DNA of 64,000 nucleotides from Paenacidovorax caeni (GTDB lineage Bacteria; Pseudomonadota; Gammaproteobacteria; Burkholderiales; Burkholderiaceae_C). Under the pieces are notes generated by a model, which saw only the letters and a program-made list of their open reading frames with translations, had not been told where the DNA came from and ran no database searches. A program made the position numbers and the translations under genes. Below are positions 1 through 64,000 of this stretch, piece after piece. The stretch is from assembly GCF_001298675.1 (NCBI RefSeq), contig NZ_CYIG01000003.1, forward strand, positions 1 through 64,000, written 5' to 3'. Numbering within the stretch: the stretch's first letter is position 1; every line of letters begins with the position of its first letter.

Positions 1-346
1 AGTCGTGGCTGGTCATCTCCGGGCCGTTGTCCATCCGGATCGATAGTGGCGCGCCGTACCAATCGACCAAACGGTCCATCGTGCGAATCAGCATCGAGGC
101 CGGCAGTGACTGGGCCACCTGGATGGCCAGGGCCTCGCGGTTGGCCTCGTCGATCACGTTGAGGGTGCGGAACCGCCGGCCGTCGTAGAGCACGTCATGC
201 ATGAAGTCCAGCGCCCAGCCCTGATTGACGAACGATCCTGCAGTCAGCGGTACCGGCTCGCGTTTGGGGACGCGACGCTTCGTTCTGCGAGGAATGTTCA
301 GCCCCAGCTCGCAGTACACCCGCCAGACCCGTTTGTGATTCCAAGG
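1..346 (-). pseudogene. IS3-family transposase (OrfB) fragment, cut by window edge and by an IS256-type remnant
   Basis: The minus strand reads as the integrase core of an IS3-type OrfB transposase. It contains the segment [20 protein letters not shown] with the first catalytic Asp, then [20 protein letters not shown], then [13 protein letters not shown] with the second catalytic Asp. The frame is open to the left edge, so the C-terminal Glu of the DDE triad lies outside the window. Upstream it reads [20 protein letters not shown] and then breaks into unrelated sequence near position 346, so the N-terminal half is missing. It is therefore a fragment that was probably interrupted by the neighbouring IS256-type element. 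The breakpoint is approximate. Confidence 0.85.
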
Positions 347-705
347 CGGGCGTGTCCGAATTTTTGTGTAAACGGGTCGGACTTCAATTGACGGAGATGC
401 GGTCTCCGAACTGAATGGTAAATCGGGTCAGGGCAGCCTTCCAATCTCGGATGGGCAGGGTCCACTTCTGACTGATGTTGCGCAGGGCCAGGTAGAACAG
501 CTTGGTCAGCGCCTCGTCGCTGGGGAACGAGCCCCGGTTCTTGGTCAGCTTCCTCAGGCTCATGTTCACCGACTCGATGGCATTGGTGGTGTAGATGACC
601 TTGCGGATTTCCGGCGGGTAGTCAAAGAACGGGGTCAAGCGGCTCCAGCTCCTGCGCCAAGACTGACCGATGGGCAGGTACTCGGCATCCCAGCGGTCCT
701 CAACG
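347..705 (-). mobile_element. IS256-family (mutator) element remnant: C-terminal transposase and right end
   Basis: Positions 384-705 on the minus strand encode about 105 residues of the C-terminus of an IS256-family transposase. They include the conserved run FFDYPPEIRKVIYTTNAIES followed by RKLTKNRGSFPSDEAL and a normal end at GDRISVN. The 35-40 bases beyond the stop (347-383) contain GTGTCCGAATTTTTGTGTAA, which resembles the terminal inverted repeat of such elements. Homology stops abruptly near 705 (after DRWDAEYLPIGQSWRR when read inward), so most of the transposase, with two of its three catalytic acidic residues, is gone. The element is dead and lies inside the IS3 fragment, so the insertions were successive. 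Confidence 0.85.
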
Positions 706-706
706 A

Positions 707-1009
707 CAGATCGACGTCATCCGTACCGCCTTGCGGGTGTATCGCGTGCAGGGAGTGAAGCCCATTGAGGAAGCATTGCATCAAGTAGCTGGTGCGTACA
801 CGGTCGAAAAATCCCGCGTGGAAGCTGAACACGCGCAGGCTTCCGAGCCTACAAAAACTCTGTTTGCCCGTGCTGGAGCGGTAATCAAGAAGACTGCCGA
901 AGTCGCGGACAACCTGGACAAGATCAGGAAGGCAGGTGAAGGGGCCTACACACTAGCCGCAAGCGTTGGGCCGCTGCTTTTGACCTACGGCCAAAACCTT
1001 CTGAAGTAA
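707..1009 (+). pseudogene. 3' remnant of an accessory gene truncated at the IS256 junction (hypothetical)
   Basis: The frame is open from the IS junction near 705 to a stop at 1009. It has no ATG near its beginning; a TTG at 731 is the only listed start, giving 92 residues. The protein is helical, and its C-terminal part (AGAVIKKTAEVADNLDKIRK, then a small, Gly/Ala-rich and hydrophobic tail ending in YGQNLLK) resembles in spacing and composition the C-terminal tail of the next gene. It ends 6 bases before that gene starts, so the two were probably co-transcribed. I read it as the C-terminal stub of a larger protein whose 5' part was lost with the IS256 event. I do not recognise its family. 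Confidence 0.5.
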
Positions 1010-1015
1010 GCCTGT

Positions 1016-1900
1016 ATGCCCGCACTTGTTCCTGAGCTTGTCATCATGGCGAGCAATCCCTCCGTACCGACTGACGACCTATTGCGCCGTGCGCTCGTTG
1101 TAGCGAAGCGCTTGAACGTAGGCGAACTGGTCAGTTGGATTGATGCGGAATTGAACGGGTACAAGATTGATCAAGAAGTCCCGGACTATCGAACGGTGCG
1201 AGGATTGCTAAGGGCAATCGACCTTTTTTCGGGAAGAAGCATTCCCCTGGAGGTGAACTCCGCGAAGTTGGCGCACAAGCTATCAACAATGCCATTGCGC
1301 CAGTCAATTACCGAACTAGAGCATCTTGCGGCCAGCCCCAGCGGAGTGAAGATCAACTACGGGCACGAGTGGCATCAAGCGCTTACAGAACATTTAGAGG
1401 ATGACCTTTCTCCTTATGTGAGTGTTTCATGCGCTCAACTCCTCGCCGTCATATCTTCCGCAAGGAATCGCATCCTTGATTGGGGGTTAGACCTTGAGGG
1501 GCGCGGCATCCTCGGGGAGGGAATGTCATTCACGCAAAAGGAGAAGGAAGCCGTGCAAGAACAGCACTACCACTTCGGCAACGTGTCGGGTTCACAGATT
1601 CAGATCAGTTCCAACGGATCAACCCAGACCCAAGCCAACACAGGCACCGACATTGAAGCCTTGAAGGGCTTGGTGCAGGCATTGGGGGCCGCGCTGGCGG
1701 ATGCCAAGGGCGATGCAGCCGACGAACTGCGGGCAGACATAGCAACGTTGAAGGCTCAGGCCGAATCTCCAAAGCCCAAGTGGGAGATCATCAAGGCCAC
1801 CGCACGCAGCATCAAGACCGTAGCAGAGGGAGCAGCAGGCAACGTTCTTGCGAGTCTGGCACAGCCACACATCGCAACCTTGCTTGCTCTTGCAGGGTAG
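1016..1900 (+). CDS. AbiTii-domain protein (abortive-infection-like, putative defence gene)
   Basis: This gene encodes 294 residues. Residues 3-60 (EL..MASNPSVPTDDLLRRALVVAKRL, then WIDAELNGYKIDQEVPDYR) match the start of AbiTii-type domains as I know them: a helical repeat of the LL..A...A.rL form followed by a W...ELNGY and PDYR motif. The domain seems to run to about residue 175 and ends in ILDWGLDLEGRGILGEGMSF. A short linker (HFGNVSGSQIQIS, residues 187-199) is the Gly/Ser/Gln 'GS-Q' strand often seen in such proteins. A helical tail follows (215-294) with an Ala-rich weakly hydrophobic end. The start at 1016 keeps the PELVIMASNPS segment typical of the family. AbiTii is named for a predicted abortive-infection role; the biochemistry here is unknown. 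Confidence 0.7.
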   Translation: MPALVPELVIMASNPSVPTDDLLRRALVVAKRLNVGELVSWIDAELNGYKIDQEVPDYRTVRGLLRAIDLFSGRSIPLEVNSAKLAHKLSTMPLRQSITELEHLAASPSGVKINYGHEWHQALTEHLEDDLSPYVSVSCAQLLAVISSARNRILDWGLDLEGRGILGEGMSFTQKEKEAVQEQHYHFGNVSGSQIQISSNGSTQTQANTGTDIEALKGLVQALGAALADAKGDAADELRADIATLKAQAESPKPKWEIIKATARSIKTVAEGAAGNVLASLAQPHIATLLALAG

Positions 1901-2001
1901 CAGAGGCTCCTTTCTCACTACTAGCGACCTCTGCAATCAATTGCAGAAGTCCTACCGGGTTAGCTTTGGGCGGATGTTTGGGCGGGAACGGATCCCACCA
2001 A

Positions 2002-2036
2002 AGAAAAAAGCCTAAGTGAATCAATCACTTAGGCTT
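2002..2036 (-). terminator. Rho-independent terminator downstream of tRNA-Ser
   Basis: AAGCCTAAGTGA (2008-2019) pairs perfectly with TCACTTAGGCTT (2025-2036) around a 5-base loop. On the minus strand it is followed by six T residues (2007-2002). It lies 6 bases beyond the tRNA 3' end, which fits the end of the lysC/tRNA-Ser side. The stem could also stop the plus-strand AbiTii transcript, but that side lacks a T-run. Confidence 0.85.
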
Positions 2037-2041
2037 CAATC

Positions 2042-2134
2042 TGGCGGAAACGGAGGGATTCGAACCCTCGATGAGGCTCTACACCCCATACTCCCTTAGC
2101 AGGGGAGCACCTTCGGCCACTCGGTCACGTTTCC
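2042..2134 (-). tRNA. tRNA-Ser(GCU)
   Basis: The minus strand gives an acceptor stem GGAAACG/CGTTTCC (2134-2128 and 2052-2046), a long variable arm of class II type, a T-loop GGTTCGAATCC, and an encoded CCA (2044-2042). The anticodon stem CTCCC/GGGAG encloses CTGCTAA, so the anticodon is GCU, which reads AGC and AGU. A CATAAT hexamer at 2151-2146 is a plausible -10 box. Its 3' end faces the accessory DNA at 1-2000, so it is a candidate integration site for that DNA. Confidence 0.95.
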
Positions 2135-2169
2135 GCAATCTCTCTATTATGCCTTAAATTAGGCCCAGT

Positions 2170-3438
2170 TTATGCGGTCGGTTGATCCAGATCGAACGCT
2201 TTGTGCAGAGCACGCACAGCCAGCTCCAGGTACTTCTCGTCGATGACCACGGATGTCTTGATCTCCGAAGTGGAGATCATCTGGATGTTGATGCCCTCTT
2301 CGCTCAGCACGCGGAACATCTTGGACGCCACGCCCACATGGCTGCGCATGCCGATGCCGACGATGCTGACCTTGCAGATGTTCGTGTCACCCACCACCTC
2401 TTGCGCGTTCAGCGCCGGCACCACTTTTTCCTTGAGCAGATCCAAGGTGCGCGCGTAATCGTTGTGGTTGACCGTAAAACTGAAATCCGTGCGGCCATCC
2501 TTGCTCATGTTCTGGATGATCACATCGACTTCAATGTTGGCATCGGCCACGGGGCCCAGGATCTGGTACGCGATGCCCGGCTTGTCCGGCACGCCGAGCA
2601 CGGAAATCTTGGCTTCATCGCGGTTGAATGCAATGCCGGAAACGACGGCTTGTTCCATTTTTTCGTCTTCCTCAAAGGTGATCAAGGTGCCGGATGTGGC
2701 TTCTTCATTGATGTCGATATCCCAGGCCGTGAAGCTGGAGAGCACGCGCATGGGCACCTTGTACTTGCCGGCAAACTCCACCGAGCGAATCTGCAGCACT
2801 TTGCTACCCAGGCTGGCCATTTCGAGCATTTCCTCGAAGCTCACCGTTTTGAGGCGGCGCGCCTGGGGCACCACGCGCGGGTCGGTGGTGTAGACGCCAT
2901 CCACATCGGTGTAGATCAGGCACTCGTCGGCCTTCATGGCGGCTGCCACAGCCACGGCCGAGGTGTCAGAGCCGCCGCGCCCCAGGGTAGTGATGTGACC
3001 GCCCTCGTCGATGCCCTGGAAGCCAGTAATGATGACCACCTTGCCGGCATCCAGGTCGGCACGCACGCGCTTATCGTCGATTGATTCGATACGTGCCTTG
3101 GTATAGCCGCTGTCAGTGCGGATCGGCACCTGCCAGCCGGTGTAGCTCACGGCCGGCTGGCCCTCGGACTGCAGCGCGATGGCCAGCAGCGCCGACGACG
3201 CCTGCTCGCCCGTAGCGGCCAACATGTCGAGTTCGCGGTGGTAGGCGGTGGAGGCGCGCGATGGTGCGAGTTCCTTGGCCAGTCCGAGCAGGCGATTGGT
3301 CTCGCCACTCATGGCGCTGGGCACCACCACCATCTGGTGGCCCGCCCGAGCCCATTTGGCGACGCGCTTGGCGACGTTGCGAATGCGCTCCGTGGAGCCC
3401 ATCGACGTACCGCCGTATTTATGAACGAACAGTGCCAT
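2170..3438 (-). CDS. lysC: Aspartate kinase
   Basis: The 422-residue product phosphorylates aspartate, the first step towards lysine, threonine, methionine and diaminopimelate. The start [15 protein letters not shown] is the canonical N-terminus with the ATP-binding KYGGTS motif; an in-frame ATG 33 bases upstream is not needed. The catalytic region includes [20 protein letters not shown] and [12 protein letters not shown]. Two ACT domains follow in the last 160 residues ([20 protein letters not shown] and [20 protein letters not shown]), the sites of feedback inhibition by lysine and/or threonine. Length matches the single-domain betaproteobacterial enzyme. The tRNA-Ser gene follows on the same strand. 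Confidence 0.97.
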
Positions 3439-3526
3439 CTGAGATATTTGAAGATGATGAGGGATACGCACTGCAGCACCGCCGCAGGCAACCGGAAATT
3501 ATACCGAGCCCCCCATGGTGCCCTGC

Positions 3527-4495
3527 TTACAACGACGGCGCGGTCAGTGCCTCGACAAACCCCAGCAGCTCGCCCTGGCGCACGACAAAGCCGCGCCCCA
3601 CCTTGAGCTCGATACGGTGACCACGCGTGGCACAAGCCGCCAGCTGGTGTTGCAGTGCGTGCAATTGCGCCGTGCCGGGCGTGGTCTGGTGCGTCTGGCG
3701 CAGCCAGTAGCGCAACACGTTGGCCTGGCGCGCAGTCCCCAGGGCGCGTAACGCACCAATGGCAGGGGGCACCCCAACCGCCGCCAGATCCTGCTGCGCG
3801 ATCTCTTGCAACAGTGCGTCGGCATGGGCAGCGTGCTGGCTGCTGCGCGCGAAGGTGTCGCGGAACTGGGGAAACGTGGCCTGCAACGCTGGCAACAGCT
3901 GCGCCCGGATGCGGTTGCGCGTATAGCGCTGATCCTGGTTGGTAGGGTCTTCCACCCAGGCCTCGCCACGCGCACGCAGCCAGTCGCGCACGGCTGCCCC
4001 CGGTACGCGCAGCAAGGGGCGGTGCCACTGCAGCCCGGCCCGCGCCCATTGCATGGGCATGGCGGCCAGCCCCGCCACGCCTGCGCCACGCGAAAGCGCC
4101 AGCAACAGGGTTTCGACCTGGTCGTCGGCATGCTGCGCCAGCGCTATGGATTGAATAGTTGCTGGCGCTTTCCTGTCCTGGGCTGCAGCCTCAAAAGCCC
4201 GGTAACGCGCATGGCGCGCGGCCTCTTCCGGGCTTTGCCCAGGGGCATGGCGCGCATCTACACGCTGCACCTGTAGCGGCACCTGCAAGCGCGCGCACAA
4301 AGCGGTGCAATGGCGCTCGAAGCCATCAGCCGCTGCCTGCAAGCCATGGTGCACGTGAATCGCCTGCACCTGGCCTGGCCAGCGCGCGGCACATGCGAGC
4401 AGCAGTGCGGTCGAGTCCGCACCGCCACTCAAGCCCACGGCCAGCGGCAACGCGGGGGCAAAGCAGCGCAACGCCTCGTCAAACGACTGCGTCAT
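3527..4495 (-). CDS. tilS: tRNA(Ile)-lysidine synthase
   Basis: TilS modifies C34 of the tRNA-Ile CAU anticodon to lysidine so that AUA is read as isoleucine; it is essential. The PP-loop SGGADSTALLLACAARW lies near the N-terminus and the family motif IALAQHADDQVETLLLALSRG near residue 120, followed by RPLL and WVEDPTNQDQRYTRNRIR. The length of 322 residues suits a short TilS. The chosen start gives MTQSFDEALRCF; an ATG 8 codons upstream is possible. Bases 4155-4196 inside the gene are a copy of the dispersed AGCGCT-type repeat; they encode the stretch AAAQDRKAPATIQS just before the IALAQHADDQ motif, where homologues have a variable loop. Confidence 0.95.
   Translation of the reverse strand: MTQSFDEALRCFAPALPLAVGLSGGADSTALLLACAARWPGQVQAIHVHHGLQAAADGFERHCTALCARLQVPLQVQRVDARHAPGQSPEEAARHARYRAFEAAAQDRKAPATIQSIALAQHADDQVETLLLALSRGAGVAGLAAMPMQWARAGLQWHRPLLRVPGAAVRDWLRARGEAWVEDPTNQDQRYTRNRIRAQLLPALQATFPQFRDTFARSSQHAAHADALLQEIAQQDLAAVGVPPAIGALRALGTARQANVLRYWLRQTHQTTPGTAQLHALQHQLAACATRGHRIELKVGRGFVVRQGELLGFVEALTAPSL
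4155..4196. repeat. AGCGCT-core dispersed palindrome, copy 1 (inside tilS)
   Basis: The run AATAGTTGCTGGCGCTTTCC followed by TGTCCTGGGCTGCAGCCTCA matches the intergenic copies (compare 26787 and 60357) but is in frame within tilS. The right arm is decayed. Confidence 0.7.
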
Positions 4496-4600
4496 GGGCA
4501 ACAACGTTTGGCACACCACATGGCGGCAGATTATCCAAGCACCAGGAACGCCAACGGCTCCACCAAGGGAGCCGTTGCAGGGGCCAAGACCGCCAAGGGG

Positions 4601-5578
4601 TTAGTGGTTGTCGGCCTTGGTGTCGGTAAAGCGGCCGTAGCTTTGCAGGCGCTCGTAGCGACGGTCCTGCAGCTCCTTGGGCTTGAGGTCAGCCAACTGG
4701 CGCCAGGCATCACCCAAGGCGCGCTTGAGGAAGGCAGCCATCTGCTTGGGGTCACGGTGCGCGCCACCCACGGGCTCGTTGACGATCTTGTCCACCAAGC
4801 CCAGCGCCTTCAGGCGGTGCGCGGTGATGCCCAGCGCATCGGCTGCATCTTTGGCCTTGTCGCTGGTCTTCCAGAGGATGGAAGCGCAGCCCTCAGGGCT
4901 GATGACGGAGTAGACCGAATACTGCAGCATCAGCGTCTGGTCGGCCACGCTGATAGCCAGCGCGCCACCAGAGCCGCCCTCGCCGATGATGGTGGTGATG
5001 ATGGGCACTTCGAGCTGCGCCATCTCGTAGATGTTGCGGCCAATGGCTTCGGACTGCCCGCGCTCCTCGGCATCGATGCCGGGAAATGCGCCTGGGGTAT
5101 CGACGAAAGTGAACACCGGCAGCTTGAACTTCTCCGCCGTCTTCATCAAGCGCAGCGCCTTACGGTAGCCCTCGGGCTTGCACATGCCGAAGTTGCGCAG
5201 GCCCCGCTCCTTGGTGTCGCGGCCCTTCTGCTGGCCGATGACCATACAGGCATGGCCATTGAAGCGCGCCAGGCCACCGACGATGGACAGGTCGTCGGCG
5301 AAATGCCGGTCGCCGTGCATTTCAACGAAATCGGTGAAGATTTCACGCACATAGTCGAGTGAATAGGGGCGCTCGGGGTGGCGCGCGATCTTCGTGATCT
5401 GCCAGGGCGTCAGGTCGCTGTAGATGTCCTTGGTGAGCTGCTGGCTCTTTTTGCTGAGCTGGTCGATCTCTTCCGAGATATCGACCGCGCTTTCGGTCTG
5501 CACGTAGCGCAGTTCTTCGATTTTGGATTCCAGCTCCGCGATGGGCTGCTCGAAATCCAGAAAGGTCTTTTTCGCCAA
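4601..5578 (-). CDS. accA: Acetyl-CoA carboxylase carboxyltransferase subunit alpha
   Basis: AccA pairs with AccD to transfer the carboxyl group from biotin to acetyl-CoA, the committed step of fatty acid synthesis. The N-terminus [20 protein letters not shown] and the body ([20 protein letters not shown], then [20 protein letters not shown] and [15 protein letters not shown], the oxyanion/CoA region) are typical. The start is a TTG at 5578 preceded by GGAGAAAAC, giving 325 residues, the usual length; no ATG fits. It lies between tilS and a DNA glycosylase gene on the same strand. Confidence 0.96.
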
Positions 5579-5651
5579 GATGTTTTCTCCTTGGGCGGCA
5601 CGCTGGCGGGCGCGTGGCCAGGTACCGCCGTTTGCTGCGCACGCAGCCCGT

Positions 5652-6302
5652 TCAGTAGACAACGGGCAGCGGGTCGAGCGAGCGCCAAATATACCAAGTC
5701 GCCACCGTGCTCCATGGTTTCCAGGCAGCGGCCACTTCGCGCGCGTCGCTGCGGCTGACCGGGTCACCCGAAAAGTACAGGCGGCTGATGCCGTTGATGA
5801 GCCCCACGTCATCCAACGGCAGCACGTTCGGACGCATGAGATGAAAAATCAGGAACATCTCCGCCGTCCAGCGCCCCACGCCACGGATGGCCACCAGCTC
5901 GGCGATGATGGCCTCGTCGTCCATGCCCTGCCAATCCTGCACGTGCAGCTTGCCGTTGGCGAAATGCAGCGCCAGGTCGACCAGGTAGTCCACCTTGCGC
6001 GCCGACAGGCCGGCGGCGCGCATGTCGTCCACCTTGAGCTTGAGCACGGCTTCGGGCTCCATGCTGGCGGGCAGCAGGGCGAAGCGATCCCACACCGTCT
6101 GCGCCGCCTTGACCGAGATCTGCTGGCCCACGATGCTGCGCGCCAGCGTGCCGAAGGCATCGCCGCGCGTTTGCAGCGTGGCATCGGCAAACTGCGGAAT
6201 CAGGCGCTTCATCACCCGGTCCTTCTTCACCAAGTGCTTGCAGGCCTCGGCCCAGTAGCTCGGCACAGTAGGGTCGGCAACTATGCTTTTAGTAGCTGCC
6301 AC
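5652..6302 (-). CDS. DNA-3-methyladenine glycosylase (AlkA-like, HhH-GPD)
   Basis: This 216-residue protein is a helix-hairpin-helix base-excision glycosylase that removes alkylated bases. It shows [19 protein letters not shown] (common in AlkA-type enzymes), the hairpin region [19 protein letters not shown] with the Gly-Val-Gly turn, and the catalytic Asp in [12 protein letters not shown]. It ends with [17 protein letters not shown]. The first eight codons from the ATG at 6302 fall within a dispersed repeat, so the true start could be slightly downstream. It is compact and lacks the N-terminal domain of E. coli AlkA. Confidence 0.9.
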
Positions 6303-6344
6303 CGCTTACCCCATAAGCCTTGGATGCCATTTCGATGCCTAAAA
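6284..6344. repeat. AGCGCT-core dispersed palindrome, copy 2
   Basis: TTTAGTAGCTGCCACCGCTT, then ACCCCATAAGCCTTGGATGC, lies between the glycosylase and cysS genes and covers the glycosylase start codon. It is a degenerate member with mismatches in the arms. Confidence 0.6.
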
Positions 6345-6359
6345 CCATGACGCCACCCC

Positions 6360-7739
6360 TCACTGTGCAGCTTCCCAGGTCGTTCCTGCAGGCGAGTCCT
6401 TGAGGACGATGCCCTGGGCCAGCAGTTCGGCGCGGATGCGGTCAGCCTCGGCGAAGTTCTTCGCCGCCTTGGCGGCGGCACGGGCGGCAATCTGCGCGGC
6501 GATGGCCGCATCATCCAGGCCCGCACCGGCCTGCAGAAAGGCTTTCGCGTCGCCCTGCAGCAGCCCCAGGCAGCCACCCAGCGCTTTGAGCAGCCCGGCC
6601 AGCGCGGTGCTACGCGTGCGGTTGACCTCGCCGGCCAGATCGAACAGCACGGCCACGGCCTCGGGCGTGCCGAAGTCCTCATCCATGGCCGCCTTGAAGC
6701 GCGCGGCATAAGGGTCGGCCCAGTCGATGGCAGTGACCTCGGCGGGCACCACCGCAGAAAGCGCGGTGTACAAGCGCTTGAGCCCTCCGCGCGCGTCCTG
6801 CAGGTGCGCGTCGCTGTAATTCAACGGGCTGCGGTAGTGCGAGCGCACGACGAAGAAACGAATGGTCTCGGCGTCGAACTGGCCCAGCACATCGCGGATG
6901 GTGAAGAAGTTGCCCAGGCTCTTGGACATCTTCTCGTTGTCGATATTGATGAAGCCGTTGTGCATCCAAAAGCGTGCCAGCGGCTGGCCGTTGGCGCCTT
7001 CGCTTTGGGCGATTTCGTTCTCATGGTGCGGGAACTGCAGATCGGCGCCGCCGCCGTGGATATCGAAGGTCTGGCCCAGCAGCGCGCCGCACATGGCCGA
7101 GCACTCGATATGCCAGCCCGGACGCCCCTGGCCATAGCCGCTGTCCCACTTGGCCTCTTGCGGCTCGCTGTCCTTGGCTGCCTTCCAGAGCACGAAGTCG
7201 AGCGGATCCTGCTTGCCGTCCTGCACCGCCACGCGCTCGCCCGCCTGCAGCTCGTCCAGCGTCTTGCCACTGAGCTTGCCGTAGCCAGGAAACTTGCGCA
7301 CGGCGAAGTTCACATCGCCCGAAGGGGTGCGGTAGGCCAGGCCCTTGTCTTCGAGCTGGCGCACGATGTCCAGCATCTGCGGCACGTAGTCGGTGGCGCG
7401 CGGGTCGTGTGTCGGGCGTTCCACGCCCAGGGCGTCGGCGTCGCGGTACATCTCGTCGATCATGCGCTGCGTCAGCGCACCGATGGTTTCGCCGTTCTCC
7501 ACGGCGCGGCGGATGATCTTGTCGTCGATGTCGGTGATATTGCGCACGAAGGTCACGGCGAGGCCGCTGGCACGCAGCCAGCGCTGCACCACATCAAAGG
7601 CCACCATGGAGCGCGCATGGCCCACATGGCACAGGTCGTACACCGTCATGCCGCACACATACATGCGCACATGGCCAGGCTCCAGCGGCGAAAACGGCTC
7701 CAATGCACGCGACAGCGTGTTGTAGATACGCAAACTCAT
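6360..7739 (-). CDS. cysS: Cysteine--tRNA ligase
   Basis: CysRS charges tRNA-Cys in the cytoplasm. The 459-residue product has the class I signatures: the HIGH equivalent CHVGHARSM near residue 38 and [10 protein letters not shown] near residue 270, plus the zinc-site residues CGMTVYD, HIECSAM and [10 protein letters not shown]. The start [16 protein letters not shown] is the conserved N-terminus; upstream in-frame codons are Pro-rich and not family-like. The C-terminal anticodon-binding region ends in Ala-rich helices ([20 protein letters not shown]), normal for the family. Confidence 0.97.
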
Positions 7740-7839
7740 GGGATGTCTTGGGGTGGGGGGACGCGGGGGGCACGGCAGGCCGCGGGAGCCCGGGTTTACC
7801 ATTGGTAACAAAGCGCCAATGAGGGAAAGACCCCTCCGC

Positions 7840-7845
7840 TACAAT
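7840..7845 (+). promoter_or_regulatory. Possible -10 box for the TPR-protein gene
   Basis: TACAAT lies 60 bases before the ATG at 7905, in the 165-base gap divergent from cysS. No strong -35 hexamer is visible, so this is a suggestion only. The short inverted pair ATTGG/CCAAT (7801-7820) flanks where a -35 would be. Confidence 0.35.
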
Positions 7846-7904
7846 CCGCCGCAGTATAAGCCCCCCGCCCTGCTGCGGGTGCCTCGCTCACTGAAAGCCC
7901 TTCC

Positions 7905-9005
7905 ATGCCCTCACGCCCGACCCTGAGCCATGCCCTGCGCCTGCTGGCGCTGGCTGCTGCACTCGCCACCGCCCTGCCAGCGCGCGCCGACGACTACACC
8001 GACGTCAGCCAGCTGGTGCGCAGCGGCAAGCTGGCCGACGCACTGACCAAGGTCGAGCAGTACCTGGCCACCAAGCCGCGCGATCCGCAAATGCGCTTTC
8101 TCAAGGGCGTGATCCAGACCGAGTCGGGCAAGACGGGCGACGCCATCCAGACCTTCACCCGCCTGACCGAGGACTACCCCGAGCTGCCTGAGCCGTACAA
8201 CAACCTGGCGGTGCTCTACGCCGGGCAGAACCAGTATGACAAGGCACGCACGGCGCTGGAGATGGCCATCCGCACCAACCCCAGCTACGCCACGGCGCAC
8301 GAAAACCTGGGCGACGTCTACGCACGACTGGCCGGCCAAGCCTACAGCAAGGCCCTGCAGCTCGACAGCGGCAACGCTGCCGTGCCGCCGAAGCTGGCGC
8401 TGATCCGTGACATGTTCGCCCCTGCACAGGCCGCAGCCCCCAAGGGTGCCAAGCCGGCACCTGTACCTGCCCCCGCACCTGCGCCCGCGGCCACGCCAGC
8501 AGCGCCGTCCCCGGCACCAGCCGCCACACCCGTGGCGGCGCCAGCCTCTGCACCCGCGCCTGCGCCCACCAAGGCCCCCGAGCCGGCAGCCAAGCCCGCG
8601 CCCGCCGTAGAGCCTGCCGCCGCTGCGGCACCAGCACCAGCACCCGCCACCGCCGCACCGAACCCTGCAGAGAAAGAGGTCGAGGCCGCCGTTAATGCCT
8701 GGGCGCGCGCCTGGGCGGCCAAGGACATGGGAGCCTACCTGGGTGCCTACGGCAAAGACTTCGACACCCCCGGCAAGCTCTCGCGCAAGGACTGGGAAAA
8801 GCAGCGCCGCGACCGCATCGTGGGCAAGTCCAGCATCACCGTGAAGCTCAACAACCTGAACATCAAAGTGGACGGAAACAAGGCCGAGGCGCGCTTTCGC
8901 CAAGACTACAAGGCCGATGCTCTCTCCGTCTCCAGCCGCAAGACGCTGCATCTTGTGAAGTCCGGTGATCGCTGGCTCATCGTCAAGGAATCCACGGGCG
9001 CCTGA
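7905..9005 (+). CDS. Exported TPR protein with Ala/Pro-rich linker and C-terminal NTF2-like domain
   Basis: The 366-residue product begins with a signal peptide (LLALAAALATALPARADD, cleavage near residue 29). Three TPR-like repeats follow (about 35-150): LADALTKVEQYLATKPRDPQ, GDAIQTFTRLTEDYPELPEP, YDKARTALEMAIRTNPSYAT. A low-complexity Ala/Pro linker spans about residues 172-255. The last 105 residues (AVNAWARAWAAKDMGAYLGA to DRWLIVKESTGA) have the NTF2-like pattern of a W..W..D...Y...Y...F core and a final W.I..E strand. The same fold ends the next gene product, so the two probably work together in the periplasm. An intrinsic terminator follows 17 bases after the stop. Confidence 0.85.
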   Translation: MPSRPTLSHALRLLALAAALATALPARADDYTDVSQLVRSGKLADALTKVEQYLATKPRDPQMRFLKGVIQTESGKTGDAIQTFTRLTEDYPELPEPYNNLAVLYAGQNQYDKARTALEMAIRTNPSYATAHENLGDVYARLAGQAYSKALQLDSGNAAVPPKLALIRDMFAPAQAAAPKGAKPAPVPAPAPAPAATPAAPSPAPAATPVAAPASAPAPAPTKAPEPAAKPAPAVEPAAAAAPAPAPATAAPNPAEKEVEAAVNAWARAWAAKDMGAYLGAYGKDFDTPGKLSRKDWEKQRRDRIVGKSSITVKLNNLNIKVDGNKAEARFRQDYKADALSVSSRKTLHLVKSGDRWLIVKESTGA

Positions 9006-9021
9006 TGGCACCCGACATGCC

Positions 9022-9051
9022 GCGCGCCCGTAAGGGCGCGCCGTTTTTTTT
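9022..9051 (+). terminator. Rho-independent terminator between the TPR and L,D-transpeptidase genes
   Basis: GCGCGCCC (9022-9029) pairs with GGGCGCGC (9034-9041) around GTAA, followed by CGTTTTTTTT. Its position argues that the next gene starts at 9080 and not at the ATG at 9005 that overlaps the stop of the TPR gene. Confidence 0.85.
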
Positions 9052-9079
9052 GCCGCAGGCCCTGCGCCTGCAAGTGTGC

Positions 9080-10315
9080 ATGGGACGACGACTCTCCTCT
9101 TTCCTCCTGATCGCGGCGCTGGCATGCGCCAGCCTGCCAGCGGCCGCCGCCCCGTCAAACTCCGCACGCAAGGCCGCGCCCGCAGCGCGCCAGCCTGCAG
9201 CCCCCCCGCCGCGTGACGGGCAGGCCGAGAGCCGGTTGATCGAGGCTTACCGCCTCGTCGGCCAGGGGCGCCGGCGCGATGCCCTCGCCCATGCCGAGCG
9301 CCTGGTGCGCGACTACCCCCAGTTCCAGCTGGCGCAGCTGCTCTATGGCGACCTGCTGGCCACGCAGGTACCGCCGGGCAAGACCGTTCCGGGCCGCCCC
9401 GAAGCCAGCGCCCCGCTGCTGCGCGAGCTGCAGCAGGAGGCCCAACTGCGCCTGCAAGCGCTGCGCGAACGCCCCCCGGCAGGCGCCATACCGGCGCAGT
9501 TCCTGGCCCTGGCACCCAGCGCGCGCCATGCCATCGCCGTGGACACCTCGCGCGCGCGGCTGTACTTGTTCGAGAACGGCCCCCATGGCCCGCAGCTGGT
9601 GGCAGACTACTACGTCTCGGTCGGCAAACAGGGCGTGGAAAAGGTGGCCGAAGGCGACATGCGCACCCCGCTGGGCGTGTACTTCATCGGCAGCAACCTC
9701 GACCCCAAGTCCCTGAAAGACTTCTACGGTGCGGGTGCACTGACCCTGAACTACCCCAACCCCTACGACCTGCGCCGCGGCAAGACCGGCAGCGGCATCT
9801 GGGTGCACGGCACACCGCCTGAGCAGTACTCACGCGCGCCCCAGGCCACGGACGGCTGCGTAGTCATGGCCAACACCGACCTGGCACGCCTGCTGCGCAC
9901 GGTGGAAGTGCGCAGTACGCCCGTGGTCATTGCGCGCCAGCTGCAGTGGGTGGCACCGCAGAGCCTGCAGGCCGAACGCCACGCCTTCACCAGCCAGCTG
10001 CAGGCCTGGCAGCAGGCCAAGCGCAGCGGCGATCTGCAGCGCCTGCTGTCGTTCTATGCCAGCGACTTCGCCAGCTACGACAAGAGCCTGGCCGACTGGA
10101 CGCCGGTGCTGCAGCGCGAAGTGCAGAAACTCCAGGGACGCAACTTCGCGCTCAAGGATCTGTCCTACCTGCGCTGGAGCGACAGCGCCGACACCATGGT
10201 GGTGACCTTCGGCGAGGTGGCCGAGGGTGCGCGCACCGGCCCCGTCAAGCGCCAGTACTGGCTCCGCCAAGGCGGCGGTGCCTGGAAGATCTTTTTTGAA
10301 GGAGTGATCGGATGA
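9080..10315 (+). CDS. L,D-transpeptidase (YkuD family) with C-terminal NTF2-like domain
   Basis: The 411-residue periplasmic enzyme probably makes L,D bonds in peptidoglycan or anchors proteins to it. A signal peptide ([22 protein letters not shown]) follows the chosen ATG; the TPR-like region ([20 protein letters not shown]) precedes the YkuD domain (about 150-280). The catalytic pair is His243 (WVHGTP) and Cys260 in TDGCVVM, where the usual S/T-x-G-C motif is met by TDGC. The last 115 residues are an NTF2-like domain ([20 protein letters not shown] to [12 protein letters not shown]), related to the end of the preceding gene product. The stop overlaps the ppiA start by 4 bases, so translation is likely coupled. 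Confidence 0.9.
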
Positions 10316-10893
10316 TTTCCCGTAGAAATTCGACTTTGGCCCTTGCCAGCATTGCGCTGGCAGCTACTTTTTCCGCAGCATCGGTGCGGGCCGAAGAAGC
10401 GCCCAAAGTCAAGCTGGCCACCAGCATGGGCGATATCGTGGTGCAACTCGACCCGGCCAAGGCGCCCAAGACGGTGGAGAACTTCCTGCAGTACGTCAAG
10501 GACAAGCACTACGACGGCACGGTGTTCCACCGCGTCATTGACGGCTTCATGATCCAGGGCGGCGGCTTCACCGCCGACATGGTGCAAAAGCCCACGCGCG
10601 CGCCCATCCCGCTGGAAGCGAAGAACGGGCTGAAGAACGACACTTACACCATCGCCATGGCGCGCACCGGCATTCCTGACTCGGCCACCGCGCAGTTCTT
10701 CATCAACGTCAAGGACAACGCCATGCTCAATGCCCCCAACCCTGACGGCCACGGCTACGCCGTGTTCGGCAAGGTGGTGAGCGGCACCGAGGTGGTGGAC
10801 AAGATCAAGGCCGTGGCTACGGGCAACAAGGGCGGCCACCAGAACGTGCCCACCACCCCCGTCACCATCCAATCTGCAACGCTGGTCAAATAA
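10312..10893 (+). CDS. ppiA: Periplasmic peptidylprolyl isomerase, cyclophilin type
   Basis: The 193-residue cyclophilin catalyses cis-trans proline isomerisation. Residues 1-27 form a signal peptide ending ...AASVRAEE, so it acts in the periplasm. The core shows [20 protein letters not shown], the catalytic Arg in [19 protein letters not shown], and [13 protein letters not shown]. The hydrophobic part of the signal peptide ([12 protein letters not shown]) is encoded by a copy of the dispersed repeat. It overlaps the L,D-transpeptidase stop and is followed 18 bases on by a cytoplasmic paralogue. Confidence 0.94.
10341..10372. repeat. AGCGCT-core dispersed palindrome, copy 3 (in ppiA signal peptide)
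   Basis: CCTTGCCAGCATTGCGCTGG then CAGCTACTTTTT matches the copy at 35497 (GCTTGCCAGCATTGCGCT). Here it is in frame and supplies the hydrophobic core of the signal peptide. Confidence 0.7.
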
Positions 10894-10911
10894 CCGAAAG
10901 GACACCGCACC

Positions 10912-11439
10912 ATGAGCAACCCACAAGTCGAACTGCACGTCACCATCCACGTCGCGGAAACCGCCACCCCTGGCGTCATCACGCTGGAGCTGGACGCCGT
11001 CAACGCCCCCAAAACCACAGCCAACTTCCTGAACTACGTGAACAAGGGCTTCTATGACGGCACCGTGTTCCACCGCGTCATCAAGAACTTCATGGCCCAG
11101 GGCGGCGGCTTCACCGCCGACATGAAGCAAAAGCCCACCGACGACCCGATCGAGAACGAAGCCGCCAACGGCCTGAAGAACGAGGCCTACACCATCGCCA
11201 TGGCGCGCACCAACGACCCGCACAGCGCCACTGCCCAGTTCTTCATCAACGTGGTGGACAACGCCTTCCTGAACCACACCGCGCCTTCCGGCCAGGGCTG
11301 GGGCTACGCCGTGTTCGGCAAGGTGGTCAAGGGCCAGGATGTGGTCGACGCCATCAAGAAAGTGCGCACCACGCGCAAGGGCTTCCATGACGACGTGCCC
11401 TTCGACCCCGTGGTGATTGACAAGGCCGTGGCGCTGTAA
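10912..11439 (+). CDS. ppiB: Cytoplasmic peptidylprolyl isomerase, cyclophilin type
   Basis: The 175-residue protein is a cyclophilin without a signal peptide, so it is cytoplasmic. It is close to the preceding gene product ([20 protein letters not shown], then [20 protein letters not shown], and [20 protein letters not shown]), which suggests an old tandem duplication followed by gain or loss of the export signal. A GAAAGGACACC ribosome-binding region precedes the ATG. It is followed at 15 bases by lpxH. Confidence 0.95.
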
Positions 11440-11454
11440 AGCCCCCCTGTCCGC

Positions 11455-12234
11455 ATGCCACCGACCGTGCCCCGCGCCGAGGAGCTGACCGCAGCACCGG
11501 CGTGGCGCACGGTTGATTTTTTGTCGGATCTGCACCTCGATCCAGGCCACGAAGCCACCGTGCAGGCCCTGGCCGGCTACCTTGCCCACACGCCGGCCGA
11601 CGCCATTTTTCTGCTGGGCGACCTGTTCGAGGTCTGGGTTGGCGATGACGCCCTGGCCGAGCCCGGCAGCTTCGAGTCGCGCTGCTGCGCGCTGCTGGCG
11701 CAGGCCGCGCGCCAGCACGCGCTGTACTTCCTGCACGGCAACCGCGACTTCCTCATCGGCGAGGGCTTCGCCCGCGCCAGCGGCGTTGCACTGCTGCCCG
11801 ACCCCACGGTGCTGGCCTTTGCCGGACAGCGCTGGCTGCTCTCGCACGGCGACGCGCTGTGCCTGGACGACGTGGAATACCAGCGCTTTCGCGCCTTGGC
11901 GCGCAGCCCGGCATGGCAGCACGCCTTCCTGGCAGCCCCCCTGGCGCAGCGGCGCGCGCAGGCGCGCAGCATGCGGGCGCAGAGCGAGGCACACAAGCAC
12001 GCCAGCAGCTGGTACGCCGACGTGGACCACCCCGCTGCCCTGGCCTGGCTGCAGGCCGCCAGCGCGCAGGCACTGATCCACGGCCACACGCACCGCCCTG
12101 CCACCCACGTGCTCGCCCCCGGCCAGCTGCGCCACGTGCTCAGCGACTGGGATCTGGACGCCACGCCCCCACGCGCGGAAGTGCTGCGCCTGACGGCCAA
12201 GGGCTTGGAACGCCTGCCCCTCGCCCCCAGGTAG
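11455..12234 (+). CDS. lpxH: UDP-2,3-diacylglucosamine diphosphatase
   Basis: LpxH removes UMP from UDP-2,3-diacylglucosamine in lipid A synthesis on the inner membrane. The calcineurin-like metal motifs are FLSDLHLD (near residue 22), LLGDLFEVWVGDD, LHGNRDFLIG, LLSHGDALCLDD and the C-terminal HGHTHRP. The 259 residues include an 18-residue N-terminal extension before FLSDLHL. ppiB-lpxH order is common in proteobacteria. The next gene starts 6 bases after the stop. Confidence 0.95.
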   Translation: MPPTVPRAEELTAAPAWRTVDFLSDLHLDPGHEATVQALAGYLAHTPADAIFLLGDLFEVWVGDDALAEPGSFESRCCALLAQAARQHALYFLHGNRDFLIGEGFARASGVALLPDPTVLAFAGQRWLLSHGDALCLDDVEYQRFRALARSPAWQHAFLAAPLAQRRAQARSMRAQSEAHKHASSWYADVDHPAALAWLQAASAQALIHGHTHRPATHVLAPGQLRHVLSDWDLDATPPRAEVLRLTAKGLERLPLAPR

Positions 12235-12239
12235 GAGCG

Positions 12240-13094
12240 ATGCCTGCCTTCCCCCTGCTCCAGCGCGCCTGGAACCGGCTGCGCGCCCGCGTGGCGCCCG
12301 TGCCCGACATCTCCGCCGCGCTGTGGCTGCACACCCTGGGCCAGTACCCCTTTTTGGCAGCGCTGACGCTGCCCGAGCAGGCCAAGCTGCGCGCGCTGGC
12401 AGCGCTGTTCCTGCAGCGCAAGGAGTTCACCGGCGCACACGGCCTCGAAGTGACCGACGCCATGGCCGTTGCCATTGCCGCCCAGGCCTGCCTGCCGCTG
12501 CTGCACCTGGGTGCACCGCGCGCCGCGCTGGCCTGGTACGACGATTTCGTGGGCATCGTGGTGCACCCTGGCGACGCGCTGGCGCGCCGCACCACCACGG
12601 ACGAAGCCGGCGTGGTGCACCACTACCACGAGGTGCTGCTGGGCGAGGCCATGGAACGCGGCCCGGTCATGCTGAGCTGGCAGGCCGTGCAAGACGCAGC
12701 CCACCACAGCCAGCGCGGCGCCAACGTGGTGGTGCACGAATTCGTGCACAAGATGGACATGCGCAACGGCCCGGCCGACGGCTACCCGCCGCTGCCCGCC
12801 GGCTTCATGGGCAGCACCAGCGCGCGCGCCGCCCGCGCGGCCTGGCACGATGCCTGGGCGCCCGCTTACGCACACTTTCGCGAGCGCGTGATCATTGCCC
12901 AGCGCTTCGGCGGCGAGCGGCCCTGGCTCGACGCCTACGGCGCCACCGCGCCGGCCGAGTTCTTTGCCGTGGCGTGCGAAGCCTACTTCGTCAACCGCCC
13001 GCGCTTCGCGCAGGAGTTTCCGGCACTGCTGCCGCTGCTGGACGGGTTCTTCCGGCGCTCAGAGGAAAATACGGCTCCAGGGCTTGTGGAGTAA
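12240..13094 (+). CDS. mtfA: MtfA-type zinc peptidase
   Basis: The 284-residue cytoplasmic protein belongs to the M90/MtfA family, whose E. coli member binds the Mlc repressor and has aminopeptidase activity. The zinc motif is HEFVH at residues 166-170 (VVVHEFVHKMDMRNG), with the distal Glu in GATAPAEFFAVACEAYF. The N-terminus (LHTLGQYPFLAALTLPEQAK) fits the family. The start ATG at 12240 follows AGGAGCG. It is in the lpxH transcription unit. Confidence 0.92.
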   Translation: MPAFPLLQRAWNRLRARVAPVPDISAALWLHTLGQYPFLAALTLPEQAKLRALAALFLQRKEFTGAHGLEVTDAMAVAIAAQACLPLLHLGAPRAALAWYDDFVGIVVHPGDALARRTTTDEAGVVHHYHEVLLGEAMERGPVMLSWQAVQDAAHHSQRGANVVVHEFVHKMDMRNGPADGYPPLPAGFMGSTSARAARAAWHDAWAPAYAHFRERVIIAQRFGGERPWLDAYGATAPAEFFAVACEAYFVNRPRFAQEFPALLPLLDGFFRRSEENTAPGLVE

Positions 13095-13120
13095 GCGCTG
13101 CAAGCTCTTTTTTTAAGAGC
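13093..13120. repeat. Possible half copy of the AGCGCT-core repeat, copy 4
   Basis: AAGCGCTGCAAGCTCTTTTT followed by TTAAGAGC, directly after the mtfA stop, resembles one arm of the dispersed palindrome. It is the weakest member listed. Confidence 0.4.
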
Positions 13121-13213
13121 AAAAGCGGTTCGCTGCACTCGTACCAAAAAAGCGCAAGGCAGTGCGCAGGCCCTATGGCTGAAGCCCGTGGCCAGACCCC
13201 ATCCCTTCACCCC

Positions 13214-13247
13214 AAAAACAGGGGGCGCAAGCCCCGCCTGCGCCCCC
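13214..13247 (-). terminator. Rho-independent terminator after the nitronate monooxygenase gene
   Basis: GGGGGCGCA (13221-13229) pairs with TGCGCCCCC (13239-13247). On the minus strand it is followed by TGTTTTTGG. It lies about 20 bases beyond the stop of the minus-strand gene at 13267 and may also stop transcripts from mtfA. Confidence 0.75.
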
Positions 13248-13266
13248 GCTATAAAAAATCAAGTAA

Positions 13267-14223
13267 TCAGCGCAGCGCCAGGCGCTCGCGCGCGGCCTGG
13301 TACTCGCGGCGCAGGCGCGCCACCAGCTCGGCCGTGCTCGTGACCGCGTCCACGGCACCAATGCCCTGGCCGCAACCCCAAATGTCTTTCCAGGCCTTGG
13401 CTGCGGCGCCGCCGCCAAAGTTCATCTTGCTCGGATCGGACTCGGGCAGGTTCTCCGGGTCCAGCCCGGCGGCGCGGATCGACGGGGCCAGGTAGTTGCC
13501 ATGCACGCCGGTAAACAGGTTGCTGTAGACCACGTCGTCGGAGCTGCCATCGACGATGGCCTGCTTGTAGGCATCGCTGGCGCGCGCCTCGTGCGTGGCG
13601 ATGAAAGCCGAGCCGATGTAGGCAAAGTCCGCCCCCATGGCCTGCGCCGCCAGAATGGCATTGCCCGAGGCGATGGCGCCGGACAGGGCCAGCGGGCCGT
13701 CGAACCACTGGCGGATTTCCTGGATGAGCGCGAACGGGCTCTTCACGCCCGCGTGGCCGCCCGCACCGGCCGCCACGGCGATCAGGCCATCGGCGCCCTT
13801 TTCCACGGCCTTGTGCGCGAACTTGTTGTTGATGACGTCGTGCAGCACCACGCCGCCCCAGCCGTGCACGGCCTGATTCACGTCCTCGCGCGCGCCCAGG
13901 CTGGTGATGACGATGGGCACCTTGTACTTGGCGCACACCTGCATGTCGTGCTCCAGGCGGTCGTTGCTCTTGTGCACGATCTGGTTGATGGCGAACGGCG
14001 CGGCAGGCGACTCGGGGTGCGCCTTGTCCCAGGCGGCTAGGGTTTCGGTGATCTCGGCCAGCCAGTCGTCGAGCTGCTCCGCCGGGCGTGCGTTCAGCGC
14101 CGGCATGGCGCCGATGATGCCCGCCTGGCACTGGGCAATGACAAGCTGGGGGTTGCTGATGATGAACAGCGGCGAACCAATGACGGGCAGCGTGGGCTTT
14201 TGCAGAACGGGCGGCAGGGCCAT
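13267..14223 (-). CDS. Nitronate monooxygenase (NPD/FMN family)
   Basis: The 318-residue TIM-barrel flavoprotein oxidises nitronates such as propionate-3-nitronate. Motifs include NPQLVIAQCQAGIIGAMPAL at the N-terminus, GADGLIAVAAGAGGHAGVKS (phosphate-binding loop for FMN), LSGAIASGNAILAAQAMGAD and AYIGSAFIATHEA. Length and motif order match the class common in Burkholderiales. It lies downstream of an acyl-CoA dehydrogenase on the same strand with a 94-base gap that holds a dispersed repeat, so it may have its own promoter. Confidence 0.92.
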   Translation of the reverse strand: MALPPVLQKPTLPVIGSPLFIISNPQLVIAQCQAGIIGAMPALNARPAEQLDDWLAEITETLAAWDKAHPESPAAPFAINQIVHKSNDRLEHDMQVCAKYKVPIVITSLGAREDVNQAVHGWGGVVLHDVINNKFAHKAVEKGADGLIAVAAGAGGHAGVKSPFALIQEIRQWFDGPLALSGAIASGNAILAAQAMGADFAYIGSAFIATHEARASDAYKQAIVDGSSDDVVYSNLFTGVHGNYLAPSIRAAGLDPENLPESDPSKMNFGGGAAAKAWKDIWGCGQGIGAVDAVTSTAELVARLRREYQAARERLALR

Positions 14224-14244
14224 TTTTGTCTCCTGAAATAATCG

Positions 14245-14300
14245 TCAAAAAGGGCTGCAGCGCTTTCCAGGAAAGCGCTAGCAGCTCTTATTTACATAGC
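14245..14300. repeat. AGCGCT-core dispersed palindrome, copy 5
   Basis: GGGCTGCAGCGCTTTCCAGG followed by AAAGCGCTAGCAGCTCTTAT forms a clear inverted repeat (GCGCTTTC/GAAAGCGC). It lies between the acyl-CoA dehydrogenase and nitronate monooxygenase genes. Confidence 0.85.
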
Positions 14301-14317
14301 ACCTTGGCGACCGCGGC

Positions 14318-16108
14318 TCAGAACGCCTCCAGCGGGAGCGCGCAAGCGCTCTCACCGCCATGCACGATGGCGTCGCGCAGGCCCGAGGCCTTCACCAGGA
14401 TGTGCTCGGCGTAGAAGCGCGCCGTGGCTACCTTGGCCTGCATGAAGGCCAGGTCTTCGCCCGCCGCGGCCTTGGCCTGGGCCACCAGCAGCGCGCGGCC
14501 CATCTGCCAGCCGGCCACCAGGTTGCCCGTCAGCATGAGGTAGGGCACGCTGCCGGCAAACACGGCATTGGGCTGGGCCTTGGTATTGCCAGCGACGAAG
14601 TCCACCACCTCCAGGAAAGCTGCGCGCGCAGCGGCCAGGCGCTGGGCCACGGCCAGGGCCGCAGCGGTGCCGCTGGCGGTGAGTTCACCCTCGGTCTTCT
14701 CGATCTGCGCGGCGATGGCCTTGGCCATCTGGCCGCCGTCGCGGCTGGTCTTGCGGCCCACCAGGTCGTTGGCCTGGATGGCGGTGGTGCCTTCGTAGAT
14801 GGTCAGGATCTTCGAGTCGCGGTAGTGCTGGGCCGCGCCGGTTTCCTCAATGAAGCCCATGCCGCCGTGCACCTGCACGCCCAGGCTGGTGACTTCCTGG
14901 CTCATCTCGGTGCTGTAGCCCTTGACCAGCGGCACCATGAATTCGTAGAACGCCGCGTTGTCGCTGCGCACCTGGGCATCGGGGTGGTGGTGGGCGGCGT
15001 CGTAGGCAGCGGCGGCCACGCTGGCCATGGCACGGCAGCCCTCGGTGTAGGCGCGCATGGTCATCAGCATGCGGCGCACATCGGGGTGGTGGATGATGGC
15101 GGCGGCACCGGCCACCGAGCCATCGACCGGACGGCTTTGCACGCGGTCGCGTGCGTACTGCACGGCCTGCTGGTAGGCGCGCTCGGCCACGGCAATGCCC
15201 TGCACGCCCACGCCGTAGCGCGCGGCGTTCATCATGATGAACATGTATTCGAGGCCGCGGTTTTCCTCGCCCACCAGGTAGCCGATGGCACCGCCGTGGT
15301 CGCCGAACTGCAGCACTGCCGTGGGCGAGGCCTTGATGCCGAGCTTGTGCTCGATGGAGACGCAGTGCACGTCGTTGCGCGCGCCCAGGCTGCCGTCGGC
15401 GCCCACCATGAACTTGGGCACCACAAACAGGCTGATGCCCTTGACGCCCTCGGGCGCACCGACCACGCGCGCCAGCACCAGGTGGACGATGTTGTCCGCC
15501 ATGTCGTGCTCACCGTAGGTGATGAAGATCTTGGTGCCAAAAATCTTGTACGTGCCATCGGGCTGCGGCTCGGCCTTGGTGCGCACCAGCGACAGGTCGG
15601 AGCCGGCCTGGGGCTCGGTCAGGTTCATGGTGCCGGTCCACTCGCCGGAGATCAGCTTCTCCAGGTAGGTGGCCTTGAGCGCATCGCTGCCCGCCGTGAG
15701 CAGCGCCTCGATAGCGCCGTCGGTGAGCAGCGGGCACAGCGCGAAGCTCAGGTTGGCGCTGTTGATCATCTCGCCGCAGGCGGCGCCGATGGTCTTGGGC
15801 AGGCCCTGGCCGCCGAAGTCGGTCGGGTGCTGCAGGCCTTGCCAGCCGCCCTCGGCGAACTGGCGGTAGGCTTCCTTGAAGCCGGGGGTGGTGGTGACCT
15901 GGCCGTCCTTCCAGGCGGAAGGGTTCTTGTCGCCCTCGACGTTGAGCGGAGCCACCACGCCTTCGTTGAACTTGGCGCACTCCTCCAGCACAGCGGCGGC
16001 GGTCTCCAGGCCGGCATCTTCGAAGCCGGGGATCTGGGCCACTTGGTCAATACGGGCCAGGTGCTCGATGGCGAAGAGCATGTCTTTGACGGGGGCGGTG
16101 TAACTCAT
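14318..16108 (-). CDS. Acyl-CoA dehydrogenase (FadE-type with extra C-terminal domain)
   Basis: The 596-residue flavoprotein oxidises acyl-CoA to enoyl-CoA and passes electrons to ETF, whose genes lie directly upstream on the same strand. It shows MNLTEPQAGSDLSLVRTKAE and IFGTKIFITYGEHDM (substrate and FAD contacts), a catalytic-base region near ARYGVGVQGIAVAERAYQQA, HGGMGFIEETGAAQHYRDSK and ILTIYEGTTAIQANDLVGRK. The last 130 residues are the additional helical domain found in about 600-residue members. The substrate length cannot be told from sequence. Confidence 0.94.
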   Translation of the reverse strand: MSYTAPVKDMLFAIEHLARIDQVAQIPGFEDAGLETAAAVLEECAKFNEGVVAPLNVEGDKNPSAWKDGQVTTTPGFKEAYRQFAEGGWQGLQHPTDFGGQGLPKTIGAACGEMINSANLSFALCPLLTDGAIEALLTAGSDALKATYLEKLISGEWTGTMNLTEPQAGSDLSLVRTKAEPQPDGTYKIFGTKIFITYGEHDMADNIVHLVLARVVGAPEGVKGISLFVVPKFMVGADGSLGARNDVHCVSIEHKLGIKASPTAVLQFGDHGGAIGYLVGEENRGLEYMFIMMNAARYGVGVQGIAVAERAYQQAVQYARDRVQSRPVDGSVAGAAAIIHHPDVRRMLMTMRAYTEGCRAMASVAAAAYDAAHHHPDAQVRSDNAAFYEFMVPLVKGYSTEMSQEVTSLGVQVHGGMGFIEETGAAQHYRDSKILTIYEGTTAIQANDLVGRKTSRDGGQMAKAIAAQIEKTEGELTASGTAAALAVAQRLAAARAAFLEVVDFVAGNTKAQPNAVFAGSVPYLMLTGNLVAGWQMGRALLVAQAKAAAGEDLAFMQAKVATARFYAEHILVKASGLRDAIVHGGESACALPLEAF

Positions 16109-16154
16109 GGGTTCTCCAACGCAGGAACAGGAATCAGGGGAAAGGGGGGAGATG

Positions 16155-16185
16155 AAAAAAAAGGCATCGCAAGCGATGCCTTTTC
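16155..16185 (-). terminator. Rho-independent terminator after etfA
   Basis: AAGGCATCG pairs with CGATGCCTT around CAAG, flanked by eight A residues on the left, so the minus-strand transcript ends in a T-run. It sits 15 bases beyond the etfA stop and separates the etf operon from the acyl-CoA dehydrogenase gene. Confidence 0.88.
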
Positions 16186-16199
16186 TTCGGCGCAGCGGT

Positions 16200-17132
16200 T
16201 TACAGGGCCTTGACGAGTTCCGGCACGGCCGTGAACAGGTCAGCCTCCAGGCCGTAGTCGGCCACAGAGAAGATCGGCGCCTCGGGATCCTTGTTGATCG
16301 CCACGATCACCTTGGAGTCCTTCATACCGGCCAAGTGCTGGATGGCGCCCGAGATACCTGCAGCGATGTACAGCTGCGGCGCCACGATCTTGCCGGTCTG
16401 GCCCACTTGCAGGTCGTTCGGCGCGTAGCCGGCATCCACGGCAGCGCGCGAGGCGCCGATGGCGGCACCCAGCTTGTCGGCCAGGGGGGTCATGACTTCG
16501 TTGAACTTCTCGGCGCTGCCCAGCGCACGGCCACCGGAGACGATGATCTTGGCGGCGGTGAGTTCCGGACGGTCGCTCTTGGTCACTTCACGGCCCGAGA
16601 AGCGGCTCTTGCCGCTGTCGGCCACGGCAGCCACGGTTTCCACGGCAGCGCTGCCGCCGGTGGCGGGTGCGGCGTCAAAGCCCGTGGTGCGCACCGTGAT
16701 GACCTTCACGGCGTCGGCCGACTGCACGGTGGCAATCGCGTTGCCCGCGTAGATGGGACGCTCGAAAGTGTCGGCGCTCTCCACCTTGGTGATGTCGCTG
16801 ATCTGGGCCACGTCCAGCTTGGCAGCCACGCGCGGTGCCACGTTCTTGCCGCCAGCGGTGGCGGGGAACAGAAGGTGGCTGTAGCCGCCGGCCACGGCGA
16901 GCACCTGGGCCGCGAGGTTCTCGGCCAGGCCGTCCTTCAGCGCGGCGCCGTCGGCGTGCAGCACCTTGGCCACGCCAGCGATCTGTGCGGCAGCGGCAGC
17001 GGCGGCGCCTGCGCCTTCACCGGCGACGAGCACGTGCACGTCGCCGCCGCAGGCCTTGGCTGCGGTCACGGCATTGAGGGTGGCGGCCTTGATGGAGGCG
17101 TTGTCGTGTTCTGCAATGACGAGTGCGGTCAT
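16200..17132 (-). CDS. etfA: Electron transfer flavoprotein subunit alpha
   Basis: EtfA binds FAD and with EtfB accepts electrons from acyl-CoA and other dehydrogenases and delivers them to ETF-ubiquinone oxidoreductase. The 310-residue product starts [20 protein letters not shown] and carries the C-terminal FAD domain: [60 protein letters not shown] and [20 protein letters not shown]. It follows etfB by 20 bases. Confidence 0.97.
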
Positions 17133-17152
17133 GTTCTTTTCTCCTTCGGCCT

Positions 17153-17902
17153 TCAGATGACCTTGGCTTCGTTCTTGAGCTTGTCCACCAGGGTGGCGAC
17201 GTCGGGCACCTTCACACCGGCGCCGCGCTTGGCGGGCTCGGCCACCTTGAGGGTCTTGAGGCGCGGGGCCACGTCCACACCCAGGTCGGCGGGCTTGACA
17301 GTGTCCAGCGGCTTCTTCTTGGCCTTCATGATGTTGGGCAGCGTGACGTAGCGCGGCTCGTTCAGGCGCAGGTCGGTGGTGATGACGGCCGGCAGCGACA
17401 GTTGCAGCGTCTCCAGGCCACCGTCGACTTCACGCGTCACGGTGACAGCGTCAGCCGCCAGCTCGACCTTGGAAGCAAAAGTGGCTTGCGGCAGATCGGC
17501 CAGCGCGGCCAGCATCTGGCCGGTCTGGTTGGCATCGTCGTCGATGGCCTGCTTGCCCAGGATGACCAGGGCGGGCTGCTCCTTGTCCACCAGCGCCTTG
17601 AGCAGCTTGGCCACTGCCAGGGGCTGCAGCTCGGCGTCGGTTTCCACCAGAATGCCGCGGTCGGCGCCGATGGCCATGGCCGTGCGCAGCGTTTCCTGGC
17701 ACTGCGCCACGCCGCAGGAGACGGCAACGATCTCGGTCACCACGCCTTTTTCCTTCAGGCGCACAGCCTCCTCGACGGCGATTTCGTCAAAGGGGTTCAT
17801 GCTCATCTTGACGTTGGCGATGTCCACGCCCGTGTTGTCCGATTTCACGCGGACCTTCACGTTGTAGTCCACCACGCGCTTGACAGGGACCAAAACCTTC
17901 AT
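17153..17902 (-). CDS. etfB: Electron transfer flavoprotein subunit beta
   Basis: The 249-residue EtfB binds AMP and forms the heterodimer with EtfA. It begins [20 protein letters not shown] and shows the family segments [60 protein letters not shown] and the ETF-beta signature in [21 protein letters not shown] palindrome 34 bases upstream of the start (17936-17947) is a likely operator. The two genes form an operon ended by the terminator at 16155. Confidence 0.97.
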
Positions 17903-17930
17903 TGCAGCGGCTCCTTGGGAGTTGATTGAA

Positions 17931-17949
17931 TTGACGTTTACGTAAACTG
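17931..17949. promoter_or_regulatory. Palindromic operator upstream of etfBA (LiuR-like)
   Basis: TTGACGTTTACGTAAACTGG contains the perfect 12-base palindrome GTTTACGTAAAC (17936-17947). The form resembles sites I recall for the MerR-family regulator LiuR of branched-chain amino acid and acyl-CoA catabolism in beta- and gammaproteobacteria. It lies 29-34 bases upstream of the etfB start, consistent with repression or activation at the promoter. No liuR gene lies in the window. Confidence 0.6.
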
Positions 17950-18212
17950 GAATATTGTATGCCGCACAGTGGCGAGCGGCGGCGGGTTACGCCAACCAGG
18001 CCACACATCAGCAAAAAAGAACGATCGTGCTTTTTGAAGGATTATAGGCCAGCACTGCTTTTGGCAGAGAGGCCTGGCTGTCGCTTCGGGCGCATCGGCG
18101 CCACCGGGCGCGGCGCGCGCAGCCAGGCTACTGTACCTGCTGCCGTGCGCCGGCAGTGGCCGCCTGGTGCTACGTGGCGCGTGGTGCGCGACCTTTCACG
18201 CAACAAAAGTGT
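17950..18212. other. Intergenic stretch between etfB and the MscS gene, no gene seen
   Basis: The divergent-looking 364-base gap (17903-18266) lies upstream of etfB and downstream of the mscS-type gene. Apart from the operator at its left and a dispersed repeat at its right I see no conserved reading frame; short open frames here have no recognisable features. Confidence 0.6.
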
Positions 18213-18260
18213 CTTAAAGGCTTGCGCAAAAAGCGCCACAAGCTATTCAATCAATAGCAA
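18213..18260. repeat. AGCGCT-core dispersed palindrome, copy 6
   Basis: TTAAAGGCTTGCGCAAAAAG followed by CGCCACAAGCTATTCAATCA is a degenerate member just beyond the MscS gene stop. Confidence 0.6.
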
Positions 18261-18266
18261 ATTGCG

Positions 18267-19559
18267 CTATTGCGGTGCTTTGTCGCCGGGCCAATGCAGC
18301 ACCCGCTGCGGGTAGGGAATATCCACGCCATGCGCGCGCAAGGCGCGCAGGATGCCCAGGTTGATCTGCGAGCGCAGGCCCAGCGTGCCGTTTTCCGGGT
18401 CGTTGATCCAGAAGCCCACGGTGAACTCCAGGCCATCGGCGCCGAAGGCCGACAGCGCCACGCTGGGCGCGGGGTCGCGCAGCACGCGCGGGCTGGCGAG
18501 CGCCGCCTCGCCCAGCAGGCGCATGACCAGATCGACGTCGCTGTCGTAGCCCACGCTGACCACGGTAGAGTGCCACACCCTGAGGTCGGCCAGCGAAAGG
18601 TTCTCGACGCGGCTGGTCATCAGCATCTCGTTGGGCACGATGGACTCGCGCCCCCCGCCCGAGCGGATCACGGTGTAGCGCCCGGTGATGTCGGTGATGC
18701 GCCCCTCGAAGTTGTCCACGCGCACGTTGTCGCCAATGCGGATGCTGCGCTCGGCCAGGATGACGAAACCGCTCACATAGTTGGCCGCCAGTTTCTGCAG
18801 GCCAAAGCCGATGCCCACGCCCACCGCGCCACCCAGCACCGACAGCGCCGTGAGGTCGATACCCACCGCCGACAGTGCAATGGTGAGCCCAAGGAACAGC
18901 AGCAGCGCACGGATGGCGTTGCTCAGCGCCTTGCGCACCGACAGGCTGCTGCCCGTGGCCGAGCGCAGCAGCCAGCCGTCGATGCCCGAGGAAATCCACA
19001 GCGCCACGATCATCACCAGGCCCGCGGTAAGCGTCCCTTCCAGCAGGGTGCGTACCGACATGGTGCTGCTGCCCACTTTCCAGGTGATGTCCTCCAGATC
19101 CTGCAGCAACAGTGGCAACAGCCCTGTGACCCACAGCACCATGCCGAGCCAGCCAGCCCACGAGAGCGTGCGCTCGATGGGCCGCACCCAGACTGAATCC
19201 GGAAAGGCCGCCTGCAGCACCTTTGCGCCGGTGCGGATCACCGCCAGCGCCACCAACGCCGGAATGGCCAGCTTGAATACGGCCAGCGGCAGCCACAGCG
19301 CCACCAGCGCACGCCCCGCATAGGCCAGCGCCAGCAGCGTGAGCGGGAACAGCGCGCCGTCGACCACGCTACGCCCCCAGAGGATGGAGCGCCGGTCATG
19401 CGCCCGGCTCCTGCGCGACAACCGCTGCACCAGCACCCAAGCCAGCGCCACGCAGACAGCCAGCACGCCCAACTCGACCAGCGCGCCGGGCTGCAGGAAG
19501 CGCTCGAACCAGTGGCCCACGTCGTCAAACATTGGTTTATCCGATCCGCCCTGGGCCAT
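18267..19559 (-). CDS. Mechanosensitive ion channel, MscS family
   Basis: The 430-residue inner-membrane protein has several N-terminal membrane helices and the MscS pore and beta domains. The pore helix region reads LSVLGGAVGVGIGFGLQKLA ANYVSGF across two adjacent blocks, the hallmark Gly/Ala-packed TM3 followed by the FGLQ..A.N..SG motif. The beta domain shows ERSIRIGDNVRVDNFEGRIT and IVPNEMLMTSRVENLS. The chosen start MAQGGSDKPMFDD lies one base after the stop of the enoyl-CoA hydratase gene; an alternative ATG nine codons later gives MFDDVGHWFERFL. It probably releases solutes on hypo-osmotic shock. Confidence 0.92.
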   Translation of the reverse strand: MAQGGSDKPMFDDVGHWFERFLQPGALVELGVLAVCVALAWVLVQRLSRRSRAHDRRSILWGRSVVDGALFPLTLLALAYAGRALVALWLPLAVFKLAIPALVALAVIRTGAKVLQAAFPDSVWVRPIERTLSWAGWLGMVLWVTGLLPLLLQDLEDITWKVGSSTMSVRTLLEGTLTAGLVMIVALWISSGIDGWLLRSATGSSLSVRKALSNAIRALLLFLGLTIALSAVGIDLTALSVLGGAVGVGIGFGLQKLAANYVSGFVILAERSIRIGDNVRVDNFEGRITDITGRYTVIRSGGGRESIVPNEMLMTSRVENLSLADLRVWHSTVVSVGYDSDVDLVMRLLGEAALASPRVLRDPAPSVALSAFGADGLEFTVGFWINDPENGTLGLRSQINLGILRALRAHGVDIPYPQRVLHWPGDKAPQ

Positions 19560-19560
19560 C

Positions 19561-20346
19561 TCAGGCCTTCCACGCAGGCTGGCGTTTCTCGGCGAAGGCG
19601 CGGGCGCCTTCCTGCGCGTCGGCATCCATCATGTTGGCGGCCATGGTCTGGCCAGCCAGTTGGTAGGCGGCGTCCAGGCCCAGCTCGCGGTGCTGGTAGA
19701 CCACGGCCTTGCCCATGGCCACGGCCACGCGCGGCTTGCCGAGGATGGACTGCACAAGCTTCTCCACCTCGGCGTCCAGCGCCTCGGCTGGTACCACACG
19801 GTTGACCAGGCCCTGTTCGAGCGCAGTGCGCGCATCGATGAAGTCGCCGGTGAGCAGCATCTCCATGGCCCGCTTGGCGGGCACGTTGCGCACCAGGGGC
19901 ACGCTGGGCGTGGCACAGAACAGGCCGTAATGGATGCCGCTGGTGGCAAAGCTGGCATCCTCGCTGGCCACGGCCAGGTCGCACTGGGCGACGAGCTGGC
20001 AGCCTGCCGCCGTGGCCATGCCATGCACGCGCGCAATGACCGGCACGGGCAGTTTATGGATCGACAGCATCATGCGCGAACACTGGGCGAACAACTGCTG
20101 GTAATACGCCAGCTCCGGGTGCTGCGCCATTTCCTTGAGGTTGTGGCCCGCGCAGAACGCGCGGCCATTGGCGGCCAGCACCACCACGCGCGCACCCTCG
20201 TCGCGCGCCACGTTGTCCAGCGCCTGTTGCAGTGCGGCGAGCATGTCTGCGCCCAACGCGTTGAAGCGCGCTGGATCGTTCAGCGTCAGGGTGACCACGC
20301 CGCGCGCATCGCGCGTAGTCTGGAGAAGCTCGGAAGTGGGGTTCAT
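19561..20346 (-). CDS. Enoyl-CoA hydratase/isomerase family protein
   Basis: The 261-residue crotonase-fold protein shows LTLNDPARFNALGADMLAAL, the oxyanion loop AFCAGHNLKEMAQHPELAYY, and the second active-site region VHGMATAAGCQLVAQCDLAV ASEDASFATSG in adjacent blocks. The GHNLKE form resembles the ECHDC3-like subgroup. The usual catalytic Glu pair is not obvious, so hydratase activity is likely but not certain. Its stop is one base before the MscS start, so the two are co-transcribed. The start ATG at 20346 follows a GGGGGCTCC-like region; ATGs further up lack family similarity. Confidence 0.88.
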   Translation of the reverse strand: MNPTSELLQTTRDARGVVTLTLNDPARFNALGADMLAALQQALDNVARDEGARVVVLAANGRAFCAGHNLKEMAQHPELAYYQQLFAQCSRMMLSIHKLPVPVIARVHGMATAAGCQLVAQCDLAVASEDASFATSGIHYGLFCATPSVPLVRNVPAKRAMEMLLTGDFIDARTALEQGLVNRVVPAEALDAEVEKLVQSILGKPRVAVAMGKAVVYQHRELGLDAAYQLAGQTMAANMMDADAQEGARAFAEKRQPAWKA

Positions 20347-20468
20347 GATGGGGGCTCCTGTGTGCACCGCAGGCGCTGCGGCGCTTTGGACATGGCGCCC
20401 CCCGTGCAAGGAGTGGGACGCCGGAACGGGTTCCGGCGATTATTGACCAGCCCTCCCCTGGGCGCTGC

Positions 20469-21428
20469 TCAGAGGTCGGCCAGCACGCGCACGTGCGCTT
20501 CCACACTGCGCGCCAGCGGGCTCATGACGTAGCCGCCCTCCAGGCACGAAACGATGCGCCCGCCGCAGTAGCGGCGCGCCACGTCCTTGATGCGCTGGGT
20601 GATCCAGGCAAAGTCCTGCTCCGTCAGGCCAAGCTGGCCCATGTCATCCTCGCGGTGCGCATCGAACCCGGCGCTGATGAAGATCAGCTCGGGCTTGAAC
20701 TCCTCCAGCCGCGGAATCCACATCATCTCGACGATCTCGCGGATATCCATGCCCCGCGTGTACGCCGGCACCGGCACGTTGCACATGTTGGCCGCCGGCT
20801 CGTGGTCACCGCTGTAAGGGTAGAACGGGTGCTGAAAGAAGCTGCACATCAGCGCGCGCTCGTCACCCGCCAGGATGTCTTCGGTGCCATTGCCGTGGTG
20901 CACGTCGAAGTCGATCACCGCCACGCGCTGCAGGTTATGGCGCTGCAGCGCATATTTGGCGGCCACGGCCACGTTGTTGAAAAAGCAAAAACCCATGGCC
21001 TTGCTGCGTGTGGCGTGGTGGCCGGGCGGGCGCACCATGCAGAAGGCGTTTTCCAGTTCGCCCGCCAGCACTGCGTCGGTAGCCGCCATGGCAGCGCCCG
21101 CCGCGCGCAGCGCAGCGGTCCAGGTGTGGGCGTTGATGGACGTGTCGGAGTCCAGCGACGTGTGCTCCGGGCCGCCGGCCGCCTGCTCCTCCACCAGCCG
21201 CAGCGTCAGGCCGCGCAGGGCCGCAACGTGCAGGCGGTCGTGCGCCAGTTCGATGTCATTGAGCGAAGCCAGCGGGGCTTCCAGGTGCTCCAGCGCGTCG
21301 GCTACGCCCGACACGAGCAACCGATCCTGGATCGCGTCCAACCGCTCAGGGCATTCCGGATGGCCCGGCCCCATTTCGTGTTTCCGGCAATCTTCGTGGG
21401 TGTAAAAGCCCGTCTTGCTCACAGTCAT
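20469..21428 (-). CDS. Histone deacetylase-like amidohydrolase (HDAC superfamily)
   Basis: The 319-residue zinc enzyme belongs to the arginase/deacetylase fold and probably removes acetyl groups from a small molecule (polyamine) or protein lysine. It shows HPECPERLDAI at the N-terminus, the catalytic His pair in MVRPPGHHATRSKAMGFCFF, the metal ligands in AVIDFDVHHGNGTEDIL, FISAGFDAHREDDMGQLGLT and the loop SCLEGGYVMSPLARSVEAHV. The start MTVSKTGFYTHEDCRKHEMG is the conserved beginning. It is divergent from moxR with only 37 bases between starts, so the promoters overlap. Confidence 0.93.
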   Translation of the reverse strand: MTVSKTGFYTHEDCRKHEMGPGHPECPERLDAIQDRLLVSGVADALEHLEAPLASLNDIELAHDRLHVAALRGLTLRLVEEQAAGGPEHTSLDSDTSINAHTWTAALRAAGAAMAATDAVLAGELENAFCMVRPPGHHATRSKAMGFCFFNNVAVAAKYALQRHNLQRVAVIDFDVHHGNGTEDILAGDERALMCSFFQHPFYPYSGDHEPAANMCNVPVPAYTRGMDIREIVEMMWIPRLEEFKPELIFISAGFDAHREDDMGQLGLTEQDFAWITQRIKDVARRYCGGRIVSCLEGGYVMSPLARSVEAHVRVLADL

Positions 21429-21465
21429 GTCTCCCTTCTGCTGCTTTTTCGGATAACGTCGCGTG

Positions 21466-22386
21466 ATGCACGCAAAACAGAAAATCACTTTGTTACTGAA
21501 CCAGCTTAACACGGTGATCGTAGGGAAAAGCTTACAAATCCAGGACTGTGTTACCTGCCTGCTGGCCGGGGGCCACCTGCTCATCGAGGACGTTCCGGGC
21601 GTCGGCAAGACCACGCTGGCACATGCGCTGGCGCGCACTTTCGGGCTGCAGTTTTCGCGCGTGCAGTTCACCGCCGACCTGATGCCCAGCGACCTGACCG
21701 GCGTTTCCGTGTACGAGCGCAACCAGGAGGGTTTCGTGTTCCACCCCGGGCCCGTGTTCGCCCAGGTGCTGCTGGCCGACGAAATCAACCGCGCCAGCCC
21801 GCGCACGCAAAGCGCGCTGCTCGAAGCCATGGAGGAGAAGCAGGTCTCCATCGAAGGCCAGACGCATGCCCTGCCACGGCCGTTCTTCGTCATCGCCACG
21901 CAAAACCCCCTGGAACAGCTTGGCACCTTCGCGCTGCCGGAAAGCCAGCTCGACCGCTTTCTCATGCGCATCTCGCTGGGCTACCCGGACCGCGCGGCCG
22001 AGCGCCTGCTGCTGGCGGGCGAGGACCGGCGCGACATGGTCGACACCCTGCTGCCGCTGCTGTCACTGGACGAACTGGAGGCGCTGCAGCGCACGGTGCT
22101 GGCTGTGCATGCCTCTGACGCGCTGCTGGCCTACGTGCAGGACCTGATCGCCGCCACGCGCTCGGGGCGCTGGTTCGTGCAGGGGCTGTCGCCGCGCGCG
22201 GGCATCGCGCTGGTGCGCGCGGCCAAGGCGCGCGCGCTGATCGAAGGGCGTGACTACGTCGCCCCCGACGACGTGCAGGCCGTGCTGCCGCAGACCATTG
22301 CCCACCGCCTGGTGCCCGTGGGCGACGCCGGGCGCGGCGCGCTGGAGCAGGTGCGCGCCATGGTCGAGGCCACGCCGCTGCCATGA
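21466..22386 (+). CDS. MoxR-type AAA+ ATPase
   Basis: The 306-residue ATPase carries Walker A PGVGKTT at residues 44-50, Walker B LLADEINRASPRTQSALLEA, a sensor region PFFVIATQNPLEQLGTFALP and the C-terminal lid (SPRAGIALVRAAKARALIEG, then DVQAVLPQTIAHRLVP). MoxR ATPases act as chaperones for protein complexes and are usually encoded with DUF58 and transglutaminase genes, as here. A GTG one codon upstream (21463) is another possible start. The second gene of the operon is 150 bases away because of a repeat insertion. Confidence 0.94.
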   Translation: MHAKQKITLLLNQLNTVIVGKSLQIQDCVTCLLAGGHLLIEDVPGVGKTTLAHALARTFGLQFSRVQFTADLMPSDLTGVSVYERNQEGFVFHPGPVFAQVLLADEINRASPRTQSALLEAMEEKQVSIEGQTHALPRPFFVIATQNPLEQLGTFALPESQLDRFLMRISLGYPDRAAERLLLAGEDRRDMVDTLLPLLSLDELEALQRTVLAVHASDALLAYVQDLIAATRSGRWFVQGLSPRAGIALVRAAKARALIEGRDYVAPDDVQAVLPQTIAHRLVPVGDAGRGALEQVRAMVEATPLP

Positions 22387-22520
22387 AGCCCCCCCTGAGT
22401 CGCCTTCGGCGCCTTCCCCCTCTCTCTACGCGCTGCGCGCTCCGGGAGGGGGACGCAGCCAGCGCGGCGGGGCGGCCCTTGCGCGGCTGCCCGCGCTTGG
22501 GCCGCGCCGGTTTCATGCGC
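22387..22520 (+). repeat. GC-rich long repeat, copy A (about 135 bp)
   Basis: The segment begins directly after the moxR stop (CCCCCCTGAGTCGCC), runs through GGGGGACGCAGCCAGCGCGG and CGGGGCGGCCCTTGCGCGGC, and ends CGCCGGTTTCATG. The reverse complement of 28905-29037 follows the same order of blocks. It separates moxR from the DUF58 gene. I see no reading frame of its own. Confidence 0.85.
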
Positions 22521-22536
22521 CGGGGGTAACCGCGAA

Positions 22537-23523
22537 GTGCCCAAGAACCCGCTTGCTGCGCTGCGCCAGCGCCTGCGCCGCTGGTGGCAGGCGCGCCTGC
22601 CCGCCACCGACACCCTGGCGCTGACCCAGCGCAACGTCTACATCCTGCCCACCGGCTCGGGCTGGATGCTGGCGCTCACCCTGCTGGTGCTGCTGATCGC
22701 CTCGATCAACTTCCAGCTCAACCTGGGCTACCTGCTCACCTTCCTGCTGGCGGGCAGCGCCGCCGTGGGCATGCACATCTGCCACGGCACGCTGCGCGGC
22801 ACCGAGCTGCGCCTGCTGCCGCCCGAGCCCGCCTTCCAGGGCCAGGCCGCCACGCTGACGGTGGAGTTGCACAACACGCGGCGCAGCCCGCGCTACGGCA
22901 TTGCCCTGGCCACATGGCACGAGAGCGGAGCGCCCCACTGGGCCTGGACCGACGTGCCGGCCCAAGGCACGGCCCAGGTGCACATTGCCTTCAAGCCACC
23001 GCGCCGCGGGTTGCATGCACTGCCCCTGCTGACGGCGGAGACGCGGTTTCCGCTCGGCACCTTTCGCGTCTGGACCTGGTGGCGCCCCGCCGCGCAGGTG
23101 CTGGTCTATCCCGCGCCAGAGGTGCCAGCGCCCCCCCTGCCCCCGGGTGAGCCGCGCGCTGGCCAGGGCCACGCGGCGCGTGCCGGTGGCGCGGGGGAGT
23201 TCGATGGCGTGCGCGCCTACCGGCGCGGCGACCCGCTCAAGCTCGTGGTCTGGAAGAAGGCAGCGCAGGCCTTTGCCACCGGCAGCCACACGCTGGTGAG
23301 CCGCGACGCACAGCAAAGCCAGGCCGCCGACCTGTGGCTCGATGTGGATCGCGCCGGCCTGGCAGACCCCGAGGCCCGCATCGCCCGCGTCACAGCCTGG
23401 GTGCTGCAGGCCGACCGGCTGGGCCTGCGCTGGGGCCTGCGCCTGCCGGGTGGCGCCACCATCGCCCCCGGCGAAGGGGCCCAGCACCGCCGCCGCTGCC
23501 TGGAGGCACTGGCGCTGTGCTGA
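22537..23523 (+). CDS. DUF58 domain protein
   Basis: The 328-residue protein has two N-terminal membrane helices (GWMLALTLLVLLIASINFQL and LGYLLTFLLAGSAAVGMHI) and a soluble part with the DUF58 core FDGVRAYRRGDPLKLVVWKK, equivalent to the usual F..YrpGDplr.IdWk motif. DUF58 proteins are von Willebrand-like and partner MoxR ATPases. The start is a GTG at 22537; no ATG fits. It lies between moxR and tgpA. Substrate is unknown. Confidence 0.9.
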   Translation: MPKNPLAALRQRLRRWWQARLPATDTLALTQRNVYILPTGSGWMLALTLLVLLIASINFQLNLGYLLTFLLAGSAAVGMHICHGTLRGTELRLLPPEPAFQGQAATLTVELHNTRRSPRYGIALATWHESGAPHWAWTDVPAQGTAQVHIAFKPPRRGLHALPLLTAETRFPLGTFRVWTWWRPAAQVLVYPAPEVPAPPLPPGEPRAGQGHAARAGGAGEFDGVRAYRRGDPLKLVVWKKAAQAFATGSHTLVSRDAQQSQAADLWLDVDRAGLADPEARIARVTAWVLQADRLGLRWGLRLPGGATIAPGEGAQHRRRCLEALALC

Positions 23524-23541
23524 ACCATGTTTTTGCCGTTT

Positions 23542-23593
23542 TTCGCCTCCAGCCCAATCCTATCAAGCGCTAGAAGCTCACTTTTCAGTAGCA
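23542..23593. repeat. AGCGCT-core dispersed palindrome, copy 7
   Basis: CTCCAGCCCAATCCTATCAA followed by GCGCTAGAAGCTCACTTTTC lies in the 71-base gap between the DUF58 gene and tgpA, directly before the tgpA start. Confidence 0.8.
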
Positions 23594-23594
23594 C

Positions 23595-25646
23595 ATGAAA
23601 CCTTCTTCCCGCCTCGCCACCACCCTGGCCAGCATGCCGCGCGACACGCGCGACACGCTGTTCCTGCTGGGTGTGATCGCCTGGATCGTGCTGCCGCTGA
23701 CGGGCCACCTGCCCCCCTGGGCCACGGCCATTTGCCTGGCGCTGCTGGCCTGGCGCGGGCAACTGGCCTGGCGCGGGCGCCCGCTGCCAGGGCGCTGGGT
23801 GATCGGCCTGCTGCTCACGCTGGTCCTGGGCGCCACGCTGCTCACGCACCGCACCATCCTGGGCCGCGACGCCGGGGTAACGCTGATCGTGATGCTGCTG
23901 GGCCTCAAGACGCTGGAGCTGCACGGGCGGCGCGATGCCATGGTGGTGTTCTTTCTGGGCTTCTTCACGCTGCTGTCCAACTTCTTCTTCTCTCAGGCCC
24001 TGCCCGTGGCCGCCGCCATGCTGCTGGCGCTGCTGGGGCTGCTGGCCGCGCTGGTGAACGCCCATATGCCGGTGGGGCGCCCGCCGCTGGCGCAATCGCT
24101 GCGCATGGCCGGGCGCATGGCGCTGCTGGGTGCGCCCATCATGGCCGCGCTGTTCGTGCTGTTCCCACGCATGGCGCCGCTGTGGGGCCTTCCGACCGAC
24201 ATGCAAAACGGCCGCACCGGCCTGTCGGACGACATGCGCGTTGGCAACATCGCCCAGCTCGCCCTCGACGACAGCGTGGCGCTGCGCGTGCGCTTCCTCA
24301 CCCCCCGGGGTGCGCCGCCCCCGCAGCACCAGCTGTACTTTCGCGGTCCGGTGCTCGGCCAGTTCGACGGGCGCGAGTGGCGTGCGGGTGACGCCATCCA
24401 CCTGCGTGCGCAGGCCGCCGACATGGCCCGGTTTGAGGTGGAGGGGGAGCCCATCGCCTACGAAGCCACGCTGGAGCCACACCAGCGCCCCTGGCTGCTG
24501 GTGCTCGACGCCGCGCCCACCCCCCCGGAGCTGCCCGAGGGCACGGCCGCGCGCATGTCGCCCGACCTGCAGTGGGTCGCCCGCCGCCCGCTCACCAGCG
24601 TGCTGCGCTACCGCGCCGAGAGTTACCCGCAGTTCCGCTACGGCCCGCGCGAGCGCAGCCCGGCGCTGGCGCTCTACACCGCCCTGCCCCCAGGCTCCAA
24701 CCCCCGCACCCGTGCCCTGGCGGCCGAACTGCGCGCCGACCCGCGCCTGGCCCAGGGGGGCACGCCCGCGCTGGTCGACGCCGTGCTGCAGCGCCTGCGC
24801 ACCGGCGGCTACGCCTACACGCTCGACCCAGGCGTGTACGGCGAGCACACGGCGGACGAGTTCTGGTTCGGGCGCAAAGAGGGCTTCTGCGAGCACATTG
24901 CCTCGGCCTTCGCCGTGCTCATGCGCGCCATGGACGTGCCGGCGCGCATCGTCACCGGCTACCAGGGCGGCGACCTGAACGCCGTGGACGGCTACTGGAC
25001 CGTGCGCCAGAGCGACGCCCACGCCTGGGCCGAGGTCTGGATCGCCGGCCAGGGCTGGGTGCGCGTCGACCCCACTGGCGCCGTGGCGCCCAGCCGCGTC
25101 GGCCAGCTGCAACGCCTGCGCGCACCGCAGGGGCTCTTCGCCGGCGCCGTGGGCACCGTCATCAGCCCCGGCATGGCGCAGCAGCTGCGTGCCGTGTGGG
25201 AAGCCATGAACAACGGCTGGAACCAATGGGTGCTGAACTACACCCAGGGCCGCCAGCTTGACCTGCTGCGCGCGCTGGGCTTTTCCGCACCCGACTGGCA
25301 AGACCTGCTGCGCCTGCTCGGCACCCTGGTGGGCCTGACCGCTGGCGGCGGCGCCCTGTGGGCCCTGTGGGAACGCCGCCGCACCGACCCCTGGGTGCGC
25401 CTGCTCGGCCAGGCGCGCACGCGGCTGGCGCGCGCCGGCCTCACGCTGCCCGCCCATCTGCCCCCCCGCACCATGGCGGCACGCGCGCAGGCACAATTCG
25501 GTGCTGACGGCGCCCCCGCCTGCGCCTGGCTGCTACGGCTGGAACAGGCCCGCTACGCCCCTCTTGCCGATGCCAATCTGGCGCAACTGCAGCGCGACCT
25601 GCGCCGCCTGCGCTGGCCGCGGCACCGCACCGTCTCCCCGCCATGA
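23595..25646 (+). CDS. Membrane transglutaminase-like protein (DUF3488/TgpA family)
   Basis: The 683-residue protein has about five N-terminal membrane helices (residues 20-185), a periplasmic transglutaminase-like domain and one more helix near residue 570 (LLRLLGTLVGLTAGGGALWA). The catalytic triad is visible as Cys432 (REGFCEH type, here KEGFCEHIASAFA), His476 (SDAHAWAEVW) and Asp492 (VRVDPTG). TgpA of Pseudomonas is a periplasmic transglutaminase of this layout; the substrate is not known here. Its stop overlaps the mltB start by 4 bases, linking it to cell-wall work. Confidence 0.93.
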   Translation: MKPSSRLATTLASMPRDTRDTLFLLGVIAWIVLPLTGHLPPWATAICLALLAWRGQLAWRGRPLPGRWVIGLLLTLVLGATLLTHRTILGRDAGVTLIVMLLGLKTLELHGRRDAMVVFFLGFFTLLSNFFFSQALPVAAAMLLALLGLLAALVNAHMPVGRPPLAQSLRMAGRMALLGAPIMAALFVLFPRMAPLWGLPTDMQNGRTGLSDDMRVGNIAQLALDDSVALRVRFLTPRGAPPPQHQLYFRGPVLGQFDGREWRAGDAIHLRAQAADMARFEVEGEPIAYEATLEPHQRPWLLVLDAAPTPPELPEGTAARMSPDLQWVARRPLTSVLRYRAESYPQFRYGPRERSPALALYTALPPGSNPRTRALAAELRADPRLAQGGTPALVDAVLQRLRTGGYAYTLDPGVYGEHTADEFWFGRKEGFCEHIASAFAVLMRAMDVPARIVTGYQGGDLNAVDGYWTVRQSDAHAWAEVWIAGQGWVRVDPTGAVAPSRVGQLQRLRAPQGLFAGAVGTVISPGMAQQLRAVWEAMNNGWNQWVLNYTQGRQLDLLRALGFSAPDWQDLLRLLGTLVGLTAGGGALWALWERRRTDPWVRLLGQARTRLARAGLTLPAHLPPRTMAARAQAQFGADGAPACAWLLRLEQARYAPLADANLAQLQRDLRRLRWPRHRTVSPP

Positions 25647-26749
25647 AACGATTTCTCGCAATTGCTGCACTTTCGATAGCTTCCAGCGCTTGCCCAGCAA
25701 GCGCTACAGCCCCAAAGCACCCACAAAAAGCGGCACCCAAACAGGCCGGCAAAGCCACGCCCAAGGCCTCTGCGGCCCAAGGCACCACGTCCTACGCCAG
25801 CCGCGCCGAGGCGCTGCGCTTCGCGGACGACCTTGCCGCACGGCGCGGGCTGGACCGCGAGTGGGTGCGCCAGGCCATCGGCCAGGCGCGCTTTCTGCCG
25901 CGCGTGCCGCAGCTCATGCTGCCGCCGCCCAAGGGGCAGGCCAAGAACTGGAACGCCTACCGCAGCCGCTTCGTCGAGCCCGTGCGCATCCGCGCCGGCC
26001 TGCGCTTTTGGCAAGAAAACGCTGCCACGCTGGCACGCGCCGAACAGCAGTACGGCGTGCCGGCGGAGATCATCGTCGGCATCATCGGGGTGGAGACCAT
26101 CTACGGCCAGCACATGGGCGGCTTTCGCGTGATGGACGCCCTGGCCACGCTGGCGTTCGACTTTCCTGCGGCCCACCCGCGCGCGGCCGAGCGCCAGGCC
26201 TTCTTCCAGCGCGAGCTGGAGCAGTTTCTGAGCCTGTGCGACCGCACCGGCATGGACCCCTTTACCCCGCGCGGCAGCTACGCTGGGGCCATGGGCATGC
26301 CGCAGTTCATGCCATCGAGCTGGGCGCGCTGGGCCGTGGACTTCGACGGGGACGGGCGCATCGACCTGTTCGGCAGCCCGGCCGATGCCATCGGCTCGGT
26401 GGCCAGCTACTTCCAGGCGCACGGCTGGGTCACCGGCATGCCCACGCACTACGCGGTGGACTTCGACGCGCAGCGCCTGCAGCTCGACACGCTGCTGGCC
26501 CCCGACATCCTGCCCTCGTTCAGCCCGGCCAGCATGGCCGACAAGGGCGTGCTACCGCTGGGCGCGGGCGCGCAGCACCCGGGCCAGTTGGCGCTGGTCG
26601 AGCTGCAAAACGGCGGCGATGCGCCGGTCTACGTGGCAGGCACCGAAAACTTTTACGTGGTGACGCGCTACAACTGGTCAAGCTACTACGCGCTGGCGGT
26701 GATCGAGCTGGGGCAGGCCGTGGCGGCGGCGCGCGACAACGCACGCTGA
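25643..26749 (+). CDS. mltB: Membrane-bound lytic murein transglycosylase B-like
   Basis: The 368-residue periplasmic enzyme cleaves peptidoglycan glycan strands to 1,6-anhydro ends. It shows PAEIIVGIIGVETIYGQHMG with the catalytic Glu151, then RGSYAGAMGMPQFMPSSWAR and a possible Ca-site-like DFDGDGRIDLF. The signal peptide (MKRFLAIAALSIASSACPAS) has a Cys at residue 17, so it might be a lipoprotein, though the lipobox is weak. Part of that signal peptide is encoded by a dispersed repeat copy. It ends the moxR operon. Confidence 0.93.
   Translation: MKRFLAIAALSIASSACPASATAPKHPQKAAPKQAGKATPKASAAQGTTSYASRAEALRFADDLAARRGLDREWVRQAIGQARFLPRVPQLMLPPPKGQAKNWNAYRSRFVEPVRIRAGLRFWQENAATLARAEQQYGVPAEIIVGIIGVETIYGQHMGGFRVMDALATLAFDFPAAHPRAAERQAFFQRELEQFLSLCDRTGMDPFTPRGSYAGAMGMPQFMPSSWARWAVDFDGDGRIDLFGSPADAIGSVASYFQAHGWVTGMPTHYAVDFDAQRLQLDTLLAPDILPSFSPASMADKGVLPLGAGAQHPGQLALVELQNGGDAPVYVAGTENFYVVTRYNWSSYYALAVIELGQAVAAARDNAR
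25671..25716. repeat. AGCGCT-core dispersed palindrome, copy 8 (in mltB signal peptide)
   Basis: GATAGCTTCCAGCGCTTGCC followed by CAGCAAGCGCTACAGCCCCA is a good copy with AGCGCTTG/CAAGCGCT arms, in frame in mltB and encoding SIASSACPASATAP. Confidence 0.85.
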
Positions 26750-26786
26750 GGGCATGCGCCAGGCGGTTTCAAAAATACCCATGAAA

Positions 26787-26838
26787 TCCGCCTCAAAGCC
26801 TTTCCTATCAAGCGCAAGCAGCTATCAAAAGAAAAGCA
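26787..26838. repeat. AGCGCT-core dispersed palindrome, copy 9
   Basis: CCTCAAAGCCTTTCCTATCA followed by AGCGCAAGCAGCTATCAAAA lies between the convergent mltB and outer-membrane-protein genes. No T-rich terminator is evident. Confidence 0.8.
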
Positions 26839-26845
26839 TCTTTCG

Positions 26846-28099
26846 TCAAAAGGACCACACGGCCTGCACATAGGCCTGGCGCTGCACCGGCAGCTGCCGC
26901 ACGACGGCCCCGGCAGGCCCGGCGCTGGCGCGCAGCCCACCCTCCCAGCGCCAGCGGTCCCCTTTCCAGGCCAGGCTGGCCGTCAGCAACGCACCGCCAT
27001 CCTCAGGGTGGTAGAGCATGTCTAGCGCGGGCTCCCAAGCCCCGGCGGTCCAGCTGCCGCGCAGCAACAGGCTCTGCCGCCGCAGCGACGCAAAGGCATT
27101 GAACACCTGCGCCTGCCACGCCAGGTTGCCCGCCACGGCCGCGGGCGGCCCCCCGGCGGCGGCCATGCGCTGCAGCGCCTCGCCGCGCTGCGCCCACTGG
27201 CGCCACTGGCCCGCCGAGGGCGCGGTGCCGTCATACCAGGCTTCCAGCAGCACGCTCACCTGCTGCGCGTTGGTCCAGGTGCCGCCCAGCAGCGCCTGCT
27301 GCGCGGCACCCGCCGTAGTGGTACGCCACGGGCTGGCCAGGGCCAGTGCAGCGGGCGCGGCCGAAGTGTCCTCCCAGGTGTCAAAGTGCGCCATGTGGCG
27401 CAGCGAACCGTGCAGCTCCAGCGCATCGCTCACCACCCAGGCGAAGGCGGCGCCCAGGCTACCCCGCGTGCGCTGGCCCCAGCGGGCAAAGGCGTAGGCA
27501 TCCGCCGCCCCCAGGCGCTGGTACCAGCGTGCCGCCAGCGCGGGTTCACGGGCCCCGGTGGCGCTGCGCTCCGTCGTGGGATTCACGGCCACCAGGCTCC
27601 AGGCGGCATCCGGCGTGTAGCGCTCGGCCATCAGCACCGGCCGCCCCTGCAGGGGCACGGCCACGAGCAGGCGGCGCACCTCCTGCTGCACTACGTCGTT
27701 GGGGCGAAAGCCGTAGCCCACATCCCAACCGACCACCTTGCGCCCCAGGCTCCACTGCCAGTTGCCCAGAGTGCCTGCAGCGTAGCCCTCCATGACCGTG
27801 GCCTGGCTGTGGCCCGGGCCCCCTTCAGGGCGCTCGGCCCGGGCCACCACGTCAGCGTGCCACTGCAGCCCACCCCAGACGGCACTGCCCTGCACCTGGG
27901 CCAGCGTGACGCCCGACGAGGCCGGCGCCGCCGCAATGGCGGGCAGCAGCGCATGCGCCTGGGCCAGCGGCCCGGCCTGCGCCGCGCTGCGCGCCAGCCA
28001 GTAGCTTTGCCAGCTGCCGCGCAGTTCGCCACCCATCGCCGGCGCCATGGCCATGGCGGCGCACAGCAGCAAGGCCAACCGGTTGCTGCACCGCGTCAT
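26846..28099 (-). CDS. Putative outer-membrane beta-barrel protein of the Lol-like locus (unknown family)
   Basis: I do not recognise a named family for this 417-residue protein. It has a signal peptide (RLALLLCAAMAMAPAMGGEL) and alternating hydrophobic/aromatic strands typical of a beta-barrel, for example LGNWQWSLGRKVVGWDVGYG, RWEGGLRASAG and the last strand QRQAYVQAVWSF, which ends in Phe as outer-membrane barrels often do. Its ATG overlaps the stop of the LolA-like gene (ATGA), so it is translated with it and is the last gene of the export set. It may be the outer-membrane exit or target of the cargo. Confidence 0.6.
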   Translation of the reverse strand: MTRCSNRLALLLCAAMAMAPAMGGELRGSWQSYWLARSAAQAGPLAQAHALLPAIAAAPASSGVTLAQVQGSAVWGGLQWHADVVARAERPEGGPGHSQATVMEGYAAGTLGNWQWSLGRKVVGWDVGYGFRPNDVVQQEVRRLLVAVPLQGRPVLMAERYTPDAAWSLVAVNPTTERSATGAREPALAARWYQRLGAADAYAFARWGQRTRGSLGAAFAWVVSDALELHGSLRHMAHFDTWEDTSAAPAALALASPWRTTTAGAAQQALLGGTWTNAQQVSVLLEAWYDGTAPSAGQWRQWAQRGEALQRMAAAGGPPAAVAGNLAWQAQVFNAFASLRRQSLLLRGSWTAGAWEPALDMLYHPEDGGALLTASLAWKGDRWRWEGGLRASAGPAGAVVRQLPVQRQAYVQAVWSF

Positions 28100-28854
28100 T
28101 CCAGCACCGGGCTGCGCGCCAGGAACATGGGGTTGAGCCACTCCTCGGGCACCGTGCGCTCCTTGCGCTGCAGGTAGCGGATGCGCGTTTGCCGCTGCTG
28201 GCCCAACTGGTCGATCAGCACCATGGCGTCCACCTGGCTGCGGCTGGCGTCGAGCTCGAAGTGCGCGGTCTTGGCCAGCTTGTCCGACTGCACATACAGC
28301 TGCGCGCGTACCGGCTCGTGGCGCTGCCGGGCCAGCCACAGTTCCACGCGCTGGTAGGTCACGCCCTTGCGCACGGCCTGCAGGGCCAGGCGGTAGCAGA
28401 GGCGGGTTTCACCCGGCTGGCACGGCTCCTCGCCCACCAGGGTGGCGCTGTAGTCGCCGCTCCAGCGCATGGTGGCGATGTCGCCGGTGGAGGCATCACC
28501 CAGCAGCTTCTGCATGGGCGTGATGCGCATGGGCCGCTGGCTGCTGGGCATGAGCAGCCAGAAGTCGTCACCCAGCATCAGCACCTTCTGGCCTTTCTCG
28601 GCGGCGCTTTGCATCAGCACCAGCGTGCGGCGGTCCTGCTGCGCGAACACGGTGTAGCGGCGCTCCTTGTCGAGCGTGCCGTCGGTCTTGTACGACTGCA
28701 CCAAGGTGTCCACCTGCAGGTTGTCAGCGCCGGTGCGGTAGCGGTCGGCATCGCGCAGCATGGCGTCCACATCCTGTGCGACGGCGGGCCAGGCCAGCGC
28801 CGCGGCCACGAGGCCCAGCAAGCGCACCGGGTGCTTTCCCAAAACGAGAGACAT
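28096..28854 (-). CDS. LolA-like outer-membrane lipoprotein-sorting/carrier protein
   Basis: The 252-residue periplasmic protein has a signal peptide ending AWPAVAQ. The body resembles the LolA/LolB-type half-barrel: DNLQVDTLVQSYKTDGTLDK, YTVFAQQDRRTLVLMQSAAE, KGQKVLMLGDDFWLLMPSSQ RPMRITP in adjacent blocks, and a Cys pair (EPCQPGETRLC) that may form a disulfide. LolA folds carry lipoproteins or lipids between membranes. It is encoded downstream of an ABC transporter and upstream of a putative barrel, so it probably carries that transporter's cargo. It is not the housekeeping LolA. Confidence 0.75.
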   Translation of the reverse strand: MSLVLGKHPVRLLGLVAAALAWPAVAQDVDAMLRDADRYRTGADNLQVDTLVQSYKTDGTLDKERRYTVFAQQDRRTLVLMQSAAEKGQKVLMLGDDFWLLMPSSQRPMRITPMQKLLGDASTGDIATMRWSGDYSATLVGEEPCQPGETRLCYRLALQAVRKGVTYQRVELWLARQRHEPVRAQLYVQSDKLAKTAHFELDASRSQVDAMVLIDQLGQQRQTRIRYLQRKERTVPEEWLNPMFLARSPVLE

Positions 28855-28904
28855 GAGAGCTTCCTTTCAGTTATCCATGGCGCCACGCGCCGCCCACAGC
28901 CCAT

Positions 28905-29037
28905 GAAACCGGCACGGCCTAGGCCAGCAGACGCCGCGCAAGGGCCGCCCCGCCGCGCTGGCGGCGTCCCCCTGCCCGCCACGCGCAGCGTGGCGAGAGC
29001 GGGGGGAAGCGGCGCAGCCGCTTAGGGGGGTGTCGTT
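28905..29037 (-). repeat. GC-rich long repeat, copy B (about 135 bp)
   Basis: On the minus strand it starts about 5 bases after the permease stop (CCCCCCCTAAGCGGC), continues with GGGGGACGCCGCCAGCGCGG and CGGGGCGGCCCTTGCGCGGC and ends TGCCGGTTTCATG. Orientation relative to the flanking genes is the same as in copy A. It separates the permease gene from the LolA-like gene. Confidence 0.85.
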
Positions 29038-29041
29038 CCAT

Positions 29042-30265
29042 TCAGGTGTGGGCCAGGGCTTCGACCACGGGCATGTGCACCGTTTTGCGTGCCACCAGCA
29101 CCGAGGCCAGCAAGGTCAGCCCCACCATGCCCAGCATGGTCAGCACGTACAGCGTGGGCGAAAAATGGATGAGCAGCGGATAGCCTTCGCTGCGACCGGG
29201 CGGTGGCGGCATCTGCACCGGAAAGATGTGCAGCGCCCCCGAAACGGCCAGTGCCACGGCGGCACCCGCCAGGGCGCCGAAGCCGCCCAGCAGCATGCCC
29301 TCCAGCCCCAGGCTGCGCAGCAGTTGCGACGGCAGGGTGCCCAGGGCGCGCAGCGTGCCGATTTCGCGGGTACGTTCGATCACGGCCATGGCCATGGCGC
29401 TAGTGACGACGAAGACGACAATGACCGCGATGATCAGTCCCAGCGCCCCGAAGATGCGGTTGTACAGGCCGCGCACCGCCTGGTAGAACACCGCCTGCTG
29501 CTCCCAGGTCTGCACCCGCAGCTGCGGCAGCTGCGCGGCCAGGCGTTCGCGCGCGGCCTCGGTGGCTTCAATGCGGTCCAGAAACACACCCAGGCTGGAG
29601 ACGCGCTGCGTAACCAGCAGCTGCTGCGCCACCTGCACGCTGGTGTACACGGCGCGCTTGTCCATCTCCGGCACGCCGGTGGTGAAGGTGCCGGTCACCA
29701 CCACGTCGATGGCGTTCATCGCCCCTTCAGTGGTGCTGGCCAGCAGCGTGAGGCTGCTGCCCGGCCCGGCCTTGAGGCTGCGCGCCAGGTCGTCACCCAG
29801 CATCACCTGCGGCTGCGCTGCGTCGCTCTCCAGCAGGTGGCCGCTGCGCACGGTGAGGAACGGCCCCTTGACGGCAAATTCGCTGTCGGGCTCCACGCCC
29901 TGGGCCAGCATGACCACGCTCTTGTCGCCGTTGCTGACGAGCCCGCTGAACGCCACCCGGGGCAGCACATGGCGCACGGCCGGGTCGGCCAGCAGCGTGC
30001 CGCGCAGGGCAGCCACGGCGTCCAGCCCGTTTTGCAGTGGCACGTCTTCGTCCTGCGCGAAGTGCGCCGGCGTGCCCAGTACCAGGTGGCCGGTGTCGCG
30101 CGCCGAAGCCTGGGCCAGGCTGTCGTAGGTGAACAGCGCAAAGCCCCCCGCCAGCAGAATGGCCGCCGTGCCCAGCATGGCGATCGCGGTGGTAACCAGC
30201 GAGCGGCGCAGGTTGCGCAGGCAGTTGTGCCACGCGAAGCGCACCCAGGTCCAGAAGTCGTTCAT
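29042..30265 (-). CDS. ABC transporter permease, LolC/E-MacB-FtsX type
   Basis: The 407-residue inner-membrane permease has one N-terminal helix (LVTTAIAMLGTAAILLAGGF), a large periplasmic domain of about 230 residues, and three C-terminal helices (ALGLIIAVIVVFVVTSAMAM, LLGGFGALAGAAVALAVSGA, LTMLGMVGLTLLASVLVARK). The segment IERTREIGTLRALGTLPSQL is the FtsX-family coupling helix that docks on the ATPase. This mechanotransmission topology does not move cargo through the membrane but drives lipoprotein or peptide handling on the periplasmic side. It overlaps the ATPase stop by 4 bases. Confidence 0.9.
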   Translation of the reverse strand: MNDFWTWVRFAWHNCLRNLRRSLVTTAIAMLGTAAILLAGGFALFTYDSLAQASARDTGHLVLGTPAHFAQDEDVPLQNGLDAVAALRGTLLADPAVRHVLPRVAFSGLVSNGDKSVVMLAQGVEPDSEFAVKGPFLTVRSGHLLESDAAQPQVMLGDDLARSLKAGPGSSLTLLASTTEGAMNAIDVVVTGTFTTGVPEMDKRAVYTSVQVAQQLLVTQRVSSLGVFLDRIEATEAARERLAAQLPQLRVQTWEQQAVFYQAVRGLYNRIFGALGLIIAVIVVFVVTSAMAMAVIERTREIGTLRALGTLPSQLLRSLGLEGMLLGGFGALAGAAVALAVSGALHIFPVQMPPPPGRSEGYPLLIHFSPTLYVLTMLGMVGLTLLASVLVARKTVHMPVVEALAHT

Positions 30266-30966
30266 TGGATTCTCCCGTCCAGCAAGGCCACCACCCGATC
30301 GCAGCGGCGCGTCAAGCGGCTGTCGTGGGTGGCGATCACGAAGGCCGCGCCCTCGGCCTGGCCGCGCGCGCGCATCAGGTCGAGCACCTGGTCGGCGGTA
30401 TGCGAATCCAGGCTGGCCGTGGGCTCGTCGGCAATCACCAGCCGGGGGCGCTTGACCAACGCGCGGGCAATGGCCACACGCTGGCGCTGGCCACCGCTGA
30501 GCGCATCGGGGCGGTGGTGCGCATGTGCCTGCAGGCCCACGGCGGCAAGCTGCTGCGCCACGCGCTCGCGCCGCTCGGCGGCGGGCACACCAGCCAGAAA
30601 CAGCGGGTAGTCCACGTTCTCGGCCACCGTCATGACAGGCACCAGGTTGAAGCTCTGGAACACAAAGCCCAGCGCATCGCGCCGCAGCAGGGTGCGGGCC
30701 TGTTCGTCGAGCCCCTGCACGGCGGTGCCGCCGAGCACGATCTCGCCCGCATCGGGCGTGTCGATCAGACCGCACAGGTTGAGCAGCGTACTTTTGCCGC
30801 TGCCGGAGGGACCGGTGAGCGCCAGCAATTCGCCGCGCTGCACCACGAGATCGACACCCTGCAACGCAGGAATCACATGCGCACCCAGGCGATAGGTCTT
30901 GCGCACGCCATGCAGGCACACCACGGGTGCGGGCGGCACCCCATCGTTCAAATGCCTGGCGCTCAT
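30262..30966 (-). CDS. ABC transporter ATP-binding protein, LolD/MacB type
   Basis: The 234-residue ATPase has Walker A TGPSGSGKST (51-60), the Q-loop FVFQSFNLVPVMTVAENVDY, signature LSGGQRQRVAIARAL, Walker B RLVIADEPTASLDS and the switch His in VIATHDSRL. It resembles LolD-type ATPases that work with FtsX-fold permeases. It overlaps both neighbours by 4 bases (upstream gene stop at 30963, permease start at 30265), so the three are co-translated. Confidence 0.93.
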   Translation of the reverse strand: MSARHLNDGVPPAPVVCLHGVRKTYRLGAHVIPALQGVDLVVQRGELLALTGPSGSGKSTLLNLCGLIDTPDAGEIVLGGTAVQGLDEQARTLLRRDALGFVFQSFNLVPVMTVAENVDYPLFLAGVPAAERRERVAQQLAAVGLQAHAHHRPDALSGGQRQRVAIARALVKRPRLVIADEPTASLDSHTADQVLDLMRARGQAEGAAFVIATHDSRLTRRCDRVVALLDGRIQ

Positions 30967-31526
30967 GTGCGGGGCCTCCCGTCCGGCGCCAGCCGTGCTT
31001 TGTCCAGGGCCTTGCGCACGGTCTCCTGAAACGCGGGCGGAGCCGAAGGCAGCAGCGGGCTGCGCGCTACCTCGCCCAGCAGCTTCACGCCCCGGTCGCG
31101 CCGGTTCATCATCGCGGGCAGCGCAAGAAAGGTGTTGGCCGCCACGAGCTTGACGTCCAGCACGGCGGGAACCTGCTGCTGCCCCGGGGCGTCATGGGCC
31201 GGTTGCAGCATGGCCAGTGCCTTGTCCAGCAACGCCAGACCGTCTTCGGCGTAGGCCATCTTGCGCCAGGGCAGGTAGGTGCTGCGGGCCTGCATGGCGG
31301 TGGCGGCACCCCGGTACGCCAGCAGCACGGGGCTGGCGGGCTCGGCACGCGAGAGCGCTTCAAAGCCCGCCAGCGCGGAGGCCAGCGCGGCGTCCTGGCC
31401 TTCGGAGGCCCGCAGGAACGATTGGAAGGCCGGAACGAACTGTGCGTCCGGTGCAGCCTCGGCACAGCAGGCCGTGGCGGCGAGCATGGCGGCACAGGCG
31501 AAGGGGATCAAAGGCAAGGGGCGCAT
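30963..31526 (-). CDS. Exported helical-repeat protein, first gene of the Lol-like operon
   Basis: The 187-residue product has a signal peptide (LPLIPFACAAMLAATACCAE; the CC makes a lipoprotein possible) and a helical, TPR-like body (FEALSRAEPASPVLLAYRGA, AEDGLALLDKALAMLQPAHD, VLDVKLVAANTFLALPAMMN). I do not know the family by name. Its 3' end overlaps the ATPase start, so it belongs to the export operon and is probably a periplasmic accessory subunit. Confidence 0.7.
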   Translation of the reverse strand: MRPLPLIPFACAAMLAATACCAEAAPDAQFVPAFQSFLRASEGQDAALASALAGFEALSRAEPASPVLLAYRGAATAMQARSTYLPWRKMAYAEDGLALLDKALAMLQPAHDAPGQQQVPAVLDVKLVAANTFLALPAMMNRRDRGVKLLGEVARSPLLPSAPPAFQETVRKALDKARLAPDGRPRT

Positions 31527-31656
31527 GGCGCGGGTCGGCAAGGGTGGAACATGGCGCCAGTGTCGGCAGCGCCCGCCCACCCCGCAGCAGCCATGCGACG
31601 AAACGCATGCCCAGCGGCGCGAAACGCGGTGGCCCCGCCGCCAAATGGAGCACGGG

Positions 31657-32556
31657 CTACCCGTGCTCCCGGCAGGCCTGCACAAAGGCCGTCAGCGCCG
31701 GCGAGGGCTGGCGGCCTGCGCGCTGCAGCAGCGAAAAATGGCGCCACATGCGCGGCAGCACCGTAGGCAGCAGCACCAGAGCGCCGCTGTCGAGCAGTGG
31801 CTGCACCAGCACGCGCGACAGGCAACTGATACCCAGGCCCTGCGCCACGCAGTGCGCGATAGCCTCGGAGCTGCCCAGCGTGGCGGCCGAGGCCAGCTGG
31901 TGCAGGCGCGGCAGCAGAGCGTGCTCCACCATCTCGCGCGTGCCCGAGCCCTGCTCACGCAGCAGCCAGCGCGCGCCGCGCAGCGCCACCACGCCCAGAG
32001 GGCGCTGGCGCGCTGCCTGGGCCAGCGGGTCATCGGGCGCAGCCACCAGCACCAACTCGTCACGCAACCAGGGGGCCGTCTCCAGCCCCGGCCAGTGGCT
32101 GGCCCCTTCGATCAGCCCCAGGTCGGCCTGCAGCACCTGCACAGCCTCGGCCACCTCGCGCGTGTTGCCGATGTGCAGATCCACGCTCACCTGCGGGTGG
32201 CTGCGCGCCAGGGCGGCCAGCACACGCGGCAGCACGTAACTGCCGATGGTGGTGCTCGCCGCCACGCGCAAGCGCACCGGCAGGCCCGCCCCTTGGGCGC
32301 CGAACGCCTGCTCGATGGCCCGCGCCTGCTCCAGCAGCGCCAGCGCCTGCGGCAGCAGCGCACGCCCCGCGTCGTTGAGCACCAGGCCGCGCCCCGCGCG
32401 CTCGAACAGCGGCGTGCCCAGACCGCTTTCGAGCTGCTGAAGCGCCGCGCTGGTGGCTGACTGCGACAGCGCCACCACCGGGGCCGCCGCCACCGTGGAG
32501 CCGCTGTGTGCCACGGCGGTGAAGATTTCGAGCTGGCGCAGGGTGAGGTGGAGCAT
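31657..32556 (-). CDS. LysR-family transcriptional regulator
   Basis: The 299-residue regulator has an N-terminal winged helix (LTLRQLEIFTAVAHSGSTVA, then VVALSQSATSAALQQLESGL GTPLFER in adjacent blocks) and a periplasmic-binding-protein-like effector domain. It is divergent from a YeiH-type exporter gene 80 bases away, the usual arrangement for a LysR regulator and its target, comparable to yeiE-yeiH in E. coli. Its effector is not evident. Confidence 0.93.
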   Translation of the reverse strand: MLHLTLRQLEIFTAVAHSGSTVAAAPVVALSQSATSAALQQLESGLGTPLFERAGRGLVLNDAGRALLPQALALLEQARAIEQAFGAQGAGLPVRLRVAASTTIGSYVLPRVLAALARSHPQVSVDLHIGNTREVAEAVQVLQADLGLIEGASHWPGLETAPWLRDELVLVAAPDDPLAQAARQRPLGVVALRGARWLLREQGSGTREMVEHALLPRLHQLASAATLGSSEAIAHCVAQGLGISCLSRVLVQPLLDSGALVLLPTVLPRMWRHFSLLQRAGRQPSPALTAFVQACREHG

Positions 32557-32599
32557 GGCATCAACCCGTTCAACAGGTAGTTTCTACATAAACAATCCG

Positions 32600-32613
32600 T
32601 TATACAAATATAA
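32600..32613. promoter_or_regulatory. LysR-type operator in the lysR-yeiH intergenic region
   Basis: TTATACAAATATAA is a perfect TTATA-N4-TATAA inverted repeat in an AT-rich island of the 79-base divergent gap, 23 bases from the exporter start. Its spacing suits a LysR-type site. Confidence 0.5.
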
Positions 32614-32635
32614 CCAAGCCCCCTACAGTGGGCGC

Positions 32636-33751
32636 ATGCCGTGGCGGCCTGTTTGCCCTGCGGCCCCTGCCATGCCGTCCCTCAGCCACCTGCGCACCTC
32701 TCTTGTTATTCCTCCCGCCTTCATCCATGCCACGCCCGGACTGGCCCTGGGCTGCGCCATCGCCACCAGTGCGCTGTGGCTGGCGCAGCAGCCCTGGTTC
32801 GCACGGCACGGCCTGGGCGCACTGACGCTGGCCATCGTCGCTGGCCTGCTGCTGGGCAACACGGTGTACCCGCGCTTGGCGCGGTCCTGCGGCCCCGGCG
32901 TGGCCCTGGCAAAACAACAGCTCCTGCGCGCAGGCATCGTGCTGTACGGCTTGCGCCTGACGTTCCAAGACATTGCACAGGTCGGCTGGAGCGGCGTGGC
33001 CACCGACGCGCTGGTATTGGCCAGCACCTTCGGCCTGGCCTGCTGGCTGGGCCAGCGTGTGCTGGGGCTGGACCGGCGCACCACCCTGCTGATCGGCGCA
33101 GGCAGTTCCATTTGCGGTGCCGCCGCCGTACTGGCCACGGCGCCAGTCGCCAAAGGACGGGCGCAGGACGTGGCGGTGGCCATCGCCACCGTGGTGGTGT
33201 TCGGCACCCTGGGCACTTTTCTGTACCCCGCGCTGTTCCAGTGGAACGCAGAACACGGCTGGCTGCACACGGACGCGCAGCACTACGGCCTGTACGTGGG
33301 GGCCACGGTGCACGAGGTCGCGCAGGTGGTGGCCGCTGGTACGGCCGTGGGCCCCGAGGCCGCCAGCACGGCGGTGATTGCAAAAATGGTGCGGGTGATG
33401 ATGCTGGCGCCGTTCCTGCTTCTGCTCTCGACATCCATGGCACGCGGGGAGCGCACCCAAGGGCGACACCACGCAGGGCGCCATGCCATCACGATCCCCT
33501 GGTTCGCGCTGGGCTTCGTCGCCATGGCAGGGGTGCATTCCCTGGGCGTGCCGCCTGCCGCCGTGGTGCACGCAGGTGTGCAGCTCGACGACCTGCTGCT
33601 CGCCATCGCCATGGCAGCCCTCGGGCTGACCACCCACGTGCAGGCCGTGCGGGCGGCGGGCTTCAAGCCTTTGCTGCTGGCTGCAGTTCTATTCGCCTGG
33701 CTGCTGTTGGCGGGGCTGGCACTGAGCCACGGCCTGCCGCGATGGCTGTAA
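32636..33751 (+). CDS. YeiH family putative sulfate/sulfonate exporter
   Basis: The 371-residue membrane protein has about ten helices and the family segments HATPGLALGCAIATSALWLA, LTLAIVAGLLLGNTVYPRLA, LLIGAGSSICGAAAVLATAP, YVGATVHEVAQVVAAGTAVG and AIAMAALGLTTHVQAVRAAG. These align by eye to E. coli YeiH nearly throughout. Start choice is uncertain: 32636 gives MPWRPVC, while an ATG at 32672 gives MPSLSHLRTSLV, which better matches the family length. The physiological substrate is not firmly known. Confidence 0.9.
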   Translation: MPWRPVCPAAPAMPSLSHLRTSLVIPPAFIHATPGLALGCAIATSALWLAQQPWFARHGLGALTLAIVAGLLLGNTVYPRLARSCGPGVALAKQQLLRAGIVLYGLRLTFQDIAQVGWSGVATDALVLASTFGLACWLGQRVLGLDRRTTLLIGAGSSICGAAAVLATAPVAKGRAQDVAVAIATVVVFGTLGTFLYPALFQWNAEHGWLHTDAQHYGLYVGATVHEVAQVVAAGTAVGPEAASTAVIAKMVRVMMLAPFLLLLSTSMARGERTQGRHHAGRHAITIPWFALGFVAMAGVHSLGVPPAAVVHAGVQLDDLLLAIAMAALGLTTHVQAVRAAGFKPLLLAAVLFAWLLLAGLALSHGLPRWL

Positions 33752-33753
33752 CG

Positions 33754-35022
33754 TCAGGGGCGCAGCATCTGGCAGTTGGTGGGCATCTGCGCCTGCGCTG
33801 CGGTGATCTGGCGCACCACGCGAAAGCCGTACCCCGAACCTTCCACGTCGAACGGCACGCCCGGGGCGCCCTGCCGATCCATCACGCCGACCGCCAGGGC
33901 CTGCTGGAACTGGTGGTCCTGCGCGCGCATGAAGCCACCGTGGCCGGCCATCTGCACCCGGGCTTGCTCCAGTGCCAACGCCACGGCCACGGCATCAAGG
34001 CTGGCTGCGCGCTCCATGGCCTGGGCCAGGGCCTCCACCATGAGCTGCATGCGCAGGTGCACATAGTCGTCCTGCGGCTGCGGGAAACGCGCGCGGAAGG
34101 CACGGTAGAACGCCTCGCTGGGTGCGCCCGGCACGTTGGGCAGCCAATCGGCCACGGCCACCACCTTGCCCACCCCGGCTTCGCCCAGCGCGGCTGGCGC
34201 GCCCAGCGCGTTGCCGTAGAAGGTGTAGAAGCGGCCCTGGTAGCCGACGTCGCGCGCGGCCTTGACCAGCAGCGTCAGGTCGTTCCCCCAGTTGCCTGTG
34301 ATGACCGCCTGCGCACCGCTGGCCTTGATCTTCACGGCATAGGGCGCGAAGTCCTTGACCCGGCCCACGGGATGCAGCTCGTCGCCAACGATGGCCACGT
34401 CGGGCCGCTGCGCGGCGAGCTGGCGCCGCGCCTCGCGCAGGACCGCCTGGCCAAAGCTGTAGTCCTGCCCGATCAGGTACGCGCTGCGCACGCCCTGGTC
34501 GGCGCGCAGCACCTCCATCAGCGCCGCCATGCGCATGTCGGCATGGGCATCGAAGCGGAAATGCCAGAAGCTGCACTTTTCGTTGGTGAGCTGGGGATCG
34601 ACGGCAGAGTAGTTCAGAAACAGCACACGCCTGGCACTGTCACGCTGGTTGTGCTTGGCAATAGCGTCCAGCAACGCTGCCGCCGTGGCCGAGGAATTGC
34701 CCTGCAACACGATACGCGCGCCATCGTCGATGGCGGCGCGCAGCGCCGACAACGCCTCCTCGCTCGACCCCTTGCTGTCGTAGCGCGCCAGCGCCAGGGG
34801 GCGGGCACCGCCCGGCAGCATGATGCCGCCGCGCGCGTTCACCCGCTCGGTGGCCCACAGCAGGTTGCGGTACACCGCCTCACCGGTGTTGGCGAATGGC
34901 CCGGACAGGCTCTCGACCAGCGCCAGCTTCACGGGCGCAGCGGGCTGCGCCAGGGCCGTGGCCGCGCTGCCGCATAGGGCGGCAGCGGCCCATTTCAAGG
35001 CCTGGCGGCGCAATTTATTCAT
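33754..35022 (-). CDS. ABC transporter substrate-binding protein, branched-chain amino acid type
   Basis: The 422-residue periplasmic protein has a signal peptide (MNKLRRQALKWAAAALCGSA) and the type I binding fold: VKLALVESLSGPFANTGEAV, VNARGGIMLPGGARPLALAR and LIGQDYSFGQAVLREARRQL. It is convergent with the YeiH gene (2 bases between stops). No permease or ATPase genes lie next to it, so it is an orphan receptor; many such proteins in Comamonadaceae are. Ligand unknown. Confidence 0.9.
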   Translation of the reverse strand: MNKLRRQALKWAAAALCGSAATALAQPAAPVKLALVESLSGPFANTGEAVYRNLLWATERVNARGGIMLPGGARPLALARYDSKGSSEEALSALRAAIDDGARIVLQGNSSATAAALLDAIAKHNQRDSARRVLFLNYSAVDPQLTNEKCSFWHFRFDAHADMRMAALMEVLRADQGVRSAYLIGQDYSFGQAVLREARRQLAAQRPDVAIVGDELHPVGRVKDFAPYAVKIKASGAQAVITGNWGNDLTLLVKAARDVGYQGRFYTFYGNALGAPAALGEAGVGKVVAVADWLPNVPGAPSEAFYRAFRARFPQPQDDYVHLRMQLMVEALAQAMERAASLDAVAVALALEQARVQMAGHGGFMRAQDHQFQQALAVGVMDRQGAPGVPFDVEGSGYGFRVVRQITAAQAQMPTNCQMLRP

Positions 35023-35116
35023 GTGTGGATTCCTCTTGAAAAGCAGCGCGGGCCACCTACTTTTTCACCAAGCGGTCGCCACCTCGGGCGCCGCGCAGTG
35101 TATAGGAGTAACCCCG

Positions 35117-35491
35117 ATGATCTTCGCCCCCGTGATGCAGCGCAGCCCCTTCGCCCCCCGTGCCGCCGACCAGGCGCTGCAGCGCTTCCTGCTGAATCAG
35201 TTGCAGGCCAGCGCGCCGCAGGGCTTCCAGGTGCAGCAGGACGACAAGGCGGTCACCCTGCAGCTCGACGTACCGGGCCTGGCGCGCGAGCAGCTGCAGA
35301 TCGACATCGACGGTGCCGTCGTGCGCCTGCAGAGCACCGAGGGCGCACCGCGCCAGGTCCGCCGTGCCTGGGAGCTGCCGACCGAGATCGACGCCGCCGC
35401 GAGCAGCGCCAAGCTGGAAAATGGCGTACTCACCCTCACCCTGGCCAAGCGTATCCCGGCACCAACGGCTACGCGCCTGGCGATTGATTAA
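35117..35491 (+). CDS. Small heat-shock protein (Hsp20/alpha-crystallin family)
   Basis: The 124-residue protein has a short N-terminal arm and an alpha-crystallin domain (FQVQQDDKAVTLQLDVPGLA, REQLQIDIDGAVVRLQSTEG, ELPTEIDAAASSAKLENGVL TLTLAK). The family motif A-x-x-x-n-G-v-L is seen as AKLENGVLTLTLAK. The usual C-terminal I-x-I appears only as KRIPAP. The start ATG at 35117 follows TAGGAGTAACC. It holds unfolding proteins in the cytoplasm. Confidence 0.9.
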   Translation: MIFAPVMQRSPFAPRAADQALQRFLLNQLQASAPQGFQVQQDDKAVTLQLDVPGLAREQLQIDIDGAVVRLQSTEGAPRQVRRAWELPTEIDAAASSAKLENGVLTLTLAKRIPAPTATRLAID

Positions 35492-35496
35492 CTCTC

Positions 35497-35544
35497 TTTT
35501 TGATAGCTGCTAGCGCTTGCCAGCATTGCGCTACAGGCGCTTTT
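35497..35544. repeat. AGCGCT-core dispersed palindrome, copy 10
   Basis: TGATAGCTGCTAGCGCTTGC followed by CAGCATTGCGCTACAGGCGC lies between the convergent hsp20 and tsaD genes. Confidence 0.85.
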
Positions 35545-36587
35545 CATGTGCAAAGGCTGTCGAGCGGCCAGCGCGGCTTGACGTCGAAGGCGTAGTCGCG
35601 GCGCGCCTGCTCACGCCCAGCCTGCAGGCGCATCGCGGCGGCCATGGCAATCATGGCGCCGTTGTCGGTGCACAGATGCAGTTCGGGGTAATGCACGCGC
35701 ACGCGCTGGCGCGCGCAGGCGGCGTCGAGCTGCTCGCGCAACAGGCGGTTGGCGCCCACGCCGCCCGCCACCACCACGCGCTGCAGCCCGGTCTGGCGCA
35801 AGGCCTTCAGCGTTTTCTTCACCAGCACCTCGACGATGGCCGCCTGGGTGCTGGCCGCCAGGTCGGCCTTGCGCGCCTCCAGTTGGTCGCCCAGCTTGCG
35901 CGCCTGGGTGAGCACGGCGGTCTTCAGCCCGGCGAAGGAGAAATCCAGGTCGCCGCTGTGCAACAGGGGGCGCGGCAGGGCGAATACGGTGGGATCGCCC
36001 TGCTGCGCCAGGCGCGACAGCGCCGGCCCGCCGGGATAGCCCAGGCCCATCAGCTTGGCCGACTTGTCGAAGGCCTCGCCCGCCGCGTCGTCGATGGTCT
36101 CGCCCAGCAGCGCGTACTGGCCCACGCCGTCCACACGCATCAATTGCGTGTGGCCACCGGACACCAGCAGGGCGACGAACGGGAATTCGGGCGGGTCGGC
36201 GCTGAGGAAGGGGGACAGCAAATGCCCCTCCAGGTGGTGCACGCCGAGCACGGGCTTGTCCAGCGCCGCGCCCAGCGCGCAGCCCACGCCCGCGCCCACC
36301 AGCAGCGCCCCGGCCAGGCCCGGCCCACGCGTGAAGGCCACGACATCGACCGCGCCGAGCGTGCGCCCGGCCTCGGCGAACACCGCCTCGGCCAGCGGCA
36401 GCACGCGGCGGATGTGGTCGCGGCTGGCCAGCTCCGGCACCACGCCGCCGTAGGCCTGGTGCATCTCGATCTGGCTGTGCAGCGCGTGGGCCAGCAGGCG
36501 CGGCACGTGCGCGCCGCCCTGGGCTTCGACCAGGGCCACGCCGGTTTCATCGCAGGAGGATTCGATCCCCAGAATCAGCAAGCTCAT
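35544..36587 (-). CDS. tsaD: tRNA threonylcarbamoyladenosine synthase, TsaD subunit
   Basis: TsaD transfers the threonylcarbamoyl group to A37 of ANN-decoding tRNAs with TsaB and TsaE; it is essential. The 347-residue ASKHA-fold protein begins [20 protein letters not shown] and has the metal-binding [51 protein letters not shown] and [17 protein letters not shown]. Length and motifs are canonical. Confidence 0.97.
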
Positions 36588-36633
36588 GCCCGCGAGTGTA
36601 GGGCGTGTCCCATGGCACGCGGGCCGGGCGTAG

Positions 36634-37074
36634 TCAGCGCCCGCCGCTGATGTAGTGCTGCAGTTGATCGATGATGAATTTCTGCGCCGAGATGATGTCC
36701 TTGACCAGATCGCCGATGGAGATCAGGCCTTGCAACTGGCCCGCGTCGTCCACCACCGGCAGGTGGCGCAGGCGGTTGCCGGTCATGATGGCCATGCACT
36801 CCTCGCTGCTCTGGCTGGGGCGCACGTACAGCACGTCGCGCGTCATGACGTCGCGCACCAGCGTGGCAGCCGAGGTGCGCCCGAGCAGGGCAATCTTGCG
36901 CGCGTAGTCGCGCTCGGTGACGATGCCGACGATGTCCTGCCCCTCCATCACCAGCAGCGCGCCAATGCCTTTCTCGGCCATCAGCTTGAGCGCATCGAGC
37001 ACCGAGTCGCCGGGCGCGATGCGGTGGATGGCATTGCTGGACTTGGATTTCAGGATGTCAGAGACGATGGTCAT
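36634..37074 (-). CDS. Two-CBS-domain protein
   Basis: The 146-residue protein is a single Bateman module: CBS1 ([40 protein letters not shown]) and CBS2 ([40 protein letters not shown]). Such proteins bind adenosine ligands. [18 protein letters not shown] joins the two. No partner enzyme is fused, so its target is unknown. It lies between the chemoreceptor gene (30 bases upstream) and tsaD. Confidence 0.93.
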
Positions 37075-37103
37075 GGAAGCCTCCCGTGAAGTGAAGGCCC
37101 ATT

Positions 37104-38798
37104 TCAGCCCAACTGCAGACCGGATGCAACAGGGTGATCGATAGTCCGCGTGGCCAGTGCGGGGCCTGGCGCCTGGCGCTGGTCCTTCATGGCGCGGCGC
37201 AGGGCCACGGCGTCGGCCTGCGGCGCCTGCCCTGCAGCGTCGATGCGGAACACGTGCACCGTCTCGGCCATGGTCTGCGCCTGGGCCTGCAGGGCCTGGG
37301 CCAGCGCCGCGTTGTGCTGCACCAGCGCCGCGTTCTGCTGCGTGATGAGGTCCAGTTGCACCACGGCGGAATTGACCTGCGAAATGCCCGTGAGCTGCTC
37401 ACTGGATGCGCTGTGAATCTCGCCAATGCAGGTATTCACGCGCCGCACCAATGCCAGCGATTCGGCCATGGTGCGCTGCGCCGCGCCCGTTTTCTCATGG
37501 CCCTCATGCACCCGCGCGGCGGAGTCACCGATGAGCTGGCGAATCTCCTTGGCGGCACTGGCCGAGCGCTGCGCGAGGCTGCGCACTTCGCCGGCCACCA
37601 CAGCAAACCCACGCCCCTGCTCGCCCGCACGGGCCGCCTCCACCGCGGCATTGAGCGCCAGAATGTTGGTCTGGAAGGCAATGCTGTCGATCAGCTGCGT
37701 GATTTCGCCAATGCGCACCGACGCCGCCTCGATCTGCTGCATGGTCTGGGCCACGCCGTCCACCGCGCTGCTGCTGCGCTCGCTCACCGAAGTGGCCTGG
37801 CTGGCCAGCTGCATCGCCTGGCTGGCAGATTCCGTGGTCAGCTTGACGGTGCCGGTGATCTGCTCCATCGATGCGGCGGTTTCCTCCAGGTTGGCCGCCT
37901 GCGCCTCGGTGCGGGCCGACAGGTCGCGGTTGTCCTGGGCGATCTTGGCGGTAGCCACCTGCATCTTGTCACTCTCGTCGCGCGCATCGCGCACGACCGA
38001 CTGCAGGTTCACGCCGAGCTGGGCCAGGGCTTTTTCCAGGTCGCCGACAACGCCACTGTGCTTGACGTTCACGCGCTGCGTCAAGTCGCCCGCAGCCAGC
38101 CGGTTAGCCTGCCGCACCAGTTGCAACAGGGGCACCACCGCCACGCGGTAGGCAAGGCCCGCCATGGCGCAGGTGAGCACCAGCGCCACGCCCCAGGCAA
38201 CGGCAGCGCCCATGTGCATGGGCTGCCCGCTGACCAGTGCAGCCCCAAACGCCAAGACCAGTACGGCCAGTGCAGTAAGCACCAGGCGGCCCAGCATGCT
38301 AGGCACCAGCAGCGCGCAGCAGCGCCCCCAGGCATCCACGCGCACCGGGCTGCCCGCACGCAGCATGTGTACCTGGCGGCCCGCTGCCTTTTCGGCGCGC
38401 AGGGTCTGGTATAGGCGCTCGGCATTTTGAATCTGCTCGCGCGTGGCCTCTGTGCGCACGGACATGTAGCCCGAGGGCTGATCCCCATCCATGAGGGGCG
38501 TGACATTCGCCATCACCCAGTAGAAGTCTCCGTCCTTACGCCGGTTCTTGACCGGAGCCGACCAGGGCTGGCCGCTGGCGATGGTCTGCCACATGTCGCG
38601 GTAGGCCTCTTCGGGCATGTCGGGATGGCGCACGATGTTGTGCGGCTGGCCCAGCAGCTCCTCGCGCTCGTAGCCGCTGACTTCGATGAAGCTGGGGTTG
38701 CAGTAAAGGATGCGCCCCTTCAGGTCGGTGGTGGAAACCAGGGTTTGCCCCCTGGGAAACGGGTACTCCTGCGTGCTGACGGGCAGATTCGTTCGCAT
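37104..38798 (-). CDS. Aer-like methyl-accepting chemotaxis protein with PAS domain
   Basis: The 564-residue receptor has an N-terminal PAS domain ([20 protein letters not shown] to [20 protein letters not shown]), two close membrane helices ([20 protein letters not shown] and [20 protein letters not shown]), a HAMP region ([20 protein letters not shown]) and the signalling tip [34 protein letters not shown] in adjacent blocks. The layout is that of Aer-type energy/redox taxis sensors. There is no large periplasmic domain. Start at 38798 follows AAGGAGCGCC. Confidence 0.94.
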
Positions 38799-39208
38799 GA
38801 GGCGCTCCTTTTCAGGAAATGTCGCGTTTCCATCACCCCCGGCTGCCGCAGGCGCCAGGAGAGGCGTCAGCATTATGTGGCGATGCCCTGATTCGTCACA
38901 ACTACTTTCCTGCACACGCAAGCACCGCACCGCGGCGCGCCAGCGTCCAACACCTCACGCAACCTCTTTAAGGCACGGCTTGCATCTTGCGCGCCCCCAT
39001 CGCACAGCCAAGAGCAACAGTCGCGGCATGGGCCACGCCCTCCCTCTCGCTCGCCTGCGGGTGCTTTCGGCCAAAGCGTTTCCATGGAGAACGTGCTCCA
39101 GTTCTCTGGCGCAAACCCCAGCAAACTCGCAACACATCTGTCGCAGTACCCTAGTGACCTACGCTTTGCCGCAGAATCCAGCACACCCCTAGACACATAG
39201 CGACCACC
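38799..39208. other. 410-base intergenic region between the chemoreceptor gene and ybiB
   Basis: No conserved reading frame is seen. It must hold the divergent promoters of the chemoreceptor gene and of ybiB-SUMT. The only candidate signal I can point to is a GG-N10-GC element at 38977-38990. Confidence 0.6.
38976..38990 (+). promoter_or_regulatory. Candidate sigma-54 (-24/-12) element
   Basis: CGGCTTGCATCTTGC has GG and GC separated by ten bases and a TTGC at the -12 position, on the plus strand 220 bases before ybiB. The -24 side (GGCTTG) is a weak match to TGGCAC, so this may be chance. Confidence 0.25.
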
Positions 39209-40129
39209 ATGGGCATCAGCCACTACATCAAAGAAATCGGCCGTGGCACGCGCGGCGCCAAGGCGCTGGACCGTGCCCAGGCCGCCGATCTGCTCGGCCA
39301 GGTTCTCGACGGCCAGGCCGGCGACCTCGAAATCGGCGCCTTCTGCGTGGCCATGCGCATCAAGGGCGAAACGGTGGAGGAAATGTGCGGATTCCTCGAC
39401 GCCGCGCTGGCGCGCGTGGCGCGCTTTCCCGCCACACGGCGACCCATGGTCGTACTGCCCAGTTACAACGGTGCGCGCAAGCTGCCGGTGCTCACGCCGC
39501 TGCTGGCCCTGCTGGTGGCGCGCGAGGGCCTGCCTGTGCTGCTGCACGGCATGCGCACCGAAGCGCGCCGCGTGCTGGCGGCGGATGTGCTGCAGGCACT
39601 GGGTATTCCCGCGCTGCAAGCGCCAGACGCCGTGGCAGACGGCACGGTCGCGCACATCGGCACGACACACCTGCACCCCGGCCTGGCGCGACTGCTGGCG
39701 GTGCGCGAGGCCATCGGGCTGCGCACGCCGGGGCACAGCCTGGTCAAGCTGCTGGCGCCCTGCCATGGCCCGGCACTGCTGGTGTCGAGCTACACCCACC
39801 CCGAGTACATCCAGACCATGACCGGCACGCTGTCGGCCCTGGGCATGCACGCCTTGCTCTCGCGCGGGCTGGAAGGCGAGTCTGCCGCAGACCCGCGCCG
39901 CCAGCCGCGCTATGACGGCGTGCTGGCGGGCACGCACCACGTCCTGGCCGAGCAGCAGGGCGGCACGGCCGCCGAAGTGCCGGGCCTGCCCGAGGCCATC
40001 GACGTGGAGAGCACGGCACGCTACACCCGCGCCGTGCTCGCGGGCGAGCTGCCCGTGCCCGAAGCGCTGGCGCAGCAAGTGGGCCACATCGCGCACCTGG
40101 CGCGGCAGATCGAGGCGCGCGGCGCATGA
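39209..40129 (+). CDS. ybiB: YbiB family protein (TrpD2-like, DNA-binding)
   Basis: The 306-residue protein has the anthranilate phosphoribosyltransferase fold but is a YbiB/TrpD2 homologue that binds nucleic acid. It starts MGISHYIKEIGRGTRGAKAL and shows GEFCVAMRIKGET-like AFCVAMRIKGETVEEMCGFL, LTPLLALLVAREGLPVLLHG and LRTPGHSLVKLLAPCHG. In related bacteria it is encoded next to nitrate assimilation and siroheme genes, and here it overlaps a SUMT gene by 4 bases. Confidence 0.92.
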   Translation: MGISHYIKEIGRGTRGAKALDRAQAADLLGQVLDGQAGDLEIGAFCVAMRIKGETVEEMCGFLDAALARVARFPATRRPMVVLPSYNGARKLPVLTPLLALLVAREGLPVLLHGMRTEARRVLAADVLQALGIPALQAPDAVADGTVAHIGTTHLHPGLARLLAVREAIGLRTPGHSLVKLLAPCHGPALLVSSYTHPEYIQTMTGTLSALGMHALLSRGLEGESAADPRRQPRYDGVLAGTHHVLAEQQGGTAAEVPGLPEAIDVESTARYTRAVLAGELPVPEALAQQVGHIAHLARQIEARGA

Positions 40130-40893
40130 GCGCGCCATCCACACTCGCAGCACGCTCAGGGCGCTGCACCCTTGTCGGCGCGGGGCCGGGCGACCCTGAG
40201 CTGCTCACGCTCAAGGCCCTGAAGGCGCTGCAGGCGGCCACCGTGGTGCTGGTGGATGACCTGGTGAGCGAAGCCATCGTGGCGCTGGCGCCTCCGGGCG
40301 CGCGCATCGTCCACGTAGGTAAACGCGGGGGCTGCAAGAGCACCCCGCAGGCCCTGATCGAGCAGCTCATGCTCGACGCCGTGCGCGCAGGCGAGCAGGT
40401 GGTGCGCCTCAAGGGCGGCGACCCGTTCATCTTCGGCCGCGGCGGCGAGGAGGTGGAGCACCTGCGCGCTGCGGGCGTGGCGGTGGAAGTGGTCAGTGGC
40501 ATCACCGCCGCCATGGCCGGCATGGCCCTGCTCGGCGCACCGCTGACGCACCGTGCACATGCCCAGGGGGTGGTTTTCATCACAGGGCACAGCCAACCCG
40601 GCGGCACGGCCACCGACTGGCGCCTGCTGGCGGCCACGGCACGCGACCTGCGCCTGACCCTCGTCATCTACATGGGCATGGCGGGCAGCGCGCACATCCA
40701 GCAGGAACTACTGCACGGCCTGCCCGGCGATACGCCTGTGGCCGTGGTCCAGCACGTCAGCCTGCCACACCAGCGGCATGCTGTGACCACACTCGACCAA
40801 TTGCACGCCACCATCGCGCGCGCGGGGCTGGGCAGCCCCTCGGTCATCGTCGTCGGCGACGTGGTACGCGGCGTGCAAGCACTGCCAAACTGA
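40126..40893 (+). CDS. cobA: Uroporphyrinogen-III C-methyltransferase (SUMT)
   Basis: The 255-residue enzyme uses S-adenosylmethionine to make precorrin-2 for siroheme. Motifs are VGAGPGDPELLTLKALKALQ, VHVGKRGGCKSTPQALIEQL, RLKGGDPFIFGRGGEEVEHL, VVSGITAAMAGMALLGAPLT HRAHAQGVVFITGH and PVAVVQHVSLPHQRHAVTTL. It is a stand-alone SUMT (CobA/NirE type), not a CysG fusion. The ATGA overlap with ybiB indicates one operon; the nitrite reductase genes it would serve are not in the window. Confidence 0.94.
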   Translation: MSAPSTLAARSGRCTLVGAGPGDPELLTLKALKALQAATVVLVDDLVSEAIVALAPPGARIVHVGKRGGCKSTPQALIEQLMLDAVRAGEQVVRLKGGDPFIFGRGGEEVEHLRAAGVAVEVVSGITAAMAGMALLGAPLTHRAHAQGVVFITGHSQPGGTATDWRLLAATARDLRLTLVIYMGMAGSAHIQQELLHGLPGDTPVAVVQHVSLPHQRHAVTTLDQLHATIARAGLGSPSVIVVGDVVRGVQALPN

Positions 40894-41123
40894 GACACGG
40901 TCCCACGCCACCTCGCCGCGCGTCGTTCACTGCACCCCGGAGGCGGCGCGTTGTCGGCGCAGGGAACCACGGCGATAGAACTGTCGCCGCAGAGACAATT
41001 CTTTCGGGAAACCCCAGGGACCACCTGCACGGGAACCTGGGAACAATGCGGCGCGCATACCGGGGAGGCACGGCACGAGCCCTTCTGGTTGCGCCTTCCT
41101 TCGCCTGTCCAGGAAAGACCCGC

Positions 41124-42308
41124 ATGCACTCCACATCCGTCCGCCACCAGGCCGGTGCACCCGACACCGGCCGCCGCTACACTCTGCACCGCATCGCCGC
41201 AGGCGCCGCGACGCTGGCCGCCCCCGTGCTCGCCCATGCCCAGGCGCGCTCCACGTCCGCGCAAGGCGACATCTTGGTGGGGCGTTCATCCGCGCTGTCC
41301 GGCCCGATGGCGCCGTTCCTGGCCCCCATTCACGCAGGGCAGGACGCCGCTATTGCCGACTTCAACGCTGGCGGCGGTGTGGCTGGGCGCAAGGTGCGGC
41401 TGGTCACGTTGGACGACGGCTTCGAGCCCCAGCGCGCGCTGGCAAACGCCCACAAACTGGTTGAAGGCGAAGGCGTGGTGGCCCTTTTCGGCCAGGCCGG
41501 CACCTCGCAGGTACTGGCGCTGCTGCCCTACCTGCCGCAGGCCAAGACACCGCTGATCGCCGTCTACACCGGCAGCCCCGCGCTGCGCGCGGCACGCAGC
41601 CCCTGGCTGTTCACCACCAATGCCAGCTACGCTGACGAATTGGCCAAGGTGGTACGCAACCTGGTATCGATCCAGAGCACGCGCATTGGCATCGCCTACG
41701 AGAACAATGACTTCGGCAAGCTCGCCCTGCCGCTGGCCGAGCAAGCCATCGCTGCCGAAGGCGCAACCCTGGTGGGCGCGCACGCCATCGACAGCAGCGG
41801 CAAGGATGCCGGGGAGGCCGCCAAGGCCATGGCCACCCTGCAGCCCCACGCCATGCTGATGGTTGCCGCAGGGCCGTCCGTGGTGGCCTACGTGCGCGCC
41901 CACCGTGCGCACCTGGGCGTGCCGCTGTACACGCTGTCGCTGGGTGCGGGCACGCAAGTGCTCAAGGCCCTGGGCAGCGACGCACGCGGCCTGGCCGTGG
42001 CGCGCACCACGCCCTCACCGCTGCGCGCCACCATGCAGGTCACGCGTGACTTCCAGGCCTCGATGAAGCAGCACGGCCTGGAAGTGAACTACGACCACTT
42101 CGTTGGCTACCTCGACGCACGCGTGCTACTGGAAGGCCTGCGCGCTGCCGGCCCGGGTGTCACCGGCCCTGGCCTGGTACAGGCCATGGAGGGGCTGAAC
42201 CGGCTCGACCTGGGCGGCCATACCTACCGTTTCAGTGCGCAGAACCACAACGGCTCCAGCTACGTCGATATCGCGGTGATCGGTCCCGGCGGCACCTACA
42301 TGCGCTAG
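41124..42308 (+). CDS. ABC transporter substrate-binding protein, branched-chain amino acid type
   Basis: The 394-residue protein has a signal peptide with an RR pair (TGRRYTLHRIAAGAATLAAP, cleavage near VLAHAQA) and the type I fold: ILVGRSSALSGPMAPFLAPI, VAGRKVRLVTLDDGFEPQRA, VALFGQAGTSQVLALLPYLP and RIGIAYENNDFGKLALPLAE. The start ATG at 41124 follows AGGAAAG. It has no adjacent permease or ATPase gene. It is related in type but not close in sequence to the binding protein at 33754. Ligand unknown. Confidence 0.9.
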   Translation: MHSTSVRHQAGAPDTGRRYTLHRIAAGAATLAAPVLAHAQARSTSAQGDILVGRSSALSGPMAPFLAPIHAGQDAAIADFNAGGGVAGRKVRLVTLDDGFEPQRALANAHKLVEGEGVVALFGQAGTSQVLALLPYLPQAKTPLIAVYTGSPALRAARSPWLFTTNASYADELAKVVRNLVSIQSTRIGIAYENNDFGKLALPLAEQAIAAEGATLVGAHAIDSSGKDAGEAAKAMATLQPHAMLMVAAGPSVVAYVRAHRAHLGVPLYTLSLGAGTQVLKALGSDARGLAVARTTPSPLRATMQVTRDFQASMKQHGLEVNYDHFVGYLDARVLLEGLRAAGPGVTGPGLVQAMEGLNRLDLGGHTYRFSAQNHNGSSYVDIAVIGPGGTYMR

Positions 42309-42432
42309 CACTGCGCGGCACGCGCATCACCGTACGCATGAGAAAGATGCCCTGGCTGGACTTTCAGCCAGCCCCAACGCTCCATTTTTCACGGGCCGCC
42401 CCAGAGCAGGACGGGCGCCCGCTGGGGCACCT

Positions 42433-44340
42433 TCACGCAGCCGGCTGGCCTGGTGGCATGTGCAGCGTCACGGTCACGACCGTGCCGCTCGCGCCGGAAT
42501 CCACACGGAACATCGCGCCCATGCGCTCGGCCCGCGCCGCCATGCTGCGCATACCCACCGACATGCCCGCGCGCTGCACGGCGGCCACGTCGAAGCCCCG
42601 GCCGTCATCCTCGACGCGCACCGCAAACACCCCGGGCTGCGGCAATGTGCACTCCACGCACACGCGCCGCGCCTGGCTGTGCTTGATGACGTTGGACAAC
42701 GCTTCCTCCACCAGCCGCGTCAGCAGCAGGCACTGGAGTGCGCTCGGGCAACCGCCCTCCTCCACCGTGCCCCGCCACTGCGCAGCAATACGCCATTCGC
42801 TGGCCACGCCCATCTCATCGAGCAGGCGCGTGACCCGGTGGCGCAGCGGCGCAAGCCACTGCAGCGGCGTTGCAGGCACGGTAGCGCCCGCGCTCGATCC
42901 GTGGTCGATCACCTGGCGCAAGTCGTCGCGCAGCGTCTTGAGCAGCGACAGCACACGCTCGCCGGGCAACTGCCCGCCCGCCTGCTCCAGCAGTGCCATG
43001 CCGCGCACCAGGCTGCCACCCAGGCCATCGTGCAGGTCGTGCGCGATCTGCATGCGCTCCTGCAGCTTGGCGTTGTCCAGCGCCTGCGCATGCTCGCGCG
43101 CCACAGCCTGGGCCAGTTCAGTGCGTGCCTCGGCCACGCGTGCCTCCAGCTCGCGCTGAAAACGCTCGGCGCTGCGCATCTGCTGCGCTAGTTGGCCGCT
43201 CAGCAGCAACATGACCAGGACGATGGTGGCAATGCCGCTGAGCGCCGCCCAGTTGCGCGCCACGTGCCACACGTCCGGCACCAGGCCCAGCGTGAACAGT
43301 GCCACCACCACCAGCACCAGCCAGCACAGCGCCAGCAGCCGCTGCGCCACGCCGCGCCCAGGCCGCCAGGCATGCCACTGGAACTGCAGCCCGTTGAGCA
43401 GAAACACCCCGAGTGCGCCGCGCCAAATGGTGGCAAACCAGGCACTCTCAGCGCCCTGCGGCGCCCACCACGCCGCCGCCGCACCCAAGGCCGCCAGCAG
43501 CCACAGCGCACGCTCGGCCCACGGCAGGCGCTGCTCGCCAAAGCGGAAAGTGAACAGGCAGGCACACAGCACGTAGCCCACCAGCGCCACCAGGCTGGCG
43601 CGCGCGCGGTCCAGCGAATCGGTGAATGGCCAGGGCGTGTCCGCCAGGTAGGTGCTCAGGTAAGCCAGCCAGCACAGCGACATGAGGGCGAACCAGCCAT
43701 AGGCACGCTCCTGCCGCCGCAGGCCCCACACCAGCAGAAACAGCACCGCCGCCATGCCGGCGAGCACGGCGTTGACGAAGTACACCGTGCGCTGGCGCCA
43801 CTGGGCCTGCTCCTGCGCGCGCGCCACGTCCGCCGCATCGCCCAGGCGCAGTGTGCCCACCAGGCCGGACGACAGCGCGGCCACGCCCACCACGCGCACC
43901 CACACGGTGTTGGTGCCCTCGCGCAGGGAGGACGCCGGCAGCAACCACCAGCGCGGCACGTTCCAACTGCGCGAGAGCGGCTCGGCGAGCGAGGCGTCGC
44001 GCCACAGCAGGTCATCGTTGATGAACACCTCGCCCGCGCTGCCGATGCCGTCGATACCCAGCCCAAGTTCGGCGGCCCTGGCGCTGCACTCCGCACCCGC
44101 ACGCACCCAGTCAATGCGGTACCAGGCCGTACCGCTGTAGCCGGGCCAGCGGCGCTCCCACATGTCTGGCAGCGTGACCGGCTCCCATCCCTCCACCGGC
44201 CGTGCGCCATCGGCCGAGCGTGCGACCTGCGCCGACACGATGCGCGGGATGCACTCCTGGCCCTCGTCCGCCCATGCCGCAGGCCAGGCCAGCAGCCACA
44301 GCGCCAGCCACGCCACCAGCCGCCGCATCAGCCCAGCCAC
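42433..44340 (-). CDS. Sensor histidine kinase, NarL-partner (HisKA_3) type
   Basis: The 635-residue kinase has a signal/first helix (LVAWLALWLLAWPAAWADEG), a periplasmic beta-sandwich with a galactose-binding-like pattern (WYRIDWVRAG..LGLGIDGIG SAGEVFINDDLLW), and about seven membrane helices, a 7TMR-DISM-like layout. The HisKA_3 region is RMQIAHDLHDGLGGSLVRGM with the phospho-His at about residue 437 (LHD). The HATPase part shows LVEEALSNVIKHSQARRVCV and VRVEDDGRGFDVAA. It overlaps the response regulator gene by 13 bases. Signal unknown; likely an envelope or carbohydrate/peptide cue. Confidence 0.92.
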   Translation of the reverse strand: MAGLMRRLVAWLALWLLAWPAAWADEGQECIPRIVSAQVARSADGARPVEGWEPVTLPDMWERRWPGYSGTAWYRIDWVRAGAECSARAAELGLGIDGIGSAGEVFINDDLLWRDASLAEPLSRSWNVPRWWLLPASSLREGTNTVWVRVVGVAALSSGLVGTLRLGDAADVARAQEQAQWRQRTVYFVNAVLAGMAAVLFLLVWGLRRQERAYGWFALMSLCWLAYLSTYLADTPWPFTDSLDRARASLVALVGYVLCACLFTFRFGEQRLPWAERALWLLAALGAAAAWWAPQGAESAWFATIWRGALGVFLLNGLQFQWHAWRPGRGVAQRLLALCWLVLVVVALFTLGLVPDVWHVARNWAALSGIATIVLVMLLLSGQLAQQMRSAERFQRELEARVAEARTELAQAVAREHAQALDNAKLQERMQIAHDLHDGLGGSLVRGMALLEQAGGQLPGERVLSLLKTLRDDLRQVIDHGSSAGATVPATPLQWLAPLRHRVTRLLDEMGVASEWRIAAQWRGTVEEGGCPSALQCLLLTRLVEEALSNVIKHSQARRVCVECTLPQPGVFAVRVEDDGRGFDVAAVQRAGMSVGMRSMAARAERMGAMFRVDSGASGTVVTVTLHMPPGQPAA

Positions 44341-45011
44341 CCGCGTGTGCGCGCCGCGCTCACCGCGCCCGTGCGCGACGACACAGCCAGCTTGCGGTAG
44401 ATGCGCTTGACATGGCTCTCGACCGTGTAACGTGAGAGGAAAAGTTGCTCGGCGATCTCGCGGTTCGAGAGGCCATCGGCCACCAGCCGCAGGATCTCAC
44501 CCTCGCGCTCGCTCAGCGCCTCGGCCGGGGCAGCGCCCACGGCGGCGGGCGCGGGTACGGGCAACAGCTCCAGAATGCGCCGCGCAATGAACGGATCGAT
44601 CGGCGCACCGCCGCGCAGCACGCTGCGGATGGAGAGCTGCACTTCCACGTCGTCGCGCTCCTTGAGGACGTAGCCGGTGGCACCGGCGCGCAGCGCGCCC
44701 AGAATCGCATCCTCCGAACTCCAAGCAGACACCACGAGGATGCCCAGGCCAGGGTCGTCGGCACGCAACTGCACGATCAGATCGCACCCATTGCCGTCGG
44801 GCAGCTGCAAATCCACCAGAGCCAACGCCACGGGCTGCTGCGCCAGGCAGGCGCGCGCCTCGGCCAGTGTCGCTGCGAACAGCAGCGCATCCGGCGCGTA
44901 GCCCAGCGCCAGCAGCACGCCGCGTAAACGCTGCTGCAGTAGCGGCTCGTCTTCCACCACCAGTACGGGTGCGGGCAGCACGGATTCGGGGGCGGTAATG
45001 AAAGCAGTCAT
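44328..45011 (-). CDS. Response regulator, NarL/LuxR family
   Basis: The 227-residue regulator has a receiver domain with acidic residues Glu20/Asp21 (VVEDEP), phospho-acceptor Asp67 (LVDLQLPDGNG), Ser95 and Lys117 (GYVLKERDD), and a LuxR-type helix-turn-helix (LSEREGEILRLVADGLSNRE, IAEQLFLSRYTVESHVKRIY). It is first in its operon with the kinase gene. The upstream region contains a 21-bp inverted repeat that could be its binding site. Confidence 0.95.
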   Translation of the reverse strand: MTAFITAPESVLPAPVLVVEDEPLLQQRLRGVLLALGYAPDALLFAATLAEARACLAQQPVALALVDLQLPDGNGCDLIVQLRADDPGLGILVVSAWSSEDAILGALRAGATGYVLKERDDVEVQLSIRSVLRGGAPIDPFIARRILELLPVPAPAAVGAAPAEALSEREGEILRLVADGLSNREIAEQLFLSRYTVESHVKRIYRKLAVSSRTGAVSAARTRGWLG

Positions 45012-45079
45012 GGCATGGCAGCGTCGACAACGGGGAGTGCAAGGCAGACGCCATCCTAGGCGACGCCGGCCCCGCCGCC

Positions 45080-45183
45080 TATCCCTGAAATTGGGTAATT
45101 CGCACCCGTCTGCCGCGCCGCGGTGGCACCAGCACAGGCACGCTCTGGCGCCACCGCCCTCAAATTACCCAATTTCAGGGATA
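45080..45183. promoter_or_regulatory. Perfect 21-bp inverted repeat between the two-component genes and the peptidase genes
   Basis: The left arm 45080-45100 (starting TATCCCTGAAATTGGG and ending TAATT) is the exact reverse complement of the right arm 45163-45183 (AATTACCC then AATTTCAGGGATA). The centres are 83 bases apart, about eight helical turns. A smaller inverted pair, GCGGTGGC/GCCACCGC, lies between. The placement between divergent units suggests paired operators for the response regulator, perhaps with looping; alternatively it is a transcript hairpin. Which gene it serves is inference. Confidence 0.7.
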
Positions 45184-45242
45184 CCGCAACACGTCACAAA
45201 TCCTTACGATGCCTCCTCAGACGCACCTGCTTCAACAGTGTT

Positions 45243-45292
45243 TTCGGCCTCCAGCGCATACCAGAAAAGCGCTAGCAGCTATAAAAAAAGTA
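45243..45292. repeat. AGCGCT-core dispersed palindrome, copy 11
   Basis: CCTCCAGCGCATACCAGAAA followed by AGCGCTAGCAGCTATAAAAA lies just before the S33 hydrolase gene; the TATAAA it carries could serve as a -10 box. Confidence 0.8.
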
Positions 45293-45325
45293 GTACCCAT
45301 GCACCACGCTACCGAAGAACGCACC

Positions 45326-47134
45326 ATGCCGCTCCCCACCAGCCAGCGCACTGCCCGGCTGGCTGCCGCCGTCGCCCTGGCCGCCGGCCTGGCCGCCTGT
45401 GGCGGCGGCAACAGCAGCAGCCCGCCCGACCCGCTGCAGCCGTACCGCACGCAGGCTGTGCAGTGGACTGAGTGCGACACCAGCATCCTCGGCCCGCGCA
45501 GCCCCAAACTCGAAACGCTGTGGGCACTGGCGGGCGAGCGGCTGCGCTGTGCCATGGTGCGCGCGCCTCTGGATTGGTCTAACCCCGCGCGCGGCGATGT
45601 CACCCTGGCGGTCATGCGCCTGGCCGCTGGCACCCCGTCCAAGCGGCGCGGCGCCCTGCTGTTTAACCCGGGCGGCCCGGGCGAGGATGGACTGGGCTAT
45701 GCCCTCACACTGCTGAACGCTTTCGCCCTGGGCAACCCTGACAGCCCGCTAGGCGCGCAACAACTGCGCCTGCTCGCCGAGTACGACATGGTGGGCTTCT
45801 CGCCGCGCGGCATGGGCGCCAGCACGCAGCTGCACTGCGCCACCAACGAGCTGAAGCGCTTCGTGGACTACAGCCCGGCAGGCTGGGACGCCCCTGACAA
45901 CCTCGCCAACACCCACTACAACGGCCGCAAGACAGCCGAGGCCTGCCAGAAGAACCCCCTAACCCCTTACATCAACACCGACGCCACGGCGCGCGACATG
46001 GACTTGCTGCGTGGCCTGCTCGGCGACGACAAGCTCAATTACGTAGGCTACTCCTATGGCACCTGGCTGGGCGCCTGGTACGCCAGCCTGTTCCCCGAGA
46101 AGGTGGGGCGCATGGTGCTCGACAGTGCGCTGGATTTCGACACCACGATCGAAAAATCGCTGCTGCACTCGCAACCACCCGCACGCCAGCGCCTGTTCGA
46201 CGAAGTGATGGCACCTTACGCCGTGCGGCACCCGGACGTCTTCCGCCTGGGCGCCACCGAGGCCGAGGTGCGCGCCATCATGCCGCGCCTGCACCCACGC
46301 GTGCAGGCCGTGCTGGCTGAGTTCCTGAGCGGCCTGGGCTACCGACGCGTGGACGCCATGGCGTACCTCGGCCACATCGCGGCAGCGCAAGGGTTGGACA
46401 CGGTGCTGCAAAGCGTGCCTGATGCGGCGGATGACAGCGCGGTGCGCCACGCGCTGGCGCAGCAGGTGTTCCACCCCACTAACCCCTCGCAGGACACCCA
46501 GGTACGCGCCGTTGCATGGAGGCTCTACGAAAAGTACCGCAGCAACTGGCTGGTGCCACAGCCCCAAAACATCGAGGCCAACGGAGCGGGCGGCATCGCC
46601 ATCCGCTGCAACGACACGCCCGCCATCACCGACCTGGCGCAATGGACCACCACGGTGCGCGGCCTGGCGCAGCAGGCCCCCATGTACTTCGGCGGCCTGA
46701 TGGTGCTGAACGCCTGTGCCTTCTGGGGTGGCCCCTCGGTCAGCAAGCCCAGCCCGGCTGCCATGCGGCAGCTCCCGGTGCTGTTCGTGCAGACGCAGTA
46801 CGACGCAGCCACCAACACCGACGGTGCCAACGCCTTCTTCGCCCAGTTGCCCGGAGCCCGCCGCGTGTACGTCACGCGCGACTTCCAGCATGGCGTGTAC
46901 CCCTACGACGACAGCTGCGTCGATCCGTTGGTGACGGCCTATCTGCTCGGCGAAACGCCCGCGCAGCGCGAAACCGTGTGCCCAGGCAAACCACTGGAGG
47001 GGGAAGGCGAGGCCACCGCGCAGAAGGCACAGCCAGCGGACGGCACCCCGCCGACATACACCGACCCGGAAAAGGCACGTGCGCTGATCGATGAGTTCAA
47101 GCGCAGCCTGGTGCCACCCAGCCTGCGGCCCTGA
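45326..47134 (+). CDS. Alpha/beta-hydrolase lipoprotein, tripeptidyl-aminopeptidase-like (S33)
   Basis: The 602-residue protein has a lipoprotein signal (ARLAAAVALAAGLAACGGGN, lipid Cys in LAAC). It resembles SlpD/SlpE-type secreted aminopeptidases: RGALLFNPGGPGEDG (oxyanion region), nucleophile elbow LNYVGYSYGTWLGAWYASLF with Ser243, then the TAP-like C-terminal region PVLFVQTQYDAATNTDGANA and a late His in DFQHGVYPYDDSCVDPLVTA. So it probably trims peptides outside the cytoplasm. The ATG at 45326 gives a clean signal peptide; an ATG 27 bases upstream is possible. It is 56 bases before a clostripain-like gene. Confidence 0.88.
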   Translation: MPLPTSQRTARLAAAVALAAGLAACGGGNSSSPPDPLQPYRTQAVQWTECDTSILGPRSPKLETLWALAGERLRCAMVRAPLDWSNPARGDVTLAVMRLAAGTPSKRRGALLFNPGGPGEDGLGYALTLLNAFALGNPDSPLGAQQLRLLAEYDMVGFSPRGMGASTQLHCATNELKRFVDYSPAGWDAPDNLANTHYNGRKTAEACQKNPLTPYINTDATARDMDLLRGLLGDDKLNYVGYSYGTWLGAWYASLFPEKVGRMVLDSALDFDTTIEKSLLHSQPPARQRLFDEVMAPYAVRHPDVFRLGATEAEVRAIMPRLHPRVQAVLAEFLSGLGYRRVDAMAYLGHIAAAQGLDTVLQSVPDAADDSAVRHALAQQVFHPTNPSQDTQVRAVAWRLYEKYRSNWLVPQPQNIEANGAGGIAIRCNDTPAITDLAQWTTTVRGLAQQAPMYFGGLMVLNACAFWGGPSVSKPSPAAMRQLPVLFVQTQYDAATNTDGANAFFAQLPGARRVYVTRDFQHGVYPYDDSCVDPLVTAYLLGETPAQRETVCPGKPLEGEGEATAQKAQPADGTPPTYTDPEKARALIDEFKRSLVPPSLRP

Positions 47135-47190
47135 CCCACTGCGCCCCGTTCCTTCACGCTTCCATCCACCCCACCACTGCGAGGACTTTC

Positions 47191-49254
47191 ATGCCCCCCA
47201 TTTCACGCCGCCACATGCTCGGCACCGCAGCCGCCCTGCTCGCCGGAGGGCTTGCCGCCTGCGGCGGCAGCGGCGACGATGCCACCCCGCCCCGCACCAC
47301 GCTGCTCGTCTACCTGCTGGGCTCCAACCTGGAGAGCATGGGCAACGCAGGCACCACCAACCTGCTGGAAATGCTCGCCGCCCAAGGCTCGGCGTACACC
47401 CGCGTCATCATTACCACGGGGGGCGCCGACAAGCGCGACCCCGACGGCCTGGTGCCGAGCTGGAAGACGGTCAAGCGTTTCGAGCTGGCCAACGGCGCGT
47501 TGAAGGAGCTGGCAGACCTGGGCGCACGTGACATGGATTCCAGCGACACGCTGCAGGACTTCCTGATCTGGGGCGTGCGCACCTACCCCGCCGAACGCAC
47601 CATGCTGGCTCTGTGGGACCACGGCAGCGGCTACTACGGCTATGGCGGCGACGAAAACTATCCGGGCGAAGGCAAGATGATGTCGCTGCCCGCCATGTCA
47701 GCAGCCCTGCAAGGCTTCAAGGCCGCCACGGGCATTACGCTCGACTACATCGGCTTCGACGCCTGCCTGATGGCCACGCTGGAAGTGGCCAAAGTGGTCC
47801 AGCCCTATGCCCGCTACCTGGGCGCATCGCAGGAGCTGGAGCCGGGCTCGGGCTGGGACTGGAAGAGCGTGATCGAAACCGCCGCGCGCCAGCCCGTTCC
47901 GAGCCTGCCGGAGTTCGGCCAGATCGTGGCCACGGCCTTCCACGACAAGCAACTGCGCGAGCGCCCCGAGGGCAGCCCAATTCCACCGCTGTCGGACTAC
48001 GTGACATTCAGCATCATTGACCTCGCGCGCCTCGGGCCGCTGCTGGAGCGGCTGGAGCAGTGGGCAAGCGCCGTGCACGCTTACTACGACAGCGGCGCCA
48101 AGCGCGCCAATGCCAACGGCGGCGTGTTCTGGCCACCCACGTTCGCCGCGGCGCTGCCCCGCACCAAGGCCATGCCCGGCACCCTGCTCGCTGAGGGCGA
48201 CGCCGCCATCGAGCGCTGGAAGCAGGTCGCCATGGCGCGCGTGCGCACCACCACCTTTGGCTACGAGCCGGACGCCAAGGACGCCCTTGACCTGGTGGAC
48301 CTGCGCCAGTTCGCCGCCCTGCTCAGTGCCGATGGCATTGCCACCGGCCCCCAGGCGGCACTGAACCAGGCCTTGCAGGACGCCATCGTTTTCAACATCA
48401 CTGGCCCCCAGGCACGCAACGCCAGCGGCCTGAGCATCTACTTCCCCTTGCGCACGCGCAGCGCGCGCCAGCGCAACGTGTACCAGGCACTGGCCATGCC
48501 CAGCGGGTACATGGGCCTGCTTGAGCGCCACACGCGCCAGGCCGAGCAAGCTCCCTCGGCCATCTACATCGCGCCGCTGCAAGTCCGGGGCGACACCATC
48601 TTCGGCGACATCACTTCCCTGTATGGCGTGCAGCGTGCCGATCTGCTGCAGGTACAGCCGGCCGGCGCCGGGGTGGTCAAGATCACCGGCAGCACACCCA
48701 TCGCCGCAGCCGAGATCGTCGAAGGCTACGGCCAGGTGCTCTACGACACGCAGCAATGGCTGCAGCTCGGCGGCCAACCCCTGCTGCTCTATACCCTGTC
48801 CATCCAGATCAGCGAAGGCGGCAGCCTCAACGCGGCCCTGTACGGCGCACCGGTACGCCTGAAAAGCGCCCGCACCGCTGAAACGCGCATCGTGCTGCTG
48901 TTGCTGAACTACAAGTGGGATCCGGCAACCATGCGCATGGCCGGCGAAATCATCGGCGCACGGGACATCGACTTCTCCGACCCCAGCGACCCGACCGACC
49001 GCGTCGACCGCGACATCTACGCGGGCGACACCGTGGAGCCCCTTCACATCCTCTACGACGTGGCGAAGCAGGCCCCCGTGGCAAGCCCGGGCGGCGGCAT
49101 CGCCTTCGAATTCGGCTCGCCCGTGACAGTGGTGCTCGACTCGGCCCTGCGCCCCACGCCGCTGGCCGCAGGCAACCACACGCTGATGCTGTCAGTGACC
49201 GACCTGGCGGGCGCCGAGGCCCTCTCACAGCCGCTGGCATTCACCAAGCGCTAA
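47191..49254 (+). CDS. Clostripain-family (C11) cysteine peptidase, predicted lipoprotein
   Basis: The 687-residue protein starts with a Tat-like and lipoprotein signal (SRRHMLGTAAALLAGGLAAC). The C11 catalytic pair is visible as His144 in LALWDHGSGYYGYGG and Cys192 in YIGFDACLMATLEVAKVVQP, with YLGASQELEPGSGWDWKSVI after it. C11 peptidases cleave after basic residues. The remaining 350 residues include beta-rich regions of unknown role. With the preceding exopeptidase it forms a pair able to cut and then trim peptides. A terminator follows at 49264. Confidence 0.9.
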   Translation: MPPISRRHMLGTAAALLAGGLAACGGSGDDATPPRTTLLVYLLGSNLESMGNAGTTNLLEMLAAQGSAYTRVIITTGGADKRDPDGLVPSWKTVKRFELANGALKELADLGARDMDSSDTLQDFLIWGVRTYPAERTMLALWDHGSGYYGYGGDENYPGEGKMMSLPAMSAALQGFKAATGITLDYIGFDACLMATLEVAKVVQPYARYLGASQELEPGSGWDWKSVIETAARQPVPSLPEFGQIVATAFHDKQLRERPEGSPIPPLSDYVTFSIIDLARLGPLLERLEQWASAVHAYYDSGAKRANANGGVFWPPTFAAALPRTKAMPGTLLAEGDAAIERWKQVAMARVRTTTFGYEPDAKDALDLVDLRQFAALLSADGIATGPQAALNQALQDAIVFNITGPQARNASGLSIYFPLRTRSARQRNVYQALAMPSGYMGLLERHTRQAEQAPSAIYIAPLQVRGDTIFGDITSLYGVQRADLLQVQPAGAGVVKITGSTPIAAAEIVEGYGQVLYDTQQWLQLGGQPLLLYTLSIQISEGGSLNAALYGAPVRLKSARTAETRIVLLLLNYKWDPATMRMAGEIIGARDIDFSDPSDPTDRVDRDIYAGDTVEPLHILYDVAKQAPVASPGGGIAFEFGSPVTVVLDSALRPTPLAAGNHTLMLSVTDLAGAEALSQPLAFTKR

Positions 49255-49263
49255 AGCCGCGCG

Positions 49264-49289
49264 GAGGAGCGACCAAATCGCTCCTCTTT
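49264..49289 (+). terminator. Probable terminator after the clostripain gene
   Basis: GAGGAGCGA (49264-49272) pairs with TCGCTCCTC (49278-49286) around CCAAA, followed by TTT. The T-run is short. A second GC-rich hairpin (ACAACGCCCC/GGGGCGTTGT, 49406-49434) follows further down. Confidence 0.65.
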
Positions 49290-49335
49290 CAATAGCTTCC
49301 AGCGCTTTCTACACAAGCGCTGGAAGCATTTTTCT
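49287..49335. repeat. AGCGCT-core dispersed palindrome, copy 12
   Basis: AATAGCTTCCAGCGCTTTCT followed by ACACAAGCGCTGGAAGCATT is a near-perfect inverted repeat (CTTCCAGCGCTT against AAGCGCTGGAAG) directly after the terminator stem. Confidence 0.9.
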
Positions 49336-49405
49336 TTGTGATTTACACGTCAGCCACAAGCGCAAGCGCTGAACCGCACGCCCCTCGGCCCCAAGCCACG
49401 ACACG

Positions 49406-49440
49406 ACAACGCCCCGGCAACCCCGGGGCGTTGTGCTTTG
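49406..49440 (+). terminator. GC-rich hairpin before the VOC gene
   Basis: ACAACGCCCC pairs with GGGGCGTTGT (49425-49434) and is followed by GCTTTG. It may be a second terminator for the peptidase operon; the T-run is poor. Confidence 0.45.
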
Positions 49441-49526
49441 GCGCGTCACGAAGGCCATATCAAAAATTCACATTTGGTAAATTAATTACGGATAGTAGAA
49501 TTTTCAAACCACTCCAGGAGACCGCC

Positions 49527-50129
49527 ATGGCCCTGCCCGCACCCGCAGCCATCGAGCAGCTGCACCACTTCGCCTACCGCTGCCGCGACGCCGAAGAAAC
49601 CCGCCACTTCTACGAGGATCTGCTGGGCCTGCCGCTGTACCACATCATCCAGAGCGACTATGTGCCCAGCACGGGCGAGTACTGCCCGTACACGCACTTC
49701 TTCTTTCGCCTGCGCGATGGCTCGTTCATCGCCTTCTTCGACCTGGGCGACGACGTGCAGCCCGCCCCCTCACCGAACACGCCCGCCTGGGTCAACCACA
49801 TCGCATTCCGCGTGGACAGCGTGCAGGCGCTGGAGGACACCAAGGCACGGCTGCAGGCGCACGGCATCGAGGTGCTGGGGGTGACCGACCACCACATCTT
49901 CAAGAGCATCTACTTCTTCGACCCCAACGGCATCCGCCTGGAACTGGCAGCCCAGGTGGCCGGCGCCGAACAGATGGCACGCGAGAGCCAGACCGCCCAC
50001 GCCCGCCTGGCCGCATGGACGCAGCGCAAGGCGCAATGGCGCGCCGAGCGCGCGCAGGGCCAGTCCAGCGCGCCCCTGCGGCCGCAGCAGAACGACCGGC
50101 CGGAGTACGTGCCGGGCACCGGGGTTTAA
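49527..50129 (+). CDS. VOC (vicinal oxygen chelate) family protein
   Basis: The 200-residue protein has a glyoxalase/dioxygenase-type beta-alpha-beta fold: QLHHFAYRCRDAEETRHFYE, DLLGLPLYHIIQSDYVPSTG, WVNHIAFRVDSVQALEDTKA and YFFDPNGIRLELAAQ. Putative metal ligands are the His in LHHFAYR, the His in VNHIAF and the Glu in RLELAAQ. The substrate is unknown. The ATG at 49527 follows CAGGAG; an AT-rich region (TTGGTAAATTAATTACGGAT) upstream probably holds its promoter. Confidence 0.88.
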   Translation: MALPAPAAIEQLHHFAYRCRDAEETRHFYEDLLGLPLYHIIQSDYVPSTGEYCPYTHFFFRLRDGSFIAFFDLGDDVQPAPSPNTPAWVNHIAFRVDSVQALEDTKARLQAHGIEVLGVTDHHIFKSIYFFDPNGIRLELAAQVAGAEQMARESQTAHARLAAWTQRKAQWRAERAQGQSSAPLRPQQNDRPEYVPGTGV

Positions 50130-50168
50130 GAAATAGGCTCAAAGATCGCGAACAGGCTCTCAGCCAAA

Positions 50169-50220
50169 TTGGCCTCTTGGCCTTTCCTGTCAAGCGCTAA
50201 AAGCTATTGAATTAAGAGCA
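50169..50220. repeat. AGCGCT-core dispersed palindrome, copy 13
   Basis: CCTCTTGGCCTTTCCTGTCA followed by AGCGCTAAAAGCTATTGAAT lies between the VOC gene and valS. Its right end may supply -35-like sequence to the valS promoter. Confidence 0.75.
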
Positions 50221-50232
50221 GCGCGGGGGCGA

Positions 50233-50238
50233 TAAAAT
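50233..50238 (+). promoter_or_regulatory. Probable -10 box of valS
   Basis: TAAAAT lies 60 bases upstream of the valS start within GGCGATAAAATCGCC. The -35 is weak; TTGAAT (50207-50212) is 20 bases away, further than usual. Confidence 0.45.
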
Positions 50239-50265
50239 CGCCGCTCCTCCACACCACTGCCTCAG

Positions 50266-50290
50266 CGGCATCCTGCGGGATGCCGTTTTT
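50266..50290 (+). terminator. Terminator-like hairpin in the valS leader (possible attenuator)
   Basis: CGGCATCC (50266-50273) pairs perfectly with GGATGCCG (50278-50285) around TGCG and is followed by TTTTT, 7 bases before the valS ATG. It lies downstream of the likely -10 box, so any transcript of valS from there must pass it. Confidence 0.65.
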
Positions 50291-50297
50291 CATTGCC

Positions 50298-53177
50298 ATG
50301 AGCGACACGATCGAACAACCCGGCCTGAACAGCCTGTCCAAATCCTTCGAGCCTGCGGCCCTGGAGGCCCAGTGGGGCCCCGAGTGGGAACGGCGCGGCT
50401 ACGGCGCTGCTGGCGTGCGCGGCACGGGCCAGGCCGATGCCAGCCAGCCATCGTTTTGCATTCAGCTGCCTCCGCCCAACGTGACCGGCACGCTGCACAT
50501 GGGGCACGCGTTCAACCAGACCATCATGGACAGCCTCACGCGCTACCACCGCATGTTGGGGCACAACACCGTCTGGGTGCCGGGCACTGACCACGCCGGC
50601 ATTGCCACGCAAATCGTCGTTGAGCGCCAGCTGCAAGAGCAAGGCGTGAGCCGCCATGACCTGGGCCGCCCCGATTTCGTGAAAAAAGTGTGGGAGTGGA
50701 AGGAAAAATCGGGCAACACCATCACCACGCAAATGCGCCGCCTGGGCGACAGCGTGGACTGGAGCCGCGAATACTTCACCATGGACGACAAGCTCTCCAA
50801 GGTCGTCACCGACACCTTTGTGAAGCTGTACCAGCAGGGCCTGATCTACCGCGGCAAGCGCTTGGTGAACTGGGACCCGGTGCTGCAATCAGCCGTGTCC
50901 GACCTGGAAGTGGAAAACGAGGAAAAAGACGGCTCGCTGTGGCACATCGCCTACCCCCTAGCCGATGGCTCGGGCCAGCTGGTGGTGGCCACCACGCGCC
51001 CTGAGACCATGCTGGGCGACGTGGCCGTGATGGTGCATCCCGAAGATGAACGCTACGCGCACCTGATTGGCAAGATGGTGAATTTGCCGCTGTGCGATCG
51101 CCAGATTCCCATCATTGCCGATGCCTACGTGGACAAGGAATTTGGCACCGGCGTCGTGAAAGTCACACCCGCGCACGACAACAACGACTACCAAGTGGGC
51201 CAGCGCCACAAGCTGCCCATGATTTGCGTACTCACCCTGCAAGCCACGGTGAACGAGAATGCCCCCGCCAAGTACCAGGGCATGGACCGCTTTGTGGCGC
51301 GCAAGGCCGTGGTGGCCGACCTCGAAGCCCTGGGCCTGCTGGTTGAAGTGAAAAAGCACAAGCTGATGGTGCCCATTTGCACCCGCACCGGCCAAGTCAT
51401 TGAGCCCATGCTGACCGACCAGTGGTTCGTCGCCATGAACAAAGTGGCCAAAGAAGGCACGGGCGACGCCACAGGCAAGAGCATTGCGCAAAAAGCCATT
51501 GACGCCGTGGCCAGCGGCCAGGTGCAGTTCGTGCCCGAGAACTGGGTCAACACCTACAACCAGTGGATGAACAACATCCAAGACTGGTGCATCTCGCGCC
51601 AGCTGTGGTGGGGCCACCAGATTCCGGCCTGGTACGACGAGGACGGCAACGTCTATGTGGCGCGCAACGAACAAGAAGCCCAGGCGCAAGCCCCCGGCAA
51701 AACGCTGACCCGCGACGCCGACGTGCTCGACACCTGGTATTCGAGCGCCCTGGTGCCCTTCAGCACCATGGGCTGGCCGCAGCAAAGCGAGTCGGCCACC
51801 GACGACTACAACCTGTACCTGCCCTCCTCCGTGCTGGTCACGGGCTACGACATCATCTTCTTCTGGGTCGCCCGGATGATCATGATGACCACGCACTTCA
51901 CCGGGCGCGTGCCGTTCAAGCACGTGTACATCCACGGCCTGGTGCTGGACGCGCAGGGCAAGAAAATGAGCAAGTCCGAGGGCAACGTGCTCGACCCGGT
52001 GGACTTGATCGACGGCATTGCGCTCGAACCCCTGCTGGACAAGCGCACCCAAGGCCTGCGCCGCCCCGAAACCGCACCCAAGGTGCGCCAAAACACGCAA
52101 AAAGAATTCCCCGAAGGCATTCCCGCCTACGGCGCCGACGCGCTGCGCTTTACCTTTGCCGCGCTGGCCACACTGGGGCGCTCCATCAACTTCGACAGCA
52201 AGCGCTGCGAGGGCTACCGCAATTTCTGCAACAAGCTCTGGAACGCTTCGCGCTTTGTGCTGATGAACTGCGAGGGCCAGGACTGCGGTGTGGACACCAC
52301 CCAGGGCTGCGCCGAGGGCTACCTGCACTTCAGCCAGGCCGACCGCTGGATCGTCTCGCTGCTGCAAAAAACCGAGGCCGAAGTGGCCAAGGGCTTTGCC
52401 GAGTACCGCTTGGACAACGTGGCCAACACCCTGTACGACTTCGTCTGGAATGCGTTCTGCGACTGGTACCTGGAGATTGCCAAAGTGCAAATCCAGACCG
52501 GCAACGCCGCCCAGCAGCGCGCCACGCGCCGCACGCTCATTCGCGTGCTCGAAGCCATCTTGCGCCTGGCCCACCCCATCATCCCCTTCGTCACCGAAGC
52601 GCTGTGGCAGGTGGTGGCGCCGATTGCCGGGCTCAAGGGCGAGTCCATTGCCGTGGCGGCCTACCCGCAGGCCGAGCCCGCGAAGATCGACGAAGCCGCC
52701 GAAGCCTACGTGGCGCGCCTGAAGAACACGGTGGACGCCTGCCGCACCCTGCGCGGCGAGATGGGCGTGTCGCCCGCGCAGCGCCTGCCGCTGCTGGCCG
52801 TAGCCGACAACGCCGACGATGCCGCCTTCTTGCGCGCCAACGCCGCCGTGCTGCAAAACCTGGCCAAGCTCAGCGAAGTCAAGGTGTTTGACGACGCCGC
52901 GGCCTGGGAGAAAGAAGCGCAAAACGCCCCGGTCAGCGTGGTCGGTGGTGCGCGCCTGGCGCTGTTCGTGGAAATTGACGTGGCCGCCGAGAAGGTGCGC
53001 CTCTCCAAGGAAGCTACGCGCCTGCAAGGTGAAATCACCAAAGCCAACGCCAAGCTGGGCAACGAGGCCTTCGTGGCCAAGGCCCCGCCCGCTGTGATCG
53101 AGCAAGAGAAAAAGCGCGTGGCCGACTTTGGTGCCACCCTGGCGCGCATCCAGGAACAACTGGCCCGCCTGGGCTGA
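50298..53177 (+). CDS. valS: Valine--tRNA ligase
   Basis: The 959-residue class I synthetase charges tRNA-Val and edits mischarged threonine. It shows the HIGH equivalent [17 protein letters not shown], the editing-domain segments [20 protein letters not shown] and [38 protein letters not shown], and a C-terminal coiled coil ([20 protein letters not shown] to [11 protein letters not shown]). The start [12 protein letters not shown] at 50298 is preferred to an ATG 18 bases upstream that falls inside the hairpin region. Length is normal. Confidence 0.97.
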
Positions 53178-53195
53178 TGCACCCATCATTGCAAA

Positions 53196-53286
53196 AACAA
53201 TAGCTGCTCGCGCTTGACTGGCAAGGGTTTGGAAAAGAAAAAATCTCCAAACCCTTCAAAATCAAGTGCCAGAAGCTCATTTTTTA
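53196..53286. repeat. AGCGCT-core element pair with hairpin insert, copy 14
   Basis: AATAGCTGCTCGCGCTTGAC is followed by a long hairpin (AAGGGTTTGGA against TCTCCAAACCCTT) and then by AATCAAGTGCCAGAAGCTCA. The two arms of the repeat are thus separated by an inserted stem-loop, between valS and galU. There is no clear T-run. Confidence 0.7.
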
Positions 53287-53298
53287 GGAGTGGTCTAT

Positions 53299-54183
53299 AT
53301 GGTCAGCACCCGTATCCGCAAGGCCGTGTTCCCCGTCGCAGGCCTCGGCACCCGCTTTTTGCCCGCCACCAAAGCCTCGCCCAAAGAGATGCTGCCGGTG
53401 GTGGACAAGCCACTGATCCAGTACGCCGTGGAAGAAGCCTACGAGGCTGGCATCCGCGACATGGTGTTCGTCACCGGGCGCAGCAAGCGCGCCATTGAAG
53501 ACCACTTCGACACCGCCTACGAGCTGGAAAGCGAGCTGGAGCAAGCGGGCAAGCAGGAAATGCTGGAGCTGGTGCGCTCCATCAGCCCGGCCGACATGAA
53601 CTGCCTGTTCGTGCGCCAGCCGCGCAGCCTGGGTCTGGGCCACGCCGTGCTGTGTGCTGAGCCGCTGGTGGGTCACGAACCCTTTGCCGTGCTGCTGGCC
53701 GACGATCTGATGGTGGGTGACAACGGTGGCCCCGGCGTGATGGCGCAAATGACCGCCGCCTTTGCCAAGCAAGGCCGCTCGCTGCTGGCCGTGCAGGAAG
53801 TGCCGCCCGAACACACGCGCCGCTACGGCATCGTCAAGGGCGAGGCCGCAGGCGGGCCGCTGCTGCGCGTGGAGCAAATCGTGGAAAAACCTGCACCGGA
53901 GGTGGCCCCCTCGCGCATGGGCGTGGCCGGGCGCTATGTGCTGACGCCGCGCATTTTTGAGGAAATTCGCAACCAGCCGCGCGGCGTGGGCGGCGAGATC
54001 CAGCTCACCGACGCCATCGCCCGCCTAATGGCGCATGAAACCGTCTACGCCTACCAGTACCAAGGCAAGCGCTACGACTGCGGCAGCAAGGAAGGCTTTT
54101 TGGAAGCCACGGTGGAGCTGGCGCTGCAGCACCCGCAGGTGGGAGCGCAGTTTCGCGCCTACCTGAAAGGGCTGGCGCTGTAG
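53299..54183 (+). CDS. galU: UTP--glucose-1-phosphate uridylyltransferase
   Basis: The 294-residue enzyme makes UDP-glucose for envelope polysaccharides. It begins [40 protein letters not shown] in adjacent blocks, the nucleotide-binding signature, and shows [41 protein letters not shown] and [12 protein letters not shown]. The start follows AGGAGTGGTC. Length is canonical. Confidence 0.97.
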
Positions 54184-54275
54184 CGCATGTGCCGCAGCGC
54201 GCGGCTGCGGCACAATCGCCCCACCCTGGCCGCCGCAGGCACTGTCGCCCGCTTCCCGGCGCCGGGGGTGCTGCC

Positions 54276-54872
54276 ATGCCACGCTTTTTTGCCATCCTTG
54301 CTGCCACGCTCACCCTGGCCTGGGGCCTGACGGGCTGCGGCTACAACGACTTCCAGCGTCTGGACGAGCAAACCAAGGCCGCCTGGAGCGAGGTGCTGAA
54401 CCAGTACCAGCGCCGTGCCGACCTGGTGCCCAACATCGTCGCCACCGTCAAGGGCGAGGCGGCGTTTGAGCAAGACACGCTCACCAAAGTGGTGGAGGCG
54501 CGCGCCAAAGCCACCTCGATGCAGGTGACGCCAGAAACGCTCAACAACCCCGAGGCTTTCCAGAAATTCCAGCAAGCGCAGGGCGAACTGTCGGGCGCGC
54601 TCAGCCGCCTGATGGTGGTGGCCGAGCGCTACCCCACGCTGCAGGCCAACCAGGGTTTTCGTGACCTGCGCGTGACCCTGGAAGGCACCGAAAACCGCAT
54701 CACCGTGGCGCGCAACCGCTACATCGAGGCGGTGCAGCAGTACAACGTGCTGGCGCGCAGCTTCCCCACCAACCTCACGGCCATGGCCTTCAGCTACGCG
54801 CCCAAGCCCAGCTTCACGGTACACAACGAGGCGCAGATCAGCACCCCGCCCGCCGTGGATTTTTCTAAGTAA
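54276..54872 (+). CDS. LemA family protein
   Basis: The 198-residue protein has an N-terminal hydrophobic segment with a lipobox-like Cys (LAWGLTGCGYNDFQRLDEQT) and the LemA core: QYQRRADLVPNIVATVKGEA, LSRLMVVAERYPTLQANQGF and LEGTENRITVARNRYIEAVQ QYN. LemA proteins are membrane-anchored helical bundles, usually encoded with TPM-domain genes as here (3 bases between stop and next start). The biochemical role is not established. Confidence 0.93.
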   Translation: MPRFFAILAATLTLAWGLTGCGYNDFQRLDEQTKAAWSEVLNQYQRRADLVPNIVATVKGEAAFEQDTLTKVVEARAKATSMQVTPETLNNPEAFQKFQQAQGELSGALSRLMVVAERYPTLQANQGFRDLRVTLEGTENRITVARNRYIEAVQQYNVLARSFPTNLTAMAFSYAPKPSFTVHNEAQISTPPAVDFSK

Positions 54873-54875
54873 AAA

Positions 54876-55766
54876 ATGGCTTTTGCCCTTTGGTGGCAAG
54901 CGCTGGCAGCTCTCTTCTTCATAGCAGCCAGCGCCTTTCCGGCCAGTGCCCAGGCGCAGGCGGCGCTGCGCGCCGTGCCCGCCCTGACGGCCCACGTCAT
55001 CGACCAAACCGGCACGCTCAGCAGCAGCCAGCGCCAGGCCCTGGAGGCGCAGCTCGCCGCCATCGAGCAGCAGCACGGCGCCCAGGTGGTGGTGCTGATG
55101 GTGCCCGCCACCGCGCCCGAAGACATTGCCGCCTTTGCCAACCGCGTGGGCAACACCTGGAAGATTGGCCGGCGCGATGTGGGCGATGGCGTGCTGCTCA
55201 TCGTGGCCAAAGACGAGCGGCGCATGCGCATCGAGGTGGCCAAGGCGCTCGAAGGCGCGATTCCCGACATTGCGGCCGCACGCATCATCGACGAGGCCAT
55301 GAAGCCGCGCTTTCGCAGCGGCGACTTTGCCGGGGGGCTGCAAGCCGCCATCGAACAACTGGGCGCGCGCATTGCCGGTGAAGCGCTGCCCGCTCCCACG
55401 CCCCAAAAAGCCGAAGACGACACCGACTGGTCAGACCTGGCGGTCTTCCTGTTCTTTGGCGTGATGGTGGCAGGGCCGGTGGCCCGCGCCGTGTTCGGCC
55501 AGGGCCTGGGCGGCCTATTGATGGGCGGCGGCGTGGGGGTGCTGGCGTTTCTCGCCACGGCCAGCGTGCTGCTGTCGGTGGGTGCAGGCCTGGCGGCACT
55601 GCTCTACACCTGGGCCTTTGCCGGGCGTGGCAGCCCGGTGGTTTTTGGCAGTGGCGGCGGTGGCTGGGGCGGCGGCGGGGGCAGCAGTGGAGGTGGTGGC
55701 GGCGGCGGCTGGAGTTCCGGCGGCGGCGGGGATTTTGGTGGCGGCGGCGCCTCGGGCGACTGGTGA
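54876..55766 (+). CDS. TPM-domain membrane protein with Gly-rich tail (YgcG-like)
   Basis: The 296-residue protein has a signal peptide (MAFALWWQALAALFFIAASA, cleavage near ASAQA), a TPM (TLP18.3/Psb32/MOLO-1) domain (ALTAHVIDQTGTLSSSQRQA to GLQAAIEQLGARIAGEALPA), two or three membrane helices and a C-terminal Gly/Ser-rich tail of about 50 residues. The signal peptide region overlaps dispersed-repeat sequence. It follows lemA directly and precedes a second TPM gene, a common trio. Confidence 0.92.
   Translation: MAFALWWQALAALFFIAASAFPASAQAQAALRAVPALTAHVIDQTGTLSSSQRQALEAQLAAIEQQHGAQVVVLMVPATAPEDIAAFANRVGNTWKIGRRDVGDGVLLIVAKDERRMRIEVAKALEGAIPDIAAARIIDEAMKPRFRSGDFAGGLQAAIEQLGARIAGEALPAPTPQKAEDDTDWSDLAVFLFFGVMVAGPVARAVFGQGLGGLLMGGGVGVLAFLATASVLLSVGAGLAALLYTWAFAGRGSPVVFGSGGGGWGGGGGSSGGGGGGGWSSGGGGDFGGGGASGDW
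54896..54946. repeat. AGCGCT-core element, copy 15 (in TPM-protein signal peptide)
   Basis: GGCAAGCGCTGGCAGCTCTC, then TTCTTCATAGCAGCCAGCGC and CTTT, contains one arm in each orientation. It is in frame and encodes QALAALFFIAASAF of the signal peptide. Confidence 0.65.
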
Positions 55767-55789
55767 TTCAACGTAGGAGAACAACCCCC

Positions 55790-56311
55790 ATGGCACACCC
55801 TGGACCGCTGCAGCGCCTGACCCGGCTGCTGCGCCACCGCTGGGCCGATGGCCGCCTGCGCCGGGTGCTGACGCCCGAGGTACTGCAGCGCCTGGGCCAG
55901 CGCGTGGCCGCCAGCGAGCGCCGCCACACCGGGCAAATCCGCATCTGCGCAGAAGGCGGTCTGCCGCTGTCTTACCTGTGGCGCGGCGCCAGCGCGCGCG
56001 AACGCGCCATCACCCAGTTTGGCAAGCTGCGCGTGTGGGACACGGAGCACAACAACGGCGTGCTCATCTACCTGCTGCTGGCCGAGCACGCCATTGAAAT
56101 CGTGGCCGACCGGGGCCTGGCGCAGCGCGTGCCCGAGGCCACTTGGCACACCCTGGTGCAGCGCCTGGGCCAGGCCCTGCGCGCCGGGCAGTACGAAGAC
56201 GGCTTGACCGAGGTGCTGGCCGACGTCTCAGCGCTGCTGGTGGCGCACTTTCCTGCCAGCGACAACGCCCCCAGCAGCAACGAACTGCCTGACGCGCCTG
56301 TGTTGCTGTAG
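55790..56311 (+). CDS. Second TPM-domain protein
   Basis: The 173-residue protein contains a TPM domain without a signal peptide: RRHTGQIRICAEGGLPLSYL, RERAITQFGKLRVWDTEHNN GVLIYLLLAEHAIEIVADRG in adjacent blocks, and VPEATWHTLVQRLGQALRAG. It is probably the cytoplasmic or membrane-associated partner in the lemA-TPM-TPM unit. The ATG at 55790 follows TAGGAGAAC; an in-frame GTG at 55763 overlaps the previous gene. Confidence 0.9.
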   Translation: MAHPGPLQRLTRLLRHRWADGRLRRVLTPEVLQRLGQRVAASERRHTGQIRICAEGGLPLSYLWRGASARERAITQFGKLRVWDTEHNNGVLIYLLLAEHAIEIVADRGLAQRVPEATWHTLVQRLGQALRAGQYEDGLTEVLADVSALLVAHFPASDNAPSSNELPDAPVLL

Positions 56312-56380
56312 CCCCACCCATGCGGCACAATTTTTCGCGCCTCGGAAGCATCATGCACCCTCACCAATGCAGGAGATCGT

Positions 56381-56662
56381 ATGACCCGCACCATGCCCAC
56401 CGACTGGCTCCAATGCCAAGTCACCCCCGCCGAAGCTGAAACGGCACATTTGGTCACTGACGAGGCGCTGGGGCCTAAGCCCGTACCGTTTGGCTTCATG
56501 CACAGCGCATGGCTGCAGCTCCTTGTCCAGTTGCAACTCGGCGACGAACTGTGGGAGTTTCGCAGCCCACCTACAAGCTGGCAGCATCTGTGCGGGCGCG
56601 AAGGCTTGGTGTTGCTGCGTCGCGGTAAAGTCGTAGCACACGTCCTGACCGGCATGAATTAA
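56381..56662 (+). CDS. Small orphan protein of unknown function
   Basis: The 93-residue product starts at an ATG after CAGGAGATCGT, a strong ribosome-binding site. It has a central hydrophobic, aromatic stretch (FGFMHSAWLQLLVQLQLGDE) and a C-terminal part that reads like a small beta hairpin (LVLLRRGKVVAHVLTGMN). There is no signal peptide. I do not recognise a family. It stands between the TPM unit and the WYL relic, at the start of the more accessory region. Confidence 0.6.
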   Translation: MTRTMPTDWLQCQVTPAEAETAHLVTDEALGPKPVPFGFMHSAWLQLLVQLQLGDELWEFRSPPTSWQHLCGREGLVLLRRGKVVAHVLTGMN

Positions 56663-56675
56663 TTTCTTCGAACCA

Positions 56676-56723
56676 AATCGGCCTCTAAGCTTTATACGGC
56701 AAGTGCGAACAGCTATGAAATTT
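56676..56723. repeat. AGCGCT-core element, copy 16 (degenerate)
   Basis: CGGCCTCTAAGCTTTATACG followed by GCAAGTGCGAACAGCTATGA keeps the order of the element but has lost most of the palindrome. Confidence 0.55.
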
Positions 56724-56772
56724 CACACTCCCTGTACCCCCGCGCTCTGAGCCCTGGACACCGCACTGCTGA

Positions 56773-57234
56773 TTGTGGAACGGCAGCACCACATTCCACG
56801 CGGGCGCACGCCGCCGGACCAAAGTGATGTCACTGGGGCTGGCACAGCGAGGCCCACGCCTGTACCTGGTGTGGCTCTTCGAGGGTTTTGACAACGAACG
56901 CAGCCTGGCCCTGCACCGCATTGGAAAATGCCGAGGTCTCGCCGGAGGCCTTTGAACGCCCGCGTGGCTTCGACCTGCAGAAATATGACGCTGATGAACG
57001 GTTTGGGTTTGGCGAGGGGCGCCGCATCAGGCTGCAGTTTTGCGGCAAACACGATGCCGGCTTTCACCTGCGGGGAACGCCTTTGTCCAAAGACCCGCAG
57101 ATTGGGAAAGTGGACGACCGTTGCACGGAAGTCACCGCCACGATGGTGGACAGCGCGATGCTGGACTGGTAGCTGCGCGGGTTTGGGGACGCCGTGCGCA
57201 GCGTGCACAAAACACTGCGCAGCGTAGAAGAATG
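56773..57234 (+). pseudogene. Decayed WYL-domain transcriptional regulator
   Basis: Two frames together give the end of a WYL-domain protein. Frame one (to about 56925) reads KVMSLGLAQRGPRLYLVWLF EGFDNERSLALHRI, the strand pair typical of WYL cores. A frameshift near 56922-56926 moves to frame two, which reads ENAEVSPEAFERPRGFDLQK, FGFGEGRRIRLQFCGKHDAG and VTATMVDSAMLDW, then an in-frame TAG at 57170, after which LRGFGDAVRSVHKTLRSVEE continues to a stop at 57234. The DNA-binding N-terminus is missing. It stops 57 bases before a GmrSD-like gene, so it may be the relic of that gene's regulator. Confidence 0.8.
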
Positions 57235-57241
57235 ATTGGAC

Positions 57242-57280
57242 GCCAGCCCTTTCACAGCAAGCGCTACCAGCTATCAAATC
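57242..57280. repeat. AGCGCT-core dispersed element, copy 17
   Basis: GCCAGCCCTTTCACAGCAAG followed by CGCTACCAGCTATCAAATC ends 6 bases before the start-site GAG of the next gene's ribosome-binding site, so it forms the 5' leader of the GmrSD-like gene. Confidence 0.75.
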
Positions 57281-57290
57281 AGGAGTTTCT

Positions 57291-59513
57291 ATGTCGCGGC
57301 ATGAGCCACGCTCAGACGGTGCGCAAGGCATTCTGTCCCGCAGCATCTCGGGATTTTTCACCCACGGCAACACCATCCGAGTGCTTGCATTGGCCGATTG
57401 GCTGGATATGGCCGCCGGAGAGCATCCCGCCGTCGGCGTCGATTTGCCGATGATTCAGCGCGGCTTTGTGTGGAAGCCCAAGCAGATCATCGACCTGTGG
57501 GACTCCTTGCTGTCAGGCATGCCCATCGGCGCACTCATGGCCAGCGAACTACAGCACAACGATGCCCGTGTGGCATTGGCCCAGGGATCCCAAGCGGCAA
57601 CGGCTGCGCAGCGCCTGGGGCTGGTCGATGGCCAGCAACGCACTCTGGCCATGCTGACGGGCTGGAGCGCCTTCGCCGCAGGTGCCGGGCAACGCCGCCT
57701 GTGGGTGGACCTGGCCGATGAGCCCGCAGCAGGCCACCGCGTGCGGCTGCGCGTCAGCACCCGCCACCAGCCGTTTGGCTATGACCGCCATGAGCCCAAT
57801 CGCAAGTTGTCGCTGGACCAGCGCCGCCGTGCCAGGGAGGCCTATGCCGCCGTGGCCGCGCAGGATTTGTTGGCGCAGGCCCGTCCCCATCCGGCAGGCG
57901 CCAAGTACAGCGCTCCGGTGGACTTGGGCCAATGGGTGCAAGCGTGGCGCCAGCTCCAGGATGCCAACGCCTGGAAGCACGCCCTGCTGCAGGAGTTGCA
58001 AAGCGTCCAAACCCTGGCCATCGAGGATGGCATCGCCGTCCTGCGTGCCCCATGGGGCGATATTCCGCCTGCTGAACGCACCCAAATCCTCCAGCGGCTG
58101 GACCAACTGGCCCTCGGGCTGCAGCGGATTTTTGCCACCCAGATTCCCCTGGTGCGGGTCGATCCGGCACTCTTTCAGGCCGACAGCGAGGACGGCACCG
58201 AACCACCGCTGGCACGCCTGTTCCAGCGCATCGGCAGCAATGCCACCCCGCTATCGGATGCGGACTACATCTATTCCATCCTCAAGCACATGATGCCCAC
58301 AGTCCACGGCATGGTGGAGCGCCTGCACGCCCATTCCAGGGTCGCCGGGCTCTTGACCGCGACCGACCTGGTGATGTCGGCCTTGCGCCTGGCTGCGGTG
58401 CAGTGGAAAGACGTTTTGGACCATGACAACCCCAGCAAGGATGACTTTCAGCGCATGGTCATACGCCCCAAGGATGGCGACCCCCAGCAGCGCCAGGCCG
58501 ACATGCTGGCCCTGCTCGGCAGCGCAGGCCCCCAGGTCCTGCAAGGCTACTTTGACACCGTGCAGAAGAACCTGCTCTACCGGGGCGAAGGCGACGCTGG
58601 CCTGCCCGCCCTGATGCTGCCCTACCTGGGGCGGCCACTGGTACAAGTCCTGCTGCGGCTGGCCCAATCGGGTTTTCTGCAAGACCCGGTCAACGAAGCC
58701 ACACGCGCACAGGCCCTGCGCATGGTGCTGTGGTGGATGCGCTGGGTCTGGGATAAACCCAAGGCCAGCCGCACGGCCTTTGATGTGATCCAGAACAGCA
58801 CCGACCACTCGGACCTCGACCGGCAGATAGCCCATGCGGTGGTCGAAGCGGGCGCGGGCTTGGCCATGCAGCCGCCCGCGGCCATCGCGGGGCTCGGACT
58901 GCACCTGAGCGACACGGCCACGCTGCTGGGCCACCAGCGCTTTGCCACCCCGGAAGACGACAGCGAGAAAAACCGTCGCACCCGTGAGTTCTACCGTCAC
59001 TGGTGGCAACCCTGGAGCCACCAGCACCCCATGCTGCTATGGCTGCAGCGCAGCTATCTGAACGGCTTGGACGCCGAACCCCTGGCAGGGATGGACGAAG
59101 ACACGCCCTACGACTTCGACCACATCCTTCCCTCTGCCCATTGGTCGCCGGATTGGCGCATTGTCGGCAAGAGCGGGACGGTGGAGGATTTTCGTGAAGC
59201 CCGGAGTGTGCTGGGCAACAGCATCGGCAACATCCGCGTGTGGGATGCCTCACACAACCGCAGCGACGGTGATGCTTCACCCAAGGAGAAGCGGCAAAGA
59301 TCCGATGATCCCGATGAATGGATGGTGTGGAGTGCCATGGACCCATCGCACGCTCCACACTGGATCGCCTGCTCCCCCGCCGAAGGCAGCAAAAACACGG
59401 ACTGGGACAGGCCGCGTGCGCTCGCCTTCCAGCGTGCCGTCGAACTGCGTGCCTATGCCTTGTACCAGCGGCTGTACCGGGAAGCTGGTTTCGCGCAATG
59501 GGAGTGCACATAG
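57291..59513 (+). CDS. DUF262/HNH (GmrSD-like) protein, putative modification-dependent nuclease
   Basis: The 740-residue protein has an N-terminal DUF262 (ParB-like) domain: PMIQRGFVWKPKQIIDLWDS LLSGMPIG (54-80) and the signature LVDGQQRTLAML with DGQQR at 113-117. The C-terminal part has an HNH-like nuclease motif of the DUF1524 kind: DFDHILP with His611, GNSIGN (Asn643, Asn647), ASHN (Asn656) and a Lys pair (665, 667). GmrSD-type enzymes cut glycosylated or otherwise modified phage DNA using NTP, with DUF262 as the NTPase. Both key motifs are intact, so it is probably active. It is monocistronic, follows a WYL relic and starts after CAGGAG. A housekeeping role cannot be excluded. Confidence 0.82.
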   Translation: MSRHEPRSDGAQGILSRSISGFFTHGNTIRVLALADWLDMAAGEHPAVGVDLPMIQRGFVWKPKQIIDLWDSLLSGMPIGALMASELQHNDARVALAQGSQAATAAQRLGLVDGQQRTLAMLTGWSAFAAGAGQRRLWVDLADEPAAGHRVRLRVSTRHQPFGYDRHEPNRKLSLDQRRRAREAYAAVAAQDLLAQARPHPAGAKYSAPVDLGQWVQAWRQLQDANAWKHALLQELQSVQTLAIEDGIAVLRAPWGDIPPAERTQILQRLDQLALGLQRIFATQIPLVRVDPALFQADSEDGTEPPLARLFQRIGSNATPLSDADYIYSILKHMMPTVHGMVERLHAHSRVAGLLTATDLVMSALRLAAVQWKDVLDHDNPSKDDFQRMVIRPKDGDPQQRQADMLALLGSAGPQVLQGYFDTVQKNLLYRGEGDAGLPALMLPYLGRPLVQVLLRLAQSGFLQDPVNEATRAQALRMVLWWMRWVWDKPKASRTAFDVIQNSTDHSDLDRQIAHAVVEAGAGLAMQPPAAIAGLGLHLSDTATLLGHQRFATPEDDSEKNRRTREFYRHWWQPWSHQHPMLLWLQRSYLNGLDAEPLAGMDEDTPYDFDHILPSAHWSPDWRIVGKSGTVEDFREARSVLGNSIGNIRVWDASHNRSDGDASPKEKRQRSDDPDEWMVWSAMDPSHAPHWIACSPAEGSKNTDWDRPRALAFQRAVELRAYALYQRLYREAGFAQWECT

Positions 59514-59555
59514 TCCCGCACGGTGCGCACCAGCCAACCCGGCAGGGCTACCTGA

Positions 59556-59783
59556 TCAACGCCGCCGCAGCACGTGGATGTATTCCTCACCCACCGTCTG
59601 CTGCTCCACCAGCTCGTTGCCCGTCTGCTTGGCAAACGCCTGGAAGTCGCGCAGCGAGCCACTGTCGGTGGCCAGCACCTTGAGCAGTTGGCCGCTGGCC
59701 ATGTCGGCCAGCGCTTTCTTGGCTTTGAGGATAGGCAGCGGACAGTTGAGGCCGCGCGTGTCGATTTCCTTGTGGATGTTCAT
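59556..59783 (-). CDS. TusA-like sulfurtransferase
   Basis: The 75-residue protein is a SirA/TusA-family sulfur carrier: IHKEIDTRGLNCPLPILKAK with the conserved CPxP (Cys14 region), followed by GQLLKVLATDSGSLRDFQAF. TusA relays sulfur for tRNA thiolation or molybdenum-cofactor work. It lies 5 bases downstream of a NUDIX gene and near cysM. Other TusA paralogues may exist elsewhere, so the exact role is open. Confidence 0.9.
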   Translation of the reverse strand: MNIHKEIDTRGLNCPLPILKAKKALADMASGQLLKVLATDSGSLRDFQAFAKQTGNELVEQQTVGEEYIHVLRRR

Positions 59784-59788
59784 GTCTT

Positions 59789-60352
59789 TCAGTCCTTCGG
59801 CAGGCCCAGCCCGCGCCGGCGCTCTTCATTTTCCTCGGCCGTGAAGAACACCGGCTCATGCCCGCGTGTGCGCAGCCAGTCAGCCAGCGCGTAGCCCGTG
59901 CCGGCGGGCCAGCACTTGAGTTCATGCAGGTCGTACAGACGCCAGTCCACCAGCTCGGGCGAGAGCTTGACCTCGCCGCGCGCCACAACGTGGTAGGCAA
60001 TGATGACCTGGTTCATGCGCAGGAACTCGTAGGCGCCGACGATGCGGCACGACAGCACGTCGAGGTTGGTTTCTTCCTTCACCTCGCGCGCGATGCCTTC
60101 CTGGGGCGATTCGCCCGCCTCCATGAAGCCGGTGATCAATGCGAACATCTTCGGCGGCCAGGCGGCATTGCGTGCCAACAGCACCTTGCCGTCCAGCTCG
60201 ACGATGGCGGCCAGCACCGGCGTGGGGTTGTTCCAATGCGTCCAGCCGCAGGCGGGGCAGCGCAGGCGCTCCTTGTCGCCGCCGTCCTCGGCCATGACGA
60301 TGGGAACGAGCGCCGTGGCGCAATGGGGGCAGAAGCGGGTTTCGTAGTGCAT
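59789..60352 (-). CDS. NUDIX hydrolase with N-terminal zinc ribbon (NudC-like)
   Basis: The 187-residue protein has a zinc ribbon (FCPHCATAL ... LRCPACGW) and the NUDIX box GFMEAGESPQEGIAREVKEE TN. This resembles NudC-type NADH pyrophosphatases but is shorter, and lacks the N-terminal dimer domain, so it may act on another nucleotide. The start MHYETRFCPHC at 60352 fits; ATGs upstream lie in a repeat. It is followed by a tusA gene. Confidence 0.88.
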   Translation of the reverse strand: MHYETRFCPHCATALVPIVMAEDGGDKERLRCPACGWTHWNNPTPVLAAIVELDGKVLLARNAAWPPKMFALITGFMEAGESPQEGIAREVKEETNLDVLSCRIVGAYEFLRMNQVIIAYHVVARGEVKLSPELVDWRLYDLHELKCWPAGTGYALADWLRTRGHEPVFFTAEENEERRRGLGLPKD

Positions 60353-60356
60353 TGCT

Positions 60357-60409
60357 CTTTTTCTTATAGCTGATAGCGCTTGCCCATCAAGCGCCATAGG
60401 GCTTTTTCC
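60357..60409. repeat. AGCGCT-core dispersed palindrome, copy 18
   Basis: TATAGCTGATAGCGCTTGCC followed by CATCAAGCGCCATAGGGCTT fills the gap between cysM and the NUDIX gene, with AGCGCTTG/CAAGCGC arms. Confidence 0.9.
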
Positions 60410-61327
60410 TCAAGCAGGAAAGACGCCGGTGGACAGGTAGCGGTCGCCGCGATCACACACCACGAAAACGATGGTGGCGTTGTGCTCGCGCGCCGCAATC
60501 TGCTGTGCCACCCAGCAAGCGCCGGCGGCGGAAATACCGCCAAAGATGCCTTCCTCGCGCGCCAGGCGACGGCACATGTCCTCGGCGTCGTCCTGGCCCA
60601 CATAAACCAATTCATCCACCAAGCGCGGCTCGTAGATCTTGGGCAGGTACTCCTCGGGCCACTTGCGGATGCCCGGAATGCGCGAGCCCTCGCGCGGCTG
60701 CGCACCCACGATCTGGATCGCCGGGTTCTTTTCCTTGAGAAAGCGTGCCACGCCGGTGATGGTGCCCGTCGTGCCCATGGCGCTGACGAAGTGGGTGATG
60801 CGCCCCTCGGTCTGCTCCCACAGCTCGGGGCCGGTGGTTTCGTAGTGAATGCGCGGGTTGTCCGGGTTGGCGAACTGGTCGAGCACGCGGCCCTTGCCCT
60901 GCTTGACCATGGTGTCGGCGAGGTCGCGGGCGTACTCCATGCCGCCGCTCTTGGGCGTCAGGATCAGTTCGGCGCCAAAGGCCTTCATGGTCTGGGCGCG
61001 CTCGATGGAGAGATCCTCCGGCATCACCAGCACCATGCGGTAGCCCTTGATGGCCGCCGCCATGGCCAGCGCGATACCGGTGTTGCCCGAGGTGGCCTCG
61101 ATCAGCGTATCTCCGGGGCGGATTTCTCCGCGCTCCTCAGCGCGCCGGATCATCGACAGCGCTGGCCGATCCTTCACCGAGCCCGCGGGGTTGTTGCCCT
61201 CGAGCTTACCCAGCACCACGTTGCACCGCGCCTGGTTGTCCTGCGCGCCGATGCGTTGCAACGCAACCAGCGGCGTGCGGCCGATCGCGTCTTCGATGGT
61301 GGGGTAGTGCTTGGTGAGTGACGTCAT
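60410..61327 (-). CDS. cysM: Cysteine synthase B
   Basis: The 305-residue PLP enzyme makes cysteine from O-acetylserine with sulfide or thiosulfate. The PLP lysine lies in LEGNNPAGSVKDRPALSMIR; the substrate loop is IEATSGNTGIALAMAAAIKG; the phosphate site is SAMGTTGTITGVARFLKEKN. The RIPGIRKWPEEYLPKIYEP region is that of CysM rather than CysK. It starts 42 bases from tRNA-Leu on the opposite strand. Confidence 0.95.
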   Translation of the reverse strand: MTSLTKHYPTIEDAIGRTPLVALQRIGAQDNQARCNVVLGKLEGNNPAGSVKDRPALSMIRRAEERGEIRPGDTLIEATSGNTGIALAMAAAIKGYRMVLVMPEDLSIERAQTMKAFGAELILTPKSGGMEYARDLADTMVKQGKGRVLDQFANPDNPRIHYETTGPELWEQTEGRITHFVSAMGTTGTITGVARFLKEKNPAIQIVGAQPREGSRIPGIRKWPEEYLPKIYEPRLVDELVYVGQDDAEDMCRRLAREEGIFGGISAAGACWVAQQIAAREHNATIVFVVCDRGDRYLSTGVFPA

Positions 61328-61369
61328 ACGCCACTACTGTGCCATAATTTAGTGCTTCACGAATTCCCC

Positions 61370-61454
61370 GCCGGAGTGGTGAAATTGGTAGACGCAGGGG
61401 ACTCAAAATCCCCCGCCGCAAGGCGTGCCGGTTCGATTCCGGCCTCCGGCACCA
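61370..61454 (+). tRNA. tRNA-Leu(CAA)
   Basis: The acceptor stem GCCGGAG/CTCCGGC, a class II variable arm (CGCCGCAAGGCG), T-loop GGTTCGATTCC and encoded CCA are visible. The anticodon stem GGGGA/TCCCC encloses CTCAAAA, so the anticodon is CAA, reading UUG. A strong terminator follows. The sequence beyond resembles a remnant of a tyrosine-integrase gene start, so this tRNA was probably an integration site. Confidence 0.95.
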
Positions 61455-61459
61455 CATTG

Positions 61460-61497
61460 AAGGCCGCACAGTTCCCAGAACGTGCGGCCTTTTTCTT
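61460..61497 (+). terminator. Rho-independent terminator after tRNA-Leu
   Basis: AGGCCGCAC pairs with GTGCGGCCT across a short loop and is followed by TTTTTCTTTT, directly after the tRNA 3' end. Confidence 0.88.
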
Positions 61498-61539
61498 TTC
61501 CCCTCTGTAGAGCGGGCTTCAATCGTTCGCCAAGGTGTG

Positions 61540-61660
61540 CTGAGGTGCGCTTGCAGCCGGGCACTTTTGACGGTACCTCCACTGGATACCGAAAAAAGTA
61601 CCGTCATGCCCCTTACGGATACCGCCTGCCGCCTGGTTCAGACAAACCCTCCCGCCAGGG
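61540..61660 (+). pseudogene. Possible 5' remnant of a tyrosine-integrase gene
   Basis: The string MPLTDTACR, encoded from an ATG at 61606, is the usual first residues of CP4-type integrases, and the upstream bases (TGACGGTACC ... AGTACCGTC) have the inverted form often seen before such genes. After about ten codons the reading frame (LVQTNPPARANILG) no longer looks like an integrase. It lies 150 bases after the 3' end of tRNA-Leu, where an integrase gene would sit. Much of this is inference from a short match. Confidence 0.4.
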
Positions 61661-61793
61661 CGAATATTCTGGGTGCATGTGTGCACTTCGACAGCCAGCA
61701 AGTCTTGCCACACATGCCCGCTCCCCGGTACACCGCCAATCGCCCATCGTTGTGCCACCATCGGAATGCGCTCGCCAACCCCTTGGAGCTTGC
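61661..61793. other. Remainder of the tRNA-Leu to molybdopterin-gene gap, nothing recognised
   Basis: The gap 61455-61793 contains a terminator and a possible integrase start. I see no other gene or repeat in its right half, which must hold the promoter of the gene at 61794. Confidence 0.5.
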
Positions 61794-62381
61794 ATGAACA
61801 AACGTGATTTTCTGAATGTCTCTGCCCTGATCGGGGCCGCCAGCCTGTCGCCAACGCCTGCACTGGCCGCGGCCTCCGCCACCGGGCCCACGCTCTTGAC
61901 CGTAGGTGGCTTGGTACCCCAAGGCAACCGGCCTGCACTGGATCCCGAACTGGACCAGATGATGGCCAAGCACGGCGTCAGGTTCGGCCAGGCGTTCACC
62001 TTCGACGCGGCGGCATTGCAGAAACTGCCCAAGACCCGTATTCGCCCCACCCTGGAATACGACGGCAAGGTGCATACCCTCAGCGGCCCGGCGCTGCTCG
62101 ATGTGCTGTCGGCTGCCGGCGTCAAAGCGGATCCCGGCCTGCGGCTGGGTATGCGCGCGCTCGACGGCTACAACGTCGAAATCAGCGTCGCCGATGTCGC
62201 GGCCTATCGCATGATTTTGGCGACCCACATGGACGGCAAGCCCATGGGCCTGGGCGGCCTGGGGCCCCAATGGGCGGTCTACGATGCCGACCGGCTGGCC
62301 GCATTCAAGGACAAGCCCCTCAAAGAACGCTTTGGTTTGTGCCCTTGGGGGGTTTATTACATCGATGTGGCACAGGGCTGA
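61794..62381 (+). CDS. Exported molybdopterin-fold (sulfite-oxidase-like) protein
   Basis: The 195-residue protein has a signal peptide with a KRDFL core (NKRDFLNVSALIGAASLSPT, Tat-like but lacking the second Arg) and a domain resembling the oxidoreductase molybdopterin-binding fold: FTFDAAALQKLPKTRIRPTL, LSGPALLDVLSAAGVKADPG, RALDGYNVEISVADVAAYRM, ILATHMDGKPMGLGGLGPQW. It lacks the usual cofactor-liganding Cys in a conserved place, so it may not bind molybdenum. The start at 61794 follows TTGGAGCTTGC. Function is not known. Confidence 0.75.
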   Translation: MNKRDFLNVSALIGAASLSPTPALAAASATGPTLLTVGGLVPQGNRPALDPELDQMMAKHGVRFGQAFTFDAAALQKLPKTRIRPTLEYDGKVHTLSGPALLDVLSAAGVKADPGLRLGMRALDGYNVEISVADVAAYRMILATHMDGKPMGLGGLGPQWAVYDADRLAAFKDKPLKERFGLCPWGVYYIDVAQG

Positions 62382-62491
62382 GGTTCACGGAAAAGTCGTG
62401 GCCGCAGGCCTTGGTGAAGCCCGCGTTGCGAACCGTACTGGCACGATTCGCGGCCAACGCGTGGCGGGCCAGTGGTCATGCCGCACTGAAA

Positions 62492-62530
62492 ACAAAGCCG
62501 CATGCCTTTACAGCATGCGGCTTTGTTCAT
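62492..62530. terminator. Strong bidirectional terminator
   Basis: ACAAAGCCGCATGC (62492-62505) pairs with GCATGCGGCTTTGT (62513-62526) in a 14-base perfect stem. It lies between the convergent genes ending at 62381 and 62582 and can stop both; the T-runs are contained in the stem ends. Confidence 0.8.
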
Positions 62531-62581
62531 GGCAATGTGCACTTGGCGACGCTGCTGTGCGGCGCGGTCAGCCCTGTGTGC

Positions 62582-62809
62582 TCAACCCTCCTGGCGCCGA
62601 ATCCAGCGGCGCCCGCTGTCTGTCAGGATGAACTGCCCTTGCGCGGTCTTGGTGATGTAGCCGTGCTCCACCAGCCGCCCGGACAGGTGCTGCTTGAGCG
62701 CCTCGGGCATGCCCATGGACTGGCCCAACTCCAGGTGCTTGAGTGTCGCCAGTTCGTCCACGGTGGGCTCGAAAACGGGCGCGTGGTACAGGGGTTGTGC
62801 GGTGGCCAT
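62582..62809 (-). CDS. Small conserved-looking protein, winged-helix-like
   Basis: The 75-residue product reads FEPTVDELATLKHLELGQSM, LKQHLSGRLVEHGYITKTAQ and GQFILTDSGRRWIRRQEG. The last 40 residues look like a small winged helix, where L..rGyI......y.LT..G is a recurrent pattern. No DNA target can be named. A GGAGGACACGCC region precedes the ATG, so it is probably translated. No neighbour suggests a pathway. Confidence 0.7.
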   Translation of the reverse strand: MATAQPLYHAPVFEPTVDELATLKHLELGQSMGMPEALKQHLSGRLVEHGYITKTAQGQFILTDSGRRWIRRQEG

Positions 62810-62946
62810 GGCGTGTCCTCCTTGCTGTGTGATGGGTTACGAAGACAGCGTATGCCTGTCGGATGCAAAGCGCAATCGGCCACGCCCCTGGTGCACGCCC
62901 GCATGGCCACTTCATACGCCTGCGACAACCGCACAAATCCATCATG

Positions 62947-62994
62947 AAAACAGCCGCTAGCGCTTACCCATCAAGCGCTAGCAGCTATTAATAG
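62947..62994. repeat. AGCGCT-core dispersed palindrome, copy 19 (best palindrome)
   Basis: CAGCCGCTAGCGCTTACCCA followed by TCAAGCGCTAGCAGCTATTA has GCTAGCGCTT and AAGCGCTAGC as perfect 10-base arms. It is a good reference copy for the family and lies before the photolyase stop. Confidence 0.92.
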
Positions 62995-63031
62995 AGAAGT
63001 ATCGGATGGCCGCTTTCAACCTGCGCGGCAT

Positions 63032-64000
63032 TCACGCCCGGGCCCCGGCACTGAGGAAGTGAAAGCGCATGAGCGTACGCTCGCGCGCGCTGGCATGGTC
63101 CACCACCGGCAGCGGGTAGTCCTGCCCCAGGCGCAGGCCACAGGCTTGCAGCTCCAGCGGTTTCATGGCAGCGGGAAAGTGCAGGTGCTTGTCAGGCACG
63201 CGCGCCAGCTCAGGGAGATAGCGGCGGATGAACTTGCCCTCGGGGTCAAACTTTTGCGACTGTGTGATGGGGTTGAAGATGCGAAACCACGGCTGGGCGT
63301 CGCAGCCCGTGGAGGCGGCCCACTGCCAGCCGCCGTTGTTGGCGGCCAGGTCGTAGTCGTTGAGGTGCTGGGCAAAAAAGCGCTCGCCCCGGCGCCAGTC
63401 GATGCCCAGGTCTTTGGTCAAAAAGCTGGCCACCACCATGCGCAGGCGGTTGTGCATGTAGCCCGTCTGCAGCAGTTGGCGCATGGCCGCGTCCACCAGC
63501 GGGTAGCCGGTGCGTGCCTCGCACCAGGCTTGCCACAGTTCGGGCGCATCGTCCCACTGCACGCGGTCGTAGGCGGGGCGAAACGACTGCGTGACCACAT
63601 GCGGGTGGTGGCGCAAGATCATGAAATAAAAGTCGCGCCACGCCAGCTCAGAGAGCCACGTTTGCGCGCCCGCGCAGCCCTGCGCGGCCTGCCCCGCAGC
63701 CAAGGCGGCAAGCTGGCGAATCGACACCGTGCCGAAGCGCAAATGCACCGAGAGGTAAGACACGCCCTTGCGCGCAGGAAAGTCGCGCGCCTCTTGGTAG
63801 GCAGCCATGCGCGGGGCAAAGTCGTGCAGCAACTGCTGCGCGCCCTGCATCCCAGGTGGCAACGCCAGGCTGCCCAGGTTGGTGGCGCTAAAGCCCAGGT
63901 CGGCCAAGGTGGGCAGCCGCTCCCCAGCAGGTGGTGCGGCCAGGTGGTGGGCGTAGCACTGCACTGGGTAGGGTGTGAGCTGGAACGCGTCGAGCTTTTG
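63032..64000 (-). CDS. Deoxyribodipyrimidine photolyase (3' part; gene runs off the window)
   Basis: The visible 322 residues are the FAD-binding half of a DNA photolyase, which repairs UV-made pyrimidine dimers with light. Segments include SYLSVHLRFGTVSIRQLAAL, WLSELAWRDFYFMILRHHPH, ARTGYPLVDAAMRQLLQTGY MHNRLRMVVASFLTKDLGID WRRGERFF in adjacent blocks, and NNGGWQWAASTGCDAQPWFR IFNP. These are the CPD photolyase motifs, with the Trp relay and FAD contacts. The frame is open at 64000, so the antenna domain is outside. Confidence 0.95.
   Translation of the reverse strand, partial: QKLDAFQLTPYPVQCYAHHLAAPPAGERLPTLADLGFSATNLGSLALPPGMQGAQQLLHDFAPRMAAYQEARDFPARKGVSYLSVHLRFGTVSIRQLAALAAGQAAQGCAGAQTWLSELAWRDFYFMILRHHPHVVTQSFRPAYDRVQWDDAPELWQAWCEARTGYPLVDAAMRQLLQTGYMHNRLRMVVASFLTKDLGIDWRRGERFFAQHLNDYDLAANNGGWQWAASTGCDAQPWFRIFNPITQSQKFDPEGKFIRRYLPELARVPDKHLHFPAAMKPLELQACGLRLGQDYPLPVVDHASARERTLMRFHFLSAGARA

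Follow-up and report, generated by a model that had tools for sequence, protein, structure and literature searches.

A two-component system in Paenacidovorax caeni that probably activates its own operon and lineage-specific surface proteins through one conserved operator

Here, we describe a conserved 23-bp operator in a 64,000-nucleotide stretch of Paenacidovorax caeni DNA (contig NZ_CYIG01000003.1, positions 1 to 64,000; the window), through which a two-component system probably activates both itself and lineage-specific surface or extracellular proteins, a reading to which we assign a probability of about 0.72. Sequence comparison brings out the operator, its direction, its spacing to the -10 box, its conservation before the regulator gene, and its co-occurrence with the kinase; the cognate regulator appears to be the protein that binds it and presumably acts as an activator. 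In the proposed mechanism, a membrane kinase whose predicted outside domain is of the GH2-like, sugar-binding type would phosphorylate its NarL-type partner, a dimer of which would bind the operator directly upstream of the promoters, with the -10 box 21 nt on, and activate them. Because the two operators of the window point outward, a single event would switch on the peptidase operon (S33-C11) together with the operon of the regulator and kinase, the latter by autoregulation. Related bacteria carry this operator before genes for lipoprotein peptidases, IPTL-CTERM proteins (exosortase H), RTX/cadherin proteins, and type V adhesins, which it would likewise control.

Divergent operons and promoter layout

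The two-component genes on the minus strand diverge from two genes for lipoprotein peptidases on the plus strand (42433-49254; Table 1), and all four lie where a preliminary description of this DNA had placed them. The minus-strand kinase gene can be read from a GTG start (42433-44340) or an ATG start (42433-44328), and the S33 and C11 genes are 56 nt apart. The gap between the two units contains a perfect 21-bp inverted repeat (45080-45100 and 45163-45183), and a TAnnnT -10 box follows each arm at a distance of 21 nt, with one box per direction. In a congener (G150) the repeat is identical, although the spacer differs. The operator consensus is CAAATTACCYRATTTCAGGGATA, with the core AAATT-N4-AATTT.

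Table 1. Features of the divergent locus, in window coordinates
Feature	Position	Strand
Sensor histidine kinase: GH2-like outside domain (predicted), 7TMR-DISM membrane part, HisKA_3/HATPase core	42433..44328	-
NarL-type response regulator, receiver and GerE	44328..45011	-
Predicted -10 box of the regulator-kinase operon (TAGGAT; 21 nt beyond the left operator)	45053..45058	-
Left operator, toward the regulator-kinase operon, 1 mismatch to consensus	45080..45102	-
Right operator, toward the peptidase operon, exact consensus	45161..45183	+
Predicted -10 box of the peptidase operon (TACGAT; 21 nt beyond the right operator)	45205..45210	+
S33-type (TAP-like) lipoprotein peptidase	45299..47134	+
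C11 (clostripain family) lipoprotein, twin-arginine-like signal	47191..49254	+

The proposal that one regulatory unit comprises the two-component genes together with the peptidases gains support from the operator arm and equally spaced -10 box carried by both units, as well as from the recurrence of the four-gene set in the congener (locus L030, with one extra gene inserted) and in genome G294 of a second genus (locus L106). Neither the inverted repeat nor the sets in the congener and the second genus figure in the preliminary description.

The spacing recurs at other sites: of 46 unique sites with at most three mismatches, TAnnnT stands at offset 21 in 27, and each of the other offsets from 8 to 26 has 0 to 2. 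The columns between site and -10 box carry little information, and thus no conserved -35 box is seen. Class II activation is an established layout of activator-dependent promoters. The sequence by itself gives no measure of whether control is positive or negative, and a regulator that acts as a repressor at the same operators, holding itself and the peptidase operon down until a signal arrives, would be compatible with the sites themselves; we consider this unlikely, since promoters that depend on an activator are expected to look like this, with the site stopping 21 nt short of the -10 box and a conserved -35 box absent.

Conservation of the operator

In Burkholderiales, Acinetobacter, and Pseudomonas, the site recurs ahead of the regulator gene. 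The 200 nt before that gene contain it at up to five mismatches in 50 of 71 loci, compared with 3 of 1,420 dinucleotide shuffles, and at up to three mismatches in 27 of 71 loci and none of the shuffles; the remaining 21 upstream regions have no site at up to five mismatches. The 25 Acinetobacter loci did not contribute to the consensus, and by tally 17 of them have a site at up to five mismatches.

A pattern search of 36 chosen genomes returned 54 site matches against 1 for the reversed control. Sites occur in 15 of the 18 kinase-bearing genomes, a count that includes G301 (kinase 37% identical), whose site was known beforehand (14 of 17 without it), and in 1 of the 18 others; in this search, kinase-bearing G359, G328, and G015 have no site. 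These figures bear on the alternative that the site belongs to another, unlinked regulator that controls both operons. Such a regulator would fit the presence of a site in G148, which lacks a close kinase, and the few sites that precede regulator genes of other kinds, yet it would account poorly for a site kept before the cognate regulator gene and concentrated in kinase-bearing genomes, and we regard it as the least probable of the alternatives weighed here.

Of the 266 genomes in a class-wide scan, 6 have the site; two belong to the family of the window, and the other four may be chance matches. In several genomes no regulator gene is seen beside the kinase. Because the gene caller, trained on this window, overlooks genes in low-GC genomes, missed regulators were sought by tblastn, which gave no regulator above 150 bits at L104 and L107-L111.

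Sensor kinase and response regulator

Domain scores bear out the earlier assignment of a 7TM-type kinase and a NarL-type regulator. In the kinase, the 7TMR-DISM_7TM domain exceeds its Pfam cut-off (30.4 bits versus 29) and is followed by a kinase core, in which HATPase_c lies over its cut-off (39.7 versus 26.4) and HisKA_3 under it (20.1 versus 24), as expected of a 7TMR-DISM histidine kinase. The regulator combines a receiver (Response_reg, 63.4 bits) with a LuxR-type helix-turn-helix (GerE, 71.5 bits) and is of the NarL/FixJ type.

The outside part of the kinase gave no match in a Pfam profile search, the 7TMR-DISM extracellular domain included. It was modeled alone (residues 24-165) because a structure search with the whole kinase gave only kinase cores among the best 50 matches, and the predicted structure shares its fold with the sugar-binding domain of GH2 glycosidases. 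The signal may be a glycan or an envelope ligand.

Peptidases and other genes that follow the operator

The S33 protein matches Abhydrolase_1 (64.7 bits) and TAP-like (53.5 bits), an alpha/beta hydrolase with a TAP-like C-terminal part that suggests an S33 (TAP-like) peptidase, and its closest solved chains are a protease (8e5w), Carboxylesterase A, and Hip1. It contains LAAC, GYSYG, QYDAAT, and FQHG, which we take to be the lipobox and catalytic residues. The C11 protein matches Peptidase_C11 (88.9 bits) and has only distant relatives among solved structures. It contains a twin-arginine-like start (RRHML), LAAC, DHGSG, and DACLM; its DHG and DAC motifs (residues 143 and 190) presumably define the family, and together with the domain they point to a member of the clostripain family. 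Domain scores, lipobox-type motifs, and coordinates thus agree with the description of two lipoprotein peptidases divergent from the two-component genes.

The preliminary description further proposed that the peptidases would digest extracellular peptides and that the kinase could sense a substrate or product; such a loop would tune the two enzymes. Both proteins keep their family motifs and lipoboxes, and the pair faces two-component genes in three genomes. Full-length C11 orthologs are found in 3 of 329 family genomes, and because all three carry adjoining two-component genes, the pair is not widespread without them. The GH2 sugar-binding-type fold in the model argues against a peptide sensor, however, and most kinase-bearing genomes lack a C11 relative (such relatives occur in 8 of 329 genomes at 1e-15) and use the site for other proteins. 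A peptide-sensing loop therefore seems improbable to us, and the idea that the system exists for the peptidase pair lacks support, as other surface and secreted proteins follow the site elsewhere.

Activation of varied surface proteins fits better with what follows the site in other genomes: S33 and C11 lipoproteins, IPTL-CTERM proteins, RTX/cadherin proteins, and type V adhesins, the last being the targets seen outside the family of the window. Of the 54 sites, the regulator or kinase gene accounts by our assignment for 13 and surface or secreted proteins for 25, with 14 preceding other genes or having no clear assignment; several sites sit at contig ends. The other targets include a GntR-type regulator, another NarL-type regulator, a sigma-70 family factor, and an insertion-sequence gene. 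A re-check of the genes following the sites confirmed a second S33 protein and two further IPTL tails.

Relation to known systems

The PEP-CTERM/EpsH sorting system has been linked with the two-component system PrsK/PrsR and sigma-54 (PMC1569441, PMC9850573). The present system resembles PrsK/PrsR in joining a membrane kinase and a response regulator to a DNA motif before genes for C-terminally sorted surface proteins, through a phylogenetic-profile match. PrsR is an NtrC-like sigma-54 activator, whereas the regulator here is NarL-type, is associated with a -10-type promoter, and gave no sigma-54 domain match in a profile search, which sets it apart from PrsR-type, sigma-54-interacting Fis-type regulators. 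Our system also differs in that the operator precedes the system's own operon as well, that its targets extend to lipoprotein peptidases and to adhesins exported by other routes, and that only a few IPTL-CTERM genes per genome have the site.

In BvgAS of Bordetella, a NarL-type regulator governs its own expression and that of several kinds of surface adhesin, a likeness to the system described here; BvgS is a hybrid kinase of another architecture, and the BvgA binding sequence is different. Within NCBIfam, MadR/MadS and MctR/MctS supply the best matches of the regulator (MadR, 125.2 bits) and the kinase core (MctS, 54 bits), both far under the curated cut-offs of 300 and 700 bits, and the regulator exceeds no curated cut-off among named regulators (MadR, MctR, NarL, and others; best 25 of 84 families).

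We give even odds to a broader generalization, in which an undescribed surface-programme regulator common to Burkholderiales and Acinetobacter would use a sugar-binding-type sensor kinase and one operator to switch on adhesins and extracellular enzymes regardless of how they are exported (RTX, type V, exosortase-H-sorted, or lipoprotein), with targets swapped by lineage and the operator, promoter layout, and autoregulation fixed. If true, common environmental bacteria would have one switch for adhesins, sorted proteins, and secreted peptidases alike. The 23-bp operator and its fixed promoter layout would make the regulon of this two-component family predictable in any genome and offer a ready reporter for finding the kinase signal.

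Exosortase H and IPTL-CTERM proteins

Exosortase H is encoded in 17 of 17 family genomes with a kinase of at least 47% identity and in 51 of 399 overall, counts that ignore relatedness; G128, G152, G236, G320, and G155, with kinases 41 to 45% identical, are not among the exosortase H genomes. In the open-access literature searched, we found IPTL-CTERM in a single paper and no regulator of IPTL-CTERM/exosortase H (XrtH) proteins. A dedicated regulator of these proteins is too strong a reading of the system: the genome of the window has 11 IPTL matches and four sites, none of the latter followed by an IPTL gene, few such genes follow sites elsewhere, and the type V adhesin targets outside the family also speak against it. 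We likewise set aside C11 as an enzyme processing IPTL-CTERM proteins, since its full-length orthologs are far rarer than IPTL matches, which occur in 12 of 12 genomes scanned. In the congener, with 28 IPTL matches, two sites are followed by an IPTL gene.

Conserved putative operator shared by the two-component and peptidase genes

Comparative sequence analysis points, as the most likely mechanism, to a two-component system that would act on a conserved operator and thereby switch on its own genes together with surface and extracellular proteins that vary by lineage, in the window the two peptidases. Profile searches recover the four genes on which the preliminary description was built, with the domains it claimed: regulator then kinase on the minus strand, and the S33 then C11 lipoprotein genes, 56 nt apart, on the plus strand. 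Both peptidases retain lipoboxes and family-expected motifs; the nearest solved structures to the S33 protein are a protease chain (8e5w), Carboxylesterase A, and Hip1, and the C11 protein matches solved C11 proteins weakly (best E value, 5.3e-5). Full-length C11 orthologs occur in 3 of 329 genomes (the window's own, the congener G150, and G294 from a second genus), and the regulator-kinase pair faces the S33-C11 pair in all three. Any C11 relative at 1e-15 is found in 8 of the 329, six of which have a kinase at least 47% identical; that of G146 has the site upstream. A second C11 lipoprotein in the window's genome (41% identical over the N-terminal half) has neither adjoining S33 or two-component genes nor a site.

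The two transcription units are separated by a perfect 21-bp inverted repeat with a spacing of 62 nt, the 16-nt core of which has no third copy within the window, even allowing three mismatches. Elsewhere in the window's genome, contig 45 carries an exact third copy of a 15-mer ahead of an ABC_sub_bind gene, and contig 7 a copy with two mismatches upstream of another S33-type gene. Both arms are conserved in G150 (C11, 91% identical) with changed spacer sequence and length, and the peptidase operon there is headed by an IPTL-CTERM/Lcl_C gene. The ABC_sub_bind gene has a Tat-like start in both genomes, an exact site about 280 nt upstream, and GNAT-like and alanine-racemase-like genes (both named by eye) in the same run; it is possibly another exported target.

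Read along transcription, the site consensus is CAAATTACCYRATTTCAGGGATA. TAnnnT follows exactly 21 nt past the site in 27 of 46 unique sites (up to three mismatches); the remaining offsets between 8 and 26 nt yield 0 to 2 each. The window has such a predicted -10 box on each strand, which would provide both units with this kind of promoter. The AAATT-N4-AATTT core is twofold symmetric, a property that would fit a dimeric NarL-type regulator.

Coordinates of features in the window and at related loci
Feature	Sequence	Position	Strand	Remark
Kinase gene	window	42433-44328	-	
Regulator gene	window	44328-45011	-	NarL type
S33 gene	window	45299-47134	+	
C11 gene	window	47191-49254	+	
Left site	window	45080-45102	-	repeat arm 45080-45100
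Right site	window	45161-45183	+	repeat arm 45163-45183
Predicted -10 box	window	45205-45210	+	TACGAT, 21 nt after right site
Predicted -10 box	window	45053-45058	-	TAGGAT, 21 nt after left site
Second C11 gene	window's genome, contig 20 (L029)	41536-42402		
ABC_sub_bind gene	window's genome, contig 45 (L028)	3521-4860		
ABC_sub_bind gene	G150 (L125)	5962-7303		
Doubled regulator and kinase genes	G136 (L103)	5572-10748		
Site	Acinetobacter populi (L236)	4274	-	
Sites	Pseudomonas cuatrocienegasensis (L262)	7548; 1675	-; -	
Secreted protein gene	Acinetobacter guillouiae (L226)	10971-13436		821 residues

Association of the site with the kinase and regulator genes

With up to two mismatches, an 18-mer is present in 25 of 399 family genomes (44 matches versus 9 for the reversed control). 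It occurs in 9 of the 17 in which the closest kinase reaches 47% identity or more, versus 16 of the remaining 382. A longer pattern gives 54 matches in 36 chosen genomes versus 1 for the control, and occurs in 15 of 18 kinase-bearing genomes (14 of 17 excluding G301, which has a 37% identical kinase and was picked partly for its already-known site) versus 1 of 18 with exosortase H but without such a kinase. These 18 controls come from the 33 genomes with exosortase H that are left once the 18 kinase-bearing ones are set aside, and the only control to show a site is G148, from the same genus as G301; G359, G328, and G015 are kinase bearing with no site at the pattern threshold. By these counts, the site tracks the kinase across family genomes. 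No regulator gene adjoining the kinase was found in several genomes, and at two loci (G289 and G147) the site lies directly 5' of a kinase gene without a regulator gene beside it; in G136, a single operator pair is followed by tandem duplicates of both the regulator and the kinase gene.

A search with a 16-kinase alignment against one genome per species yielded at least 80 loci, and those listed come from Comamonadaceae, Achromobacter and other Alcaligenaceae, Acinetobacter, Pseudomonas, and others. The regulator gene was located in 71 of the 80 listed. Within 200 nt 5' of it, a site with up to five mismatches is present in 50 of these 71 (3 of 1,420 shuffles), 10 of the 50 pointing toward a divergent gene, and one with up to three mismatches in 27 (0 of 1,420 shuffles). 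Members of the window's family are no independent test here because the consensus derives from that family; by hand tally, 17 of the 25 Acinetobacter loci listed are among the 50. In these loci, the site is conserved before the regulator gene over a long evolutionary distance.

Predicted targets

Hand assignment of the genes downstream of the 54 longer-pattern sites places 13 before a regulator or kinase gene, 25 before secreted or surface proteins, 2 before an ABC_sub_bind gene with a Tat-like start, and 14 before other genes or no named target. A family model or window homolog backs 20 of the 25: S33 and C11 lipoproteins, IPTL-CTERM or choice-of-anchor U proteins (including a 1,533-residue M36 metallopeptidase), and, at loci L167 and L171, two proteins that carry RTX repeats plus cadherin-like domains. 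Five assignments (L168, L174, L175, and two in L119) follow from a by-eye lipobox or sorting-signal-like tail alone. The 14 comprise one site each before a GntR-type regulator (L104), a different NarL-type regulator (L178), a sigma-70 family factor (L129), an insertion-sequence gene (L133), and an unmatched frame of 159 residues (L121); no target is nameable for the other nine, several at contig ends. Near-identical site copies at contig ends in L176, L177, and G190 (C4, C7, C12, and C35) suggest a repeated gene, and the L176 frame has an IPTL-CTERM tail.

In A. populi, a YadA-like trimeric adhesin lies behind the site, and in P. cuatrocienegasensis, sites precede a TPS-type adhesin and a second, partial frame with a similar start. 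Oxalicibacterium flavum has an autotransporter gene adjoining the kinase; the closest match to the site at that locus has six mismatches. The secreted protein adjoining the A. guillouiae kinase has, by eye, a GlyGly-CTERM-like C-terminal tail.

Sensor domain and known systems

The structure model of kinase residues 24 to 165 (mean pLDDT, 87.7) resembles GH2 glycosidase sugar-binding domains (best Foldseek E value, 1.3e-5; VIA-align Z score, 13.6 over 124 residues at 2.9 Å), and DesK is closest to the kinase core among the matches listed. Such a fold does not prove sugar binding. The preliminary description had linked the peptidases to the two-component system and suggested that the kinase could sense their peptide substrate or product; the shared operator favors the former, and the modelled GH2-type fold lends no support to the latter.

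Searches of the open literature on exosortase H/XrtH, 7TMR-DISM with NarL, and related terms returned nothing on the window's two-component system. The closest precedent is PrsK/PrsR with its sigma-54 motif before PEP-CTERM genes, identified by the same line of argument (PMC1569441; PMC9850573); the window's system differs from it in the class of regulator, the type of promoter, its predicted autoregulation, and the breadth of its targets.

Exosortase H and IPTL-CTERM proteins

In the open literature searched, a single report, on an S-layer protein (PMC8671808), mentions IPTL-CTERM. Of the 399 family genomes, 51 score above the exosortase H (TIGR04177) cut-off, including all 17 with a kinase at least 47% identical and 34 without one; five genomes with a 41 to 45% identical kinase are absent from the exosortase H list. 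By genus, uncorrected for relatedness, all 10 kinase genera fall within the 22 of 141 with exosortase H. IPTL-CTERM matches occur in all 12 genomes scanned (1 to 36 each), three of them without the kinase. Thus, most IPTL-CTERM proteins are not under the site. No site is listed for the 8 of 11 IPTL-CTERM matches of the window's genome that were inspected directly, and its four sites stand ahead of the two window operons, the contig 45 ABC_sub_bind gene, and the contig 7 S33-type gene.
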